From Christensenellaceae bacterium (GTDB lineage: Bacteria; Bacillota; Clostridia; Christensenellales; CAG-138): DNA of 59,292 nucleotides. The position numbers were made by a program, and so were the translations under genes. The DNA lies in assembly GCA_022510765.1 (NCBI GenBank), contig JAFLSU010000001.1:134551-193842 (forward strand). The letters are read 5' to 3'. The notes under the pieces are model-generated. The model was not told the origin of the DNA, searched no databases, and saw only the letters and a list, made by a program, of their open reading frames with translations. Below, one piece after another: positions 1 to 59,292 of this stretch (its first letter is position 1; the number at the start of each line of letters is the position of its first letter).

Positions 1-414
1 GAATGAGAGGAGTTTCCTTTGTCCACCCGATAATGTATAAGCCGGTTGATGCGCATTGCGTGTTAGTCCGGTTCTTTCCAAGACACGTTCAATTCGTTTT
101 GCAGCTTCCTTTTTGGGAACACCCAAATATTTGGTTGTTGCAAGGAGCGACTCACGGACAGTCAACGCCGGATAAATCGCCGGTGTCTGTGGAATATACG
201 CAATGTTTCGTATATTGTTTTCTTTTCCGTCGATGAGAATCGTTCCTTCACCGATTTTAAGCACTCCAAGCATTTGTTGCATCAAAGTGGTTTTCCCGGA
301 ACCGTTTGGGCCAACCAAAGCAACAATTTCTCCATGGTCAACGGTAAAGCTGATGTTGTTATTAGCCTGTATACCGGTCAGATACTTTTTAGAAACATTT
401 TGGATTTCAATCAT
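1..414 (-). CDS. ABC transporter ATP-binding protein (N-terminal 138 residues; runs off the window)
   Basis: This is the N-terminal part of an ABC-type ATPase, which would power import or export by hydrolysing ATP on the inner face of the membrane. The frame opens at an ATG on the minus strand at 414 with a GAGGT ribosome site about 7 nt upstream, and stays open to the window edge. A Walker A motif GPNGSGKT lies near residue 39, a Q-loop region reads AYIPQTP, and the signature LSGGQ is near residue 129. Walker B and the rest are outside the window. The overall pattern resembles ATPases of small drug, bacteriocin or lipid exporters with a separate permease, but the substrate cannot be told. 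A short cysteine-rich ORF (457-573) and a good promoter (639-667) lie just upstream on the same strand. Confidence 0.92.
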   Translation of the reverse strand, partial: MIEIQNVSKKYLTGIQANNNISFTVDHGEIVALVGPNGSGKTTLMQQMLGVLKIGEGTILIDGKENNIRNIAYIPQTPAIYPALTVRESLLATTKYLGVPKKEAAKRIERVLERTGLTRNAHQPAYTLSGGQRKLLSF

Positions 415-456
415 TTTGATACCTCGTTTCTTGATGCTTTTCAACCTAATGATTAA

Positions 457-573
457 CTACATATGGCAACAAACGCACAAAGAAATCTTTTCTGCATTCC
501 ATTTTCGACATGATGCACCCGCCATAGCACAAGCCACCATACATACATGTCTCAACGCAGCCTTTTCTTTCAT
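457..573 (-). CDS. Possible 38-residue cysteine-rich peptide upstream of the ABC ATPase
   Basis: This short ORF is below the usual length cut-off and reads MKEKAALRHVCMVAC at its N-terminus. It has six cysteines in 38 residues (positions 11, 15, 22, 33, 35, 36) and ends with CVCCHM. It lies between the promoter at 639-667 and the ABC ATPase, 42 nt ahead of the ATPase start, so both could be on one transcript. Small cysteine-rich peptides beside an ABC ATPase are sometimes bacteriocin or RiPP precursors, but I recognise no family. There is no convincing Shine-Dalgarno sequence, and no modification enzyme is visible in the window. The frame is open upstream for about 21 more codons without a good start. 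It may be a chance ORF. Confidence 0.25.
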   Translation of the reverse strand: MKEKAALRHVCMVACAMAGASCRKWNAEKISLCVCCHM

Positions 574-638
574 AAAGCGCTTGTACCATTCATTGTCATG
601 TATTACAAACCGAGCATCTTCGGTTGTTATTCCCACTG

Positions 639-667
639 ATTATAACTCTTGGACGCGGCAATTACAA
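639..667 (-). promoter_or_regulatory. Sigma-A type promoter for the ABC transporter operon
   Basis: On the minus strand a -35 box TTGTAA (667-662) and a perfect -10 box TATAAT (644-639) are separated by 17 nt. Transcription would start near 632 and run through the small ORF at 457-573 into the ABC ATPase. Confidence 0.6.
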
Positions 668-911
668 GCCGAAAATGGAATTCATATGAAGTATATAGTG
701 TGAGCCTACGGTCCACACCATGAAACCAAGGTTTCACACCCGAAATTAAATCTTCATACCTATGTTTTGAGCCTTTGCCGCACCGGACGGCAATTTCCCC
801 TTCGGGAAAAACGTCTCAAATTCCGCAGAATAGGGAGACTTTGCGGGGCAAACGGATGGTAATATATAAAAGCAAATTTACGAAAATTTCTCATATTTAT
901 ATCAAAAGCTA
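668..911. other. Divergent intergenic region with two small inverted repeats
   Basis: No gene is apparent here. It separates the leftward ABC operon from the rightward rpiR-like gene. A 7-bp inverted repeat with a 2-nt centre (TGAAACC-AA-GGTTTCA, 721-736) could be an operator. A second stem, TTGCCG/CGGCAA (775-780 and 788-793), has a 7-nt loop and no T-run, so it is not an obvious terminator. Confidence 0.4.
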
Positions 912-939
912 TTGCAAACTCGTGAAAAAATGTTAAAAT
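912..939 (+). promoter_or_regulatory. Promoter of the RpiR-type regulator gene
   Basis: TTGCAA (912-917) and an extended -10 box TGTTAAAAT (931-939) are separated by 16 nt. Transcription would begin near 946, inside the palindrome at 943-956. Confidence 0.5.
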
Positions 940-942
940 ATA

Positions 943-956
943 TGGAGTGCATTCCA
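943..956. promoter_or_regulatory. Palindrome at the transcription start, candidate operator
   Basis: TGGAGTGCATTCCA is a 14-bp near-perfect palindrome with one G-T mismatch. It lies directly after the -10 box of the rpiR-like gene. RpiR/MurR proteins commonly bind such inverted repeats in their own promoters, so autoregulation is a reasonable inference. No second copy was noticed in the window. Confidence 0.35.
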
Positions 957-992
957 TACACGCCCGAATAAATCAGCTCACAGGAGGCCTCA

Positions 993-1820
993 ATGCCTGC
1001 AAGAATGAAGCTAAGCTCCATTTACACCACCCTCCCGCCTGCGGAACGCAGGGTGGCGGATTTTATTCTTTCCGACCCCGACGCGGCATCACGGATGGTA
1101 ATAACCGATATTGCTACTGGAGCCGGCGTAAGCCTGCCCTCGGTAACAAGGCTCGCTAAAAAGCTCGGCTACGATGGCTTTATGGACTTCCGTGTCGCGC
1201 TTGCAAGCAGCAGATCGGTCATACACAGCATTATCGATGAACCCATTTCGATAAATGACAGCGATCAGGTGTTCATCCACAAGCTTATGGTGGGTCAGAT
1301 GAGGGCGGTTGAATCCACTCTTCGCGTGTTGAACAAAGAAATGCTTTGTGAGCTTGCGGACAAAATGATTGCCTCCAACCGCATAGTATGGTTCGGCGTG
1401 GGCAATTCATTGAGCATCGTAACAGGCATCAACGACTATCTTGTCAGGATAGGGATAGACTCGATGATAATGCATGAGGCAAGTTTCATGCGCACCTATG
1501 CTAAACATCTTGGTATCGGTGATCTTTTCTTTGGGGTATCCCGCACAGGCGTCACTAAGCGCACGCTCGACTGTCTCCGCATCGCAAAGGAACATGGTGC
1601 AGCTACCGCGTTCATGACCAACTTTACCAACTCCCCCGCCGAAGATCTGGCGGATTTCTTCATCTGCACCTCCCGTATGGATGAACTGTACAGGCTCTGC
1701 GGAATCGAGACGAACAGCGCACAAAAAGCCCTGCTCGAGGTTCTATCCGCCCTTATCGCAAAGAAAATTGGGCATATATGCGAAGAGGGCTTTATTGAGC
1801 TGCTCACTTCAATGGATTGA
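993..1820 (+). CDS. MurR/RpiR family transcriptional regulator
   Basis: A 275-residue DNA-binding regulator, the usual size for the family. Residues 1-75 form the N-terminal helix-turn-helix domain; the segment VITDIATGAGVSLPSVTRLAKKLGY carries the recognition helix. Residues 120-255 form a SIS sugar-phosphate-binding domain, with WFGVGNS near 133 and GVSRTGVTKRT near 181. RpiR proteins sense phosphosugars or related metabolites and control nearby catabolic genes. The start is set by AGGAGG about 7 nt upstream. The PHP-domain gene begins 38 nt downstream and is probably co-transcribed. No sugar transporter or kinase is adjacent, so the effector is unknown. Several GGGCG-rich codons contrast with the AT-rich polysaccharide locus further right. 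Confidence 0.9.
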   Translation: MPARMKLSSIYTTLPPAERRVADFILSDPDAASRMVITDIATGAGVSLPSVTRLAKKLGYDGFMDFRVALASSRSVIHSIIDEPISINDSDQVFIHKLMVGQMRAVESTLRVLNKEMLCELADKMIASNRIVWFGVGNSLSIVTGINDYLVRIGIDSMIMHEASFMRTYAKHLGIGDLFFGVSRTGVTKRTLDCLRIAKEHGAATAFMTNFTNSPAEDLADFFICTSRMDELYRLCGIETNSAQKALLEVLSALIAKKIGHICEEGFIELLTSMD

Positions 1821-1858
1821 CGACATACTACATGGAACGCAGCAAATAAGAGGTATAT

Positions 1859-2563
1859 ATGCGCATCATTGAGGATCTTCACACGCATACCTATTTTAGC
1901 CACGGCAAAAGCAGCCCGAGGGCTAACGTGCTTCGGGCTATCGAGCTTGGAATGGAGGCGGTCGCCATAAGCGAACACGCAGGCGGCAATATGTATTACG
2001 GCGTACGCGGGCGCAAGCTTGATCTACTCAATGCCGAGCTTGGACGGCTCCGTCACGAATTCAAGGATAAAATTATTGTAAAAACGGGGCTTGAATGCAA
2101 TGTAACCGACTTTGGTAAGAGCGATATCCCAGCCGATCGAAGCGGGTACGATGTAATAATCCTTGGTTATCACAAGGGCATACCGCCCGTTAACCGCTTC
2201 AGCTTGCATATCCTCTCTGAAAGCTTTGGCGGTAAATCCACTCCAAGGCGGAACGCGGAGTCAATCCTTGCCGCTGCGGAAGCGGGTCATGCGGATATTA
2301 TCTCCCATCCTAATGAATATTTGAAGGTGGATATCCCATATCTTGCAGACGGTGCGCGCCAGCTCGGGTTGCTGCTCGAAATAAACTCCGCACATGTAAG
2401 CCTTTCACACGATGAAATCCGAACCATCCATGAGCATGGCGCAGGGCTTATTATCGGCAGCGATGCTCATGTGAGCCACAGGGTCGGAGATTTCGCGGCG
2501 GCAATCGATGCTGCGGAGAAGGCTGGCGTATTGGACGCGGTGGTCAATCTGCGGCGGGACTAG
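1859..2563 (+). CDS. PHP-domain metal-dependent phosphoesterase (histidinol-phosphatase-like)
   Basis: This 234-residue protein has the PHP (polymerase and histidinol phosphatase) fold, a metal-dependent phosphoesterase domain. The metal ligands are visible in order: DLHTH at residues 6-10, SEH at 38-40, GLECN near 74, SHPNEY near 143, and GSDAHVS near 199. That full set argues for an active enzyme. It is shorter than typical histidinol phosphatases (about 260-280) and no other his genes are near, so the substrate is uncertain. The start ATG follows AAGAGG by 5 nt. It lies 38 nt after the RpiR-type regulator, which suggests that the regulator controls it. Confidence 0.85.
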   Translation: MRIIEDLHTHTYFSHGKSSPRANVLRAIELGMEAVAISEHAGGNMYYGVRGRKLDLLNAELGRLRHEFKDKIIVKTGLECNVTDFGKSDIPADRSGYDVIILGYHKGIPPVNRFSLHILSESFGGKSTPRRNAESILAAAEAGHADIISHPNEYLKVDIPYLADGARQLGLLLEINSAHVSLSHDEIRTIHEHGAGLIIGSDAHVSHRVGDFAAAIDAAEKAGVLDAVVNLRRD

Positions 2564-2671
2564 CAAAGCATTTTTTAGCCCATTCGGCACGCTTCGCGGT
2601 AATTCGATATACTGTATTTTCGATCGGCGTTGTGCTATCATCTTTTCAGCAAACCAATCGTAGGAGGCGTT

Positions 2672-3343
2672 ATGACACCATCCGTTAGTGATTCATCCTC
2701 TAAGCAAGGAAATCCGTTCATCCCAATAGCCGCGTTCGGTATAATCGCGGCGTTTGCTGTCATCCTTATAATTCCCGCAAGCAGGGAGGTTTTCAAACGG
2801 CTTTCAACCGATCTCCCGTATCTAATGGGCTTTATAAAGTTCGGCTTGCTTGCAACCGTGGGCGAGGTCTTTGCTATGCGCATACGCACCGGCAGTTGGA
2901 ATCTGCCCATCTACACACATTGGCGCGCCCTCATTTGGGGCTTGATCGGCATTGCGATAACCTTCATGATGAAGGCCTATACCTATGGTGTCGTAGGAAT
3001 GATGCAGAACGGACTGCTGCCCGGCGGTGAATCAAGTTTTCTCCGCGCCCTATACACCGCAGCTGTCATGAACCTGTCCTTTGGGCCAACATTCATGGCT
3101 TTCCATAAATGCACGGATAAGTACCTCGATCTGCGCCATGCGGGCGAAAAGAAGCCTGGGCTAATAGGCGTTGTCGGCAATATCGACTGGCATGGCTTCG
3201 TCTCGTTCACATTGTTCAAGACGATACCGCTGTTCTGGATACCCGCACATACGCTGACATTCATGCTCCCGGCTGAGTATCAGGTCATCGCCGCAGCGGC
3301 ACTGTCGATCGCACTCGGCGTGTTCCTCAGTCTGAAAAAGTAG
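2672..3343 (+). CDS. Multi-pass membrane protein resembling the Mpv17/PMP22 family
   Basis: A 223-residue integral membrane protein. The start ATG at 2672 is preceded by TAGGAGG. Hydrophobic segments lie near residues 15-40, 55-75, 85-110, 120-145 and 180-220. The C-terminal third, with DWHGFVSFTLFKTIPLFW followed by IPAHTLTFMLP, recalls the conserved tail of the eukaryotic Mpv17/PMP22 peroxisomal and mitochondrial membrane proteins, which also occur in some bacteria. The function is unknown. The family call rests on memory of the pattern, not on a search. It is followed 43 nt later by a HAD phosphatase that may share the transcript. Confidence 0.55.
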   Translation: MTPSVSDSSSKQGNPFIPIAAFGIIAAFAVILIIPASREVFKRLSTDLPYLMGFIKFGLLATVGEVFAMRIRTGSWNLPIYTHWRALIWGLIGIAITFMMKAYTYGVVGMMQNGLLPGGESSFLRALYTAAVMNLSFGPTFMAFHKCTDKYLDLRHAGEKKPGLIGVVGNIDWHGFVSFTLFKTIPLFWIPAHTLTFMLPAEYQVIAAAALSIALGVFLSLKK

Positions 3344-3386
3344 CTACCGGAGCATACACTCTTTTCTGTGGCTGATCGGAGGAAAG

Positions 3387-4115
3387 ATGGACATTACAAC
3401 AGTCTTATTTGATTTAGATGGTACGCTTCTGCCGATGGATCAGGATGCGTTTACAAAAGGTTATTTTAAACTGCTCGCGGCAAAGCTTGCCCCTCATGGA
3501 TATGAGCCTAAGCAGCTCATAGATGCAGTTTGGGCAGGCACGGCGGCCATGGTAATGAACGATGGGCTTCATAGCAACGAAACCGTTTTCTGGGAGAAGT
3601 TTTCAAAAATCTATGGCGAACGGGCATTGACGGATAGGCCGTTATTTGAGCATTTTTACGCTGAGGATTTTCAAGCCGCCAGAACAATATGCGGACACAA
3701 CCCGAAAGCCGCCGAGATGGTAAAAAAGCTCAAGGCTTTGGGGTATCGCGTTGCCCTTGCCACCAATCCGCTTTTCCCGGCAATTGCAACCGAAAGCCGC
3801 ATCCGTTGGGCAGGTTTGGAACCACGCGATTTCGAACTATACACAACATACGAAAACACAAGCTACTGCAAACCGAATACCAAGTATTATATAGACGTAG
3901 CTAAAAAACTTAATTGTGATCCTAAAGAATGTCTGATGGTCGGAAACGATGTTTCCGAGGATATGGTTGCTGAAACCATCGGTATGCGCGTATTTTTGCT
4001 GACTGACTGCATTATCAACAAGGATAACCGAGATATTTCGTCGTACCCAAACGGGGGCTTCGATGAACTGTTAAGGTTCGTAGAATCCATGGGGGCTTCT
4101 AATTTCGGCATATAA
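3387..4115 (+). CDS. HAD superfamily hydrolase
   Basis: A 242-residue haloacid dehalogenase-type phosphatase. Motif I is FDLDGTL at residues 8-14 with the nucleophile Asp9. Motif II is ALATNP near 127, motif III is supplied by the lysine in YCKPNTKYY near 158, and motif IV is VGNDVSEDM near 184. The region between motifs I and II holds a helical cap, as in small-molecule phosphatases. GGAGGAAAG stands 5 nt before the ATG. The substrate is unknown. It is the last protein gene before tRNA-Leu and the mobile-element remnants. Confidence 0.88.
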   Translation: MDITTVLFDLDGTLLPMDQDAFTKGYFKLLAAKLAPHGYEPKQLIDAVWAGTAAMVMNDGLHSNETVFWEKFSKIYGERALTDRPLFEHFYAEDFQAARTICGHNPKAAEMVKKLKALGYRVALATNPLFPAIATESRIRWAGLEPRDFELYTTYENTSYCKPNTKYYIDVAKKLNCDPKECLMVGNDVSEDMVAETIGMRVFLLTDCIINKDNRDISSYPNGGFDELLRFVESMGASNFGI

Positions 4116-4249
4116 TGGATTTTGTGCAGGTTGTTTAACGGTAATCCCTCCCCACCGAACTGCATCTGTGAAATACTGATGCCTAAAGGTTTTCGCATTC
4201 CAATCCCAATCATTATAATATTGATAAATTAATATAATCATAAAAGGCA

Positions 4250-4278
4250 TTGCATTTATGATAAATCTGTGTTAAAAT
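4250..4278 (+). promoter_or_regulatory. Promoter of the tRNA-Leu gene
   Basis: TTGCAT (4250-4255) and TAAAAT (4273-4278) are separated by 17 nt. They lie about 45 nt before the mature 5' end of the tRNA. Confidence 0.5.
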
Positions 4279-4322
4279 TCCGCAATAGAGACAAATCCAT
4301 GTTGTCTCATCTCCTTATATGT

Positions 4323-4409
4323 GCCGGTGTGATGGAATTGGCAGACGTGACGGACTCAAAATCCGTTGATGGCAACATCGTGTGGGTTCGAGTCCCACCA
4401 CCGGCACCA
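4323..4409 (+). tRNA. tRNA-Leu (anticodon CAA)
   Basis: An 87-nt class II tRNA with an encoded CCA end (4407-4409). The acceptor stem pairs GCCGGTG (4323-4329) with CACCGGC (4399-4405). The anticodon stem ACGGA/TCCGT encloses the loop CTCAAAA, giving anticodon CAA for the UUG codon. A long variable arm and the TPsiC arm GGGTTCGAGTCCC are present. The 3' end is followed by several kilobases of mobile-element debris, so the gene may have served as an integration site, although I found no direct repeat of its 3' end in the window. Confidence 0.96.
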
Positions 4410-4415
4410 TGTCAG

Positions 4416-4460
4416 AACCCTACTTTTGATACAAATTGTGTTGAAGTTAGGGTTTTTGTT
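4416..4460 (+). terminator. Terminator after tRNA-Leu
   Basis: AACCCTA (4416-4422) pairs with TAGGGTT (4448-4454), followed by a T-rich tract TTTTTGTTTTTT. The long loop can pair partly. It begins 7 nt after the tRNA. Confidence 0.65.
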
Positions 4461-4753
4461 TTTTATCAGATTCATTTGGAAGATATGGGATTGGAGCTAG
4501 GCCTTATTATATTACATGAAATGATACAGCGCAGGATTTAATGTCGGAATATCAGGCCACATTTTATTATGATGTACATACGGCTTTTTAAAAAATTGAC
4601 GAATCCAAGTGTAACGGCTAAATTTCCCTGTCATATTGCGCTCGAATTTAATGAACGCCCTCCGTTCTATGATTGCAAAAGTAATACGCCGTATTGACTG
4701 AAAGGGCTATAAGGTGTATAATGGATGCGATTTTAGGACGGAGGTCCTTTTTA

Positions 4754-4846
4754 TGTCCAGCAAGAATACGGAAACATTTTCCATGCGTATGACACCAACG
4801 AAGAAGGAGGAAATGGAAGAGTTATGTTCATTTTCCCTCCGCTCAG
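4754..4846 (+). pseudogene. RelB/DinJ-like antitoxin, N-terminal fragment
   Basis: The frame starts with MSSKNTETFSMRMTP and continues KKEEMEELC. This matches the N-terminus of RelB/DinJ antitoxins, which repress their own promoter through a ribbon-helix-helix domain. The similarity stops abruptly near 4846. From there the sequence is that of another gene lying in the opposite orientation. The fragment lacks the dimerisation and toxin-binding parts. The same N-terminal pattern occurs twice more at 5558-5914. Confidence 0.5.
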
Positions 4847-4849
4847 CGG

Positions 4850-5023
4850 GCACGGATATGGATGGATTTCATACGCTTGCCGTAAATCAAAACAGACCAG
4901 ATGGCTGTCCGGCGCGTAGCTGTCGTCTTGATGCCGTTCCAGGCGTTGGTAACAAAAGTCTTCCCTTCGATGAAGGAACCATGCGGGTCGAGAAAAATGC
5001 TGAAGGGATATGTTCAAATCCAT
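4850..5023 (-). pseudogene. Inverted fragment related to the ORF at 5295-5576
   Basis: Read on the minus strand this segment contains FDLRQAYEIH, nearly identical to FDLRKAYEIHEG near the end of the ORF at 5295-5576. The preceding residues are not clearly related. The fragment is joined directly to the antitoxin remnant at 4754-4846, so the junction appears to be an old rearrangement of one element. The product is unknown. Confidence 0.4.
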
Positions 5024-5294
5024 ACCGCCCAGAAAAGTGTAAATGTTCAGATTTATATGCGCTTTTTCATTTAGGGACTATGTTCAAAACCATGATTTCA
5101 CGTCAAAATGTAAACGTTAAAGCTTGACCCTCGAATGTGCTTCCAATGGATTATATTTTAAAATAAAAAGAAGCCCATCGGGTGCGACTCCGCGTTACGA
5201 TCATCTCATAAGTTGGAAGCATACCCAGTGGGCTGCTGTTTTTCTTATTCAGTTTTACCGCTCTCGTCGGAGAGCAAAAATATCATGCTGCAGT
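5024..5294. repeat. Inverted-repeat element ending the remnant cassette
   Basis: No gene is seen here. AGCCCATCGGGT (5172-5183) and ACCCAGTGGGCT (5223-5234) are inverted with 10 of 12 bases matching, 39 nt apart. The left arm is preceded by A-rich and the right arm followed by T-rich sequence (TGTTTTTCTTATT). This is the form of a bidirectional terminator. It separates the two related remnant cassettes at 4754-5023 and 5295-5914. Confidence 0.45.
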
Positions 5295-5576
5295 TTATGA
5301 TTCCGCCGCCGTCATTCGCCCCTCGTGAATTTCATACGCCTTCCGAAGATCAAAATATACTAAGATGCCATCTATTGTGCCGGCGATCCTATAGGTCAGC
5401 TTTTTCCGCCAGCCACTGCTCTTATACACAAACCGCACCAAATCCTTGCTCTTAATATCATAATGCTCACGGGTGATCTTATCCGGCAGCCTGTTTGCGC
5501 TTTCGTCATCAATCTCACACGGCTCTATGCCAAAGAATTTGTTTTTGGATAACCGACTCAGAACGGAATGCCCCAT
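5295..5576 (-). pseudogene. Unrecognised small protein downstream of the antitoxin-like genes, probably decayed
   Basis: The frame encodes a 93-residue basic product. It includes the segment YDIKSKDLVRFVYKSSGW, then a short beta-rich stretch and the terminal motif FDLRKAYEIHEGRM. I do not recognise the family. A shorter inverted copy of the terminal motif lies at 4850-5023, so this is part of a repeated cassette. It overlaps the end of the antitoxin-like frame at 5558 in another frame. It may be the C-terminal part of a longer disrupted protein. Confidence 0.35.
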
Positions 5577-5914
5577 TCAGACAGGCACTTCTCAAAGTAG
5601 ATATTCACTGCCTCTGAAACCGTCATGCCCAGCTCCTTAAACGTGTACTTGATCTGGGCTTTCTTACATGGATCGAGGCGCATAGCAAATTGTGCCGTCT
5701 TGTGTGTCTGTACTCCTGCCTCAGAGGAATCGGACATCTTCTTTCCGGACAACTTTACCTCAAACGGAAGCCCCGACTCCATGATGCATTTCTCAAAGAA
5801 AATGTTCACACCATAGGGAAGCGTCAGACCCAGTTTCTCAAAGAGCTACTCCATCCGCTGTTTCCTCTCTGGCCCCATCCGCATACTGAACGTAGCCGTT
5901 TTCTTTTCTTTCAT
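5558..5914 (-). pseudogene. Tandem RelB/DinJ-like antitoxin domains with internal stop codons
   Basis: Two antitoxin-like units lie head to tail in one frame. The first starts at the ATG at 5914 (MKEKKTATFSMRMGPERK), meets an in-frame TAG at 5846-5848, and continues LFEKLGLTLPYGVNIFFEK. The second has HKTAQFAMRLDPCKKAQ and then FKELGMTVSEAVNIYFEK. It ends in GIPF with a TGA where relatives usually have glutamate. RelB/DinJ proteins neutralise RelE/YafQ-type toxins. No toxin ORF is visible nearby. The two stops show decay after duplication. Confidence 0.55.
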
Positions 5915-6015
5915 CACTGGCCCCCCATTCTGTGCCTCCATATATTATATGGAGAATTTGTTAATAAATCAAGACATTGTATAACTTTTGAAAGCACAAA
6001 AAGGCTGCGATTATC

Positions 6016-6771
6016 TTACCGCATCTGAGCGTATGCCAGAGAGATCCAGCCGTTCCGCTTTGCAGCAAAGGCTTTCAGCAGGCCCCAGCCATACTGCTCA
6101 TCCACAATGGTGTAAACACCGGGTTCGATATAGCCGTAGCTCTGATAGCTGGTGCTAGGACCCTTTCTGTATTTTAGATCCGATATCGTGATCTGCACCA
6201 GATACGGCTTGAAGGACTGCGTCACAGCCGGATACACCTGATTGCCGTTATCATAAAAGGCGGCATAGCCTGGATTGGCGTCCACAGCGTTTTTCGCGTT
6301 CTGGAAAACCGTATACGCACCGATCTGGCTGGACTTGTCCGTCCAGCTTTTCCGCACACAATAATATTTCGTAGCAGCGGGAGTCGGCTGGACAGGAGTG
6401 AGCATCTCGCTGAAAGGAGTACCTGACGTTGGCTTCCAATCCCCCTGCACCTTCTTGCCAACGGTCACATTCGTTGCCGTATGATGGTCATCGTTCAGGA
6501 GGATGCCACCAGGCAGGATGTAGTCACCGCTGGTCAGGTACTTAGAATCGGTCAGCAGCTTGAATCCAACCTTCGTCAGCGCAGAGCGCATATTGCCGGT
6601 GTAAGTTCCCGTGTGATTCTGGAGAGCTTGAATTCCCAGCAAATAGCCAACTGCTGTGATATTGGCGCACACACCCGCCGAGCAGCTCACCATGATCTTG
6701 GACGGCTCCCAGCCCACCGTCTTTAGCTGCGCCAGATAAGTCCTGTTCGACCACGGTGCCCGCTTCAGCAA
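6016..6771 (-). pseudogene. Phage-type peptidoglycan hydrolase, C-terminal part (truncated)
   Basis: The 251-residue frame looks like the C-terminal two thirds of a phage lysin. Residues 20-110 contain CSAGVCANITAVGYLLGI, then TGNMRSAL and GGILLNDDHHTATNV, as in NlpC/P60- or CHAP-like hydrolases with a Cys/His pair. A linker with PVQPTP follows. Next comes a SPOR-like segment (KYYCVRKSWTDKSSQIGAY), then an SH3-type wall-binding domain at about 180-251 (LKYRKGPSTSYQSYGYIEPG). The N-terminus expected for the catalytic domain is missing. The frame runs into another gene (6542-7060) in a different frame, which indicates a deletion that fused two lysis-module genes. Confidence 0.6.
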
Positions 6772-7060
6772 TCCCGACCTTGTCCGCTTTGAGGGAAGGA
6801 GCAGTGCGGATATTCATCTTAGCGGTCAGGGTATATTTCTCCGGTGTAGGTTCCAGGCGTTCCTCCACCTGCTCCTCCGGCGTAGCTTCTGTCTCATTGG
6901 CTGGCTCAGTTTCGGTGACAGGTTCAGGATAGACTGCTACACCCTCACAGATGACCTCGCCACCTTCGCTATCCGCCAGCTTTTTCGCCGCTGCCAGAGT
7001 TTTCAGCTCTTTCAGCGCTTCGCCGTTTTTCACGACAGTATAGGTCTTAGTGTTAGCCAT
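6542..7060 (-). pseudogene. Phage-associated SH3-domain protein fused out of frame to the lysin remnant
   Basis: The start MANTKTYTVVKNGEAL at 7060 has an AAGGAGG ribosome site 9 nt upstream, so the 5' end is intact. Residues 1-45 form a small alpha/beta domain (KELKTLAAAKKLADSEGG), followed by an acidic Glu/Thr/Pro linker. Residues 95-120 form the beginning of an SH3-type domain (AKMNIRTAPSLKADKVG). After GTVVEQ the sequence switches to the lysin gene read in another frame, and the remaining residues are meaningless. The nearest analogues are small proteins in phage lysis modules of Clostridia. The fused product is unlikely to be functional. Confidence 0.5.
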
Positions 7061-7190
7061 TGATCTTATCCTCCTTCTGCTCCGCCTTGATGCGGACAAT
7101 CAGCGCCTCACCAGCGCCGGATACGATTGCGTTAATATCCACGTTGGCCGCCTTCAGTACGCCAATGCCGGAATTAAATACTTTGTATCT
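7053..7190 (-). pseudogene. Fragment of another small phage gene
   Basis: The minus-strand frame ending at 7053 reads LKAANVDINAIVSGAGEALI followed by VRIKAEQKEDKING. It overlaps the start of the SH3-domain gene by a few bases, as in tightly packed phage genomes. Upstream of about 7190 the frame loses any protein-like character, and the plus strand carries a different remnant. Function unknown. Confidence 0.3.
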
Positions 7191-7239
7191 TGCACTGACG
7201 AGAACAACTTCGCCTACGGAAACGCCGGAACTTATAAAA

Positions 7240-7397
7240 CCATCACAGGTATGGTGCTCAACGTGGACAAAGAGGCGGGAAATAACATAACAATTCAAAC
7301 AGACACAGTGAAAAAGAGAGTCAATCTATCCGATTTCCTGAAGACTACTGCGAAAACGAACATTTTTAAAAATGACTGGAAACTTGAAGCGCCATAA
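7240..7397 (+). pseudogene. Possible YolD-like protein remnant upstream of the SRAP gene
   Basis: The frame ends at 7397 and contains TGMVLNVDKEAGNNITIQTD, then a C-terminal stretch with LSDFLKT. In many Clostridia mobile elements a small YolD-like protein with a similar beta hairpin is encoded directly upstream of an SRAP or UmuC-type gene. The position fits, since the SRAP remnant begins 13 nt later. The 5' end is lost at a junction near 7200-7240. The family assignment is tentative. Confidence 0.3.
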
Positions 7398-7409
7398 GAA
7401 GAATACATC

Positions 7410-8046
7410 ATGTGCTGTAGACACTACATGGAAATGTCGCCGGAGCTGCGACCAATCATAGAGGAGGCAAACCCGGCAGCCCTGACTGCGAAGATTGTCA
7501 ACAAACTCGGCCGCCCGCACATCATGAAAGGCGAAGTGCGTCCGACAGACATCGTCCCGGTGATCGCTCCAAGCAGATCCGACGCACGGACCGTATTCCC
7601 CCATGGTGTGGGGTTTTAACCTTCCCCGCTCCTCTTCTCCGATGGCCAATGCCAGGGTGGAAACAGCCAGCACAAAACCCACCTTCAAAGACAGCTGGGA
7701 GCGACGGCGTTGCATCATACCGGCTTCCTATTACTTCGAATGGGAGCACCTAATTAACGCAGCAACCGGGAAATCCAAAACCGGAGACAAGTACATGATC
7801 CAGCCGCGAGGCTCTGAGATCACTTGGCTTGCCGGGCTATACAGGATCGAAGAAATGTCTGGTATTTAAGTACCTGTCTTTACAGTTCTAACCAGGGAGC
7901 CGAGCGTGGAGATTCGCTTCATCCATGATCGGATGCCAGTCATATTGCCGGGGGATGCTGTGAACGAGTGGATCAAGATAGATAGCGATCCAACGAGCAT
8001 CGTCAAAGAAGCTATGACAGAGATGATATTTGAGAAAGCTGGTTGA
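7410..8046 (+). pseudogene. SOS response-associated peptidase (SRAP/HMCES/YedK family), broken
   Basis: SRAP proteins crosslink to abasic sites in single-stranded DNA through their N-terminal Cys2. Here the frame starts MCCRHYMEMSPELRP and continues with GEVRPTDIVPVIAP. A run of five C near 7600 shifts the frame, and FPMVWGFNLP continues in the next frame. Further on are NARVETAS, the catalytic region CIIPASYYFEWEH, and PRGSEITWLAGLY. An in-frame TAA at 7867-7869 interrupts the protein again. The sequence goes on with VLTREPSVEIRFIHDRMP and ends at 8046. One frameshift and one nonsense codon make this a pseudogene unless both are assembly errors. Confidence 0.8.
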
Positions 8047-8120
8047 GAAACCCACATCATTATGCTGCTGTATCCGCTTCTCTTATGCAGAATACTCAAA
8101 ACAATATCGGAGGCACGCTT

Positions 8121-8423
8121 ATGAGTTCATTCGGCACCAAATTGAAGAAACTTCGGACATCACGAGACATGAAACAGACTGATCGGGCTACTGCAATGGG
8201 AGTTTCTAAGGGGACTGTGTCTGTTTGGGAGAGAAGTGTCCGCTATCCAGAAATGGAAACCATCCAAAATCTTGCCAGCTTTTTTAATGTGCCACTCTCC
8301 ACGCTGTTGGATGGAATAACAGAGATTTCGGGCCAATCCCATATATCAAATAACAATCACTCAGATAAAGATATTTCCGCTGCCGCTGCAAAAGCAGCAG
8401 TGAGCCAGATATCTTTGATATGA
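8121..8423 (+). CDS. XRE-family helix-turn-helix regulator
   Basis: A 100-residue protein whose first 65 residues form a Cro/CI-type helix-turn-helix. It begins MSSFGTKLKKLRTSRDMKQT, with the recognition helix in MGVSKGTVSVWERS and the conserved tail PEMETIQNLASFFNVP. The C-terminal 30 residues are polar and alanine-rich (ISAAAAKAAVSQ) and probably disordered. The ATG at 8121 follows GGAGGCACGCTT. Such regulators control phage or integrative-element genes. The frame is intact although its neighbours are decayed. Its stop overlaps a 36-codon ORF by an ATGA. Confidence 0.75.
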   Translation: MSSFGTKLKKLRTSRDMKQTDRATAMGVSKGTVSVWERSVRYPEMETIQNLASFFNVPLSTLLDGITEISGQSHISNNNHSDKDISAAAAKAAVSQISLI

Positions 8424-8530
8424 TCTACTGTCTTTCACCCGCAAAAAGAGCAATAGTGAAAGAATCCGGATGGCGTATCTTTCTGAAAAAGCTGAAGGAA
8501 AACTGGCTTAACGAAAAACGCATTACATAA
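8420..8530 (+). CDS. Possible 36-residue ORF coupled to the XRE regulator
   Basis: The ATG overlaps the stop of the XRE gene (ATGA), the arrangement of translationally coupled genes. The product is basic (MIYCLSPAKRAIVKESG, then FLKKLKENWLNEKRIT). No family is recognised. It could equally be the surviving tail of a larger decayed gene in the mobile element. Confidence 0.3.
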   Translation: MIYCLSPAKRAIVKESGWRIFLKKLKENWLNEKRIT

Positions 8531-8662
8531 AAAGTCGAACAGTCAAGCCAAGAAAACTCCAGAGTTGTCACACTCCGGTTGTTTACATAGTTTTATCTTT
8601 ATAAAAAGAATATATTACATCTGTCTTGTTTCCGTTACAATCCGATTTTTGATTAATGTCGA

Positions 8663-9438
8663 TTACTCAGCATCGATCACCCCGAAACGAAATAACATAG
8701 GATAAAGATAGCTGCCACTTCCTGGAAGTCCCAGGGCCTTAGGGCCTTTCACCCTGCCTCCAAGCTCCATCGCTTTTTTCAAGGCTAGATCCGCCGTTGA
8801 CCGACTGATACTCTTATTTTTTCCTTCAACCCGGATTTCATTTCCGTAGCCTTCAATCGATGTTTCTTCGTAATAACAACCCCCTGCACCAGTAGACCTG
8901 GATACAGCATATTTGAACATGGTCGTACCCTTCTTCTCTTTCCCATGACCAGATGTTGAAAACACATAACCTTCAAATGCTATGACCGCCCTCCACAGGA
9001 ATTCGGATTTATCTGGCAGGCTAATGTGGTTATGCAAAAAAACAGCTTCCGTCTGGCTCGATAAAGCCGTATCCATTCCGCCTCAGTAGATAGGGTATCC
9101 AAAGAGTAGATGATCTTACTGTGTGGGAGATATCCCTGGATGGAGGTATAGCTTAGTCCCGTTACCTCCTGGATTTGCTTGGTGTTCTTCCCCTGATGAT
9201 AGAGTGATAGGATCTTGACAGCGAGCTGCGATTCATAATAAATCTTCTTGTCCCGCTCCCCAGCTGTAATCAGTAGCTTCCTAATTTTTTCCGGACTGAG
9301 TTCTGTTTCCTCGGCTACGGTTTTCAGTTCCGGTTCCTCTTCGGCGGTCCAAATCTGCACTGTCAGATCCAGAAAATCTTTCATCAGCCGATCCGCCTCG
9401 ACTCTATGCTCGGGGTGTTTAGGTTTTCTTGCCATCAT
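8663..9438 (-). pseudogene. Helix-turn-helix protein of Clostridia mobile elements, frameshifted
   Basis: Two overlapping frames belong to one gene. The first (9438 down to about 9060) begins MMARKPKHPEHRVEADRLM. It contains a sigma-like helix-turn-helix region, VAEETELSPEKIRKLLI, and a second one near GKNTKQIQEVTGLSYTS. The second frame (about 9076 down to 8663) supplies the C-terminal domain, with EFLWRAVIAFEGYVFSTSG, GYGNEIRVEGKNKSISRST and GSGSYLYPMLFRFGV. Together they would give roughly 250 residues. The frame change lies near 9050-9076, so the protein is probably not made as one chain. The layout resembles accessory genes of conjugative elements; function is unknown. Confidence 0.55.
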
Positions 9439-9481
9439 TTATCAGCTCCATTTCCGTTACAATCCGATTTGCTGGCGCTAA

Positions 9482-9845
9482 AAATAGGCTTCACGCCACT
9501 TTCATGATCCAATTCAAGTCCTCAATAGAAAGACACATTTTCATCCGACTCTTAAATCTGCACATTTTCAAGTTACTTTTTCCTATCAAGATCAATCTCA
9601 TCTGTTTTCAAATCACCCGGTGTTGCTTTCGCATCCACTTCTATCATATGTCTTTTCCACTAATCGTCTTTCTGCTTTTCTATTGCCTCAGCGATTCGTA
9701 AGGCATCCTGCTTTTCCTTAAGGATGCTTTTGAGAACTACAATCTCAGCTCTCAATTCTTCTGGGGAGTCCAAATCATCTCCACCTCTACTACCTCCCGT
9801 CTCTGCTTTGCATCACAGAGCCGGGATCAGTCTCTTCTACTTAGT
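9482..9845. other. Non-coding junction with a short coding remnant, next to the polysaccharide locus
   Basis: No intact gene is present. On the minus strand, 9660-9800 reads LDSPEELRAEIVVLKSILKE and then KQDALRIAEAIEKQKDD before a stop. It is a helical segment like the coiled-coil part of transposase OrfA proteins or phage small subunits, but too short to assign. The rest is AT-rich without features. The region marks the boundary between the mobile-element debris and capF. Confidence 0.35.
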
Positions 9846-11081
9846 TCAGACTTTCTCAAAGAACGTATCCGGATGGCTCGGATCAAAAATCTCGTTTGCC
9901 CACATAACAGTTACCAGATTCTCCGTTTGGGAAAGATTGATAATGTTATGGGTGTACCCTGGAAGCATGTGAACAGCCTGAATTTTGTCTCCGCTTACCT
10001 CGAATTCCAACACCTCATCCGTACCAATCTTCCGCTCCTGGATGAGTCCATGACCGGCAACCACAATGAAGAATTCCCACTTGGTGTTATGCCAATGCTG
10101 GCCCTTTGTAATGCCAGGCTTGGAGATGTTAACGCTGATCTGCCCATGCTCCATAGTTTTCAGTAGCTCCGTGAAGCTGCCACGATCATCGCAGTTCATT
10201 TTGAGGTCAAAAGCCACTTTCTCCTTGGGCAGATAACTGAGGTACATGGAGTAGAGCTTGTATTCAAAGGACGTCGGTGGAATGGCGGGCATAACCAGAT
10301 TCTGCGGCTGATCGTGGAATACATGGAGCAGCTCTACGATACGGCCGAGCGTGGCTTTGTGAGTCACTGCTGCACCGCAGTACTTCCCATCATCACACCA
10401 TCTGGGTGTCAAGCCATCATATTCGACGCCGTCAACGATTTCTCCAGTCTTCGGATACTCGCAACGAAGAAGATGACCTTCCATTGCGTTGTACATCTCA
10501 TCAATGAGATCATCGATAAACAGAAGCTCCAATTCTACGGAAGGGTCATTCACAGTGATCGGCAGGTCATTTGCGATGTTATTACAGAAGGTACCGATAG
10601 CAGAGTTATAATTTGGGCGAACCCATTTCCCCACTAAGTTCGGGAAGCGGTATACATATACCTCCGCGCCTGTTTCCCTTGCGTAATCAAAGAACAGGTT
10701 TTCTCCATCACGCTTGGAGAGCCCATACTCGCTCGTATCGAAACGACCAGCCAGAGTAGCCTGCAGAGAAGAACTCAGCATAACAGGGCACTTGTTCCCA
10801 TGTTTCTTCAGTGTATCGAGCAATGTAGACGCAAAGCCAAAGTTATCGGCTTTGAATTCTGCCGGGTCCTTAGGGCGATTAGCTCCCGCGAGATTAAAAA
10901 CGAAGTCACAGTCTCGGCAGAACACATCCAAATCTTCCAGAGTATTATCTCTGTCATACTCGTATATTTTATCAATTTTAAGTCTTGGACTGGCTTTGTT
11001 TCTTCCATCCTGCAGAGTCTTCAAGTTCTCCACAAGGTTTTTGCCAACAAAGCCGGCAGCGCCAGTAACTAATATGTTCAT
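9846..11081 (-). CDS. capF: CapF-type bifunctional UDP-sugar reductase (UDP-L-FucNAc pathway)
   Basis: A 411-residue protein matching CapF/WbjC. The enzyme makes UDP-2-acetamido-2,6-dideoxy-L-talose from the 4-keto sugar produced by CapE. Residues 1-250 form an extended SDR fold with the NAD(P) motif GAAGFVG at 7-13. The C-terminal 120 residues form a cupin with metal-ligand histidines in KGQHWHNTKWEFF and LPGYTHNIINL. The start is the ATG at 11081, overlapping the capG stop as ATGA. An upstream GTG in the same frame has no reason to be used. It is the last gene of the polysaccharide locus, and no terminator is obvious after it. Confidence 0.9.
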   Translation of the reverse strand: MNILVTGAAGFVGKNLVENLKTLQDGRNKASPRLKIDKIYEYDRDNTLEDLDVFCRDCDFVFNLAGANRPKDPAEFKADNFGFASTLLDTLKKHGNKCPVMLSSSLQATLAGRFDTSEYGLSKRDGENLFFDYARETGAEVYVYRFPNLVGKWVRPNYNSAIGTFCNNIANDLPITVNDPSVELELLFIDDLIDEMYNAMEGHLLRCEYPKTGEIVDGVEYDGLTPRWCDDGKYCGAAVTHKATLGRIVELLHVFHDQPQNLVMPAIPPTSFEYKLYSMYLSYLPKEKVAFDLKMNCDDRGSFTELLKTMEHGQISVNISKPGITKGQHWHNTKWEFFIVVAGHGLIQERKIGTDEVLEFEVSGDKIQAVHMLPGYTHNIINLSQTENLVTVMWANEIFDPSHPDTFFEKV

Positions 11082-12253
11082 ACTTCTTTTCTCCACACCA
11101 TCTTATTGACAACGCCGACATAGCTCTGGATGATCTTCACGACCTTATCGCTCACGTTGATATCTGTATAATCCGGCACAGGAATAGCGCCGCCGTTCTT
11201 TTCTTCTTTGACCATCTCCACAGCTGTATCCACAGCTTGAAGCAGTCCCTTTGTATTAATACCGGAAAGGATGAAGCATGCCTTGTCCAGGGCTTCCGGA
11301 CGCTCTGTAGAGGTACGGATACACACAGCAGGAATCGGATGTCCAACGCTTGTGAAGAAACTGCTCTCCTCCGGGAGTGTACCAGAGTCAGAGACCACAG
11401 CAAAAGCGTCCATCTGCAAGCAGTTATAGTCATGGAAACCCAAGGGTTCATGCTGGATAACTCTCGGATCCAGCTTAAAACCGGTTACTTCCAGACGTTT
11501 GCGGCTCCGCGGGTGGCAGGAGTACAGAATCGGCATGTTATACTTCTCTGCCATCTTATTGATTGCTGTGAAGAGGCTGGTGAAGTTCTTCTCTGTATCG
11601 ATATTCTCCTCACGGTGAGCAGATAGGAGGATGTACTTACCTTTCTCCAAGCCAAGGCGAGCGTGAACATCCGATGCCTTGATAGCTTCCAGATTCTCCT
11701 TCAGCACCTCGGCCATAGGAGAACCAGTCACATATGTGCGTTCTTTAGGCAGTCCACAGTCCGCAAGATAGCGACGGGCATGTTCTGAATAGGCAAGGTT
11801 CACATCACTGATGATGTCCACAATACGGCGGTTTGTTTCTTCCGGCAAGCACTCGTCCTTACAACGGTTTCCGGCTTCCATATGAAAGATCGGAATGTGC
11901 AGACGCTTCGCTCCAATTGCTGAGAGGCAGGAGTTAGTGTCACCGAGAACCAGAACTGCATCTGGCTTCAGCTCGACCATAGCCTTGTAAGAAGCAGCGA
12001 TGATGTTGCCCATCGTTTCTCCGAGATCATCACCTACAGCATCTAGATACAGTTCTGGATCAGCCAGACCTAAATCCTTAAAGAACACACCGTTGAGGTT
12101 GTAATCATAATTCTGCCCTGTGTGGACTAGAATAGTATCAAAGTATTTACGGCATTTCTTGATCACTGCGGCAAGGCGGATGAGCTCCGGGCGCGTACCC
12201 ACGATGATCATCAGTTTTATCTTGCGTTTTTCTTTCCATGTTGGATATTGCAT
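11078..12253 (-). CDS. capG: CapG-type non-hydrolysing UDP-sugar 2-epimerase (UDP-L-FucNAc)
   Basis: A 391-residue member of the UDP-GlcNAc 2-epimerase family (GT-B fold). Visible landmarks are the N-terminal IIVGTRPELIRLA, the segment VHTGQNYDYNLNGVFF, VLGDTNSCL near 100, FHMEAGNRC near 120, SAHREENI near 215 and the nucleotide-binding VVSDSGTLPEES near 290. Between CapE and CapF the expected role is 2-epimerisation of the L-talo sugar to UDP-L-FucNAc. A hydrolysing epimerase is less likely in this context. CAGGAGA precedes the ATG. A perfect 9-bp hairpin lies in the 76-nt gap after capE. Confidence 0.88.
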   Translation of the reverse strand: MQYPTWKEKRKIKLMIIVGTRPELIRLAAVIKKCRKYFDTILVHTGQNYDYNLNGVFFKDLGLADPELYLDAVGDDLGETMGNIIAASYKAMVELKPDAVLVLGDTNSCLSAIGAKRLHIPIFHMEAGNRCKDECLPEETNRRIVDIISDVNLAYSEHARRYLADCGLPKERTYVTGSPMAEVLKENLEAIKASDVHARLGLEKGKYILLSAHREENIDTEKNFTSLFTAINKMAEKYNMPILYSCHPRSRKRLEVTGFKLDPRVIQHEPLGFHDYNCLQMDAFAVVSDSGTLPEESSFFTSVGHPIPAVCIRTSTERPEALDKACFILSGINTKGLLQAVDTAVEMVKEEKNGGAIPVPDYTDINVSDKVVKIIQSYVGVVNKMVWRKEV

Positions 12254-12273
12254 AGTGTGATTATCTCCTGTTC

Positions 12274-12295
12274 TAGTGTGGTGACGACCACACTA
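12274..12295 (-). promoter_or_regulatory. Perfect hairpin between capE and capG
   Basis: TAGTGTGGT and ACCACACTA form a 9-bp stem with a 4-nt loop. No T-run follows in the direction of transcription. It is therefore more likely an mRNA stabiliser or processing site than a terminator. It sits just before the capG ribosome-binding site. Confidence 0.5.
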
Positions 12296-12329
12296 TAAAT
12301 CTATTAAAATCAAACCAGTCAATGAGCAA

Positions 12330-13394
12330 TCATGCCTCCACAGTATGAGGACACCCTTCCAATTCTTCCTTCACATAGTCCGTGCCCATGATTTTCTTGA
12401 CCACACCGTCAACATCTAGACGGTTTGTATTGTGAGAGGTATACGCCTCTTCACCCTCGGTTGCCACAGTCCCCTCGACATAGAATTTATCATAGTTAAG
12501 ACCTCTTGCATCCGGAGCAATGCGGAAGTAGTGGCCCATATCAACGCTGCGCAGACGCTCTTCGCGAGTCATCAAAGTTTCATAGAGTTTCTCTCCATGC
12601 CTAGATCCGATAATCTTTTTCTCCGTTTCACCAAAGACCTTCATTACACCGTCAGCAAGGTCATCAATAGTAGAAGCGTCAGCCTTCTGGATGAAGAGGT
12701 CGCCGGGCTCTGCGTGTTCAAAGGCAAAGGCAACCAAGTCAACCGCCTCATCAAGGTTCATCAGGAAGCGAGTCATGTTAGGGTCGGTAATGGTGATAGG
12801 AGCTTTTCTCTTAATCTGGTCGATGAAGAGCGGAATAACGGAACCTCTGCTGCACATGACGTTACCATACCTTGTACACGCCAGAACCGTACCGCCCCGT
12901 TCAAACGCCTTCTGTGCTCTGGCCTGTACGACCTTCTCGCCTACTGCCTTCGTCATGCCCATAGTGTTGATAGGATAAGCAGCTTTATCTGTGCTCAGGA
13001 ACACCACTCGTTCTACTTTATTCTCAACCGCTGCTGTGATAACGTTATCCGTTCCGATGATATTGGTCCTGACCGCCTCCATCGGGAAAAACTCACAGGA
13101 CGGAACTTCCTTAAGAGCGGCAGCATGGAACACATAGTTGGCTCCATGCATGACGTCACGCACTGAGTCGATGTTCCTCACATCGCCAACGTAGAACTGG
13201 ACCTTGGAACAGTACTCAGAATACTGTGCCTGTAATGTATGTCTCATCCAGTCTTGTTTTTTCTCATCACGGGAGATAATGCGGATTTCTCCGATATCCG
13301 ACGTTAAGAAATGCTTGAGAACTGTTGAACCGAAACTACCGGTGCCTCCTGTTATGACTAAGGTTTTTCTTTTAAACGAAACGTTGATGTTCAT
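12330..13394 (-). CDS. capE: CapE-type UDP-GlcNAc 4,6-dehydratase/5-epimerase
   Basis: A 354-residue SDR enzyme of the short CapD/FlaA1 group, lacking the membrane domain of long CapD proteins. It has the NAD(P) motif TGGTGSFG at 15-22, VFHAAALKEVPSCE near 88, and FLSTDKAAYPINTMGMTK near 130. The last holds the Lys-containing active-site variant of the family (xxxMxxxK instead of YxxxK). It would catalyse the first step of UDP-L-FucNAc synthesis, inverting C5 while removing water. AAGGAGAG precedes the ATG. It starts a capE-capG-capF set separated from the rest of the locus by 0.7 kb of remnants, so it may have its own promoter. Confidence 0.88.
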   Translation of the reverse strand: MNINVSFKRKTLVITGGTGSFGSTVLKHFLTSDIGEIRIISRDEKKQDWMRHTLQAQYSEYCSKVQFYVGDVRNIDSVRDVMHGANYVFHAAALKEVPSCEFFPMEAVRTNIIGTDNVITAAVENKVERVVFLSTDKAAYPINTMGMTKAVGEKVVQARAQKAFERGGTVLACTRYGNVMCSRGSVIPLFIDQIKRKAPITITDPNMTRFLMNLDEAVDLVAFAFEHAEPGDLFIQKADASTIDDLADGVMKVFGETEKKIIGSRHGEKLYETLMTREERLRSVDMGHYFRIAPDARGLNYDKFYVEGTVATEGEEAYTSHNTNRLDVDGVVKKIMGTDYVKEELEGCPHTVEA

Positions 13395-13465
13395 TGGTGT
13401 ATTTCTCTCCTTTTCCAGCCTGGATCGTGGGAAAATAATAGTAGCCTCCGTTTGAGGCTAGGTGG

Positions 13466-13597
13466 TTATGCTCTGCTTGCTGACTGTTTTTCAGTCGAAT
13501 CTATGACAATCAGTTCAGGTGGATTCTCTCCATCGTTATATCGTTTGTCGTGCAATCCCTGCACTTTCTTAATCTTAACGAGATGTCCTAAGCGCAT
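13466..13597 (-). pseudogene. Short coding remnant (43 residues)
   Basis: The frame reads MRLGHLVKIKKVQGLHDKRY followed by NDGENPPELIVIDSTEKQ. It has protein-like composition but no recognised family. It lies with other fragments in a 0.7-kb gap between two blocks of the polysaccharide locus and probably derives from a mobile element. Confidence 0.3.
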
Positions 13598-13647
13598 AGA
13601 TAAGATGGTCTGTCTGCTCGGCCTTTCCGTATTCTTCTATTTGAACT

Positions 13648-14106
13648 TCATATCCGTGAAGATATTGATTGTTTGAACTTAAGTTCACTGTCAACCAGAG
13701 CCTTCCTCCTCTCCGCCGCTTCCGTCGCTCCGGCTGCATCATTCACTCTATAAATAGCCAAAAGCTCACACAGGCGATGGAGCGTCACATTCTCAACAAT
13801 ATCATTATCCGCTATCTCCAGCGCAGCCTTCACCTGCTCCTTAAATCATGCAGGGCCCACGTCTTATTTCTCGTTAATTGAAATAATCATTTCTCCACCA
13901 CTGTCAGGATCACGTCCTTGTCTTTCATATGAGTTATTACCTTGTCGCCCTCGTTCTCTACAGACTCGATCTTGAACTTATCAAGGAGGTGAGTGCCGTC
14001 GATGCGGTACAATGCTCCCTAATGATTATAGTGGCCAGGGAGCCGAGGATGCATTCTCTATGTGGATACTGAATTGTTTTTACTTTGTAGTTGGTTAGAT
14101 TCATTA
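13648..14106. other. Gene-remnant patch splitting the polysaccharide locus
   Basis: No intact gene is present. The minus strand holds two protein-like fragments. One (about 13648-13833) contains EIADNDIVENVTLHRLCELL. The other (13887-14024) contains LYRIDGTHLLDKFKIESVEN and ends with a stop at 13887. Both resemble small phage or conjugative-element proteins, but neither can be assigned. The patch suggests that capE-capG-capF and the rest of the locus were joined by recombination. Confidence 0.4.
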
Positions 14107-15072
14107 TTATTCTCGATTTTGATACTCTTTAATCTCTGAATCAACAATAATACCATCTCTTATAATCAGGCATTCTTTCAAGACTTCATTAGCGTTGTCT
14201 TCCATCAATTCCTGAATATACGGAACTATTATTTTAGAGTTGTTAAAAGAGAAAGTTTTGTAGAAAAAGGATGGTGTATGATCTACCGCATAGTGTAGAA
14301 TCCCATCCACATAATATGTCGGGTTTTCAATGGTAGTTGGAATACATGTCTCAATCCCACCATTTCTATCGCAACTGACATCTATGATCATAGAATTCTT
14401 TTTCATTCTCTTCAAATCATCACGGTAGAGTATATGATCTCTTCGAGTGACATCCCAAAGAATACAATTGACAATAACATCATAATTATCAATTTCCTCG
14501 CGGAGAAGTTCTTCTTGACGTCGATTATACTGCATAACATGAGCTCCAAGCATATTTAAAACCCTACATGCTCCACGAGCAGTATTACCATTGCCGATAA
14601 CAGCAACCTCTAATCCATAAGGAAGTTGACCATAACATTGAAACCCATTAATAACAGCTGCTTCCCCGGCAAGTTCATTATTAAACCAAAATACATGTCT
14701 TCCCTTATCGAACATTTTTTCCCACGCATATGCTGATAATCTGCTCTTTATAATCTTGTTTGTAATATTCTCATTCTGCGTAGCATGAATCCAGCCAAAG
14801 ATTGTCTGACCTTCGTGCAACTGTTCAAGATAATCTGCGTCTCCAATTTTAGGGTCACAAATTACATCTTGTTTCAATACTTCATTGTGATCACAAATAT
14901 GAGCTCCAGCGGCTTCATATTCGTCATCAGAAATACCGAGTACAGTTCCAAATCCCGTTTCAATAAATACATGGTCAGGATGAGAAAGCCGAGAAATGTC
15001 TGAGGGGACAATAGCTCTTCTGTTTTCATTTTCTTTGGGACTTATAGGAAATCCCACTGTCTTAACCTTCAT
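14107..15072 (-). CDS. N5-(carboxyethyl)ornithine synthase-like opine dehydrogenase
   Basis: A 321-residue protein of the alanine dehydrogenase/PNT fold with N-terminal KTVGFPISPKENENRRAIV. This is the signature region of N5-(L-1-carboxyethyl)-L-ornithine synthase. Such enzymes reductively condense pyruvate with the side-chain amine of ornithine or lysine using NADPH. A nucleotide-binding Rossmann segment, VAVIGNGNTARGACRVL, lies near residue 161, and a possible catalytic ELAGEAAVING near 141. In this locus it follows three ATP-grasp proteins, with only 2 nt to the one upstream. An opine-type amino acid made here could be ligated to a sugar. The exact amino substrate cannot be read from the sequence. 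Confidence 0.75.
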   Translation of the reverse strand: MKVKTVGFPISPKENENRRAIVPSDISRLSHPDHVFIETGFGTVLGISDDEYEAAGAHICDHNEVLKQDVICDPKIGDADYLEQLHEGQTIFGWIHATQNENITNKIIKSRLSAYAWEKMFDKGRHVFWFNNELAGEAAVINGFQCYGQLPYGLEVAVIGNGNTARGACRVLNMLGAHVMQYNRRQEELLREEIDNYDVIVNCILWDVTRRDHILYRDDLKRMKKNSMIIDVSCDRNGGIETCIPTTIENPTYYVDGILHYAVDHTPSFFYKTFSFNNSKIIVPYIQELMEDNANEVLKECLIIRDGIIVDSEIKEYQNRE

Positions 15073-15074
15073 AA

Positions 15075-16217
15075 TTATACCTCACTAAATGTTTTAGTTT
15101 CTCTAAAGACCATTTCAAGTATTTTTTGTGTATCTTCTCCAAACAATGGTCCTTTATTCAATTGATGGAAATCTAATTCTCCATAATGTATATTTGTTTC
15201 GATCAATACAGGCACAGCATCTTCCCGTATTGCTATATCCCATGATATTAACTTGAAATGTGGCAGTCTTGGATGAAGCTTTTTCACTAATTCCACTGCA
15301 CATTTATAATTGGGAATAACGATGCTATCAAATTTAATACCTAAACTTGGATGTTTCTCATACTTTCTCCCATTACTAGAATAGCCAACTTCCTTCAATC
15401 TTCCATCTTCTTGGATTCCACATGTTATGCCCCCGCTACTAGCATTATCGACCTTTGCTCCATTAATACCCATCCTTATAATAGAATAATATATCTTAAC
15501 TCCTGATCTGGAAAGAAGTGATAGAATTCTAATAGTATTCACGGATGTGGAATTCAGCTTGTTCAATTCACTGTGCTGTTTCAATGGTTTCTGTATTATA
15601 ATATCACCTTTAATATCACTGATCATCTTTTCTATTTGTTCTTGAGTTTCAACATAATATACTCCGTGTCCACCTTCAGAATCAGTGGCTTGCTTTAAAA
15701 ATACTTCTCCAGGTACAATGCAAAACTCAAAAACATTATTAAGGTTAATAGGAACATTGTTCTAGTCGAACCATAATCCGCCACTACGGGAAGCTACAGT
15801 TGTAGGCATTTCAACATCAGAGAAAAGCATTCCATAATAGGTTTTATTATCTTGAAACAACGCCTCTTCCCAGTTATTAAAATATGGGTCGATCCGAGTA
15901 TAATATATGTCGTCAGTAATATAGCACTTATCATACTTTCCAGTACTCGCATAATAAAACTCATGAAATAACGTATTGCATTTGAAATAAGGTGAATAGT
16001 AAGTCACTATTTCCTTTTTTTGTTCGACAGAAATATGATTCGTTAATCTTAATTTAGCAATATACTGAATAGCCTTATTTCTCCAATAGAAAACTCTACG
16101 CTTTTGCTCTATTTTATCCCCCACTCTTTTGGCACATTGGAGAAACCAATTATTGATTTTTCTCTCTATCGAAAAAATACAATTTTCTATTTTAATATAT
16201 TGGTTAAAGCCAATCAT
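15075..16217 (-). pseudogene. Sugar-transfer-associated ATP-grasp protein with an in-frame amber codon
   Basis: One continuous frame of 381 codons is interrupted only by TAG at 15762-15764, after GGLWFD. The part before the stop carries an N-terminal helical region. The part after it holds the ATP-grasp core: GEVFLKQATDSEGGHGV, then STSVNTIRILS, ASSGGITCGIQ, and the metal-binding end SWDIAIREDAVPVLIETN. The intact paralogue at 16247-17308 has the same order of motifs. ATP-grasp enzymes activate a carboxylate as acyl phosphate and join it to an amine. Because no frameshift is needed, this could be a recent nonsense mutation, a sequencing error, or a gene read through at low level. Confidence 0.7.
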
Positions 16218-16246
16218 ACTTTTTACCTATATCATCTATCATCCTT

Positions 16247-17308
16247 TTAATTTGCAACCGCTTCGAGCCATTCTTTGCGAAGTGGTCTGTCACATGCTTG
16301 CTGGAGACTAATTTCGAAATTATCATTCCCTTCAATAAAAACGGGCCCGTCTTTTGTGATTGCTATATCCCACCCAATTGCGCGCACATTGAAGAACACC
16401 TTATGGGCTTTACAAGCAAATTCACAAGCCTCCTTGTACATAGGAACTTGGAATTCTTCAAATACAACCCCGGTGTCAGGATGGATAGACTCTTTTAAGC
16501 CATGAATAGGCTTATAAAAACCATACTTCTTCAAATAACCATTAGGCTGAATTCCAATCGCTAACCCGCCTGCGGCCCAATTATCTACATTTCCCGTCTT
16601 TGCTGTCCCCACGCGCAATAACGATGACAATACATAACAACGCCCTTGCTTATTAATTGTTACAATCCTTAATGTATTAATTGCATGAGGGTTTATAACG
16701 CTCATTTCATCACTTTGAATTACTTTCCGCTGCATAATAAAAGAGCCTTTTATAATTTCATGTCGTATTGTATTCAGTTTTTCGAATCCGTCTATATGCT
16801 TCACGTAGGAGGAGCATTCTCCTCCTTGATCTTTAAGAAAATAATCTGTTTCGCTCTTAAGATCATCAATAGATATTTCATCAAAAGACAGATTGAAAAC
16901 TTTTCCATCCTTTAAAAATGCAAAAACATCCGGAACTGGAAGTCCATGCATTTTCATATACTGAAAAAAAAGAAGCTTATCTCTCAGTAGGACAACTTGA
17001 GCATCGTCTTTACCCACACGATTTGCATTTTCTCTTGTATTTCTAAACTGAAGATAGTCTATATATTGTGATTGATCAGGCCCGTTCTTAACATCGAATC
17101 CATAGAGTGTATAAAACTCATTGGCTTCGCCAAAGCGTCTTGCCCACACTTTGTTTTCCTTTAGCATTTCATTATATGGTTTTCTTTCCCTTTCAGGATA
17201 ATATGACTGTTCATTTGCAATTCTTTTTGCCGCTATAATCCCTTTTTGTCTAGCAATGAATCGCTGAAACTTTCTGTAAGAAGTCACCAAAGATGTATGT
17301 AGTGACAT
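16247..17308 (-). CDS. Sugar-transfer-associated ATP-grasp ligase
   Basis: A 353-residue protein with an intact ATP-grasp core. It shows ETDYFLKDQGGECSSYV near 152, then HAINTLRIVTINKQGRCYVL, and WAAGGLAIGIQPNGYLKKYG. The catalytic end is RAIGWDIAITKDGPVFIEGN near 320, with Asp and Glu/Asn metal ligands. Members of this group occur in polysaccharide clusters and are thought to link amino acids or other amines to sugar carboxylates. The N-terminal 90 residues are basic and helical. GGAGG precedes the ATG. It is the intact paralogue of the amber-interrupted gene that follows 29 nt downstream. Confidence 0.75.
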   Translation of the reverse strand: MSLHTSLVTSYRKFQRFIARQKGIIAAKRIANEQSYYPERERKPYNEMLKENKVWARRFGEANEFYTLYGFDVKNGPDQSQYIDYLQFRNTRENANRVGKDDAQVVLLRDKLLFFQYMKMHGLPVPDVFAFLKDGKVFNLSFDEISIDDLKSETDYFLKDQGGECSSYVKHIDGFEKLNTIRHEIIKGSFIMQRKVIQSDEMSVINPHAINTLRIVTINKQGRCYVLSSLLRVGTAKTGNVDNWAAGGLAIGIQPNGYLKKYGFYKPIHGLKESIHPDTGVVFEEFQVPMYKEACEFACKAHKVFFNVRAIGWDIAITKDGPVFIEGNDNFEISLQQACDRPLRKEWLEAVAN

Positions 17309-17350
17309 GATAATTCCTCCCAGTTGTTGCTGCGCTTTAAATTCTATATA

Positions 17351-18238
17351 TTACGGACGATTTACATAATCTCCCAGTATCTTATCTGCATCTGGAAGTC
17401 TCCCGTTGTCCTGCCCCCCACTGGGCGTAAAAGTTAATTCTCCAAAAAAAACTCTTCCATCCACTAAATACAAATCTACGCGCACGAATGGAAATCCTCT
17501 CGAAAGTTTACTAGCATATTCAAAGGCTAATTCTATCCCGTTCGGTTTCTGAATCGAAGCTTCTTTTCCATATTTAAGAGCATCTTCCGACAACATTTGC
17601 ATCTCCCACTGTTCATTATAGTACCAATATCGAGGATGCTTTCCCCCTTCCTGCCTATCTGTGCAAACCATTACATAAGGTGCATAACCGTCAAAACAAT
17701 AAAATTTGTAATCTTCCGGAAGCAAACCCACTTTGGGCTTAAGATAATCTTCAATTAAGATAATTGGCTTAACACCTTTATACTGCATTTCAGAATAACC
17801 CAGATACTGAAATCGATAAGTTAACCATTTTTTTAATATCTTTTTAGTTTCTTCTATATTCAGTTCCGTTTTGTTGCGAACAATAATATTATATCCGCAT
17901 CCCACATTTAGCTTTAGGGCAAAGCTATTAGGCAATTTGTCCCATTTTATTTTCTCGACGTCATCAAAAGCTCCAATTAGATTGTTCAATATTTCTGGGC
18001 AACCAATCTGTGTGATATATTCTCTTACCCTATATTTATCAGCGCACTGTTTAATCAATGGATTTTTGTAATAATCATTAAATTTCAACCAAAGAATCTT
18101 TTCATTCAATGTCTTTGGATTTTTTAGATCAAGCCTCTTACCAAATTTCGCTCTATAGGTCACCATTGTATTCAGTTTGGGAGAAATAAGTGTGAGTCCT
18201 GAGCGAAACATTCTTGCAGCGCTATTCTTTATACTCAT
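17351..18238 (-). CDS. TupA-like ATP-grasp protein
   Basis: A 295-residue protein matching TupA-like ATP-grasp enzymes. TupA proteins were first linked to teichuronopeptide synthesis, in which poly-glutamate is attached to glucuronic acid polymers. Landmarks are LNEKILWLKFNDYYKNPLIK near 45, CADKYRVREYI, FALKLNVGCGYNIIV, IEDYL, DYKFYCFDGY near 190, and the final VRVDLYLVDGRVFFGELTFT, which carries the metal-binding Asp and Glu. The gene sits between the uronic-acid-forming dehydrogenase and two further ATP-grasp proteins, which fits amide bond formation at a uronic acid. It is short of a transmembrane segment and is probably cytoplasmic. Confidence 0.8.
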   Translation of the reverse strand: MSIKNSAARMFRSGLTLISPKLNTMVTYRAKFGKRLDLKNPKTLNEKILWLKFNDYYKNPLIKQCADKYRVREYITQIGCPEILNNLIGAFDDVEKIKWDKLPNSFALKLNVGCGYNIIVRNKTELNIEETKKILKKWLTYRFQYLGYSEMQYKGVKPIILIEDYLKPKVGLLPEDYKFYCFDGYAPYVMVCTDRQEGGKHPRYWYYNEQWEMQMLSEDALKYGKEASIQKPNGIELAFEYASKLSRGFPFVRVDLYLVDGRVFFGELTFTPSGGQDNGRLPDADKILGDYVNRP

Positions 18239-18269
18239 TTATCTGTACCTTCCTTTTCCGTACACCTTC

Positions 18270-19592
18270 TCACAGCCTCCACCACTTCATGCCAGATGTC
18301 TTCAGATCCACAATTTTATAAAGACCTTTCACATCGATGAGGACTTTCTCGTCGTCCGGCATAGCCTTAAAGAAGCTCTTAATCTTTTGCAGTCCAAGTG
18401 CCTTGAATTCATTGTGAGCCACAGCTACAATCACACAGTCAGCGTCCGCAACATCCTCGATTTTTGTCAGCGTTACACCATACTCACGCATGGCATCTCT
18501 CTCGCTCGCCCAAGGGTCGACTACAGTCGGTTCAATACCATATTTGTTCAGCTGTTTGATGATGTCATCAACCTTAGAATTTCTCGTGTCCGGGCAATTC
18601 TCCTTAAAGGTCAGGCCAAGGATAACAACCTTGCTCGTCTTGGGAGCCTGACCTGCTTCAATCATCTTCTTTATAGCAGCATCAGCAACATAAGCTCCCA
18701 TAGAATCATTTACAATACGTCCAGTGAGGATGATCTGACTGTGGTATCCAAGCTTCTCAGCCTCATAGGTGAAGTAATAGGGATCAACACCGATACAGTG
18801 ACCGCCAACGAGGCCCGGACGGAATCCGAGTGCATTCCACTTGGTGTTCATTCCATCAACGACCTCATTGGTATCAATATCCATCCGGTCGAAAACCATT
18901 GCTAACTCATTCATGAACGCAATATTGATATCACGCTGGCTGTTCTCAACAACCTTGACTGCTTCTGCTGTACGGATATTGGAGACAGGATGGGTGCCAA
19001 CCTCGATAACTATGTCATATACGGCTTTAATCTCTGCAAGAGACTCAGCATCAATTCCCGAAACAATCTTGTGGATGTTTTCAAGGCGATGCACCTTATC
19101 ACCAGGGTTGATACGTTCAGGAGAATAACCCACCTTGAACTCCACACCACACTTAAGGCCAGATTTCTTCTCTAGAATCGGAATACAAACATCCTCTGTG
19201 CAGCCAGGATAAACAGTAGACTCGTAGACAACGATAGAACCCGGAACAAGATTGCGTCCAACAATCTCAGATGCGCCGATGACAGGAGTAAGATCAGGTG
19301 TGTGATCTGTATTAACCGGAGTAGGGACTGCGACGATGTGGAACTTCGCCTTCTTAAGGTCTTTTTCATCGGACGTAAACTGAACCTTTGTGTTAGCAAT
19401 CTCTTCATCTCCGACTTCTTTTGTCGGATCCACTCCAGATCTATAAAGTTCAATCTTATCTTTACTCAGGTCGAAACCGATAACGTTGATACCCTTCTTT
19501 GCAAAGGCAACGGCAATGGGCATACCCACATAACCAAGTCCAACGAGAGACAGGTTTTCTTCACGGTCTACCAGTTTGTTGTACAGTTTCAT
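18270..19592 (-). CDS. UDP-N-acetyl-hexosamine 6-dehydrogenase (WbpO/TviB-like)
   Basis: A 440-residue nucleotide-sugar dehydrogenase that oxidises C6 of a UDP-HexNAc to the uronic acid with 2 NAD+. It has the Rossmann motif VGLGYVGMPIA near 17-27, VAVPTPVNTDHTPDL near 88, YESTVYPGCTED with the family's conserved region, and GYSPERINPGDK near 160. GLVGGHCIGVDPYY near 258 contains the catalytic Cys. The GYSPERINPGDKVHRLENI pattern is typical of the TviB/WbpO group that makes GlcNAcA or GalNAcA, rather than the WecC group. The product would supply the carboxylate for the ATP-grasp ligases encoded next. Confidence 0.88.
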   Translation of the reverse strand: MKLYNKLVDREENLSLVGLGYVGMPIAVAFAKKGINVIGFDLSKDKIELYRSGVDPTKEVGDEEIANTKVQFTSDEKDLKKAKFHIVAVPTPVNTDHTPDLTPVIGASEIVGRNLVPGSIVVYESTVYPGCTEDVCIPILEKKSGLKCGVEFKVGYSPERINPGDKVHRLENIHKIVSGIDAESLAEIKAVYDIVIEVGTHPVSNIRTAEAVKVVENSQRDINIAFMNELAMVFDRMDIDTNEVVDGMNTKWNALGFRPGLVGGHCIGVDPYYFTYEAEKLGYHSQIILTGRIVNDSMGAYVADAAIKKMIEAGQAPKTSKVVILGLTFKENCPDTRNSKVDDIIKQLNKYGIEPTVVDPWASERDAMREYGVTLTKIEDVADADCVIVAVAHNEFKALGLQKIKSFFKAMPDDEKVLIDVKGLYKIVDLKTSGMKWWRL

Positions 19593-19632
19593 GTTTAGTT
19601 CTTCTCCTTTATTATCAATTGTTACAATTATG

Positions 19633-21090
19633 TCAAAGTATCTTTTTTCTTTCCTTTATGTTTTTTATCAAAACATTTAATATGGGATTCCCAGTTGTTT
19701 TCCAGTATGCTAAACATATGCACATATAAATTACTGCTCCAGCTATGATTTCAACAATGATCTTTCCATATATTATAACATTAATCCTCGAAACAACTCT
19801 TACCCCTGCAAACATTAGTAAACCGACAATAAAATATAAAGCCGTTCTTGTCAGTGTTTTTTTTAAATTAATGTATCTTGAAATAGCAATATATTGCCAA
19901 ACACAAGCCGTCAACTCAGCAACTATTGTTCCGATCACAGCACCCATAGCTCCATATTGTGGAATTAGTAGAATATTTACAATTAAATTAACTGCTGCAC
20001 CCGCTATAACTGAACATATAAAAGCCTTCTCATTTTTATGTGGTATTAAATACTGATATCTAGATGTAAATGAAAAGGATTTTATAATCAAAACAGGCGA
20101 AAGAGCAATTGTCAAAGGAATACATTCTTCGTATCCGGCTCCAAAAAAGACAGGGATAAACTCTTTTGCTATAGCTGCTATTCCGAATGCTATTGCTACA
20201 CCTGCCACAACTGTTCCTTCTAAAGAAACCTTAAAGAGCAAGTCAGCTTCATTTGCTTTTCCATTTCCGATTAAGGAACTCATTCGTGGTAACATAACCG
20301 TACTGACACCCGATATTACTCCAACAGATATATTGACAATTTTATCTGCATTATAATAATAGCCACTCTGATAATAATTACTCATAGCTCCCAGCATAGT
20401 TTTATCCATGATATGATAAACAGACATTGCCAGTAATGGAATGAATAACATTAAACTTGGTTTTAAATTAGATACAATCTTCTTCAATGAAACCTTGAAA
20501 GCTGTGATTTCTTTTTTAATACTGAACCAAAGAAGTAACTGCGTTAAAAAAGCACTAATGACCATAATGAAAGCGTATATCCATAAGTCTGCTGGCTTTT
20601 TGACAAAAAGTAAAATACAGGCAACGGATAATAATCGGATAATTATGCTAACCTTAACTGTAAGATTAAAACGCTCTAATCCCGCAAAAAGCCAGTTTAC
20701 GCATATTAAATTGGCAAAAAGTTCAATTATTTGTATGGCTGCGATCTTTTGGTTTTCTGCACATATAAAAAATAAATATACAGCATACAGAATTATACAA
20801 AAACATGTGGTAATCGATTGAAAACCATATATTCCCCAGAACTCCTCATTCCTTTTATCTTGATCATCACCTACCGAAGCGATGCTCCTAATTCCGTGGC
20901 TGATCGTACCCAACTTTGAGAAAAGTAAAAAATAAGCAACAATCGAAGATGTGTAGGAAAAGACACCTACTTGCTCTGCTCCCAACACCCTTGACAAATA
21001 AGGAGATGTTATAAGCGGAATGCATGTTCCCAAAATCTCATATATTATTTGTAGTGCAACATTCTTTTTTAAATTATTCCTTTGTTTCAT
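19633..21090 (-). CDS. wzx: Wzx-type oligosaccharide flippase
   Basis: A 485-residue polytopic membrane protein with about 12-14 hydrophobic segments, the usual size and form of Wzx/RfbX flippases of the MOP superfamily. It starts MKQRNNLKKNVALQIIYEIL, followed by ITSPYLSRVLGAEQVGVFSY, the conserved first-helix loop of the family. It would move the undecaprenyl-linked repeat unit across the membrane before polymerisation by the Wzy-like protein encoded directly upstream. Codon use is strongly AT-rich, as for wzy and the glycosyltransferases, and unlike the flanking housekeeping genes. Confidence 0.9.
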   Translation of the reverse strand: MKQRNNLKKNVALQIIYEILGTCIPLITSPYLSRVLGAEQVGVFSYTSSIVAYFLLFSKLGTISHGIRSIASVGDDQDKRNEEFWGIYGFQSITTCFCIILYAVYLFFICAENQKIAAIQIIELFANLICVNWLFAGLERFNLTVKVSIIIRLLSVACILLFVKKPADLWIYAFIMVISAFLTQLLLWFSIKKEITAFKVSLKKIVSNLKPSLMLFIPLLAMSVYHIMDKTMLGAMSNYYQSGYYYNADKIVNISVGVISGVSTVMLPRMSSLIGNGKANEADLLFKVSLEGTVVAGVAIAFGIAAIAKEFIPVFFGAGYEECIPLTIALSPVLIIKSFSFTSRYQYLIPHKNEKAFICSVIAGAAVNLIVNILLIPQYGAMGAVIGTIVAELTACVWQYIAISRYINLKKTLTRTALYFIVGLLMFAGVRVVSRINVIIYGKIIVEIIAGAVIYMCICLAYWKTTGNPILNVLIKNIKERKKIL

Positions 21091-21112
21091 AAGTATCCCT
21101 TTTCTTTTTCAT

Positions 21113-22294
21113 CTAGTCCAAAGCATTATACCTTAGCACATTAAAGTCAATGTTATCTACTGTTGCTCCACACAATATCCAAAACATAAACGAACTAACA
21201 CCTGGTCCAAACGGTGGAAGACCCTCTAATATTGATTCCACTATATAAAATATCGTAATTAAGAAAACTAGTTTTTTCCAATTTGATTTATTATTTTTCA
21301 CCTTCCATCGAAAATTTGTTACTACTCGTGAGATCCAAATAGTTTCTATTATGGCAAAGCCAATAATCCCCGTTTCAGCAAGTATCATTAAATATGAACA
21401 GTCGATGTAGTAAGAGCCAACACCTGCAAAAGGGTAAGTTAAAATAGACTCAATTGCCTTCAAATATCCATTGACGCGTCCACTTGAAAACGCATTCACT
21501 CCCTGTCCAGAATATCTTGTAATAAGTAGTGCCTGATCCAAAAATTGACGTATTTCTGGCTGTGTTAATGCTGCAACAACAATCACACATGTAATAATGC
21601 TCCAGCGTATCTTATGCTTCGAGCTTACTATAACGTAAATAACAGAACATATCGTAATTCCTAGTAATGCTGTTCTCCCTTGACTCAATGCACAAATGAA
21701 AACAAAATATACACAGATGATATACCAAAGACAAGATCTTTTAACCTTCGTTAATTTCGGCATAAAAAACGAAAGGAACAACGCTACGCTCCATATTTGT
21801 GCGGCGGAATTCTTTGATGCAAAAATATATCTCCTTTGAATCAACCACGAGGAATATGATGGGAAATACTGAGCATTGACATAAATGCCATATATTAAAG
21901 CAATAATAACGAAAGTTTTACACAATGATAGAATATCTTCATAAGATAAATCACTGCTATATATTCCCATACATATACTCACTGCTAAAGGAATGATCAT
22001 AGTTCCTAAATATGAACCAGATAAATAATCCCGCTTTGTTATTAGTGTGGCCAATAAACAGAACACGAAAAAAAGAAGATAAAAAATTGCAAATATTTTT
22101 GTTGTTCTGGTAATCCTAACTCCTTTATTATTTCTTATAAGTCCTAGTCCTATAAGAAAAAACCACATGACATACATTAATGGTCGAAATGATTGCCGCA
22201 AAGATTCGAGCTGTGATAAAACGGTAATGACTATTGTTAAATGAATTATCAATCTATTATTAATCTTTGCAACCATTTGTTTTCCTCTGATCAT
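21113..22294 (-). CDS. wzy: O-antigen/capsule polymerase (Wzy-like)
   Basis: A 393-residue membrane protein with about 10-12 predicted helices and the large periplasmic loop typical of Wzy and WaaL-type enzymes. The loop region (about residues 235-300) includes ITRYSGQGVNAFSSGRVNGY and the segment TYPFAGVGSYYIDCSYLMIL, as in polymerases whose loop arginine and histidine bind the glycan. Sequence conservation in this group is poor, so topology and position next to the flippase carry the call. The start at 22294 could alternatively be the second ATG, giving MVAKINNRLIIHLTIV. Confidence 0.8.
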   Translation of the reverse strand: MIRGKQMVAKINNRLIIHLTIVITVLSQLESLRQSFRPLMYVMWFFLIGLGLIRNNKGVRITRTTKIFAIFYLLFFVFCLLATLITKRDYLSGSYLGTMIIPLAVSICMGIYSSDLSYEDILSLCKTFVIIALIYGIYVNAQYFPSYSSWLIQRRYIFASKNSAAQIWSVALFLSFFMPKLTKVKRSCLWYIICVYFVFICALSQGRTALLGITICSVIYVIVSSKHKIRWSIITCVIVVAALTQPEIRQFLDQALLITRYSGQGVNAFSSGRVNGYLKAIESILTYPFAGVGSYYIDCSYLMILAETGIIGFAIIETIWISRVVTNFRWKVKNNKSNWKKLVFLITIFYIVESILEGLPPFGPGVSSFMFWILCGATVDNIDFNVLRYNALD

Positions 22295-22345
22295 GTATTA
22301 TTTCGGAATTATATATATGGTATAGAACCATAACACTATTCATAA

Positions 22346-23482
22346 TCACTGGATTGCTCTCTTGGCAATCTCTGAGTATAAAAAATGATGTGCTGCTCCT
22401 AACGCCGCTTTTTTCATTTGTTTCGAATTATTCATGCAATATTCTATTGCCTTTTGAATTTCTGCAACATTTCCATTTTCAATAAAATAGCAATTCCCTT
22501 TATAATCTAAATGGTCAAACCCGGATAACTCTCTGTAAATTGCGGGGGTTCCTATTCCTGCCGTCTCCTCCCACATAACTGAATGAAGACATGGAAATAT
22601 CGCTAAATCAGCAAAATATATAAACTCATATATCTGCTTCTTGTTTAGCCACTTAACGTATGCGCAATCACTACTGTTTAAGGCGGACAAATAAACGTCC
22701 TTGACCTCTTCAGAAATAGAGCCAAATAAAAACAATTTTAAATTTGGTCTATTTAGCTCTTTTACTGCTTGGATTATATTCAAGTATTCTTTTCTGTTTC
22801 TGTCAATTTTCCCACCAGCTACAATGACAAAGTCATTAGTTGATATTCCGTATTTTTTGGACAACTCATTTTTTGAATCTTCACGTATAACTTCCTCGAT
22901 TGTCTCATCGTCAGCGCCCATAACAAGCAGTTCGACTTTTCTTTTTTGTAGTTTATACTCATCAATCAAAAAATCGACTCGTGAGGGGGTTACACCATAG
23001 AATTTTCTTATGTAGGGTGATATCCTTTTGACTCCAAACTTCCACAAAACTCCATGTAATATTTTTTTGGATAGAAAGGACTTAGCACTATTATTATAGT
23101 CTGCATGGTTATCTAAGTAAGCAGTTGTGTTATTTTTCTTGAGATAGCTTATAATTGTATGTATATTCAAAAACTGACAACCATGAATAAATAGAATATC
23201 TGGTTTGCTTTCGGCTATGACCGGGTATAGATCTGGAAACCATTTTAATTTTCTTTCTGGAATGTTTTTCTTCTCCTTTAATCGTATAATCCGTACGCCA
23301 TCTTGATTAGTGTATTTTTCTTCTTGTATAATTTCTTTTTTCCCTTCACAATTCCACCTAAGATTTGGAACAATGAGAGTCACCTGATGCCCCATCCGTA
23401 CCTGATATTTAGTCAATAAATTTTCTTGATAAGACCAGCCATCTGTATACGGAGAACATAACGCAATATGTAAAACATTCAT
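22346..23482 (-). CDS. Glycosyltransferase family 4-like protein
   Basis: A 378-residue GT-B glycosyltransferase. The chosen start MNVLHIALCSPYTDG at 23482 has GGTGAGGA upstream; a longer frame begins at 23539 but would overlap the fragment ahead. The N-terminal domain holds YQENLLTKYQVRMGHQVTLI. The C-terminal domain has FVIVAGGKIDRNRKEYLNII and, near residue 315, the nucleotide-sugar region FPCLHSVMWEETAGIGTPAI. The usual EX7E motif is represented by the WEETAGIGTPAIYRE segment. It probably adds one sugar of the repeat unit on the cytoplasmic face. Donor and linkage are unknown. Confidence 0.8.
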   Translation of the reverse strand: MNVLHIALCSPYTDGWSYQENLLTKYQVRMGHQVTLIVPNLRWNCEGKKEIIQEEKYTNQDGVRIIRLKEKKNIPERKLKWFPDLYPVIAESKPDILFIHGCQFLNIHTIISYLKKNNTTAYLDNHADYNNSAKSFLSKKILHGVLWKFGVKRISPYIRKFYGVTPSRVDFLIDEYKLQKRKVELLVMGADDETIEEVIREDSKNELSKKYGISTNDFVIVAGGKIDRNRKEYLNIIQAVKELNRPNLKLFLFGSISEEVKDVYLSALNSSDCAYVKWLNKKQIYEFIYFADLAIFPCLHSVMWEETAGIGTPAIYRELSGFDHLDYKGNCYFIENGNVAEIQKAIEYCMNNSKQMKKAALGAAHHFLYSEIAKRAIQ

Positions 23483-23535
23483 TTTCCTCACCTTCAGTAG
23501 AAATAACCAAAAGTTATACTCCTTGTTCTGTCTCT

Positions 23536-24057
23536 TCATCCATTTAGTATCATATCTTTTTGATAAAGATACGCATATCTCTCTGCCACCAAATCTTTAC
23601 TGACCAAATGCGCTGAATCTAATGCTAAGGCATGTTCGAATTTTCTATCCATTATCATTTTTTTCAAGTATCATATTCATTTTTAGAAACAACACAGGTC
23701 GGTGTATATGCATTCTCTGGAATTCCACCTGTCTGATAGGTAACAATAGGAGTCCCACACGCAGCAGCTTCCAAATTAACTGTGGGAAAATTATCTTGTA
23801 TTGGTGGATTAGCAAATACATCCGCGGCACTGTATAATGCACGCAATTCACTCGGGTCATTTGTTCTCTCTATCGTGATAATCCTCTCTGGCAGTATATT
23901 TCTTATATCCTGCGTTGCACCGACCATTACGATAGTAAACTCATCCGGTAGATCATTTGCCAATCGGATAAAATCATTAAGACCCTTTCGTTTTCCCCAA
24001 AATGCTGCTACGCCTAAAACAGTATTCTTACCAATCATCTGGTACTTGCTTCTGGTT
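23536..24057 (-). pseudogene. C-terminal half of a GT4 glycosyltransferase, truncated and frameshifted
   Basis: The sequence encodes only the donor-binding domain. It reads VLGVAAFWGKRKGLNDFIRL, then ERIITIERTNDPSELRALYS, and the EX7E-type region NFPTVNLEAAACGTPIVTYQ. A TGA near 23664 ends this frame, and the last helix (SAHLVSKDLVAERYAYLYQK) is found in another frame down to a stop at 23536. The N-terminal acceptor domain is missing. The fragment abuts the 3' end of the intact glycosyltransferase at 24058-25245, with which it shares this domain (GKNKGLNDFYTL, NYPTVNLESLACGTPVLTYE). An unequal exchange between two tandem glycosyltransferase genes explains this well. Confidence 0.65.
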
Positions 24058-25245
24058 TCAAAGTACCCCCCGAAACTGGATCATATATTCAAAGGCGGCA
24101 GTTTTTTTGTCAATTTTCGGTTGTGAAGAAACCGTGAATTTATCCGACGTGAATTCCGTATTTAAAAACTTAATAACCCCTTCTATATCACCACGTGTGA
24201 ATGATATGCCATTCTTCCCATCCAAACATTCAGCACTTCCTCCGGTCTCATAAGTGAGTACTGGTGTACCACACGCAAGGGACTCCAGATTAACTGTTGG
24301 ATAGTTATCCCCATAAGTCAAATTTACAAAAAGATCTGCGGCGCTGTATATCTGTGCTAATTCCTTAACACTATTAGTGCGTTCTATACCCAAGATCGCG
24401 GATGGAAGTTCTGCAATCTGCTCCTTATCTAAACCGACAAGCACAATCTTGTATCTCTGATCCAAACGGGCAGCAAGTGTGTAAAAATCATTTAAACCTT
24501 TGTTTTTTCCCCACCATGTTGAGCATCCCATTAGAACAATCTTATCTTCAATGTGATAGAAACTCTTAAAATCATTTTCCTGCGGCTTGAACTGCTGGAT
24601 ATCAATACCATTCGGGATGATCTCGATAATCTTCCCACTCAAGAAAGAGCGTTTTACAAGTCCAGCCAACCATTTAGAAGGTGTCACAATGGTAAGGTTT
24701 TCTACAGCAGTAAATAAATTCTTTTTCCATAGATAATTCTTCGCTGAACGATCCACTATAGAGGAGGGATAGCCCTTATAGGACGGACAGTTTCCACACC
24801 CCGTCTCCCATTTCTCACACTTTTTTGAGTCACATGTCCCGCTATGTCCAGTAAATGACCACATGTCGTGGAGTGTCCAGATTACCTTTTTATTGTGATC
24901 AATAATGTACTGAAACAGCAATGGCACATTTATGTAGTAACCATGTAAGTTGTGAAGATGTATTACATCTGGATCATATTTCTGAACCCATTCTAAAAAT
25001 TTCCTCGTTGCGTGAGAACTTCCTTTACCATCGGCATCCATTAACCTTGCCTTAAGGCCATGCAACTTAACATCTATTTCACCGCCAATCCTAATGGCAT
25101 ATTTTTTATACTGCTCCGGCACAGCCTCTCTTCCGTATCCGATTTTAACTTCGTGGCCCTCTGCTTCTACCGCCGTAGCAAGATCTGTGCAAATACGCCC
25201 CGTACTTCTGATACCACATACGGAGTTGATTATCAGAATTTTCAT
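24058..25245 (-). CDS. Glycosyltransferase family 4 protein
   Basis: A 395-residue GT4 enzyme, complete in both Rossmann domains. The start MKILIINSVCGIRSTGRICT at 25245 has GGGAGGG upstream. Other landmarks are DPDVIHLHNLHGYYINVPLL near 95, WTLHDMWSFTGHSGTCDSKK with a zinc-like Cys cluster after it, PNGIDIQQF near 215, and TYGDNYPTVNLESLACGTPV near 315. The HDMWSFTGHC pattern is typical of glycosyltransferases close to GalNAc and FucNAc transferases in polysaccharide loci. The C-terminus ends at a G-run; removing one G would join the frame to the fragment at 23536-24057, so the natural end may have been altered by recombination. Confidence 0.85.
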   Translation of the reverse strand: MKILIINSVCGIRSTGRICTDLATAVEAEGHEVKIGYGREAVPEQYKKYAIRIGGEIDVKLHGLKARLMDADGKGSSHATRKFLEWVQKYDPDVIHLHNLHGYYINVPLLFQYIIDHNKKVIWTLHDMWSFTGHSGTCDSKKCEKWETGCGNCPSYKGYPSSIVDRSAKNYLWKKNLFTAVENLTIVTPSKWLAGLVKRSFLSGKIIEIIPNGIDIQQFKPQENDFKSFYHIEDKIVLMGCSTWWGKNKGLNDFYTLAARLDQRYKIVLVGLDKEQIAELPSAILGIERTNSVKELAQIYSAADLFVNLTYGDNYPTVNLESLACGTPVLTYETGGSAECLDGKNGISFTRGDIEGVIKFLNTEFTSDKFTVSSQPKIDKKTAAFEYMIQFRGVL

Positions 25246-25259
25246 AAACCCTCCCGGTA

Positions 25260-26465
25260 TCACAAGTGACGCATAATAGTCCTATACGCTTCTTCCACAG
25301 AGTAATGTTCCTCTAAATAGCGGAATTCTTTTTCTTTCATCATGCCCAAATCTGAATCACAGATTCCATTTACACAATCAAGGAATCTTGTAGTATCATC
25401 GCTCTCGCACCACCAGCCAAAACCGCCGTCAACTACAACCTTCCCAATATCAGTATTGGGATCAGTAACAGCCAGCACAGGCAACTTTGCCTGCATGTAG
25501 GCAAGAAGCCGAGACGGGAAGTTCGGTATGGTAAAGCGATGATCAAGGAAGATTAAGCCGATATCACAAGCACCCACCATTGAGTCGTAGTCTTCTTTGG
25601 GGAGTCGTTTCATCAGCTTCACATTGTCAGGTTTCTCTGCATCTATGAACTCTTCAAGTTTTGGATACTCCGAGCCTTCGCCAACAATCAGAAAATATGC
25701 ATCGTCCCTTTTTTGCTTTTGCAGACAGTTAATGAGGAACGGAATACCCTGTGGCTTACCCAAATTGCCACCATATACGAACACTTTCTTATCAAGTGGG
25801 ATGCCATACTTTTTTCTGATTTCCAATCTTGTTGCCTTGTCCACGCTCATATCCAGTACTTCGACGGAATTCGGACACACCTCCACCTTTTTCGGATCAA
25901 CTTCTGGGTTGTGTTTAACGACATAATCGACATTAGCCTGTGACATGCACCCGATGTAATCTGAAAATCTATACAGCTTCTTCTCCTGATTGCGAAAGTG
26001 CTTATATAGCATACCCTTTACACCAGAATTAGTCATCATTCCAATATCTATGGCATTCTGCGGGAATATATCTTTCAAAAGGAGATAGCTTTTAGCTCCA
26101 TCGCGCCTTCTAATAAAGTCTACTGCTTTACTGAAAGTAATCGGAGGTGTCGAATACATTACAAGATCAAACTTAACACCCGAAAAATACTTTTTAATTG
26201 CTCGAATATAAATATTTTCGAGTGCCATCTGTGAGAAGCCCTTCTCAATAATGTTTGCTCCGCCAGTTACGTTCCCTGTCTTTATATGGAGCAAATGAGC
26301 CCCATTCTCATGAACATATTCCGTCTCCTTACCAGTTCTCTTCTCATATGGGCTGATCGTATATATAGTATCTCCATGATTACAAAAGCATCTCAGCAGA
26401 TCTGCATATATGGAATGCGCTCCTATGCTCTCCATACGCCCTATGGTTAGGAACAATATATTCAT
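25260..26465 (-). CDS. WbuB-like glycosyltransferase (candidate L-FucNAc transferase)
   Basis: A 401-residue GT4 protein. It begins MNILFLTIGRMESIGAHSIY and contains FDLVMYSTPPITFSKAVDFI, LLKDIFPQNAIDIGMM and VFVYGGNLGKPQGIPFL. Near residue 315 it has IPNFPSRLLAYMQAKLPVLA, with the donor-binding end of the domain. The combination of STPPITF, DIFPQNAIDIG and GGNLGKPQG is characteristic of WbuB-type enzymes, described as L-fucosamine transferases. This matches the UDP-L-FucNAc pathway encoded at 9846-13394. The 3' end overlaps the ribosome site of the next gene, indicating one operon. Confidence 0.85.
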   Translation of the reverse strand: MNILFLTIGRMESIGAHSIYADLLRCFCNHGDTIYTISPYEKRTGKETEYVHENGAHLLHIKTGNVTGGANIIEKGFSQMALENIYIRAIKKYFSGVKFDLVMYSTPPITFSKAVDFIRRRDGAKSYLLLKDIFPQNAIDIGMMTNSGVKGMLYKHFRNQEKKLYRFSDYIGCMSQANVDYVVKHNPEVDPKKVEVCPNSVEVLDMSVDKATRLEIRKKYGIPLDKKVFVYGGNLGKPQGIPFLINCLQKQKRDDAYFLIVGEGSEYPKLEEFIDAEKPDNVKLMKRLPKEDYDSMVGACDIGLIFLDHRFTIPNFPSRLLAYMQAKLPVLAVTDPNTDIGKVVVDGGFGWWCESDDTTRFLDCVNGICDSDLGMMKEKEFRYLEEHYSVEEAYRTIMRHL

Positions 26466-26475
26466 CGATTCGCCC

Positions 26476-27438
26476 TCACGCCTTCACGATTTTAACTTCG
26501 TTATACTTCATCATATAGATTCCTTCATCATAGGCTCCTATATTCTTCTCATTTGCAACACCATTCAAGTTATTCAGAATCAACGTCGTATGATCGACAC
26601 CACACCCATAAGCATGCGGGTAACCACCACCAAAGCGGGGATTAACCTCGCTGATGTAATACTGGCTATCAATCTCGAAGATATCGATATCAATCTGGCC
26701 TTTATATCCAGCTTCCAAAACAAACTGCTCGATGAGTGAAAACAACTTCTCATCCTTGAAGCTAACAGCCTTATCTGTCTCTCCAGCACGCATCTTTATC
26801 TTTTTCTTTGCAAAGATAGAGACAACCTCACCGGAGATCAGGTCAATATACACATCCGCACCAATCTCTTGGCCGTTGAGGAACTCCTGAATCATCAGGT
26901 CATCTTCATGATCGAAAAGAAGGTCAACTGTCCCTTTATCATAGACTTTGTAGATACTAATGCTGGCAGATCCTCTGTATGGCTTTACAAACACAGGATA
27001 TGTAACTTCACCAACATCCACAGCTCTATAGAACTCATCCCTATCCATCCAAGAACGCGCACAGTTATATCCATGAGCCTTTAGCCAATCATACATCTGC
27101 ATCTTATCCAGAGCCATCTCACAGAGTTCACATGAGCTGCCTATTACTGTAACTCCCAGTTCCTTGAAACGTTCCTTATTAGCAGCCAGCAAACTCAGCT
27201 CTGGATCGATAAGGCTCAGAACGCCACTAATTTGCTCAACTTGGCATATCTCCAGGATCTTATCTATATATCCAGGCTCTGTAATAGGCGGCACAATGTA
27301 GTATTTATCGGCATCATAGATGGCAGGGCCAAGTGTGCTTGCATCTGTGGCAACCACAGTTCCGATACCGTCAAACGTTTTCCTAAAATACTGGATGATT
27401 TTATTCCGCGTTCCTGCGGCAAGAATCAATATATTCAC
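26476..27438 (-). CDS. ATP-grasp domain carboxylate-amine ligase
   Basis: A 320-residue ATP-grasp enzyme of the carbamoyl-phosphate-synthase-like type. A Rossmann-like pre-ATP-grasp domain begins MNILILAAGTRNKIIQYF. The ATP-binding part has DKMQMYDWLKAHGYNCARSW, VFVKPYRGSASISIYKVYD, IQEFLNGQEIGADVYID and QIDIDIFEIDSQYYISEVNP. The last supplies the metal-binding Asp, Glu and Asn. Proteins of this type in glycan loci are thought to couple amino acids or acids to sugars. It lies 10 nt after the PLP-enzyme gene, suggesting that the two act together. Confidence 0.8.
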   Translation of the reverse strand: MNILILAAGTRNKIIQYFRKTFDGIGTVVATDASTLGPAIYDADKYYIVPPITEPGYIDKILEICQVEQISGVLSLIDPELSLLAANKERFKELGVTVIGSSCELCEMALDKMQMYDWLKAHGYNCARSWMDRDEFYRAVDVGEVTYPVFVKPYRGSASISIYKVYDKGTVDLLFDHEDDLMIQEFLNGQEIGADVYIDLISGEVVSIFAKKKIKMRAGETDKAVSFKDEKLFSLIEQFVLEAGYKGQIDIDIFEIDSQYYISEVNPRFGGGYPHAYGCGVDHTTLILNNLNGVANEKNIGAYDEGIYMMKYNEVKIVKA

Positions 27439-27448
27439 ATTTCTACCT

Positions 27449-28357
27449 CTATCGGTCGATTTTATTCAATGCATCAAAAAACAGCGGAGTTCCACCTGTG
27501 TGGATGAACAAGATGTTCTTATCATTTATTCCTTTGACATACTCACTCATCCCCATAAATGCTTTACCCGTATATGTCGTATCAAGCGGAATACCGTAAG
27601 TCTTTAAAACACTCTTTATGGTGTCAACTACTCTTTTGTCATCTTTTCCATAGCCAAACGTATAATCATCAATGAAGGTTGTGGCTGCTTGGATAGAGTC
27701 ATCATCAACCCTTCCATCCATGTACTTCCGTACACTATCTATTACCACATCTCTGCCTCTAGGATTCTTCCTAGCAATGCTGATGCCCACGATCTTCCTC
27801 TCATCTCCAAAAATTAACTGACCGCACACAAGCCCAGCATGAGTAGTTCCAGTGCCAGAAGCGAAGAAAATGTAATCGAAATGGATATCCATCTCCTTTT
27901 CCTGCTCCTTGATCTCCTGATAGCACTGTAAATACGCTTCTGTACCGATATTCCCGTGTCCACCACCCTCGATGAAGTATGGCTTTTTCCCAGATGCTGT
28001 TAGCTCACTCAGTTTCCCCTCAATCGTGTCATGGACTTCACTCACAGGAACAGTAATTATTTCTGCGCCAAACAGTTCCATCATTTGACTGTTAAAGGTC
28101 GATTCACTTGCTTCCTCTGGACTGATGATACAACATCTCATCCCTCTACGACAGCATTCATTAGCTACAATCCTACAATGGTTAGAACTCCCAGACCCAT
28201 AGGTGACCACACAGTCATAATCACCTTTGTCTATCTCCCTGAAAAACAGTTCCACCTTTCTTGCTTTATTCCCGCCAAAGGAAAAAGGGATTAAATCTTC
28301 ACGTTTTATCCAAAGATGATTTCCGTTGTACTCTCCTAAATTCTGGATTATTGTCAT
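27449..28357 (-). CDS. PLP-dependent enzyme of the D-cysteine desulfhydrase/ACC deaminase family
   Basis: A 302-residue fold-type II PLP enzyme. The PLP lysine lies in FGGNKARKVE (Lys near residue 31). The phosphate and substrate region SGSSNHCR is near 55, and SGTGTTHAGL near 167. These are the hallmarks of the ACC deaminase/D-cysteine desulfhydrase group, which eliminates ammonia from small amino acids. Genes of this group are usually metabolic, but here one lies inside a polysaccharide locus and 10 nt from an ATP-grasp gene. It could make or modify an amino acid used as a substituent. The reaction cannot be told from the sequence. Confidence 0.8.
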   Translation of the reverse strand: MTIIQNLGEYNGNHLWIKREDLIPFSFGGNKARKVELFFREIDKGDYDCVVTYGSGSSNHCRIVANECCRRGMRCCIISPEEASESTFNSQMMELFGAEIITVPVSEVHDTIEGKLSELTASGKKPYFIEGGGHGNIGTEAYLQCYQEIKEQEKEMDIHFDYIFFASGTGTTHAGLVCGQLIFGDERKIVGISIARKNPRGRDVVIDSVRKYMDGRVDDDSIQAATTFIDDYTFGYGKDDKRVVDTIKSVLKTYGIPLDTTYTGKAFMGMSEYVKGINDKNILFIHTGGTPLFFDALNKIDR

Positions 28358-28564
28358 CTACCCTAATCCTCTCTGAGAATGCTATACGCAATTCGGTCCT
28401 CATGCTTTCTTATAACCGCAACACTGAAAATCACAATTACCGAATAGCAATAAAGTTCAGCTTCCTCGTCATATTTTCTCTGATTGGATATAAAACAAAC
28501 CGTCTCGTTTTATATATTAGACTTCCGTCTCATTCGCTTGATCGTTTGCTAATGATGCTTTAAA

Positions 28565-29107
28565 TTAATCGTCCTCCCAATGAACTTCCCTGGGAATTAC
28601 AAGAGTTCTTCTTGACATGCCAAGGACATACCTATCAACAAAAATATCTCCCTTCTTAATCGACTGGCGCAGATAACCCTCAACATTAAAGCCTCGCTTT
28701 AAGTTTAGTCCCAAAGACTGGTTCCCAACTTCAATGAACGCATATAATCTGTTAAGCTTTAGTATCTCAAAACAATACAATGCATTTAAAGTGCCAGCCT
28801 TTGTAGCTATTCCTTTTCTCTTATATGAGGTATTACCTACAATCATATAGTCTTCTGCCTTAGAATTCTTATAGTCAATATTCAAAAGCCCACAAAGCCC
28901 AACAGGTTCCCCATAATATTCGATCACAGCATCAAATCGATCAGTACGGTCTTTGTTTCTTTCAAACCATGCCACGGTCCTATCGTACTCAAGCGGCAAG
29001 TCGTAATGCAGAAATTCGTTGTTTGCTGAATTGTTAATCCATTCTATTTTCAACGGAATATCCTCAAATCTAAATTTACGAATCTTTACATCTTCATATT
29101 GATACAT
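28565..29107 (-). CDS. GNAT-family N-acetyltransferase
   Basis: A 180-residue acetyltransferase of the RimJ/RimL-like branch. The core begins KIRKFRFEDIPLKIEWINNS, with the central strand VIEYYGEPVGLCGLLNIDY and the acetyl-CoA binding loop SYKRKGIATKAGT near 107. The second half has FIEVGNQSLGLNLKRGFNVE, the usual C-terminal wedge. It lies between the initiating sugar transferase and the PLP enzyme and downstream of a sugar aminotransferase. N-acetylation of a 4-amino sugar, as in PseH, is the most economical role. Gaps of 207 nt and 291 nt on its two sides are AT-rich and carry no gene. Confidence 0.82.
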   Translation of the reverse strand: MYQYEDVKIRKFRFEDIPLKIEWINNSANNEFLHYDLPLEYDRTVAWFERNKDRTDRFDAVIEYYGEPVGLCGLLNIDYKNSKAEDYMIVGNTSYKRKGIATKAGTLNALYCFEILKLNRLYAFIEVGNQSLGLNLKRGFNVEGYLRQSIKKGDIFVDRYVLGMSRRTLVIPREVHWEDD

Positions 29108-29398
29108 ATATACTTTCCTCTCTTAATTGCATCTTACGAAATATCGCTCAGTACGACTAATCAACACAAAGCTCTCCGCATATGGTACACTGACTGTTGA
29201 TCCACTCTGTTTATCTAGTCTTCTAACATGCCGCAATAACAGCGTCGTATCAATCTATTTCATTTCAATAACCCGATACTATTTTAAAACTCTTTTCATA
29301 CTTAAAAGATTGGCACTACTCCCATTATTACTCAGCTTATTAATTTCAGATAACAATTTGCAGCATATCAAAAATGGTAAACCTCCAGGAATACATTT

Positions 29399-30046
29399 TC
29401 ATCTATTAGCTTTCTCGTTTTTTCTTGCAACATCCAAACGGCCTGCAGGGATTTGTTTTCCCACAAGAACATCTGATCTTTTAAATACTTTTATAATTGT
29501 TGTAAATGCAATCTTTAAATCTCCAATAAAGGTAATATTATCTACATATTTCAAATCCCATTCAAACTTATCTTCCCATGAAGAAGCATTTCGGCCATGT
29601 ATCTGCGCAAATCCACTTAAGCCCGGTCTCACATCATGCCGATGGTGCTCTTCCTCTGTGTAGTAGGGTAAGTACTCTACTAAAAGAGGTCTCGGACCAA
29701 TAATCGCCATATCTCCCTTGATGATATTGATCAGCTCTGGCAGCTCATCGATAGATGTGGATCGAAGCACCTTGCCGAAATGCGTCAGCCTTTCATCATC
29801 CGGCAACAGCTCACCCTTTTCATCTCGCTTATCTGTCATTGAGCGGAACTTATAGAGTTTGAAAACCTTCTCATCCTTGCCCGGTCTCTCCTGCGTAAAG
29901 AGAACAGGCGATCCAAGCTTTATTCTGACAAGAATGGCCGTAATCCCCATGATTGGAGAGAGCACAACCAATGCGAGTGAGGCTAATATGCAGTCCAAAT
30001 AGCGTTTGATAAATCGCTCATATGGACCATACAGTTTATGTTGCAT
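29399..30046 (-). CDS. Initiating undecaprenyl-phosphate sugar phosphotransferase (PglC-like)
   Basis: A 215-residue monotopic phosphoglycosyl transferase. It starts [20 protein letters not shown], with one membrane-entering helix ([20 protein letters not shown]). The catalytic region is [20 protein letters not shown], with Glu and Lys/Arg residues, followed by [20 protein letters not shown] and [14 protein letters not shown]. These conserved motifs are those of PglC and EpsL, which transfer a sugar-1-phosphate to undecaprenyl phosphate to start the repeat unit. The preceding aminotransferase suggests a 4-amino or 4-acetamido sugar as the first residue. Confidence 0.92.
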
Positions 30047-30078
30047 ATCACGAATTCCCCTAACCGGGATACAATCCC

Positions 30079-31377
30079 TTATTTAAAACAACTATAAATG
30101 ATATCGATCACAACATCCTGCTGCTCCAGTGTCATCTTGTTGTCACTCGGCAGGCACAACCCGCGTCTAAAAAGATCTGCTCCAACATCGACACTGCTAC
30201 CCTCGATATAAGCGTTGCCTTTGCCTTGACCATTACCATTCATCATCACAAAACCATGCATTCGATAAATCGGTTGCATGTGCATCGGTTTCCAAATTGG
30301 ACGACCTTCGGCATTGAATGCTGCCAACACCTCGAGGATTTCCGTTGGGCAGGATTTACCCTGTTCTCTAATATAAAGGGTTTCTTTCTCTCCACGAACT
30401 GTCTGACTCATCGCTTCTTTGTCGATGATCAAGCAGCTTAGCCAGTAATTCGGATTAGAGTTTTTAAAGTCTATAGGGTTCATTTTAACAGGCAAATTTT
30501 TCAACCCATCCCTGTACCGCTCGTAAATCGCTTTTTTCTGTGCAATATGCTCCTCCAGATATGGAAGCTGTCCGCGCAGTATCCCTGCGATGATATTAGA
30601 CATCCGATAGTTGTAGCCAAGCTCCTCATGCTGGTACCAATGGGCATCCTCCCTGGACTGTGTAGACCATTTTCTAACTTTATTTGCGTCTTCTGCATCG
30701 TCTGTCAGGAGGAATCCTCCTGCACTACCAGTTATGATTTTATTTCCATTTCCGGAGAAAATGCTGGCATCCCCGAACACGCCGGTCTGCACGCCTTTAT
30801 ATGTAGCTCCAAAGGATTCCGCTGCGTCCTCTACAATCAGTGCATTATGCGCATTTGCAATAGCCCTTATTTCATCTATTTTTCCGGGGGTACCGTACAA
30901 ATGAGCAACCACGATGAGCCGCACATCCGGGTAAATCCCGAATGCCTTTTCAAGCGCTACGGGATCCATATTCCAGGTGTCATACTCCGTATCAATGAAC
31001 ACCGGAATACCTCCTTCGTAGCAGACCGGATTCACGGTTGCGCTGAAGGTCATGTCTGAGCAGAACACACGCTTTCCTTCAAGCGTTCCATGTCCAACCT
31101 GCGGCTGACCATAGAGTTTTTCGCCACAAAGCTTTATAGCAAGATGAAGTGCGGCAGTACCGGATGATAATGCAACCGCGTACTTCCGGCCAACCTTTTC
31201 TGCGACCTTTTTTTCAACTTCGTTTATATTCGCACCGATAGTGCTTACCCAGTTAGTCTGAATTGCCTCATCTACCCACTTCTGCTCGTCGCCGTGCATG
31301 GTGGGTGAAGAAAGCCAAATCTTGCTCTCGAATGGTTTGATACCTGCAAATCTTGGATCATTTAAGAAATCGTTCAT
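30079..31377 (-). CDS. DegT/DnrJ/EryC1/StrS sugar aminotransferase (PglE-like)
   Basis: A 432-residue fold-type I PLP aminotransferase. It begins [20 protein letters not shown] and shows [20 protein letters not shown] near 64. The PLP-lysine region is [20 protein letters not shown] near 206. [19 protein letters not shown] and [20 protein letters not shown] are the usual C-terminal elements. It probably aminates C4 of a 4-keto-6-deoxy UDP-sugar. The only 4,6-dehydratase in the window is CapE, which makes the L-arabino 4-keto sugar used also in pseudaminic acid synthesis, so it may share that intermediate. It is the first gene of the locus after a 1.1-kb leader. Confidence 0.9.
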
Positions 31378-32521
31378 TGTAATCTACATCCTTGCCGCTT
31401 CTGCTGAGCCTTGTTATGCACATTTACCTCTGACCGCATCGTGCGGATTTATTCCCGTTGCATTAGTTTGCTCTACGGTCTTTGCCTCAACAATACATTT
31501 TTTGCTGCTTAGAGGTGGGTCTAAATTCATTCACAATCACTATATTTTGCTATTAACTTATCTAAAAGCCTAGTCGGTCGTTTATTATTTAGGCATTTGG
31601 ATAAGTTGAAAGCATTTGAATATACGGTTATGTTATTTTAGTCAGTGCGAAGTTCCGCTGTTGCTCAATACGAACAGTATCATTTTTCGTGCACGATGGC
31701 GGCGGCTTCACAATCGATTGTCATGCATCCTTTGTGCTCAAAATCCCTTTTAAACCGTAAAGGATAACCTTATCGATCGGAAGCCGCACATCCGCTCGTT
31801 GTAAATAAAGCGTAATCATATTCTGTTTATAAATAAACAAAATAAATCACTCTTTATCGAATTCTTTTACATGATATGAACAGCGTAAAAAGCTATTCAA
31901 AATCATTTTTCACTATAATCTCAATCGACGGCATCCGCCACACGGGCTATCGCCCCCACACATTCACATCTGGCTCTGCTCGCCGCCTGCGACGCTATTA
32001 ACGCTCGGACTACGACCACAGAGGAGTATCATTATTTCGTATCGATTAAAGATTATTTGGTTGTCAAGGTGCAAACCGATGCTAATGGATGGAACCGTGT
32101 TGAGAACGAATCGTACAATCACCAGTGCTGCAATAATTGCAGCATATCGGTCAGAACGCAATCCGTCCGCCAGGTTAGTATTCCCCTGATACACCTTCGC
32201 CGATACCGATATTTGCAATAAAATCAGCTTAGCAAGATTTTACGCTCCTATAACAGTAAAAAAGCAAAGACTAATCGCGGCAACGCATACGCTCACTGTA
32301 GTACCCTGTTCCGGATAATCCTGAAGATTCTCTCAAAAGCATTAAAAACACGCGATATTGCGCCACTACGTCGCGTAATTTGCGTTGCTGTCGGTAGAAA
32401 GCTTTCACCGACACCACGTGCATGAAATCAGCAGATATACACTTGGTACAATCGCCGCTCATACAGTATACATTGTCGATACATAGGGAATTTTTGGTTT
32501 TCCCTTAGTTCGGTTTTGACC
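31378..32521 (-). other. Long non-coding leader of the polysaccharide locus
   Basis: No intact gene is visible in this 1.1 kb. The promoter at 32522-32550 points leftward, so transcripts would begin near 32515 and cross this region before the aminotransferase gene. Weak minus-strand ORFs at 31964-32218 and 32271-32462 have no recognised similarity. A large palindrome lies at 32389-32413. The composition is AT-rich near 31830-31920. The region may be the remains of lost regulatory genes (Wzz or kinase genes often sit here) or a regulatory leader. Confidence 0.45.
32389..32413. repeat. Large palindrome in the leader region
   Basis: TGTCGGTA and GAAAGCTTTC with ACCGACA form a 24-base inverted repeat with one bulged A, centred on AAGCTT. 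It lies about 120 nt after the predicted start of the leftward transcript. It could be a protein-binding site or, as RNA, a strong hairpin. Confidence 0.5.
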
Positions 32522-32550
32522 ATTATAGTACTGCTAATTAGGCTTGTCAA
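32522..32550 (-). promoter_or_regulatory. Perfect-consensus leftward promoter of the polysaccharide locus
   Basis: On the minus strand TTGACA (32550-32545) and TATAAT (32527-32522) are separated by exactly 17 nt. Both hexamers match consensus. It points into the 1.1-kb leader and the polysaccharide genes. Confidence 0.7.
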
Positions 32551-32685
32551 GGCGTTTCTTAAAAGGCGTTTTAATATACTACTTATATTCATACAAGACC
32601 ATGTCGTATTTTCTTCATTCAAAGTCAGTCTATAAATTATTCGGGACGTAGAATACAGTGAGTTCATTGAATTCATCGTTTTTCG

Positions 32686-32714
32686 TTGACAAATGTCTAA
32701 AAATCTAATATAAT
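32686..32714 (+). promoter_or_regulatory. Perfect-consensus rightward promoter of the LRR-dockerin gene
   Basis: TTGACA (32686-32691) and TATAAT (32709-32714) are separated by 17 nt. With the leftward promoter at 32522-32550 it forms a divergent pair 135 nt apart. The transcript would have a leader of about 210 nt before the ATG at 32935. Confidence 0.75.
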
Positions 32715-32723
32715 TAGTTTGAT

Positions 32724-32756
32724 GTAACTCACTGATATGCTGCGGCAGTGTGTTAC
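32724..32756 (+). repeat. Inverted repeat at the start of the LRR-dockerin transcript
   Basis: GTAACTCACTG (32724-32734) and CAGTGTGTTAC (32746-32756) pair with one mismatch across an 11-nt loop. The position at +4 to +36 fits either an operator or a protective 5' hairpin. Confidence 0.5.
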
Positions 32757-32895
32757 ACTCAAAACAAACAAAGAATATTAGCGTGAGAATGGAGTTTTAC
32801 GCTGTGAGAAAGTAATTTCTCATGGTAGCGCTCTTTGAAACTTTATCGCTCCCAGCGGTAATTTTTCTTTTGAGAAAAAGCTCCAAATTACAAAA

Positions 32896-32937
32896 GAAAG
32901 GAATCCTTTGTTAGGCAAGGGCATGGTAATTAACATG
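32896..32937 (+). promoter_or_regulatory. Initiation element: GAAAGG, hairpin, ATGGTA, ATG (copy 1)
   Basis: GAAAGG (32896-32901) is followed by a 6-bp hairpin CCTTTG-TTAGG-CAAGGG (32905-32921), then ATGGTAATTAAC and the ATG at 32935. A clean Shine-Dalgarno at normal distance is absent. The same arrangement precedes the genes at 39527 (plus) and 54885 (minus). Either ATG could be used; they are in the same frame and differ by four residues (MVIN). Confidence 0.5.
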
Positions 32938-34260
32938 AAAAGAAGTATATCCCTTTTGCTTGCCATCTTGATGGCCACCATCTCAGTGACCGCAATCAAA
33001 ATGATTGCACCCACCATCTTTACGACATCGACTGTCAGAGCCACAGGCGACAGAAATGCTCCCGTCGGATACAACGAGCACGACTATAACCAAATTGTTG
33101 CTTGGCTTGAGCAAACGGACGAAAACGGAGTCAAGAACGGCGAAAAGTATTCCAGTGAATATGACCCCGCCGTTCCCAATACTTGGGGCGATCTAGTTCT
33201 TTGGGAAGAGTTTAACGGCGAAAAAAGGCTGTCTGTGGTGTGTGACTGGCGTGATACTCCATTCCCCCCCAATAAAAGCCCACTTGTCGGTACGCTTGAT
33301 TTGAACGGATGCACTGAACTCAATGGTGTCTCTTTGGGGTGGAATATGCTCACATCCATCAATGTTGATAATTGTCCTAATTTTGAACTTTTACATGCGT
33401 ATCATAATAAATTATCGTACGTTTCATTTAAGAATTGCCCCAACATGCAGGTTTTTCATATTAGTGAAAACGAGCTGACCGGGGTGCTTGATTTATCCAC
33501 ATGTTCACAGCTTCAGTCAATTGCATGTGACGATAATAGGATAGAGGCGTTAATTCTTGGAAAGCACGATAACCTTTTTTACATCTCATGTGACAATAAC
33601 CTCATAAGGGATATCGACATCAGCGGTTGCAGCATAATTGAACAATTGTATTGCTCCGACAACTTATTGACTAAGCTTGACCTCAGCGCATTAGAGAATT
33701 GTATGTTTTTTGAAAGGCTTGATTGTTCAAATAACCTGATTACAACGCTCGACCTGACAGTCGCAGGCTCACCATTTAGCGCGTTTTGCGGCGGCAATCC
33801 CTTTAAGGAATTTCATTGGTCGCCCGGTTCTGATTACACACCCGGATTCGCACTTGATCTCTATGCAGATGGTCTCGGATATTTCGATGTCACCTATTTG
33901 GAAGATGATGATCTTACAACTATCGAAGCCTTTGCCGTAAACGGCTCAGAATTCCTCGGATGGTTTAACGAGAACGGTGAATGCGTTTATGATGAAAGTC
34001 GTTTCATAGTTGAACCCGGTATGCAGCTCAACCTTACGGCAAGGTTCGTGGGAGGTACGGAAATAACCCTCGGCGACGTGGATGGTGATGGCACAATTTC
34101 CGTTGCGGATGCGATTTTCGTAATAAGAAAAGCTCTTGAATTAATCGATCTTGATGCAGAACAGATGATCGCTGCCGATGTCGATGCCAATGGTCAAATA
34201 GGTGTCGATGATGCTCTGCTCATATGCAGACACGCGCTCGGATTGATCGAGGGATTCTGA
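32935..34260 (+). CDS. Secreted leucine-rich-repeat protein with C-terminal type I dockerin
   Basis: A 441-residue exported protein. Residues 1-38 form a signal peptide (MKRSISLLLAILMATISVTA). About residues 110-290 hold irregular leucine-rich repeats of about 20-22 residues, each with an Asx-Asn ladder such as LYCSDNLLTKLDL and LDCSNNLITTLDL. A beta-rich segment resembling an InlB B-repeat region follows (GYFDVTYLEDDDL, then FLGWFNENGECVYD). The last 65 residues form a type I dockerin with two calcium-binding loops, GDVDGDGTISVADAIFVIRK and DVDANGQIGVDDALLICRH. The dockerin would tether it to a cohesin-bearing scaffold or the cell surface. No scaffold gene is in the window. Confidence 0.88.
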   Translation: MKRSISLLLAILMATISVTAIKMIAPTIFTTSTVRATGDRNAPVGYNEHDYNQIVAWLEQTDENGVKNGEKYSSEYDPAVPNTWGDLVLWEEFNGEKRLSVVCDWRDTPFPPNKSPLVGTLDLNGCTELNGVSLGWNMLTSINVDNCPNFELLHAYHNKLSYVSFKNCPNMQVFHISENELTGVLDLSTCSQLQSIACDDNRIEALILGKHDNLFYISCDNNLIRDIDISGCSIIEQLYCSDNLLTKLDLSALENCMFFERLDCSNNLITTLDLTVAGSPFSAFCGGNPFKEFHWSPGSDYTPGFALDLYADGLGYFDVTYLEDDDLTTIEAFAVNGSEFLGWFNENGECVYDESRFIVEPGMQLNLTARFVGGTEITLGDVDGDGTISVADAIFVIRKALELIDLDAEQMIAADVDANGQIGVDDALLICRHALGLIEGF

Positions 34261-34458
34261 TATGCATTACGCAGGGCGTATCTGGACTTCAATGTAAGAA
34301 GGCCGGATGCGACCCTTATTTTATTCGCTCATTTGCACCAATACTCGTTTTCCGCACGAGAGAAACAATTTATTTTACTAATCCTTCCCTATGTGGTATA
34401 CTGATGGCGTTCTTAACACAAAAACGCATTCACTTACGGATGCTAAGGAGGTGTACGG

Positions 34459-35355
34459 ATGAAACTGTTTTTCAGTAAGATTCTTGCAGGCTTCGTTATC
34501 GGGGCAGGCGCGATCATTCCCGGACTCAGCGGCGGCATCCTCGCCGTATCCATGGGCATCTATCAGAGTACGATAGAGGCCATAACGGGTTTTTTCAAGG
34601 CTCCAAAAAAGAATTTTCGATTTCTGCTCCCGCTCGGAATCGGCGGCGTCATAGGCCTGGTCATATTCATGTTCCTCATCGACAGCCTGTTTGCGAATTA
34701 TCAGACCGAGGTTGTATGTTTGTTCATGGGACTTGTCATTGGAAGCATTCCTTCATTTATCAATGAAGCGAACGACGGCGAATCCTTCCGAAAGAGCAAC
34801 TGGATCTATATCGCAACTGGCTTTGCGTTTGCGTTTACGCTCGTTTTGCTCGGTTTCTTTACGGGCAATTCTCAGGTAGGCGCGAGCCGCGAGCTTACTC
34901 CCCTGCTCTCCGCTTTGTGCGGCGGCATAGTCATGCTCGGCATAGTCATGCCCGGAGTCAGCACCTCGTTCATACTCATCAACATGAACGTATATAAGAG
35001 CTTCATGGAGGTATTCACGAATTTCTTCAGCGATCCCGGCAAAAACATCGTGCTTGCGCTCTTTGCGCTGCTCGGTATCCTTTTCGTTTCGATCCCAATG
35101 CTGATGCTTGTACGCAAGGTGCTTCAAAAGTTCCACAGGCAGTCCTTCTATGTGCTGTTCGGCATCCTGCTTGCGACGCTTGCGGGCTGCGTACTCCAGG
35201 AGGGTGCTGCAAACGCATCGGGTGTTTCATTCCTTGAATTTGTCATCTTCATCGTACTGTTTGCGTGCGGCATAGCGGCATCGTACTTTATGGATAAAGC
35301 GATGAAGAATCTTGAACTTAAAGAGCAGGATGGCTCCGAACCCGCCGTCAGCTGA
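34459..35355 (+). CDS. DUF368 membrane protein (PopT-type undecaprenyl-phosphate translocase family)
   Basis: A 298-residue polytopic membrane protein matching DUF368. It starts MKLFFSKILAGFVIGAGAII, with PGLSGGILAVSMGIYQSTIE near 23 and the paired repeat GIVMPGVSTSFILINMNVYK near 155. These two similar motifs reflect the inverted-repeat fold of the family. DUF368 proteins have been shown to support recycling of undecaprenyl phosphate across the membrane. The gene lies near a Wzx/Wzy locus that consumes that carrier, although it is not in its operon. AAGGAGGTG precedes the ATG by 6 nt. The C-terminus is charged. Confidence 0.88.
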   Translation: MKLFFSKILAGFVIGAGAIIPGLSGGILAVSMGIYQSTIEAITGFFKAPKKNFRFLLPLGIGGVIGLVIFMFLIDSLFANYQTEVVCLFMGLVIGSIPSFINEANDGESFRKSNWIYIATGFAFAFTLVLLGFFTGNSQVGASRELTPLLSALCGGIVMLGIVMPGVSTSFILINMNVYKSFMEVFTNFFSDPGKNIVLALFALLGILFVSIPMLMLVRKVLQKFHRQSFYVLFGILLATLAGCVLQEGAANASGVSFLEFVIFIVLFACGIAASYFMDKAMKNLELKEQDGSEPAVS

Positions 35356-35443
35356 ACGTGCGCCGCGACATGTGGACGAATAACGTATATGCGTCGGAGC
35401 GAAATAATTGCAAAAAATTTATTGATATAGTAGGGAGAATATT

Positions 35444-36307
35444 ATGAGCAAATCCAAGGTTTATTTCACAAGGGCTATAACGCCCGAAAACGTTGTCAGG
35501 ATGTACAATATGCTTGGCATCGAGCTTACCGGGCGTGTCGGAGTCAAGCTGCACTCAGGCGAAACCGGGAATCAGAACTTTTTGCGTCCCGAGTTTTTGA
35601 AGCCCGCGATTGAAAATGTCAACGGCATCGTGGTCGAATGCAACACCGCATACGACGGAACACGCAACACGACCAAGGCGCATTGGGATACGATGTCTGA
35701 ACATGGCTGGTCGAAATATTTCACCGTTGACATCATGGACGAGGACGGCGAAATCGCTCTTCCCATCGCTGGCGGAAAGCATCTCACCGAGAATTTTGTC
35801 GGTACGCACTATAATAACTATGATTCGTATCTTATCCTTTCGCACTTCAAGGGTCATCCCATGGGAGGCTTTGGCGGTGCCGTCAAAAATATCTCCATTG
35901 GCTTAGCGTCATCCCACGGCAAAGCACATATCCATGGTGTGGGCGAGCCCGAAAAGATTTGGACGGCGGATCATGATTCCTTCCTCGAATGCATGGCCGA
36001 AGCCGCAAAATCCATAATGGACGATAAGCAAGGCAAGATCGCGTTTGTGAATATCATGAATAATATGTCCGTTGACTGCGATTGCTGCGCGGTCGCGGAG
36101 GATCCTAAGATTGCGGACATCGGCATACTCGCTTCGCTCGACCCCGTTGCACTCGATAAGGCATGCGTAGACCTCGTGTATGCTTCCGAGGATCCGGGCA
36201 AGTCCCACCTGATCGAAAGAATGGAGTCGCGCAACGGCATACATACCCTTGAGGCCGCTGCACAGCTCGGTGTAGGCAGTTTGGAATATGAACTGATCGA
36301 GGTATAG
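35444..36307 (+). CDS. DUF362 domain protein
   Basis: A 287-residue protein matching DUF362. It begins MSKSKVYFTRAITPENVVRM and has GVKLHSGETGNQNFLRPEFL near 34. LSHFKGHPMGGFGGAVKNIS near 132 is followed by HGKAHIHGVG. A cysteine pair DCDCCAVAED near 211 and LDPVALDKACVDLVYAS near 230 are typical. Many relatives carry ferredoxin-like clusters after this domain; this short version has only the core and the cysteines above. Its role is unknown; some relatives act in redox or cofactor pathways. AGGGAGAATATT stands before the ATG. A perfect terminator follows. Confidence 0.85.
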   Translation: MSKSKVYFTRAITPENVVRMYNMLGIELTGRVGVKLHSGETGNQNFLRPEFLKPAIENVNGIVVECNTAYDGTRNTTKAHWDTMSEHGWSKYFTVDIMDEDGEIALPIAGGKHLTENFVGTHYNNYDSYLILSHFKGHPMGGFGGAVKNISIGLASSHGKAHIHGVGEPEKIWTADHDSFLECMAEAAKSIMDDKQGKIAFVNIMNNMSVDCDCCAVAEDPKIADIGILASLDPVALDKACVDLVYASEDPGKSHLIERMESRNGIHTLEAAAQLGVGSLEYELIEV

Positions 36308-36368
36308 TAACTCAGTTCCATTGCGTAATATGAAACAGACTGCGTAAAGCTCATTAAATAGAACATTT

Positions 36369-36397
36369 CGGCGGCAGGGTGCAATACCCTGCCGCCG
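36369..36397. terminator. Terminator between convergent DUF362 and desulfidase genes
   Basis: CGGCGGCAGGGT (36369-36380) and ACCCTGCCGCCG (36386-36397) form a perfect 12-bp stem with a 5-nt loop. A weak T-rich stretch (TTGTTATAACG) follows on the plus strand. It can serve both converging genes. Confidence 0.75.
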
Positions 36398-36448
36398 TTG
36401 TTATAACGTATTGTTTTGTATTCAAATAATCATTAACTACCCCTAAAA

Positions 36449-37726
36449 TCAGTCCTCAGTCATTATCCTAAGTATCTCCTTATCGGTTTCCCTCATGCCG
36501 TCTCTGCCTATCCTGCCGACATTTTCGATCGTCTTTTCAACGCACTGACAAACAAATCCGTCGCCCGCACTGAATTGGGAGCCGTTAAGACACATATTGT
36601 ATCCGAGAAGTCCCGCATTGACCGCAGCGGCTATCTTTCCCGCACACGATGCCTTAGCACCATCGCAGACGATTCCCGATGCAATCGCAAGCGCATTGAT
36701 GAGGGTATGGGAAATCGTATCGTAATCTCCGCCCATGAGATAAGCGATTCCTGCGGCCGCGCCGCAGCCCGCACTGACCGCACCGCAGAAGGCTGAAAGC
36801 CTGCCGATCCATGATTTTTGATGGATGGTGATAAGGTCGGAAACTATGACCGCACGGATAAGCTCCTCCTCGGTCTTGTTATGTTCCCTTGCGTACTCTA
36901 TAACCGGAAGTGAGGCGGTCATGCCCTGATTTCCGCTGCCCGAAACGATGATAACCGGCAGTTCGCAGCCGCTCATACGCGCATCGCTGCCGGCAGCGGG
37001 TGCCGCCATCGCACGGAATTTTACGTCATTCCCGTAGGCATTCAGGATTATCTTTCCGACATTCGCACCGTAACTGTTCGTTAAACCCTCCTTGGAGATC
37101 GCCGAATTGTACGCGATCTGCCTGCGGATGGTATCCCCTATATCATTTAGATCAACGGTGTTGGCAAAATCTATAATGTCGGTGATCGTCATTACGTCCT
37201 TATTTGTCACTACGCTTTCGGTTTTTTCAAAGGTGACATGCTCCGGCGCATAGATCACTTCGCCATTCTTTTCAATGAGAACTATGTTCGTGTGGTATTC
37301 CGAAATGCGAATACGCACGCTGTCATTGCCCGAAAACTCCGTAAGGTCGATATCGAATACGAGATCGCCATCGGAAGGACGAACGGTTATGGGGCATGTG
37401 TCGAGGAAATCCTTTATGCGCTGTCTGCCCGCATCATCGACGGAAGCGATGACCTCAAGTATTCTTTCTTCATCGCCCGCCGCAATGCCTGCCGCAGCCG
37501 CAGCCGCAATACCCCTCATGCCGCCGGTGTTCGGCACGATAACGGATTTAACGTTCTTGATTATGTTGCCGCTCACGACGATATGCACCCTGTCGGGAAG
37601 CTTACCCAATATGGAGCGCGCCTTCGCAGCGGCAAACGCGATAGCGATCGGCTCGGTGCAGCCCGATGCCGGCACAAGTTCGGATTTCAAAACATCAATA
37701 TATGATTGATACTGTTTATCTGGCAT
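36449..37726 (-). CDS. L-cysteine desulfidase family protein (UPF0597/YhaM-like)
   Basis: A 425-residue protein of the family that includes archaeal CdsA-type L-cysteine desulfidase and the YhaM/CyuA proteins. It degrades cysteine to pyruvate, ammonia and sulfide using an iron-sulfur cluster. VPASGCTEPIAIAFAAAKA near 17 contains the first conserved Cys. GSGNQGMTASLPVIEYARE near 262 and CDGAKASCAGKIAAAVNAGL near 350 contain the others. The start MPDKQYQSYIDVLKSE at 37726 has GGGGGTT upstream. Two upstream ATGs in frame give longer proteins without a better ribosome site. It is monocistronic and convergent with the DUF362 gene. Confidence 0.85.
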   Translation of the reverse strand: MPDKQYQSYIDVLKSELVPASGCTEPIAIAFAAAKARSILGKLPDRVHIVVSGNIIKNVKSVIVPNTGGMRGIAAAAAAGIAAGDEERILEVIASVDDAGRQRIKDFLDTCPITVRPSDGDLVFDIDLTEFSGNDSVRIRISEYHTNIVLIEKNGEVIYAPEHVTFEKTESVVTNKDVMTITDIIDFANTVDLNDIGDTIRRQIAYNSAISKEGLTNSYGANVGKIILNAYGNDVKFRAMAAPAAGSDARMSGCELPVIIVSGSGNQGMTASLPVIEYAREHNKTEEELIRAVIVSDLITIHQKSWIGRLSAFCGAVSAGCGAAAGIAYLMGGDYDTISHTLINALAIASGIVCDGAKASCAGKIAAAVNAGLLGYNMCLNGSQFSAGDGFVCQCVEKTIENVGRIGRDGMRETDKEILRIMTED

Positions 37727-37780
37727 AGTAACCCCCGCACAGAGTGTATTGCTGCTCATGCCTGCAAGTGCAGAACACAT

Positions 37781-38106
37781 ATAAGCTTTCTATATTATAA
37801 CAGACTGCGACAGCATTCGGCAATAGAAAAACGCATAAAAAACATTTTGGTTGTGTTAAAGCGGCAATGATTGGTAACACCAGGCCTGTACAGGAGAGCG
37901 TGTCCAGATAGCGGGATGGATATCCGCGTCCACAGCATTTTTGTGTGACTGGATTTGTTTTTACAGACGTAACATCTCTACTCAGTTTATTCTATCAGAC
38001 AACCCTGAAGCTGACCAAGAAATGGATTCTTCGTGTTAGAAGTTGAATGATAGGAGGAAGTTAATTCTATTTCAATAAGCATTAATTGATTGCTATATTA
38101 TTAAGC
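37781..38106. other. Intergenic region with no visible gene
   Basis: This stretch separates the desulfidase gene from the AT-rich DUF4062 gene. I see no ORF with protein-like character, no clear promoter and no terminator. Its composition shifts from mixed to AT-rich near 38030, the left edge of the AT-rich block that contains the DUF4062 gene. Confidence 0.5.
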
Positions 38107-39165
38107 TCATAAATTCACCTCAATATTATAATCTTCCTTTAAATAATCCTTTGCATACTTAATAATAGTAATATCCTTAACGCGAGTATTGCTTTTTAAT
38201 TTAATGTGATTGAAAAAAGCCTTATCACACTTAATCATTATTGTTCTATTTATTTTAGAAACTCCAGTTCCAGAATTTGTAACATCAATAAAATATCCTT
38301 CAGCAATTGTAAATTCATCCTGCTTCTTTCTAAGAAAACTAATTTTCCCAAAACCAGTAGTATTCTCTAGAAGAGTTGGATGTGAAATATAATAAAAAGC
38401 ATCACGCTGTTCAGCGGATTCTATAACAATATCTGATTCAAAATATACATCCTGTCCGCGATTTTTATAATGATAATTGTGACCCTGAAACTCAAATGAA
38501 TTATTGTCTTCATTGAAGGATAATTTGCAAATTCCTACTGGTCGCTCTGGAAAATCAAAAATTATCTGCAGCCATCGACCTTCATATTTTTTTAATTTGT
38601 TAGAAGCATTAGACGCTGAACCTTGCGAAGACTGACTTTCTGCAGTTCCGACTGTTATTGTGCCTATCTTCTTTATATTTGCCGGCATGTCGATATCTAG
38701 CCGCTTTAGAATGTCATCAAAGGATGCGACATCATGTGAGAAAACCATTGTCCTGATCTTCTCTTTGAACCTCTTCACGGCAACGAACTGTTCGGTTTCT
38801 TCAACACTAGCCTTGCTATCAATTTGATGCTTGAAAAAATATACTATAACTGGCATCTTTTTAGATAACGCAGTATAGAATTCTTCCTCTGTGCCAGAAG
38901 AAAAATCATTTGTTGGGCTGCCAAATCTTCCTTTAAACATCACAATAGCCATATCGCAACCAACTAAATAAGTATCAATGTATTTTTGAGGTTCCATTCC
39001 ATAAAGTGCTGTGGTAGGAATATCCTCCTCCCAAATCACAGATTCAAACCTAAACCCCTGAATCGATTTCAACTCATTTACTGCGCTTTTAAGCTTAATA
39101 CGCTCATCGCCTAAATCACCGGGTGAAGCAATAAATACTTTAACGATTTTTGCATCCGTTGGCAT
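38107..39165 (-). CDS. DUF4062 (TIR-like) protein with a C-terminal beta-rich domain
   Basis: A 352-residue protein. Residues 1-150 match DUF4062, a TIR-like fold. KVFIASPGDLGDERIKLKSA is at 9-28, VIWEEDIPTTALYGMEPQKY near 43, CDMAIVMFKGRFGSP near 70 and GTEEEFYTALSKKMPVIVYF near 90, with the conserved Glu. A glutamine/serine-rich linker (SQSSQGSASNAS) leads to about 150 residues of beta-strand-rich sequence starting YEGRWLQIIFDF. The whole gene is AT-rich against GC-richer neighbours and has its own strong promoter. DUF4062 proteins are often found in defence islands, where TIR-like domains cleave NAD. No partner gene is adjacent. A role in antiviral defence is inference. Confidence 0.7.
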   Translation of the reverse strand: MPTDAKIVKVFIASPGDLGDERIKLKSAVNELKSIQGFRFESVIWEEDIPTTALYGMEPQKYIDTYLVGCDMAIVMFKGRFGSPTNDFSSGTEEEFYTALSKKMPVIVYFFKHQIDSKASVEETEQFVAVKRFKEKIRTMVFSHDVASFDDILKRLDIDMPANIKKIGTITVGTAESQSSQGSASNASNKLKKYEGRWLQIIFDFPERPVGICKLSFNEDNNSFEFQGHNYHYKNRGQDVYFESDIVIESAEQRDAFYYISHPTLLENTTGFGKISFLRKKQDEFTIAEGYFIDVTNSGTGVSKINRTIMIKCDKAFFNHIKLKSNTRVKDITIIKYAKDYLKEDYNIEVNL

Positions 39166-39251
39166 AATTCCCTCCTGTTTAATAAATCTATTCTTCTGCG
39201 TTCATGCAGAAACACATAGGCAAAAGCAGATTCCTACCCTAACTCACTTTT

Positions 39252-39279
39252 ATTATATTAAAAAAATTGAATCTGTCAA
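39252..39279 (-). promoter_or_regulatory. Promoter of the DUF4062 gene
   Basis: On the minus strand TTGACA (39279-39274) and TATAAT (39257-39252) match consensus with a 16-nt spacer. Transcription would start about 80 nt before the ATG at 39165. Confidence 0.7.
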
Positions 39280-39407
39280 GGAAATTGTGGAATTTTATAT
39301 AAGAATTGGAAGAATTTTGGCATTAAATAATTGAAGCCTCTTGGCAAATTCTCAATACTTCCGCCATCCGATCCCTGCTCCCACGTATGGAATAACGAAC
39401 GAGACTG

Positions 39408-39416
39408 TGCTATAAT
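39408..39416 (+). promoter_or_regulatory. Extended -10 promoter of the SpoVB-like gene
   Basis: TGCTATAAT carries the extended -10 TG and a perfect -10 hexamer. No good -35 box is present at 17 nt. The transcript would start near 39423, giving a leader of about 100 nt. Confidence 0.5.
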
Positions 39417-39485
39417 ATTATTTGGGAAATGCTGCTGTATTTAAGCCGAATTCCCATGATTGCGTTCAATGGTATGACTATTATC

Positions 39486-39529
39486 GAAAGGGAGCCTTCG
39501 CCTGCGCGAAAGCCATGGTAGTAAATATG
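39486..39529 (+). promoter_or_regulatory. Initiation element: GAAAGG, hairpin, ATGGTA, ATG (copy 2)
   Basis: GAAAGG (39486-39491) is followed by an imperfect 8-bp hairpin GCCTTCGC-CTGC-GCGAAAGC (39494-39513, one C-A mismatch), then ATGGTAGTAAAT and ATG at 39527. The sequence closely matches the gerC copy. The two ATGs are in the same frame. Confidence 0.5.
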
Positions 39530-41179
39530 GATAAAACAAAAAAATCCTTTGTCGCGGGTGCAGCGATACTCGGTGTCGCGGGGCTGATTGTCAAAGTAAT
39601 CGGCGCAGTATACAGAATACCGCTTGCCAACATCGTGGGTGAATCGGGCATGGCATACTACGAGGTTGCCTACCCATATTACTCCTGGCTGCTCGTAATA
39701 TCGTCGGCAGGTCTGCCCACGGCGGTATCAAAACTCGTTTCCGAACGCATCGCACGCGGCGACGGCGTTGGAGCCAAGAATGTATTCAAGGCCGCCATGC
39801 AGCTTCTTGCCGCGATAGGCATTGTAACGACCATCGTGTTGTTCGCCGCGTCCTCGGGCATTGCGAGTCTCTCGGGAGCCGCACCCGCTAAGTTCTCGCT
39901 GATGGCGCTCTCCCCCGCGCTGCTGTTCGTCTCCATCATGTGCGCATACCGCGGCTACCTTCAGGGTATGCAGTGCATGACCGGCACCGCTATAAGCCAG
40001 GTCATAGAGCAGGTATTTAAGCTCATCGCCGGGTTCGGACTTGCTTTTTATTTCATAAAGACACAGCCCAATCGTCCTGAGCTTGCCGCGATGGGCGCGC
40101 TCATCGGCGTCAGCATCTCCGAACTTATCGCGCTCATAGTTATCAAATTTTATTATTCTATAAACTTGTGCAGGGGCAATCTTCCCATAACCACTTTAAG
40201 CAACAACCGTATGATGGGCAGGTCTATGGGCGGCAGGTCGATAATCAGGAATCTGCTCATTCTCGCCATCCCCATCACCATCGGCGCATCCATCATGCCG
40301 ATAACGGGCATTGCGGACTCCGTATTCATCATAAACATTCTTGAATCAAAAAATCTTGCAGTTTTAGGCAATATTGAGCTTGCGAACGAAGCGGCGAGAA
40401 CTGCCTATACCGTGCTTAGAAGCTACGTTACGCCCCTTATAAACATGCCGGCGGTACTGACGCTTTCGCTTTCCATGAGCCTTGTTCCCGCCATCTCTCA
40501 AGCCATCGCGAAGAAGGAGAAGCGTACCGTAAGGGCGGCAAGCGGCACGGGTATCAAGCTCGCCATGTTCATCGGTGCGCCGTGCACCGCGGGTCTGTTC
40601 GTGTTGGGCGGCCCGATCATGAGTATGCTCTATTCTGCTGTACGCAATAATTCCGAGCGCTTCATCCAGGCGCAGCAGGTCATGTATATAGCGGCGATCG
40701 GAGTGCTGTTCCTGTCGCTGGTTCAGACCCTGACGGGAATCATCCAGGGCATGGGTAAACCTCGCATTCCCGTATACTTTCTTACCATCGGCGGCGTTGT
40801 TAAGGTAGTAAGTATGCTGTTAATCATGAATTTTACGAACCTTGGCATCCTCGGCGCGGCGCTGTCCACCGTACTATGCTATGCCGTTGCAGGAATTGCG
40901 GATACCGTCTACGTCATCCGACAGACGCGCATGAGTATTAGCTTCCTCGATACGTTCATAAAGCCCATATTCTCGTCGCTGTTGATGGGGATAGTCGTCT
41001 GGCTCGTGTACGATCTGACGTCCGCAAGCGGCCATATGTCCATAGCGACCGTAATTTCGGTTGCTGCGGGTGTTATCACATATGTGCTGGCTATAGTCCT
41101 GCTTCGCCCGTTTACCGCAAGCGACATGGACTTCATCCCCAAGGGAGAAAAGCTCAAGCAGCTTTTCAATATCAGATAG
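39527..41179 (+). CDS. SpoVB-like polysaccharide/lipid II flippase of the MOP superfamily
   Basis: A 550-residue protein with about 14 membrane helices. It begins MDKTKKSFVAGAAILGVAGL, then VIGAVYRIPLANIVGESGMA, which is the signature of the SpoVB/YtgP/YkvU branch. SpoVB is required for spore cortex formation in Bacillus and is proposed to move peptidoglycan precursors. GTAISQVIEQVFKLIAGFGL near 190 and QTLTGIIQGMGKPRIPVYF near 400 are typical conserved regions. The start at 39527 is chosen by family N-termini. An in-frame ATG at 39515 adds four residues, and a frame opening at 39422 has no support. The dgt-like gene follows 72 nt downstream. Confidence 0.85.
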   Translation: MDKTKKSFVAGAAILGVAGLIVKVIGAVYRIPLANIVGESGMAYYEVAYPYYSWLLVISSAGLPTAVSKLVSERIARGDGVGAKNVFKAAMQLLAAIGIVTTIVLFAASSGIASLSGAAPAKFSLMALSPALLFVSIMCAYRGYLQGMQCMTGTAISQVIEQVFKLIAGFGLAFYFIKTQPNRPELAAMGALIGVSISELIALIVIKFYYSINLCRGNLPITTLSNNRMMGRSMGGRSIIRNLLILAIPITIGASIMPITGIADSVFIINILESKNLAVLGNIELANEAARTAYTVLRSYVTPLINMPAVLTLSLSMSLVPAISQAIAKKEKRTVRAASGTGIKLAMFIGAPCTAGLFVLGGPIMSMLYSAVRNNSERFIQAQQVMYIAAIGVLFLSLVQTLTGIIQGMGKPRIPVYFLTIGGVVKVVSMLLIMNFTNLGILGAALSTVLCYAVAGIADTVYVIRQTRMSISFLDTFIKPIFSSLLMGIVVWLVYDLTSASGHMSIATVISVAAGVITYVLAIVLLRPFTASDMDFIPKGEKLKQLFNIR

Positions 41180-41251
41180 TTATAAATTGGAACGGGCTTC
41201 TCAGCATCGTTCGCTGCGTCCAATACTTTCTATCGAAGGAATTGAGAAACT

Positions 41252-42250
41252 ATGGAAAACTACCGTCAAATTATTGAGCAGCGCGAAGCCGAAACGCTTT
41301 CTCCGTACGCGCAGCTCAGCAGCAATACCCGAGGCCGCGTTCGTCCCCTCGAGCCTTGCCCGGTGCGAACGGATTTCGTTCGTGACAGGGATAGGATAAT
41401 CCATTGCAAGAGTTTCCGCAGGCTCAAGCATAAAACGCAGGTTTTCCTCTCCCCCGTCGGAGATCATTATCGCACCCGCCTCACCCACACGCTTGAGGTC
41501 AGCCAGATCGCCCGCACGATCGCACGCGGGTTACTGCTCAACGAAGACTTGACCGAAGCGATCGCTATGGGACACGATCTTGGGCATACTCCGTTCGGAC
41601 ACTCGGGCGAAAATGTGCTGAACAGGCTCGTTCCTGGCGGTTTTGAACACAATGAGCAGAGTCTGCGCGTTGTTGAAAAATTGGAAAACGGCGTCGGCCT
41701 AAATCTCACATATGAGGTGCGCGACGGAATACTGAACCATAAAAAGAGCGGTCGCCCCTGCACGCTTGAGGGCGTAGTCGTCAGCCTTGCGGACAGAATA
41801 GCATACATAAATCATGACATTGATGATGCCATAAGGGCAAATCTTCTCAAGAATGACGAGCTGCCCGAAAGCTGCATCCGCGTAATAGGCGCGACCCATG
41901 GTGAGCGGATAAATACGCTTATTTGTGATGTGTTAAAAAACAGCTTTGGAAAAAACGAAGTGCGCATGAGCGATGAAGTTTATGCTGAATTTAACAAGCT
42001 ACGCACATTTCTGTTCGATAATCTTTACTATAATCCTATTGCAAAGGCCGAGGAAAGAAAGGCGGAGAGCGTTATCGAAAGCCTTTACCGTCATTACCTT
42101 GCGCATGTTGATGACCTTCCAGACGAGTTCACCAAGTATATCGATGAGGACGGTGCCGAACGCGTTGCAGCCGACTACATCGCCTGCATGACGGACAGGT
42201 ACGCCGTGCGGGATTATAAGAGGCTGTTCGTGCCGGAGGATTGGATCTGA
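41252..42250 (+). CDS. dgt: dGTP triphosphohydrolase-like HD protein
   Basis: A 332-residue enzyme that hydrolyses dGTP or other dNTPs to the nucleoside and triphosphate. The HD motif is complete: His in HYRTRLTHTLEVSQ near 71, HD in AMGHDLGHTPFGHSGENVLN near 108, and a final Asp in LADRIAYINHDIDDAIRANL near 190. The N-terminal RDRDRIIHCKSFRRLKHKTQ is the usual lead-in. The length matches the short Gram-positive Dgt proteins, which lack the tetramer insert of the E. coli enzyme. GGAATTGAGAA precedes the ATG. The neighbouring flippase gene may share its transcript. Confidence 0.9.
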   Translation: MENYRQIIEQREAETLSPYAQLSSNTRGRVRPLEPCPVRTDFVRDRDRIIHCKSFRRLKHKTQVFLSPVGDHYRTRLTHTLEVSQIARTIARGLLLNEDLTEAIAMGHDLGHTPFGHSGENVLNRLVPGGFEHNEQSLRVVEKLENGVGLNLTYEVRDGILNHKKSGRPCTLEGVVVSLADRIAYINHDIDDAIRANLLKNDELPESCIRVIGATHGERINTLICDVLKNSFGKNEVRMSDEVYAEFNKLRTFLFDNLYYNPIAKAEERKAESVIESLYRHYLAHVDDLPDEFTKYIDEDGAERVAADYIACMTDRYAVRDYKRLFVPEDWI

Positions 42251-42296
42251 GCATTTTTGAGGTAAAATAGTTTAAGACTGATTCGGTTGATATTAA

Positions 42297-42731
42297 TCAG
42301 TTCATCGACCTCGTTAATAGCAACTTCGCGGCTAAAGTATAGCCCTTCTTCCCCTGTCCGCTGATTTGCGCAATGCATACGGACTCGATCACGCTTAAGG
42401 CGCGAAACGGCTCCCTGTTATGTATGTCGCTCAAATGCACCTCAACCGTCGGAACGCCGCAGGCCTCTATAGCATCCCTTATCGCATATGAATAATGCGT
42501 ATATGCGCCTGCGTTAAGGATGACTCCGTCAAAGGAGTCCATTGCCGCGTGGAGCGCATCGATTATATCCCCCTCATGGTTGGTCTGAATCTCGAACATC
42601 TCCGATCCCATGCTTTCAACATAGTTATACAGCTCCCCCATGATGGTTTCGAGCGTATCCTCGCCATAGACCTCGGGACTGCGCCGCCCCGTAAGGTTCA
42701 AATTCGGCCCGTTAATTACGAGAAGCTTCAT
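42297..42731 (-). CDS. aroQ: Type II 3-dehydroquinate dehydratase
   Basis: A 144-residue enzyme of the shikimate pathway. It begins MKLLVINGPNLNLTGRRSPE, where PNLN and the tyrosine in VYGEDTL form the active-site lid. FEIQTNHEGDIIDALHAAMD near 50, ILNAGAYTHYSYAIRDAIE near 75 and VEVHLSDIHNREPFR near 100 complete the type II pattern, including the catalytic His. The size is that of the usual dodecameric enzymes. The start at 42731 has GGAGAG upstream; the frame extends 4 codons further. It is encoded opposite aroE, the next enzyme but one in the pathway. Confidence 0.93.
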   Translation of the reverse strand: MKLLVINGPNLNLTGRRSPEVYGEDTLETIMGELYNYVESMGSEMFEIQTNHEGDIIDALHAAMDSFDGVILNAGAYTHYSYAIRDAIEACGVPTVEVHLSDIHNREPFRALSVIESVCIAQISGQGKKGYTLAAKLLLTRSMN

Positions 42732-42805
42732 CTTGCTCTCCAAACTCGATCATTTTCTTATGTTTTCACATGTATAAGCGTATTATAGCATAAAAACCCG
42801 CCTCA

Positions 42806-42814
42806 TGGTATAAT
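42806..42814 (+). promoter_or_regulatory. Extended -10 promoter immediately before aroE
   Basis: TGGTATAAT (42806-42814) carries a TG extension and a perfect -10 hexamer. It ends only 6 nt before the aroE ATG. Transcription should therefore start at or next to the A of the ATG, giving a leaderless mRNA. There is no Shine-Dalgarno sequence. Confidence 0.55.
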
Positions 42815-42820
42815 GAGTTT

Positions 42821-43576
42821 ATGAAACGTACATTTGCTATCATCGGTGATCCCGTTTCGCACAGCAGGTCCCCCGATCTATATGCACCAATGTTCCGAAA
42901 ATTTGGAATTGATGCCGATTTTCTGCGCCTTCGCGTAACCCCCGAGGAGCTGCCTAAGATTCGTGAAATAGTGAATCAAGCGGGCTTGCATGGGTTTGCC
43001 GTCACCATGCCCCATAAGCGGACAATACTTGAATACCTCGATTGCATTTCGGACAGCGCAAAATCCGCAGAAAGCGCAAACATAATCACCATCAAAGATA
43101 ACAAGCTCATCGGGCATAATACCGACGGCGATGGGCTTATAAATGCGCTTAATGAAGCAGGCGTGACCGTAGGGGGCAGAAACGTTGTCATTCTTGGCGG
43201 CGGCGGGGCTGCCTTGGGCGCGAACGCTGCCATCGTTCGTAACGGCGGCACGGTCACATTTATAAAACGAAGTTCGGGTCTAAGTCTAAATGATGCGATC
43301 CTTGCCTATGAAATAAATACTGCCGATGTGCTTATAAATGCAACTCCGCTTGGAATGCTTGGGGCTGCTGATTTTGAAGATTTGAGCTTTGTTAGCTCAT
43401 TAAAGCCAAGCTCAGCCGTCGTGGACATGGTCTATACGGACGACGGCACTAACCTTATAAGAGCCGCAAAAGCACGAGGATTGAATGCGATTGACGGAGA
43501 GAGGATACTTTATCATCAAGGCGTGCTTGCGTTTAAACTGTGGACAGGATTTGATTATTCCACGGAAATGGCGTAA
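42821..43576 (+). CDS. aroE: Shikimate dehydrogenase
   Basis: A 251-residue NADP-dependent enzyme that reduces 3-dehydroshikimate to shikimate. It begins MKRTFAIIGDPVSHSRSPDL, and the shikimate-binding SHSRSP is at residues 13-18. VTMPHKRTILEYLD near 65 contains the catalytic Lys. IGHNTDGDGLINALNEAGV near 93 has the catalytic Asp, followed by the NADP motif VVILGGGGAALGANAAIVRN near 126. The C-terminal segment DGERILYHQGVLAFKLWTG completes the fold. It is slightly short of the E. coli enzyme (272 residues). The predicted transcript starts almost at the ATG. Confidence 0.93.
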   Translation: MKRTFAIIGDPVSHSRSPDLYAPMFRKFGIDADFLRLRVTPEELPKIREIVNQAGLHGFAVTMPHKRTILEYLDCISDSAKSAESANIITIKDNKLIGHNTDGDGLINALNEAGVTVGGRNVVILGGGGAALGANAAIVRNGGTVTFIKRSSGLSLNDAILAYEINTADVLINATPLGMLGAADFEDLSFVSSLKPSSAVVDMVYTDDGTNLIRAAKARGLNAIDGERILYHQGVLAFKLWTGFDYSTEMA

Positions 43577-43607
43577 CCCATTCGCAGTCCTGCTCTATCA
43601 TTAAAAC

Positions 43608-43642
43608 GATCCTGCGGGAAAGGTTGCAGTCCCCGCAGGATC
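43608..43642. terminator. Bidirectional terminator between aroE and thrS
   Basis: GATCCTGCGGG (43608-43618) and CCCGCAGGATC (43632-43642) form a perfect 11-bp stem with a 13-nt loop. It separates the convergent genes aroE and thrS. T-runs are short on both sides. Confidence 0.65.
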
Positions 43643-43659
43643 ATCCAATTTATATCATT

Positions 43660-45567
43660 TTACATCGCTTTGGTTGCGATCTCTTCAAGCACCTTCGACG
43701 CAAAATCATCAAGCGTCATTGCGCCGAGATCGCCATCCTTCCTTGAGCGAACGGCAACCACATCGTTCTCTACCTCCTTATCGCCCACGATAAGCATATA
43801 AGGGATCTTCTGCATCTGCGCTTCTCTGATCTTAAAGCCAATCTTCTCGTTGCGCAGATCCGTCTCAACGCGCAGTCCGCGCTTTTCGAGGCTTGCCGCA
43901 ATCTCCTTAACGGCATCGTGCGTGCGATCCGTCATCGCCATGACCATGACCTGCACAGGCGCTATCCAAGTCGGGAACGCTCCCGCGAAATGCTCGGTGA
44001 TCACGCCAATGAAACGCTCAAGCGAGCCGAAAACAACGCGGTGGATCATTACGGGGCGATGCTTCGCGCCATCCGCGCCCGTGTATTCAAGCTCGAACCG
44101 CTCGGGAAGCTGCATATCGAGCTGGATCGTACCGCACTGCCATGTGCGTCCGAGACAGTCGGCAAGATGGAAGTCCAGTTTGGGACCATAGAACGCGCCA
44201 TCGCCTTCGTTGATAACAAAATCCTTCCCAAGCTCCGTAATAGCCGCCTTGAGGGTATCGGTCGCAAACTCCCAGTCCTTTATATCGCCAATGTGATCCT
44301 CGGGCATGGTGGAAAGCTCAATGGTGTAGGAAAGGCCGAAGGTCGAATACACTTCGTCGAACAGGCGCGTGACGTTCTTTATCTCGTCCTTCATCTGGTC
44401 CCAAGTCATAAAGATATGCGCGTCATCCTGCGTGAAGCAGCGAACGCGGAACAGACCGTGCAGCGCGCCCGACAGCTCATGGCGATGAACGAGTCCAAGC
44501 TCACCCATGCGCAGGGGCAGGTCGCGATAGGAGCGCATCTCCGTCTGATACACAAGCATTCCACCCGGGCAGTTCATGGGCTTGATCGCAAAATCCGTCT
44601 CATCGATGACGGTCGAATACATGTTGTTCTTGTAGTGATCCCAATGGCCTGAACGCTCCCACAGGCTGCGGTTCAGCATCATCGGAGTGGAAATTTCAAC
44701 ATAGCCATAGCGCTTATGCACTTCACGCCAGTAGTCAACGAGCGTATTCTTCAGCACCATGCCCTTCGGCAGATAGAACGGGAAGCCCGGGCCCTCGTCC
44801 ATTATCGCGAACAATCCCAGTTCCTTGCCGAGCTTACGATGGTCACGCTTCTTTGCCTCCTCGAGCATATGGATGTACTCATCCAAATCCGCCTTCTTTT
44901 CAAAAGCGGTGGCATAGATGCGTTTGAGCATCTTATTCTTTTCGCTTCCGCGCCAATACGCGCCCGCAACGCTCATTATCTTGATATTCTTGCATTTACC
45001 CGTGCTTTCGAGATGGGGGCCTGCGCAGAGGTCTACGAAGTCGCCCTGCCGATAGAAGCTGATAACGGCATCCTCGGGCAGGTCATTGATAAGCTCGACC
45101 TTGTACGGCTCACCCTGCTCCTCCATGTACCTGATCGCTTCCTCACGAGGCAGCTCGAACCGCTCAAGGGGCAGATTCTCGGATACTATCTTTGCGATTT
45201 CCTTTTCAATCTTTGGGAAATCCTCAGGGCTGAACGGTACTTCGGTGTCAAAATCATAGTAGAAGCCGTTGTCGATAGCGGGGCCGATGGCGAGCTTTAC
45301 CTCCGGCCATATCCTCTTTACAGCCTGGGCAAGTATGTGGGAACCCGTATGACGATACGTCCATTTGCCGCCGTCGTCCGCAAAGGTGAGGAGTTTTAAT
45401 TCATGATCCCCACGGATCGGCAGCGCCGCATCATAGAGATGTCCGTCAAGCTCCGCCGCAAGGGTCGCCTTGCGAAGCCTTGGGCTTATGCTTTCTGCGA
45501 TGGCATATGCGTTTACGCCATCCTCATACTGACGTATCGAGCCGTCAGGAAAAGTGATGTTCATCAT
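43660..45567 (-). CDS. thrS: Threonyl-tRNA synthetase
   Basis: A 635-residue class II synthetase. It attaches threonine to tRNA-Thr. Residues 1-62 form the TGS domain (MMNITFPDGSIRQYEDGVNA). The editing domain follows, with HILAQAVKRIWP near 76 and the Cys/His pair GDFVDLCAGPHLEST near 176. The class II catalytic core has motif 2 in GELGLVHRHELSGALHGLFR near 357 and motif 3 at GSLERFIGVITEHF near 509. The anticodon-binding domain is at 535-635. The start could also be the second Met. Expression is controlled by a T-box leader just upstream. Confidence 0.97.
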   Translation of the reverse strand: MMNITFPDGSIRQYEDGVNAYAIAESISPRLRKATLAAELDGHLYDAALPIRGDHELKLLTFADDGGKWTYRHTGSHILAQAVKRIWPEVKLAIGPAIDNGFYYDFDTEVPFSPEDFPKIEKEIAKIVSENLPLERFELPREEAIRYMEEQGEPYKVELINDLPEDAVISFYRQGDFVDLCAGPHLESTGKCKNIKIMSVAGAYWRGSEKNKMLKRIYATAFEKKADLDEYIHMLEEAKKRDHRKLGKELGLFAIMDEGPGFPFYLPKGMVLKNTLVDYWREVHKRYGYVEISTPMMLNRSLWERSGHWDHYKNNMYSTVIDETDFAIKPMNCPGGMLVYQTEMRSYRDLPLRMGELGLVHRHELSGALHGLFRVRCFTQDDAHIFMTWDQMKDEIKNVTRLFDEVYSTFGLSYTIELSTMPEDHIGDIKDWEFATDTLKAAITELGKDFVINEGDGAFYGPKLDFHLADCLGRTWQCGTIQLDMQLPERFELEYTGADGAKHRPVMIHRVVFGSLERFIGVITEHFAGAFPTWIAPVQVMVMAMTDRTHDAVKEIAASLEKRGLRVETDLRNEKIGFKIREAQMQKIPYMLIVGDKEVENDVVAVRSRKDGDLGAMTLDDFASKVLEEIATKAM

Positions 45568-45619
45568 AATAAAACCTTTCTCCTTTGGTTGTTATTCTAT
45601 CCCGTGGAGGCGCAGATAT

Positions 45620-45860
45620 AATAAAAACCGTCCTTGAAACAACTTCAAGGACGGCAGTTACCGCGGTTCCACCTTGATTGCAGGGAAGCAAAAAATCCCT
45701 GCCGCTCAAAAGATTTAAGGCACTCCTGCCGCGGCGCATCCGCCGCTGCGGTCACAAGTTGGTTTTAGCTGGTGCCGTTCGCAGACCGCTTTCAGCCAAG
45801 GCAGTCATTCTCTTATCCGAACTTATACATCCGCCAGTATCTTGATCAACCCGCAATTTT
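45620..45860 (-). promoter_or_regulatory. T-box leader of thrS
   Basis: T-box RNAs sense uncharged tRNA and allow transcription of aminoacyl-tRNA synthetase genes. The conserved T-box AAGGTGGAACCGCGG lies at 45675-45661 on the minus strand. It is preceded by a stem-rich region and followed by a terminator hairpin. Stem I falls within about 45840-45750. A candidate specifier ACC (threonine) is at 45773-45771, in the context GGCACCAG. The codon assignment is an inference from context. Confidence 0.88.
45621..45654 (-). terminator. T-box-controlled terminator
   Basis: CCGTCCTTGAA and TTCAAGGACGG (45654-45644 and 45638-45628) form a perfect 11-bp stem with a 5-nt loop, followed by TTTTTATT on the minus strand. 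It is the terminator that uncharged tRNA-Thr would prevent by stabilising the alternative antiterminator. Confidence 0.85.
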
Positions 45861-45865
45861 GATAC

Positions 45866-45894
45866 ATTATAAAGACGCTTCAATAAATTGTCAA
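45866..45894 (-). promoter_or_regulatory. Promoter of the thrS T-box transcript
   Basis: TTGACA (45894-45889) and TATAAT (45871-45866) both match consensus and are 17 nt apart. Transcription would begin near 45859, giving a leader of about 290 nt before the thrS start. Confidence 0.85.
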
Positions 45895-46075
45895 GCACCT
45901 TTTTCAGGCTTTTGCACATAATACAATGTGGGATTTCCATGAGGCTTGCATAGGTGGATGATCCTTCCAATGATTTGCGCCATCCGTAAGCAATGCGCAT
46001 GGCTAAGAGCGGTTATGCTGCGGATGGCACATTCCCCAAGTGCGATCGAACTTGGGTGAAAGGCTTGGTAATTTT

Positions 46076-46813
46076 ATGCAAACATACTCCATCATCACAT
46101 ATGATTATGATGTAAACATGGAGAAGCTTCTCATAAGGAGGCTGCGCAAACAGGAATTTGAACCCGAAATAGATTCGTCCGAATCAAAAAAACGGGTTAC
46201 GATAACTATTTCCGATGATGAATGCCTTGTGAAGCTCAGCAATGCGCTTTCGGAGCTTATACTCATCGACCTCCGGCATCTCGAAATTGCACGAATAGCG
46301 AACGCGCTTCCATTCACTCGGGAGGAAAAGCGCAAACTGCTCCCCCGCGCTCTCAAAAGCTCCATTCAATACTCGGACTACTCCAAAACCGCAAAGGAAT
46401 TATACGATTACTTAACCGAAAACGATATTTTGATCGTTGAAGGCTATATGCGTTTCCGTATGCAGGACGTCATGGAAACATGGTCGGTATGCGTTGACAC
46501 CGCAGCCGAAGAACAGCTCTTGCACGAGGAATACATGGAGCTCATGCGGCTTCTCGGCATGTTTACGGAGCTTCGCGCTCCCGCCACGGGCGCGGTCACC
46601 ATAATCATGCACCCCGACGGCAGCAGCACCATAACCGACGAAAACGAAGTGCGCATTGACTGTGCGCAGGGAAACGACGGAGGTGTATTAAGTATGCTTA
46701 TCGGCATGGCCCCTGAGAAAATCTACATATACGATTTAAGCCGGGGACGGAATTCGAACCTGAAGGAAAGCATAAAAACGCTGTTCGGGTCAAGGGTTAG
46801 CTGCTACAGTTAA
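46076..46813 (+). CDS. YtxC-like sporulation protein
   Basis: A 245-residue protein resembling YtxC, a sporulation-associated protein found next to thrS in many Bacillota. It begins MQTYSIITYDYDVNMEKLLI and has the conserved central segment VEGYMRFRMQDVMETWSVCV followed by EEQLLHEEYMELMRLLGMF. The C-terminal part (FTELRAPATGAVTIIMHP) differs in detail. The molecular role is unknown. The position beside thrS, although on the opposite strand here, agrees with the family's usual neighbourhood. The start at 46076 has GAAAGG 12 nt before it. An alternative GTG at 46040 adds 12 residues. Confidence 0.75.
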   Translation: MQTYSIITYDYDVNMEKLLIRRLRKQEFEPEIDSSESKKRVTITISDDECLVKLSNALSELILIDLRHLEIARIANALPFTREEKRKLLPRALKSSIQYSDYSKTAKELYDYLTENDILIVEGYMRFRMQDVMETWSVCVDTAAEEQLLHEEYMELMRLLGMFTELRAPATGAVTIIMHPDGSSTITDENEVRIDCAQGNDGGVLSMLIGMAPEKIYIYDLSRGRNSNLKESIKTLFGSRVSCYS

Positions 46814-46882
46814 GGCGGGGTGAGTCATGACAGATAAACAAGGCAAGCTCGAACGACATGATTGCAGCCCACAAATCTGTCA

Positions 46883-47770
46883 TCACCCGGCAGTGTCCTC
46901 CCTTTCCCTGCCGAGTTTAACCTCTCTCGCATAATAGAAAATGTATTGCTGAACGATGCCTGAATACCTTCCGATGCTCTCGACGGCATGGTTCAGCTCC
47001 GCCTTGGTGGGCTGTTCGCTTCCAAAGAAAAGCTCCGTCATCGCCCGCCCGATCCAAACATCAATCGGGAACGCATCCGTATGCCCGAGCGAGAACAGCA
47101 GCACGCAGTCGGCAACCTTGGGACCAACTCCCGGGAAGGTCAGAAGCTCCTTCCTTGCTTGATTTAGCGGAAGGCCTCGAAGCGTTTCAAGGTCGTAGCC
47201 CTCGCCTATACGCCTTGCGGAGGCCTTGATGTACGGTGCTCGATAGCCGGTTCCTATAGCTTTAAGCTCGTCCTCAGAAAGTGCAGCTATCCGCTCCGCA
47301 GCAGGAAATGCGTACAGTTTTTCTCCCTTAAGCTCAATTTCTTCGCCGCACAGCCTGCAAAGGCGTTCAACAATGCCCGAAATGCGCTTAATATTATTGT
47401 TTGCGGAGATTATGAACGAAATCAACGCTTCAAACGGTTCCTGATTGAACACGCGTATACCCGACGCACCCGGCAGGCACACGCAGAGACGCGGATCCCT
47501 TGCCAAGGAGCGTTCTATGGACATATAGTCGCGTTCGAGATCAAAATAATCAATAAATATCCGCTCATCGCCTGGAGCGCATGGAAATATGGTAAGTTCA
47601 TCCCCGCTCTTGGATACCTTTACGGCACGGGAACGAACAACTCCAAGCCAGGATTCACCATCCGCACAAGGCGTCCAACGGAACGCCTGTCCGCATTTAC
47701 AGCTCTTTTCCAGATCAAATTCTTCGATCCCGCTGATTCTTAGTGTTTTATCAATCAATGAATACTTCAT
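46883..47770 (-). CDS. 8-oxoguanine DNA glycosylase (OGG1-type)
   Basis: A 295-residue base-excision repair enzyme of the HhH-GPD superfamily. The helix-hairpin-helix reads LLTFPGVGPKVADCVLLF near 208, with the catalytic Lys in PKVADC. The catalytic Asp lies in DAFPIDVWIGRAM near 234. The N-terminal part, DLEKSCKCGQAFRWTPCADG near 20, is the OGG-type beta domain that recognises oxidised guanine. It removes 8-oxoguanine paired with C and cleaves the strand by beta-elimination. It is larger than MutM-independent archaeal AGOG enzymes and close to the human form in domain order. No operon partner is obvious. Confidence 0.9.
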   Translation of the reverse strand: MKYSLIDKTLRISGIEEFDLEKSCKCGQAFRWTPCADGESWLGVVRSRAVKVSKSGDELTIFPCAPGDERIFIDYFDLERDYMSIERSLARDPRLCVCLPGASGIRVFNQEPFEALISFIISANNNIKRISGIVERLCRLCGEEIELKGEKLYAFPAAERIAALSEDELKAIGTGYRAPYIKASARRIGEGYDLETLRGLPLNQARKELLTFPGVGPKVADCVLLFSLGHTDAFPIDVWIGRAMTELFFGSEQPTKAELNHAVESIGRYSGIVQQYIFYYAREVKLGREREDTAG

Positions 47771-47808
47771 GCAGCTATTTTACAACATTTTTCAACCTTT
47801 TTAAAGTA

Positions 47809-47835
47809 CAAAAAACGGCATCTCACGCGATGCCG
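47809..47835 (-). terminator. Terminator of the small lipoprotein gene
   Basis: On the minus strand CGGCATC (47835-47829) and GATGCCG (47822-47816) form a 7-bp stem with a 6-nt loop, followed by TTTTTTG. This is a typical intrinsic terminator. It lies in the first unit of a 42-bp tandem repeat whose other copies have lost perfect pairing. Confidence 0.7.
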
Positions 47836-47940
47836 CAGGAGGTAAATGTGTTAATAACGGTATCTTATTCGATGCAGCGGGAGGTAAAGGTGTTCATAAC
47901 TGCGTCTTATGCGATGAAGCAGAACGTTATTCTGATCATT
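47815..47940. repeat. Three tandem 42-bp repeats
   Basis: Units start at 47815, 47857 and 47899, each beginning AC(G/T)G(C/T)ATCT or similar. They share a core resembling ATGC(C/A)GC(A/G)GGAGGTAAA. In the plus-strand frame they translate as 14-residue repeats (TASHAMPQEVNVLI, TVSYSMQREVKVFI, TASYAMKQNVILII). The unit length is a multiple of 3 and changes favour conservative substitutions, so coding is possible, although no start is convincing. The first unit contains the terminator of the gene on the opposite strand. Confidence 0.7.
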
Positions 47941-48208
47941 CCCTAGTGGATAATGGCTCCACTGTTTCCGGCATGGACTCATCGATCGCAGCCGAGTCGA
48001 AGCCATCCTCATTCGCTCCATCTACGGTCGGATTAGGAGTTACAATAGGTCTTTTTGTGGGGTCGGGAACTCCCGTGGGAGACACGGTGACGATAGGTTC
48101 CTCGGTGTCAAAATTGCTTGACAGGTTGCTTGAGGTCATCGGCTTTGTACATGCAAAAACCGACAGCAGCATGGAAGTTGTGAGCGTGACGACAAATAGT
48201 TTTTTCAT
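47936..48208 (-). CDS. Small lipoprotein
   Basis: A 90-residue exported protein. The N-terminus MKKLFVVTLTTSMLLSVFAC is a lipoprotein signal peptide with a lipobox ending VFAC, so Cys20 would be acylated and the protein anchored outside the membrane. The remainder is rich in Pro, Thr, Ser, Asp and Glu (TVSPTGVPDPTKRPIVTPNP) and is probably disordered. GAAAGG precedes the ATG at 48208 by about 6 nt. The function is unknown; the linker-like composition suggests a spacer or a protein whose functional domain was lost. Confidence 0.75.
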   Translation of the reverse strand: MKKLFVVTLTTSMLLSVFACTKPMTSSNLSSNFDTEEPIVTVSPTGVPDPTKRPIVTPNPTVDGANEDGFDSAAIDESMPETVEPLSTRE

Positions 48209-48512
48209 GCTAAGCCTTTCTTCCCGCAATTCGCAGGATAGGTGCGCGGCACCGCAAATATTCGGTTGGATTCACATTCCAAGACGAGGTGGATGAATGA
48301 TGGAATGCTTATCAAACTTCACCTTTCCTTATATAGGATACAGAAACTCAAAGCGATGTCAACAGTCGGCACGAATTGTTAACAAAAAATTTACAATTTC
48401 ATAACGCAATCGTTAAATATATGAAAACACCGCTCTCGTTTTAACGAATGCGGTGTTGATTATGAACTCAGTAAGCTAAAGTAAAACCTACTCGAAGTCC
48501 TTTTATTATGAC
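48209..48512. other. Intergenic region before the lipoprotein gene, with the L27 terminator
   Basis: This 304-nt stretch holds no gene. It contains the terminator at 48426-48457 of the ribosomal-protein operon and AT-rich sequence that probably includes the lipoprotein promoter. TGAAATTGTAAATTTTT on the minus strand near 48385-48401 is a feature-poor AT tract. Confidence 0.5.
48426..48457 (-). terminator. Terminator of the rplU-prp-rpmA operon
   Basis: AACACCGC (48457-48450) pairs with GCGGTGTT (48433-48426) on the minus strand. An inner TCGTT/AACGA pairing and a following TTTTCATATATTT tract complete it. It lies 56 nt after the rpmA stop. Confidence 0.75.
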
Positions 48513-48803
48513 TTAGCCAGCTATTTCCTCGGGGTATACGCTGACACACTTGCGACCGCCGTGCTTGGTCTCAAAGCGAAGAACGCCGTCAACCTTTGCA
48601 AACAGGGTGTCATCCTTACCGATACCAACGTTGGTGCCGGGATGGAAATGGGTGCCGCGCTGCCTGACAAGGATGTTGCCCGCAAGCACGAACTGACCGT
48701 CCGCACGCTTCGGCCCTAGACGCTTGGATTCGCTTTCACGGCCGTTACGGGAGCTACCTACGCCCTTCTTATGTGCGAAAAGCTGCAGATTAATCCTGAA
48801 CAT
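48513..48803 (-). CDS. rpmA: 50S ribosomal protein L27
   Basis: A 96-residue ribosomal protein. It begins with the extension [20 protein letters not shown], typical of Firmicutes, in which the protease Prp cuts after NLQLF to expose AHKKG. The mature N-terminus reaches the peptidyl-transferase centre. [20 protein letters not shown] and [20 protein letters not shown] are standard L27 segments. It is the last gene of rplU-prp-rpmA, starting 2 nt after the prp stop. Confidence 0.97.
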
Positions 48804-48805
48804 AC

Positions 48806-49135
48806 TTAAACCTCCCTCTCTATCAGTTTGAGATAATCACAATATTCATCCTGTATGGAACGAAGTCCTACGAGCATCGTCCCGAGTATCAATTCCGCCC
48901 TTTGCCATTGCTCATCCTCAACGGATCCATCGAGCATCAGGCGGAGACATCCGTCCTCCATCTCAAACGCCGCAGAACAACCGATAAGCTCGGTTATGCC
49001 CAGAACGGCAGTCTGCGTGACTGCGGAAATCGCAGCGCATACGATATCCTCGCCTGCATCCGCATAATCCGCATGCCCGACGGCATCGAAGCCAACGAGC
49101 CTGCCACCCTTACGAAAGACGGTAATCACGGTCAT
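48806..49135 (-). CDS. prp: Ribosomal-processing cysteine protease Prp
   Basis: A 109-residue protease that removes the N-terminal extension of L27. The catalytic His is in [19 protein letters not shown] (His21) and the catalytic Cys in DIVCAAI (Cys33). These two residues and the spacing match the YsxB/Prp family. The length is standard. It lies between rplU and rpmA, with 11 nt to rplU and 2 nt to rpmA, so the protease and its substrate are made together. Confidence 0.96.
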
Positions 49136-49146
49136 ACAGCTTCCTC

Positions 49147-49452
49147 TCAGCCGATCGAAAGAATCTTGACCTTAGTATATGGCTGGCGATGACCCTGCTT
49201 TTTGCGATAATCCTTTTTCGGCTTATACTTGAAAACGATTACCTTCTTGCCCTTGCCATGCTCAAGCACTTCTGCATTTGCGGAAGCACCCGCGACCACG
49301 GGCTTGCCGATCTTGACATTTTCGCCATCAGCCATCAACAGAACGTCGAATTTAACGTTTGCGCCAACCTCTGCGTCGAGCTTCTCGACCATGATCTCGC
49401 TGCCAACCTCGACCTTGTACTGTTTACCGCCGGTTACTATGATTGCGTACAC
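49147..49452 (-). CDS. rplU: 50S ribosomal protein L21
   Basis: A 101-residue ribosomal protein that contacts 23S rRNA. It starts with GTG ([20 protein letters not shown]), with AGGAGG 9 nt upstream. [20 protein letters not shown] and [20 protein letters not shown] are the conserved middle and C-terminal rRNA-binding parts. It is the first gene of rplU-prp-rpmA, preceded by an L21-type leader and a promoter. Confidence 0.97.
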
Positions 49453-49463
49453 TCAGATTTCCT

Positions 49464-49540
49464 CCTCTATCCAGTCTCGCCCTTATGGTGAGCGCAAAAC
49501 TGCATCCGCGCTTCTTAAACCGTTTCGGAGCGGCTCACCG
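49464..49540 (-). ncRNA. L21 leader (autoregulatory RNA)
   Basis: The leader before rplU starts with GGTGAGC (49539-49533), which pairs with GCTCACC (49493-49487). Between them is a compact fold including AAGCGCGGATGCAGTTTTGCGC. This arrangement matches the Firmicutes L21 leader, thought to bind L21 and repress the operon. It ends a few nucleotides before the AGGAGG of rplU. Confidence 0.65.
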
Positions 49541-49544
49541 AATT

Positions 49545-49573
49545 ATGATACCACTTTTGACACGGAATGTCAA
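49545..49573 (-). promoter_or_regulatory. Promoter of the rplU-prp-rpmA operon
   Basis: TTGACA (49573-49568) and TATCAT (49550-49545) are 17 nt apart on the minus strand. The transcript would start near 49539, exactly at the 5' side of the L21 leader stem. Confidence 0.8.
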
Positions 49574-49633
49574 TAAAAAATAGGCGGTTCATTTATATAT
49601 TTCATAGCGAATCTTACTCATCACGAACACATC

Positions 49634-49663
49634 AAGACCTACGTCACGAAGGACGTAGGTCTT
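49634..49663. terminator. Terminator after the SEC-C gene
   Basis: AAGACCTACGTC (49634-49645) and GACGTAGGTCTT (49652-49663) form a perfect 12-bp stem with a 6-nt loop. It lies between the SEC-C protein gene and the rplU promoter. T-rich sequence follows on the plus strand and is weak on the minus strand. Confidence 0.6.
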
Positions 49664-49740
49664 AGTTTTCTGCAAGCTCAATCTCAACCATTGACATTGA
49701 GCCTAAAAATACTCATGCTAACGCAAGCAATGGACATTCG

Positions 49741-50250
49741 TCAGTCGGCGGAGCGGCCACAGCATTTCTTATACTTCTTGCCGCTTCCGCACGGGCAGGG
49801 CTCGTTCGGGCCGACCTTTGGGCTATTGTTTACGAATTGCTTCGACTCACGCCATTTTTTGGTGATCTCCTTGCGGCGTTCCTCCGAAAGCACGGCGTTC
49901 CACTCATTGAGGTTATACAGCCAATGCGCCTTTGCCTCGTGCATATTGAAATAGAGTTTTTCAAAATCAATATCGAGCGAAATCTCAGAATCAGTCTCGA
50001 TATTTTCAATATCAAGCTCCGCATTCAGACTTGTATTGATGCCATCAAGGAAGCCCGCGAAAACCGCTTCGGGCATATCGAATGCCTCCGCGAGGTCGCT
50101 CACCTTGCCCTCGTATTTGATCGAGATGTCCGAAAGGATCTTTTTATATGCCTTGGTTTCAATGGCAAAATAATTATCCCAAAACTCCTTCAGCTCGCGC
50201 TCGTTAGCCGATGCACCGGCAATTTGCTGCCAATCGTTATACAAACCCAT
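49741..50250 (-). CDS. SEC-C zinc-binding domain protein
   Basis: A 169-residue protein. The C-terminal motif [20 protein letters not shown] is a SEC-C zinc-binding domain with the Cys-X-Cys...Cys-Cys pattern, as in the SecA tail. The N-terminal 130 residues are acidic and helical ([20 protein letters not shown]) and include a conserved-looking [18 protein letters not shown]. Proteins of this layout are common in Clostridia; their role is unknown, possibly binding ribosomes or SecB-like partners. It follows icd by 43 nt and may be co-transcribed. Confidence 0.8.
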
Positions 50251-50293
50251 TATACTATCTCCATGCCACGCTCTTTACTTAGCTCTTTACACA

Positions 50294-51508
50294 TTATGCG
50301 AGCAGCGCTTCAAGGTTCTCACGAATCTTCTTGATGAAGCCCTCGGTGCTGCAAACGTTCTTTTCTTCCATATCCGCAAGGAGCGCAAGGTCCTTGGTCA
50401 TATAGCCGCTTGCAATCGTATCGAGGGAAGCCTTCTCGAGCATATCGGCAAAGTGCATCAGCTCGGGCAGCTCGTCAAGCTCACCGCGCTTGCGGAGCGC
50501 ACCGCTCCACGCGAATATGGTCGCCATGGAGTTTGTAGAGGTGCTTTCACCGTTGAGATGCTTGTAATAATGCTTAGTAACAGTGCCGTGCGCCGCCTCA
50601 TACTCATAGTTGCCATCGGGCGAAACGAGAACGCTCGTCATCATTGCAAGGCTGCCGAACGCGGTAGCAACCATATCGCTCTGAACATCGCCGTCATAGT
50701 TCTTGAGCGCCCAGATGAAGCCGCCTTCGGAACGGATGACCCTTGCTACTGCGTCATCTATCAAAGTATAGAAGTAGGTGATGCCCAGTTCTTCGAACTT
50801 CTCCTTATACTTCTCATCATAGATATTCTGGAAGATATCCTTGAAGGTATGGTCATACTTCTTGGAGATGGTATCCTTGGTGGAGAACCACAGATCCTGC
50901 TTGGTCGCAATTGCGTACTGGAAACAGGCGTTTGCAAAGCTCTCGATCGAATCGTCCTTATTGTATGTACCCATAAGAACGCCGGGGCATTTGAACTCGA
51001 AAACGGTTTCATCGAAAACAACGTTTCCATCGGCATCCGTGAACTTTATCTCCGCTTTGCCGGGGCCGGGTACGCGGAACTCCGTGCACTTATAGATGTC
51101 ACCGTATGCGTGACGAGCAATGGTGATGGGCTTCTTCCAGCTCCTGACGGAGGGCTTGAGGCAATCCATGGTTATGGGCGCACGGAACACGGTTCCGTCG
51201 AGAATAGCACGAATCGTACCGTTGGGACTCTTGTACATACGCTTGAGGTTGTACTCGGTCATGCGCTGAGCGTTGGGGGTGATGGTTGCGCACTTAACGC
51301 CAACGCCGTACTTTTTGCAGGCTTCCGCTGCGTCAACGGTAATCTGGTCATCAGTCTCGTCCCTCTTGACAAGGCCGAGGTCGTAATACTCGGTCTTAAG
51401 ATCAACGAAAGGAAGAATCAGCTCGTCCTTGAGGATCTTCCAGATGATACGGGTCATTTCATCGCCGTCCATCTCAACCAAGGGGGTCTTCATCTGAATC
51501 TTTGCCAT
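50294..51508 (-). CDS. icd: NADP-dependent isocitrate dehydrogenase (eukaryotic-type)
   Basis: A 404-residue enzyme oxidising isocitrate to 2-oxoglutarate. It starts [20 protein letters not shown], characteristic of the homodimeric eukaryotic-like subfamily II. The substrate-binding [19 protein letters not shown] is near 94, the metal- and isocitrate-binding region [20 protein letters not shown] near 247, and the NADP region [20 protein letters not shown] near 312. GGAGATTTTATC precedes the ATG at 51508. The longer frame from 51577 adds 23 unlikely residues. In anaerobes it often supplies 2-oxoglutarate for glutamate synthesis. Confidence 0.95.
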
Positions 51509-51676
51509 GATAAAATCTCCTTTTGTAAAGCAAAATTCTATTTGTTGTTTATATAACGGAGCGGATGCGGCGAGCACATCCGCTCGGCCAATCGTAATCG
51601 ATATTAGCTAGTTTATTATCTTGCCGCCCTGCTACGTATGCGCAGTTGATAGTTTTTTTGCGGCTTAGTTAACTCA

Positions 51677-52138
51677 TTATTTGGTCAGCTCGCTGGTGCA
51701 ATGCGGGCAGCGGGTCGCATCGTCATGAATCTCGGTCTTGCAGAACGGGCAGAGCCTGGGTTCATGAACGGGTTCTGCTTCCTCTTTCTTCTTGCCAATA
51801 TCCTTGAGCTTATTGATCAGCTTCACGATTATGAATATGATCAGCGCAATAAGCAGGAAATTGATGACGGCCGCAATGAACTGTCCGTAGCTGAGTACGG
51901 TCGCACCGGCTGCGGTCGCATCGGCAGCAGTCATGCCCTCGGTAATAAGGCCTCCGCCCTTGAGGACGATGAACAGCGAACTCAGGCTTGAAGCATTGAA
52001 AACAAGACCGAACAACGGCATGAACAGGTCGTTTACAACGCTCGTGACTATGCTTCCGAAGGCGGCGCCAATCATAACACCGACAGCCATGTCCATGACA
52101 TTGCCCTTAAAAGCAAACTTTTTGAATTCAGACCACAT
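51677..52138 (-). CDS. mscL: Large-conductance mechanosensitive channel MscL
   Basis: A 153-residue channel that opens under membrane tension to release solutes. The N-terminus MWSEFKKFAFKGNVMDMAVG and first helix VGVMIGAAFGSIVTSVVNDL are highly conserved. The second helix is near 90-115 (FLLIALIIFIIVKLINKL). The C-terminal tail is unusual in carrying four cysteines in a zinc-ribbon pattern (LCPFCKTEIHDDATRCPHCT), found in some Clostridia MscL proteins. The ribosome site GGAGG lies 8 nt upstream. Monocistronic. Confidence 0.95.
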   Translation of the reverse strand: MWSEFKKFAFKGNVMDMAVGVMIGAAFGSIVTSVVNDLFMPLFGLVFNASSLSSLFIVLKGGGLITEGMTAADATAAGATVLSYGQFIAAVINFLLIALIIFIIVKLINKLKDIGKKKEEAEPVHEPRLCPFCKTEIHDDATRCPHCTSELTK

Positions 52139-52305
52139 ATAATACCTCCATAGTGGTTGATTACTTTAAATATAACCTAAACATGCGCTGATTTCAATAG
52201 CAAGAAATAATATAAAATCACATTTTTCGCGTACATAGCCCAATAGACCAGCAAACTTTGCAAATTTGTATTAATCACTTGATTCTTTGTGCCACACAAC
52301 TTTGC

Positions 52306-53382
52306 CTACCAGCCCTGCGTTGATAGCGTTTCTCCCGTCGCCTTCACGATAAATACCTCCAAATCTATCGAGTCGGACCCTTCGGCAAACTCGATAGCCT
52401 CATCAGGAGGCATCAAGAACAGCATCGTCGACAGAGCGTCCGCAAGCTCGGAGCTGCCAACACATACCGTGACGGACTTTACATAGTCCGCCGGAAAAAG
52501 GGTTTCGGGGTCGATTATATGATGGTACCGAATCCCGTCCACCGTGTAATACCTTTGGTAGTCACCGCTTGTGACAAGCGACTGCCCCGCGATGCTCTTA
52601 TACGTGATGTTTTCACTTCCGGTAACCCCGCTTGGAATCGCGTCCGCTCCGCTAAGGTTTTCATAAATGACAAACGGATTCTGTACTGCGGTATTCCATT
52701 CCTCTCCGCCGGGCTTGGTGCCTATTGTACCGATGTTTCCTCCCGCATTGATCAATACGCCGTCATAGCCAAGCTCCATTAGCGTATCGCATACCCGCTC
52801 CACGGCAAAGCCCTTTGCTATCGCTCCTACGTCTATGCTCGCTTGCTCGTCGGTTATCTCCACCGTACCCGCTTCCGAATCCACTATCAGGCTGCCGATG
52901 TCACAATGCTCACTCGCCCGCAGAAGCTCCGACCTCTCGGGAAGCACAGCGGAATCGGGCGAATTTATTCCGTTCTCCCTATATTCATGCCATATGCTCA
53001 GCACTGCTCCGAACATGATATTGAGCCTGCCCTCGCTATAGGAATGCATTGAAATGCCAAAATTTAGTAAATCTATTATCTCCTGAGCAGCTTCCACCGC
53101 GCCTTTGCCCGCGTTATCGTTTATGGATTTTAAATTGGTTATTCCTTCATATGTATTATAAATATCGAAATACCTATGATAGCTGAGCATTTCCGCCTCG
53201 ACGGTCGTACAAAGCTTTTCAAAATCGCTTTCATTTTTGCAAAATGCCGTAATTGTAACGGAGGTGTCGAACGCGCCCAAAAAGGTATAGCTATAGCGAT
53301 TAAGACCCGCGCAGGCTGATATTGCGCCGGTACAGGTTATCAAAAGTATTATTACAACAAAAAAGGACGCAGCCCGTTTCAT
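52306..53382 (-). CDS. apbE: FAD:protein FMN transferase (ApbE family) lipoprotein
   Basis: A 358-residue exported enzyme that attaches FMN through a phosphoester bond to Thr or Ser of flavoproteins such as Rnf and Nqr subunits. A lipoprotein signal at the N-terminus ends GAISAC. The flavin-binding region is GAFDTSVTITAFC near 33. Other landmarks are SEGRLNIMFGAVLSIW near 120, SIDVGAIAKGFAVERVCDTL near 185, and the metal-binding ITSGDYQRYYTVDGIRYHHIIDP-like region near 270. The start at 53382 follows a weak GGACG site. It lies downstream of the ger operon, whether co-transcribed is unclear. Confidence 0.92.
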   Translation of the reverse strand: MKRAASFFVVIILLITCTGAISACAGLNRYSYTFLGAFDTSVTITAFCKNESDFEKLCTTVEAEMLSYHRYFDIYNTYEGITNLKSINDNAGKGAVEAAQEIIDLLNFGISMHSYSEGRLNIMFGAVLSIWHEYRENGINSPDSAVLPERSELLRASEHCDIGSLIVDSEAGTVEITDEQASIDVGAIAKGFAVERVCDTLMELGYDGVLINAGGNIGTIGTKPGGEEWNTAVQNPFVIYENLSGADAIPSGVTGSENITYKSIAGQSLVTSGDYQRYYTVDGIRYHHIIDPETLFPADYVKSVTVCVGSSELADALSTMLFLMPPDEAIEFAEGSDSIDLEVFIVKATGETLSTQGW

Positions 53383-53433
53383 ATTAGATAGATTACGTCC
53401 TTTTCCCAAATATGTCAAGTTTTTGTTCGGATT

Positions 53434-53595
53434 TTATTTCATCTGATTGATTTGAAGCGCTGCTGTGCCGGCAGCGATAAGCCCGATAAGTATCACCATG
53501 CCAATAACGGAACCAAACCTTCTGCCGCGTATGCTGTGGATCATATACATCACATCGTAAATCACGCAAACTGTCGCAACAACAAGTACTATCAT
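53434..53595 (-). CDS. 53-residue two-helix membrane protein after gerC
   Basis: This short gene has a good ribosome site (GGGGGTG, 7 nt before the ATG). It encodes two hydrophobic helices, MIVLVVATVCVIYDVMYMIH and SVIGMVILIGLIAAGTAALQ, joined by a basic loop (SIRGRRFG). It starts 12 nt after the gerC stop, so it belongs to the ger operon. Bacillus germinant receptor operons sometimes carry a small D-subunit of about 75 residues with two membrane helices that modulates receptor function. The size class and position fit, but sequence similarity cannot be judged here. Confidence 0.75.
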   Translation of the reverse strand: MIVLVVATVCVIYDVMYMIHSIRGRRFGSVIGMVILIGLIAAGTAALQINQMK

Positions 53596-53607
53596 ACGTA
53601 CACCCCC

Positions 53608-54885
53608 TTACTGCCTCGAAATGGCGATATAAAAATCGTCCAGCATGAGATTTAAATCAAACTCGACCTCGATATCGGCATAGTTCTTCTTCCAATCAAA
53701 GGCCTCAAGCTCCGCAACCGTCCTGAATTCTTTCGAAACATACTTGCCAAGACCCATCGCGTCACTATTGCATTCCTGACATATCTTGAAAACACGTTCA
53801 AGCTCCGATACAAAATAATCCTGCACTAGCTCATGCATTCCTTCGTTCCACTTCTCTCCTATGGTACGCGTGGCATCCTGTTCCACCGAGATGTCTAAGT
53901 TCAGGCTTACCTTCACCTTAATCTTCTCTCCGCTCATATCGACCTTTACGGTTCGCTTATCCATTTTGGCAAGCAGGGCTATGGGAACCTGTTTGCCGGG
54001 TTTGTCTGCTTCTGTGGATTTATCCGATTTTCCGGAATCGATCGAGCCTTTTGGTATGCTCAGGCTGCACGTTATCGTGCCGGACTTAAACTCTCCCCTT
54101 CCCATGTTCATGAACTGAGTATCATGCGGGGTTAGCATCCCTGTCATCTTCCACCCATCAAACAGCGCGGCAGCGGTGGTGAGAGACATTGTGCCGCCCA
54201 AAGGCGCTCCCTCCTCCGCGTCCTCGAGCGGATTTTTGCCTTCGGAAGACGAAGTTTTTTGGCTCGCATCGGTCACCACTTTCTCATTGAAAAACCCGAC
54301 CGGCGTCACCGGGTCAAAATACTCACCATCGCACGCTTCCAAAAAGGTGCTCAAGTCGGTAACGGCGATTTGTCCTGAGTTGATCTGGTCATATAACATG
54401 TCGTCCTGGAATTTGGTCAGATTAGGATTGTTATTCGCCGCAAGGCCGCCCAGGTACTCCCTGAGCGTACATTGAACGATCATAACGATCGCCGACTGCC
54501 TTATGCGCAGCTTATCAAATGATAGTTTGAAAAAATCCTCTATCATACCTTCACGGGCAAGCTCCTCCCCGAATATGAACACATGCGTCCTTGTAAAATT
54601 CAATGGATACGCCGTTCTGTAGCTTATTCGGTTGATGGCTTCAAAAAGAGTGTTCCCCTCCGAGGAAAGTATGATAGAGCCGCCCTCGTTCTCCGAGCCT
54701 TCGTTGGAACGTTCTCTTTGCAGCTCCAATATGACCTCATATTTTTCCTCCTTGCCCTTATCCGCACCTATCGTAACCACATAGCCATAGTTATCAAGGC
54801 TTATTGGGTTTAGACAGCCCGTCAAGGCCGCGCATGCGCAGAACATCAACACAATCGCCATTATAATACATATCTTTTTTCTCAT
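53608..54885 (-). CDS. gerC: Germinant receptor lipoprotein, Ger(x)C family
   Basis: A 425-residue lipoprotein of the spore inner membrane. The signal peptide MRKKICIIMAIVLMFCACAA ends at the lipobox LTGC. LNPISLDNYGYVVTIGADKG is the start of the first domain, and RTHVFIFGEELAREGMIEDF lies near 115. The C-terminal third includes EQDATRTIGEKWNEGMHELV and the final domain with NYADIEVEFDLNL. Ger(x)C proteins form part of a nutrient receptor with A and B subunits. The ATG at 54885 is preceded by the unusual initiation element at 54886-54925. A GC-richer insert (SEGKNPLEDAEEGAPLGG) is present near 230. Confidence 0.9.
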   Translation of the reverse strand: MRKKICIIMAIVLMFCACAALTGCLNPISLDNYGYVVTIGADKGKEEKYEVILELQRERSNEGSENEGGSIILSSEGNTLFEAINRISYRTAYPLNFTRTHVFIFGEELAREGMIEDFFKLSFDKLRIRQSAIVMIVQCTLREYLGGLAANNNPNLTKFQDDMLYDQINSGQIAVTDLSTFLEACDGEYFDPVTPVGFFNEKVVTDASQKTSSSEGKNPLEDAEEGAPLGGTMSLTTAAALFDGWKMTGMLTPHDTQFMNMGRGEFKSGTITCSLSIPKGSIDSGKSDKSTEADKPGKQVPIALLAKMDKRTVKVDMSGEKIKVKVSLNLDISVEQDATRTIGEKWNEGMHELVQDYFVSELERVFKICQECNSDAMGLGKYVSKEFRTVAELEAFDWKKNYADIEVEFDLNLMLDDFYIAISRQ

Positions 54886-54925
54886 GCTTACTACCATAGC
54901 TTTCACGCAGCGAAAGCTTCCTTTC
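54886..54925 (-). promoter_or_regulatory. Initiation element: GAAAGG, hairpin, ATGGTA, ATG (copy 3)
   Basis: On the minus strand GAAAGG (54925-54920) is followed by a 9-bp hairpin AGCTTTCGC-TGC-GTGAAAGCT (54918-54898) and ATGGTAGTAAGC directly before the gerC ATG. The match to the copy before the SpoVB-like gene is close over more than 40 nt. Confidence 0.5.
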
Positions 54926-55030
54926 TTTTGGAATTGTGGCTGGTTTTGTGAAACAAAATCGGGAGTGCGAAGCGTCGGTAGACGCTTTGATTACAGAAAG
55001 CCACAAAACCGAGCTTGAAAAATTTATTTT
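54926..55030 (-). promoter_or_regulatory. Structured gap between gerB and gerC with alternative pairings
   Basis: On the minus strand the segment GGTTTTGTGGCT (55010-54999) can pair in two overlapping ways. GGTTTTGTG pairs with CACAAAACC (54950-54942), or TTGTGGCT pairs with AGCCACAA (54941-54934). Between them lies a perfect hairpin AAGCGTC-TACC-GACGCTT (54987-54970). Such overlapping pairing options are what a regulatory switch would need. This is an unusually long and structured gap for a ger operon. Confidence 0.45.
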
Positions 55031-56152
55031 TCAAACTTTACTCCCTTCTTTCAGCGCGCCTCCCGATTTTTTCTTCAGAAGCGCGATAAACGCCGCGATC
55101 AACAGCGGCACTGCGATAACTACAAAGCCGATGCTGTCCGATATATTTCGAAGCTGCTGAAAATTCAATATTACACCGTCGAACTCAAATAAGAGTACGA
55201 TCATCGTCAGCACCGCTGCGGAACCCATAGGGGGCCTGATGTCCTTCAAGCCAAAGCTCTGAGTGAAAAGGAGCGAACCTGCGTAGATATAGAATGAACC
55301 CGCTAGCATACAGCCGTTCAGCCATGCCATCTGCGCAAGCTTATCCATGCGCAGAAGCTGTGTTTCAAATCGGTTAAGGTGGTTCAGGCGGTACAATGGC
55401 ATGAATAGTTGCTGTAGCTCGGAATATGTGTATATCAGGCTCAGCGCAAACTGCGCAACGAAGCATACGCCCGCCGCGACAAGCGCCGCAATGATACCGG
55501 TTTTTTTTGCCGATTTCACTCCGTTCAGCCCGTTGCAGGTCACGAGTAATCCCACCATACCCGGCAGAAAGCATGCCATTTCGGAGAACGAAAGCTCCGT
55601 TGTCCGCCTCAGATCGCCGCCAAGGATCGGATAAAGCCTATATACCTCAAATTCGTTCACAGCCGAAACGATGTTTATCGCCGTGATCAGCAGCATAAGC
55701 CCCACAAAGCACTTCGCGGCTCTGCCTATGGTTTCAAACCCAAGCCACGCTATTATGAGTACCGTCGGAAGCACGAACAAAGTTATCTGCCCATATGTAA
55801 CTCCGTTATAGTAAAGCGCGTGCATGCTCTGGATGAACTTTCCTATTGGCGAATATGCCGCGATGATAAAACACAGGAACAAAACCAACGACGCTATCGA
55901 CGCACCCACGCTTCCAAAAGCATTTTTTAACAGTTCCGAAAGATTCCTTGAGCCGCTCCTGCGCATGGACGCGATCAGTATAAGATAAAGAAACAGCGAA
56001 AGTATTGCCGCAACAGGTAGCGTTACATAACTTGAATTACCCTTAGAATATGTAAAGGATTGATCGAGAGTAAATAGCCCGCTGACCGCCATGGCCGTTG
56101 CCGCGAGGCTTACTCCCTCCTGCATACCCATCCTGCCTTCTTTTAAGTTCAT
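55031..56152 (-). CDS. gerB: Germinant receptor permease subunit, GerB family
   Basis: A 373-residue membrane protein of the APC-like GRB family with about ten helices. It binds nutrient germinants in the spore inner membrane. It begins MNLKEGRMGMQEGVSLAATA and has LDQSFTYSKGNSSYVTLPVA near 30, followed by helices at about 42-62, 80-105, 122-142, 150-170, 195-215, 228-250, 275-300 and 310-360. The ATG overlaps the gerA stop (ATGA), so translation is coupled. The order A-B-C is that of typical tricistronic receptors. Confidence 0.9.
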   Translation of the reverse strand: MNLKEGRMGMQEGVSLAATAMAVSGLFTLDQSFTYSKGNSSYVTLPVAAILSLFLYLILIASMRRSGSRNLSELLKNAFGSVGASIASLVLFLCFIIAAYSPIGKFIQSMHALYYNGVTYGQITLFVLPTVLIIAWLGFETIGRAAKCFVGLMLLITAINIVSAVNEFEVYRLYPILGGDLRRTTELSFSEMACFLPGMVGLLVTCNGLNGVKSAKKTGIIAALVAAGVCFVAQFALSLIYTYSELQQLFMPLYRLNHLNRFETQLLRMDKLAQMAWLNGCMLAGSFYIYAGSLLFTQSFGLKDIRPPMGSAAVLTMIVLLFEFDGVILNFQQLRNISDSIGFVVIAVPLLIAAFIALLKKKSGGALKEGSKV

Positions 56153-57759
56153 TGATTCGTATCCCTCCTTTTTTCGAGCGAATCACCAAAGGTGTTCAGA
56201 TAGTCCTCTCCTCGATGATGAAGTCCGATTTTGCCGCGCAGAATAAACGGGCGTTTTGCATACGTTTTGGGTGCATACGGGGCGAGGAACGGAACCCCAA
56301 AGGATTTCAGATTTGAAATATATCCTATAAAGAGCATGAATGCAGCAACAAGCCCAAGCAACCCGCCCATCCACGCCGCAAGGACGAACGCGATCCGAAA
56401 ATACGATGCAGAGATCTGCGTGGAATAATCCGGTATGCAGAAGTTTCCAAGACCCGACAGAGCAACTATGATGAGTATGACTGAGCTTGCAAGGTTCGCG
56501 GCGACCGCAGCCTGACCGAGAATAAGGCCACCGATAACGCCGATCGCCTGCCCAACGCTCCCGGGAACGCGCATTCCCGCTTCGCGTATAAGCTGAAAAA
56601 CAAACAGGAGCAGTATCATTTCAAACGGGAGCGGTTCAAACACCATCTTTCTTGACTGGATCACCGTACTCAGCACCTCGGTCGAAAGCAATCCCTGATG
56701 GTACATCGCAAGCGCGATGAAGTACCCGGGAAGCAGGAGCGACAGGATAACGCCTGCATATCGTATAACACGCATGACGTTGCCGAGCGGCCAACGCATA
56801 TAGATGTCCTCGGAGGTGCTCATCATGGTTGCGATGGTGACAGGCATGACCAGTGCGAACGGACTCCCCTCGGAGATCAACGCCACTCCGCCCTGCATGA
56901 TATATGAACAAGCTTTGTCGGGACGCTCGGTGGACAGTATCTGAGGTATCGGCGACCAGCCCGTATCCTCAATAAGCTGCTCGATCATTCCGGTGCTTGC
57001 AACCATTCTGGTGCTTATCGCAGCAAGCCTTCGCTTGATTTCTTCAATCAGAGTACGGTTGGTTACGCCGTCACGATATATAATTGCGATGCGGGTATTA
57101 TTATCACCTCCTGACATCCTGAACTCGGCCACCAGGTCGTCCGAGTGGATTATCCTTCGCACCAAAGTTATATTGGTGCGAAGGCTTTCGGTGAAGCCCT
57201 CCTTGGGTCCCCGTATCGCCCGCTCGTTCTCCGGTTGCATAACGCTTCGCTTTTCAAACGACCTCGTTTCAAGCAGTATTGCCACGGTTGATCCATCGAC
57301 GAACAGGGCGGTTCTGCCGTCCATTATTGCGAGCTTTGCAGAATTAAAATCCGTATCCGTCTCGGTCTCGCTTATTTGCAGGATATTGTTTATCAAATAA
57401 TCGGGATCGGTTTTAACTTCTCCATCCGCTGCCATCAGCGGTCTAAGTATAAAATCGCTAATGCTTTTATCTCCAGCCATTCCGTTCATATAGATAAGAA
57501 GCGCGGGAAACTTCCCGGCAATGTTGAATCTGCGGAAAATGATATCGGTATTGATATCGGATCTGAATACCTCTCTGAATTGACGTTCAATTTCAGTAAT
57601 ATCATCCGAAAATGACACCTTTTTTACATCGCCATCGGGGTAGACATCGCTCCATCCGCCCCAATGCTGAGGAGCGCCCTTTTCACGCTCCAGCAACTCG
57701 TAGCGCACATCCTGTTTATCGAATCCAAGAAATCTACGCATACTTTCCGTAAAGCCCAT
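56149..57759 (-). CDS. gerA: Germinant receptor subunit A, GerA family
   Basis: A 536-residue protein of the spore germination receptor. The soluble N-terminal half has KFPALLIYMNGMAGDKSISD near 85 and the segment EGFTESLRTNITLVRRIIHS near 190, the conserved signature of the family. The C-terminal half has 4-6 membrane helices, including EPLPFEMILLLFVFQLIREA near 365 and SVGQAIGVIGGLILGQAAVA near 400. GGAGGTAATA precedes the ATG. It is the first gene of gerA-gerB-gerC-small membrane protein. Such operons are normally read in the forespore by sigma-G; I could not define that promoter with confidence. Confidence 0.93.
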   Translation of the reverse strand: MGFTESMRRFLGFDKQDVRYELLEREKGAPQHWGGWSDVYPDGDVKKVSFSDDITEIERQFREVFRSDINTDIIFRRFNIAGKFPALLIYMNGMAGDKSISDFILRPLMAADGEVKTDPDYLINNILQISETETDTDFNSAKLAIMDGRTALFVDGSTVAILLETRSFEKRSVMQPENERAIRGPKEGFTESLRTNITLVRRIIHSDDLVAEFRMSGGDNNTRIAIIYRDGVTNRTLIEEIKRRLAAISTRMVASTGMIEQLIEDTGWSPIPQILSTERPDKACSYIMQGGVALISEGSPFALVMPVTIATMMSTSEDIYMRWPLGNVMRVIRYAGVILSLLLPGYFIALAMYHQGLLSTEVLSTVIQSRKMVFEPLPFEMILLLFVFQLIREAGMRVPGSVGQAIGVIGGLILGQAAVAANLASSVILIIVALSGLGNFCIPDYSTQISASYFRIAFVLAAWMGGLLGLVAAFMLFIGYISNLKSFGVPFLAPYAPKTYAKRPFILRGKIGLHHRGEDYLNTFGDSLEKRRDTNQ

Positions 57760-57952
57760 TATTACCTCCGTAACAATTTATACGCAGTCTTGATCGGTAC
57801 GAATTTATGCATCCAACGTGTCCATCGAACGAATCCGCAGCGATCCCTCACGGTATTATCTGCAAAGAAACTCTTTGTCATTCAAAACCGTCATTATTCC
57901 GCATGGCTATGACATATAATCAAGCGACGTATAAAAAGTGGAGGGAATTAAC

Positions 57953-58852
57953 GTGAAAATATTCGTTATTTCAAAAAAGACGCTCATGCTTGCGCTCGGC
58001 GCGCTGCTCGTAGTTATTGCGGCGATCATATTCGCTCTCACAAGCATCGGAGGAAAATCAGAAGCTCCCGATGGCGGAGATCCTTCGGTCGGGACATCGG
58101 GCAACACGTTAGGGAACGCATCCAGCAACGTATCTGGTAACGTATCAAGCGGCAATCATGGAAACGTGGTCGAGCAGTATGAACTGGATGTGCTGGCAGG
58201 GCTGATGAAGGAACTGCCGGTGTACAGCGTCAGCCGCGAGGATAAAAAGATCGCGCTGACGATCGATGCGGCATGGGATGATGACAAAACCGATTTCATC
58301 CTTGAAACGCTGCAAAGGTACAACATTAAAGCCACATTCTTCCTTTGCGGATTTTGGGCGAAAGACTACCCCGAAAAGGTGAAGCTCATTCACGAACAAG
58401 GGCATGTGATCGGGAATCATTCTATGACGCACCCACATATGAATTCCCAGTCCTCCGCACAGATTCTTAATGAGCTAAAAAGCTATGACGACCTGCTTGA
58501 ATCCATAATCGGCACGAGATCGACCCTGTTCCGTGCGCCATACGGCGAGTATAATGACAACGTCATCACCACCGTCCGCAGCGCGGGCTATGAAGTGATC
58601 CAATGGGATGTCGATACGGTCGATTGGAAGGAGGAACGCTCAGCGCAGACCATCCTTGATACGGTTTTCTCGAAGCTCAAAGACGGCTCCATCATCCTCT
58701 GCCACAACAACGGCTATAAGATTGAGCAGTACCTTCCAACGCTCATCGAGACCGCACTCGAGCAGGGCTATGAGTTCGTGACCGTAAGCGAGCTTCTTCA
58801 CAGCGGCAGCACCATAATCGATGTAAACGGCGTTCAAAAACCTGCTGAATAA
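57953..58852 (+). CDS. Polysaccharide deacetylase, PdaB-like
   Basis: A 299-residue membrane-anchored carbohydrate esterase family 4 enzyme. A single N-terminal helix (about residues 8-32) is followed by a Ser/Gly/Asn linker. The catalytic NodB domain begins at about 90 with KKIALTIDAAWDDDKTDFIL, where the usual TFDD becomes TIDAAWDD, as in PdaB/YlxY-like sporulation proteins. Then come GHVIGNHSMTHPHMNSQ (the His-X3-His metal site), RAPYGEYNDNVIT and IILCHNNGYK. PdaB-type proteins act in spore cortex maintenance. The GTG start at 57953 follows GGAGGG. It is encoded divergently from the ger operon. Confidence 0.85.
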   Translation: MKIFVISKKTLMLALGALLVVIAAIIFALTSIGGKSEAPDGGDPSVGTSGNTLGNASSNVSGNVSSGNHGNVVEQYELDVLAGLMKELPVYSVSREDKKIALTIDAAWDDDKTDFILETLQRYNIKATFFLCGFWAKDYPEKVKLIHEQGHVIGNHSMTHPHMNSQSSAQILNELKSYDDLLESIIGTRSTLFRAPYGEYNDNVITTVRSAGYEVIQWDVDTVDWKEERSAQTILDTVFSKLKDGSIILCHNNGYKIEQYLPTLIETALEQGYEFVTVSELLHSGSTIIDVNGVQKPAE

Positions 58853-59003
58853 AGAATTTTTGGAAAAAGATCCTCGAATTCAACGTTTTAGAAATTATTA
58901 GGGGCGACTTTGCCGGGACCTCAAAATCTCACAAAGCCACCCTTAAATCTTTTAAGGAATATGTTTCTAATACTGCAACGAGTTAGATAAGCTTACTTAG
59001 GGA

Positions 59004-59032
59004 TTGTCTTATTTTGGCCGTTATGTTATTAT
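59004..59032 (+). promoter_or_regulatory. Promoter of the terminal GNAT gene
   Basis: TTGTCT (59004-59009) and TATTAT (59027-59032) are 17 nt apart, and a TG extension precedes the -10 box. The gene starts at 59067, about 30 nt after the expected start site. Confidence 0.55.
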
Positions 59033-59066
59033 AGCGATAGACTTGAATTTACAGGGAGGCTGTAAT

Positions 59067-59292
59067 ATGGAAATACGAAGGTTTCAACAGGAAGATGCAA
59101 TAGAAACAGCACAACTTATTGCCAAAACTCTAATGATAAGCAATAGTAAAGACTACTCAAGAGAATACATTGAAAGCACTATAGCGTCCCATTCAGCAGA
59201 CATTTTAAGGGAGCGAGCAAACGATGGACATATGTACGTTGTTTGTGATGATTCACGGATCATTGGATGTGGTGCTATTGCGGGATATTGGG
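59067..59292 (+). CDS. GNAT-family N-acetyltransferase (partial, runs off the window)
   Basis: The first 75 residues of an acetyltransferase-like protein. It begins MEIRRFQQEDAIETAQLIAK, the usual first strand and helix of the GNAT fold, and continues to DDSRIIGCGAIAGYW, corresponding to strand 3. GGGAGG precedes the ATG by 8 nt. The acetyl-CoA binding loop is beyond the window edge. Codons are AT-rich relative to the deacetylase gene before it. Confidence 0.75.
   Translation, partial: MEIRRFQQEDAIETAQLIAKTLMISNSKDYSREYIESTIASHSADILRERANDGHMYVVCDDSRIIGCGAIAGYW

Follow-up and report, generated by a model that had tools for sequence, protein, structure and literature searches.

A short two-helix membrane protein gene closes the gerABC operon of a Christensenellaceae bacterium and probably encodes an accessory germinant receptor subunit

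The gerABC operon in the 59,292 nt stretch of Christensenellaceae DNA analysed here (the window) is closed by a conserved, selected protein-coding gene, D, the product of which has two hydrophobic helices around a basic loop (IRGRR). This protein probably serves the GerA-type germinant receptor as a fourth, accessory subunit, and its position, its anatomy and the literature on the D-subunits of Bacillus suggest that its most likely role is to tune or stabilise that receptor. Two kinds of small two-helix protein are found in clostridial ger operons and are named here class I and class II. The window protein is of class II, which, as far as the libraries searched show, has so far been neither named nor modelled.

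The four genes are arranged in the order gerA-gerB-gerC-D, all in the same direction and with D last (Table 1). The D frame begins with ATG, ends with TAA and contains 53 codons, and the distance of 12 nt from gerC, the stop codon of which lies at 53608–53610, is exactly that given in the original prediction. The strong ribosome site claimed there is also borne out: TAAGGGGGTG differs by a single base from TAAGGAGGTG, overlaps the gerC stop codon, and has its 3′ end 5 nt ahead of the D-gene ATG. For gerC itself, the ATG at 54885 appears to be a more likely start than the listed GTG at 54906. The gerA gene is the sole gerA match in the 1.87-Mb genome, and its product has an N-terminal extension ahead of the GerA domain.

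Table 1. Features of the ger operon and its downstream end (window positions)
Feature	Position	Strand	Basis
gerA subunit	56149..57759	minus	Pfam PF03323, residues 61-510 (E 2.7e-146)
gerB, spore permease-type subunit	55031..56152	minus	Pfam PF03845 (E 4.5e-16)
gerC, Ger(x)C lipoprotein subunit	53608..54906	minus	Pfam PF25198 (2.7e-29), PF05504 (3.8e-22)
Ribosome-binding site TAAGGGGGTG	53601..53610	minus	read from sequence; overlaps gerC stop codon
Class II D gene, 53 aa, two-helix membrane protein	53434..53595	minus	ORF listing, conservation, chance control, model
Hairpin AAAAGGACG...CGTCCTTTTTT, terminator-like, U-rich end	53352..53412	minus	RNA fold -18.7 kcal/mol, z -3.96

The hairpin lies directly 3′ of the D gene, where it covers the start of apbE, and may mark the point at which ger transcription ends. 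Nothing was reported at the end of the ger operon by the terminator scan, which permits only short loops (up to 8 nt). The hairpin is placed over the apbE start codon and might also control the translation of apbE. No convincing sigma-G/F promoter was seen upstream of gerA in the window, and among seven members of the genus a single strict match was found, in G007. The region 40000–59292 gave no Rfam match at the gathering threshold. On the far side of apbE from the ger operon is a gene at 51677–52138 that we take, from its sequence, to be mscL (mechanosensitive channel). Genes that are presumably also mscL come after ger or D in four loci of genus g10 (L110, L127, L133 and L142), while other genes are found downstream of D elsewhere among the relatives.

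If the frame were absent from related genomes, the original prediction of a real gene would have been in doubt, but the frame is widely kept after gerC, both through the genus and in most of the family. Eleven members of the genus were sampled, including the window genome, and ten of these have gerA (G002 does not). Leaving aside G009, in which the contig ends before gerC, a D homologue of 51–56 codons follows gerC in all nine operons that reach past this gene, its start lying 5 to 66 nt past the gerC stop; protein search located eight of the nine, and the ninth (G004) was recognised on inspection of its sequence. The family sample consists of 40 operons, of which 39 reach past gerC (L123 was dropped, its contig ending before gerC). 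A short D gene is present in 34 of the 39 and a longer one in two (L112, L143), and no D was found in the remaining three (L127, L133 and L142), all of which belong to genus g10 and have kept gerABC. A separate GerA scan provided 37 named loci from MAGs titled Christensenellaceae, Christensenella, Clostridia, Clostridiales and similar, many of rumen or gut origin and largely the same genomes as those of the family sample. The D gene was found in 29 of the 33 named loci with gerC, i.e., in 28 within the distance limit used and in L211 (the same as G006), where the D start, 66 nt on, exceeds that limit; four loci (G009/L208, L218, L230 and L239) were not counted, owing to a contig end or because gerC was not found. 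D was not found after gerC in L233, L235, L238 and L241, and three of these (L233, L235 and L241) are the g10 operons without D.

In 34 of the 37 family operons of A-B-C order, which were picked by GerA and not by the small gene (L112 and L143, of A-C-B order, were excluded), an ORF of 42–80 aa encoding two helices begins close to the gerC stop. In the chance control, the same was seen in 41 of 3,700 dinucleotide-preserving shuffles (1.1%) and in none of the 37 reverse strands. The gene is under purifying selection, with dN/dS values of 0.06–0.66 in 12 of 14 pairs, the other two being saturated; the pair that includes the window gene is a distant one (33% identity, dN/dS 0.42). The window protein is 11–37% identical to 28 relatives and matches no Pfam or NCBIfam model. 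Homologues after gerC genes were found in the genus, in most of the family and in parts of the phylum. Most relatives found by sequence alone adjoin gerC: the class II profile matched 13 genomes of the phylum besides the window's own, with 10 of the 13 matches within ~65 nt after gerC, and 14 of 20 order-level profile matches (own genome included) are, by coordinates, within ~3 kb of gerA.

In PMC4661057, the D-subunits of Bacillus are described as small proteins of two helices that are encoded inside ger operons or alongside them and that modulate the receptor concerned. According to the same source, GerUD of B. megaterium has 76 aa, with its loop measured outside and its ends in the core; without it, the apparent Km for glucose increases from 1.7 to 7.5 mM, and it keeps its function with one helix, with reversed helices or with a reversed sequence. 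Germinant receptors are described as consisting of three parts, joined in some cases by a D-subunit (PMC4661057, PMC11841064, PMC3994143). For Clostridia, the only precedent recognised in the parts of the open-licence literature covered here is GerX(x) of C. botulinum Group III, in agreement with the earlier remark that equivalent genes are poorly described in this group. GerX(x) is presented as a small hypothetical membrane protein of 74 residues in a ger cluster (gerX4, order ACxBBB), with a single transmembrane region and without homologues outside Group III (PMC5083711).

The window D resembles GerUD (B. megaterium) and GerKD (B. subtilis, B. megaterium) in being a small, two-helix protein encoded beside a ger operon, a likeness that is drawn from their descriptions (place, size, two helices). 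Unlike GerUD, it has only 53 aa, and its short basic loop is predicted to be inside. It shares with GerX(x) the setting of a small membrane protein within a clostridial ger cluster, but has two helices where GerX(x) is described as a longer protein with one transmembrane region. The size and place of GerX(x), known here from its description, suggest that it belongs to class I. The comparison with Bacillus D-subunits made in the original prediction was sound for position, size and two-helix anatomy (PMC4661057); sequence homology to the D-like genes of Bacillales was not established, and the window gene falls into a distinct short class. Overall, the D-like reading has good support from anatomy and place and is plausible as regards function, while homology is unproven.

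Class I proteins are defined by the landmarks EVP, WREL and PNP and by a C-terminal tail. They are mostly 65–82 aa long (65–79 in the profile set, 51–82 in the survey below), are encoded next to gerC or gerB, and resemble the products of 75-aa genes beside Bacillales ger genes. Class II proteins are defined as having 47–61 aa, Y-x3-Y-x2-[HYFW] in helix 1, a basic loop and no tail, with the gene closely after gerC. The window protein, with Y13, Y17, H20 and IRGRR, is of this second kind. Like the class I genes of Peribacillus (L103), Cytobacillus (L246) and Clostridia, its gene is beside ger genes and encodes two helices and a basic loop; unlike the longer class I proteins, it has neither their landmarks nor their tail, and the relation of class II profiles to class I reaches only 53–56%. 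No class I profile match at E 0.01 or better was found in the window genome.

The class I profile was built from 11 sequences (two from Bacillales, L143 of the family, and eight of the order from outside the family), and has matches with an E of at most 0.01 in 174 of 299 genomes of the phylum; GerC was found in 247 out of an equal number. When the best 30 matches were inspected as loci, 28 had a same-strand ger gene in the flank, in 26 cases within ~105 nt. A Cytobacillus gene from outside the enlarged class I profile matches it at 6.2e-12. In a survey of one operon for each of 54 families, using a class I profile built partly from the same genome sample and taking the first gerC per family among the matches listed, which favours high-scoring GerC, class I was found beside gerC or gerB in 40 of 54, another two-helix frame in two, none within the limits applied in 12 and class II in none. 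In this survey, G356 was skipped because its gerC is at a contig edge, and G535/L351 was scored as having none, a class I gene being located ~410 nt further on. Assignment to class I was by profile for L359, which has only 51 aa, and by eye, from their tails, for L112 and L188.

Judged by sequence profiles, class II extends beyond the window's family and class I is far commoner. The family and phylum class II profiles (42 and ten sequences) match each other over 51 columns at 96.8%. Among 60 operons of the order from outside the family, class I was found in nine, clear class II in one (L181) and unclassified two-helix frames after gerC in five. The remaining 45 gave no D; some of them are truncated by a contig end or have a gerB or gerC that escaped the models. 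Short two-helix ORFs after gerC in L162, L182, L189 and L203 matched neither class at E 0.1; a 60-aa GTG-start two-helix ORF after gerC in L157 and a TTG-start two-helix ORF after gerA in L167 are also unclassified. Three genomes of one genus (G404, G535 and G560; loci L272, L276, L282, L285 and L290) hold both classes, with a class II gene just after one gerC and a class I D that, in G404 and G535, is ~410 nt beyond another. Members of either class that were scanned had no Pfam or NCBIfam model over cut-off. The class profiles gave no D match in Priestia plasmid operons, and a plasmid search with class I sequences returned four records matching the Peribacillus protein and a single weak match (E 7e-3) for a clostridial one. 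Two loci are unusual in gene number: L148 has two class I genes in tandem between gerC and gerB (3096–3309 and 3333–3546), and L145 has, on its minus strand, one D gene after each gerB (4091–4301 and 5427–5640).

The window protein is predicted with moderate confidence to form a two-helix membrane hairpin. The AlphaFold2 model (29 homologues; mean pLDDT 74, pTM 0.39) has helices at residues 2–23 and 28–52 with IRGRR between them, in line with the two membrane helices and basic loop of the original prediction. Across an alignment of 54 class II sequences, Y13 is present in 49, Y17 in 48 and H, Y, F or W at position 20 in 53, and 47 have K or R at position 23. With a spacing of i, i+4 and i+7, residues 13, 17 and 20 would occupy one face of helix 1. 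Of the class II proteins, 40 of the 42 from the family and all ten from elsewhere in the phylum have a loop of net positive charge (mean +2.83), and the ends are near neutral (about 0). Under the positive-inside rule, a basic loop should face the core, and class II proteins are on this basis predicted to point the loop toward the core of the spore and to have their two ends outside. The charge-based prediction is weak, because class I loops are also positive (36 of 42), yet the loop of GerUD was measured outside; proteins of this type may simply not follow the charge rule. In searches of solved structures, neither class II (best E 0.76) nor class I (best E 0.033, transporters) had a credible relative, and the window GerA matched two chains of 260–272 residues.

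Several other explanations of the D gene were weighed. Readthrough of the gerC stop codon would make D a C-terminal extension of GerC, and the window gene fits this in that its frame has the phase of gerC and is open across the gerC TAA. The D gene has its own ribosome site, however, and its phase relative to gerC varies among the nine genus members (four have 0, three +1 and two +2), so D is not a readthrough tail; a fusion of this type was rejected, its probability being close to nil. A small, very hydrophobic protein without a family match might instead be an independent membrane protein (a toxin or a holin-like peptide, for example) that is encoded downstream of gerC by coincidence, but the D gene accompanies gerC in different genera even though the downstream neighbours change, and it is under selection, making this very unlikely. 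More weight can be given to the idea that the D protein is a general chaperone or spacer, which prevents aggregation of receptor helices in the crowded inner membrane and has no specific interface. The ability of GerUD to function as single helices, even reversed ones, argues against a precise interface in GerUD, and its authors suggest a chaperone role (PMC4661057, Table 3); the low identities among class II proteins also point to a loosely conserved sequence. Against this, the three helix-1 positions are kept in 48–53 of 54 class II sequences, and some non-cognate D genes are reported to damage the receptor in B. megaterium (PMC4661057, Table 2). A general chaperone or spacer is considered possible but somewhat unlikely, and an accessory subunit of the receptor remains the preferred reading.

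A further question is whether class II proteins are diverged, tail-less descendants of class I that do the same job, in which case the two classes would reflect nothing but divergence; the evidence leaves this evenly balanced. By hhalign, class I is matched at 56% by the family class II profile and at 53% by all class II, where the best of 42 two-helix windows from GerA and GerB reached 4.1% and reversed class I at most 0.9%. With the family class II profile, L112, which has a class I tail, gives an E of 1.5e-5 when scaled to 1000 sequences (the best of 1,287 hairpin windows in the control for this profile was 0.03), and the 51 aa of L359 show that class I proteins can be equally short. On the other hand, the hhalign figure was 88% with the first, smaller class I set and fell to 56% once the set was enlarged, and the phylum-wide class II profile alone gives 3% against class I and finds none of 42 class I sequences at E 0.1 or better. 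The class I scores next after L112 with the family profile (0.018 and 0.024) are near the control level, the EVP, WREL and PNP landmarks are missing from class II, and both classes occur together within each of the genomes G404, G535 and G560. An origin of class II from a GerA or GerB hairpin was rejected on the hhalign result for the 42 windows.

An N-terminal extension of GerA (FD..D.RYELLE in the window genus) was seen mainly where D is present (window, L105–L204). An N-terminus of at least 40 residues is found in 54 of 61 receptors with D versus 14 of 57 without, and one exception (L148), when rechecked with the D profiles, had two overlooked class I genes. The link is unproven, because the GerA tree implies at least nine changes of D and a comparison of independent pairs (3.5 versus 1.0) gives a median p of 0.625. 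As a candidate partner of D, the extension was rejected, since the association in the raw counts fails the tree-based test.

The conservation of position over divergent genera suggests that the D protein acts with the receptor. As an accessory subunit, it would be co-translated with GerC in the forespore and inserted as a helical hairpin in the future spore inner membrane. The face of helix 1 formed by Y13, Y17 and H20 may then pack against the transmembrane part of its own receptor, in GerA or GerB, and D would in this way aid assembly or set germinant sensitivity, as Bacillus D-subunits do. The three g10 operons and L238 keep their ger genes without D, which must therefore be dispensable somewhere. 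In a more specific form of this proposal, two separately evolved clostridial families of small subunit share one receptor slot, class II proteins are oriented oppositely to GerUD, the basic loop being in the spore core and the two ends outside, and the helix-1 aromatic stripe holds the GerA/GerB channel closed; this combination is distinctly unlikely.

A small fourth gene is found beside 36 of the 39 receptors in the window's family. If two families of small subunit do share one slot, most clostridial germinant receptors would be four-part and not three-part. If D tunes sensitivity as in B. megaterium, then structural or heterologous reconstructions of clostridial receptors may have lacked a part.
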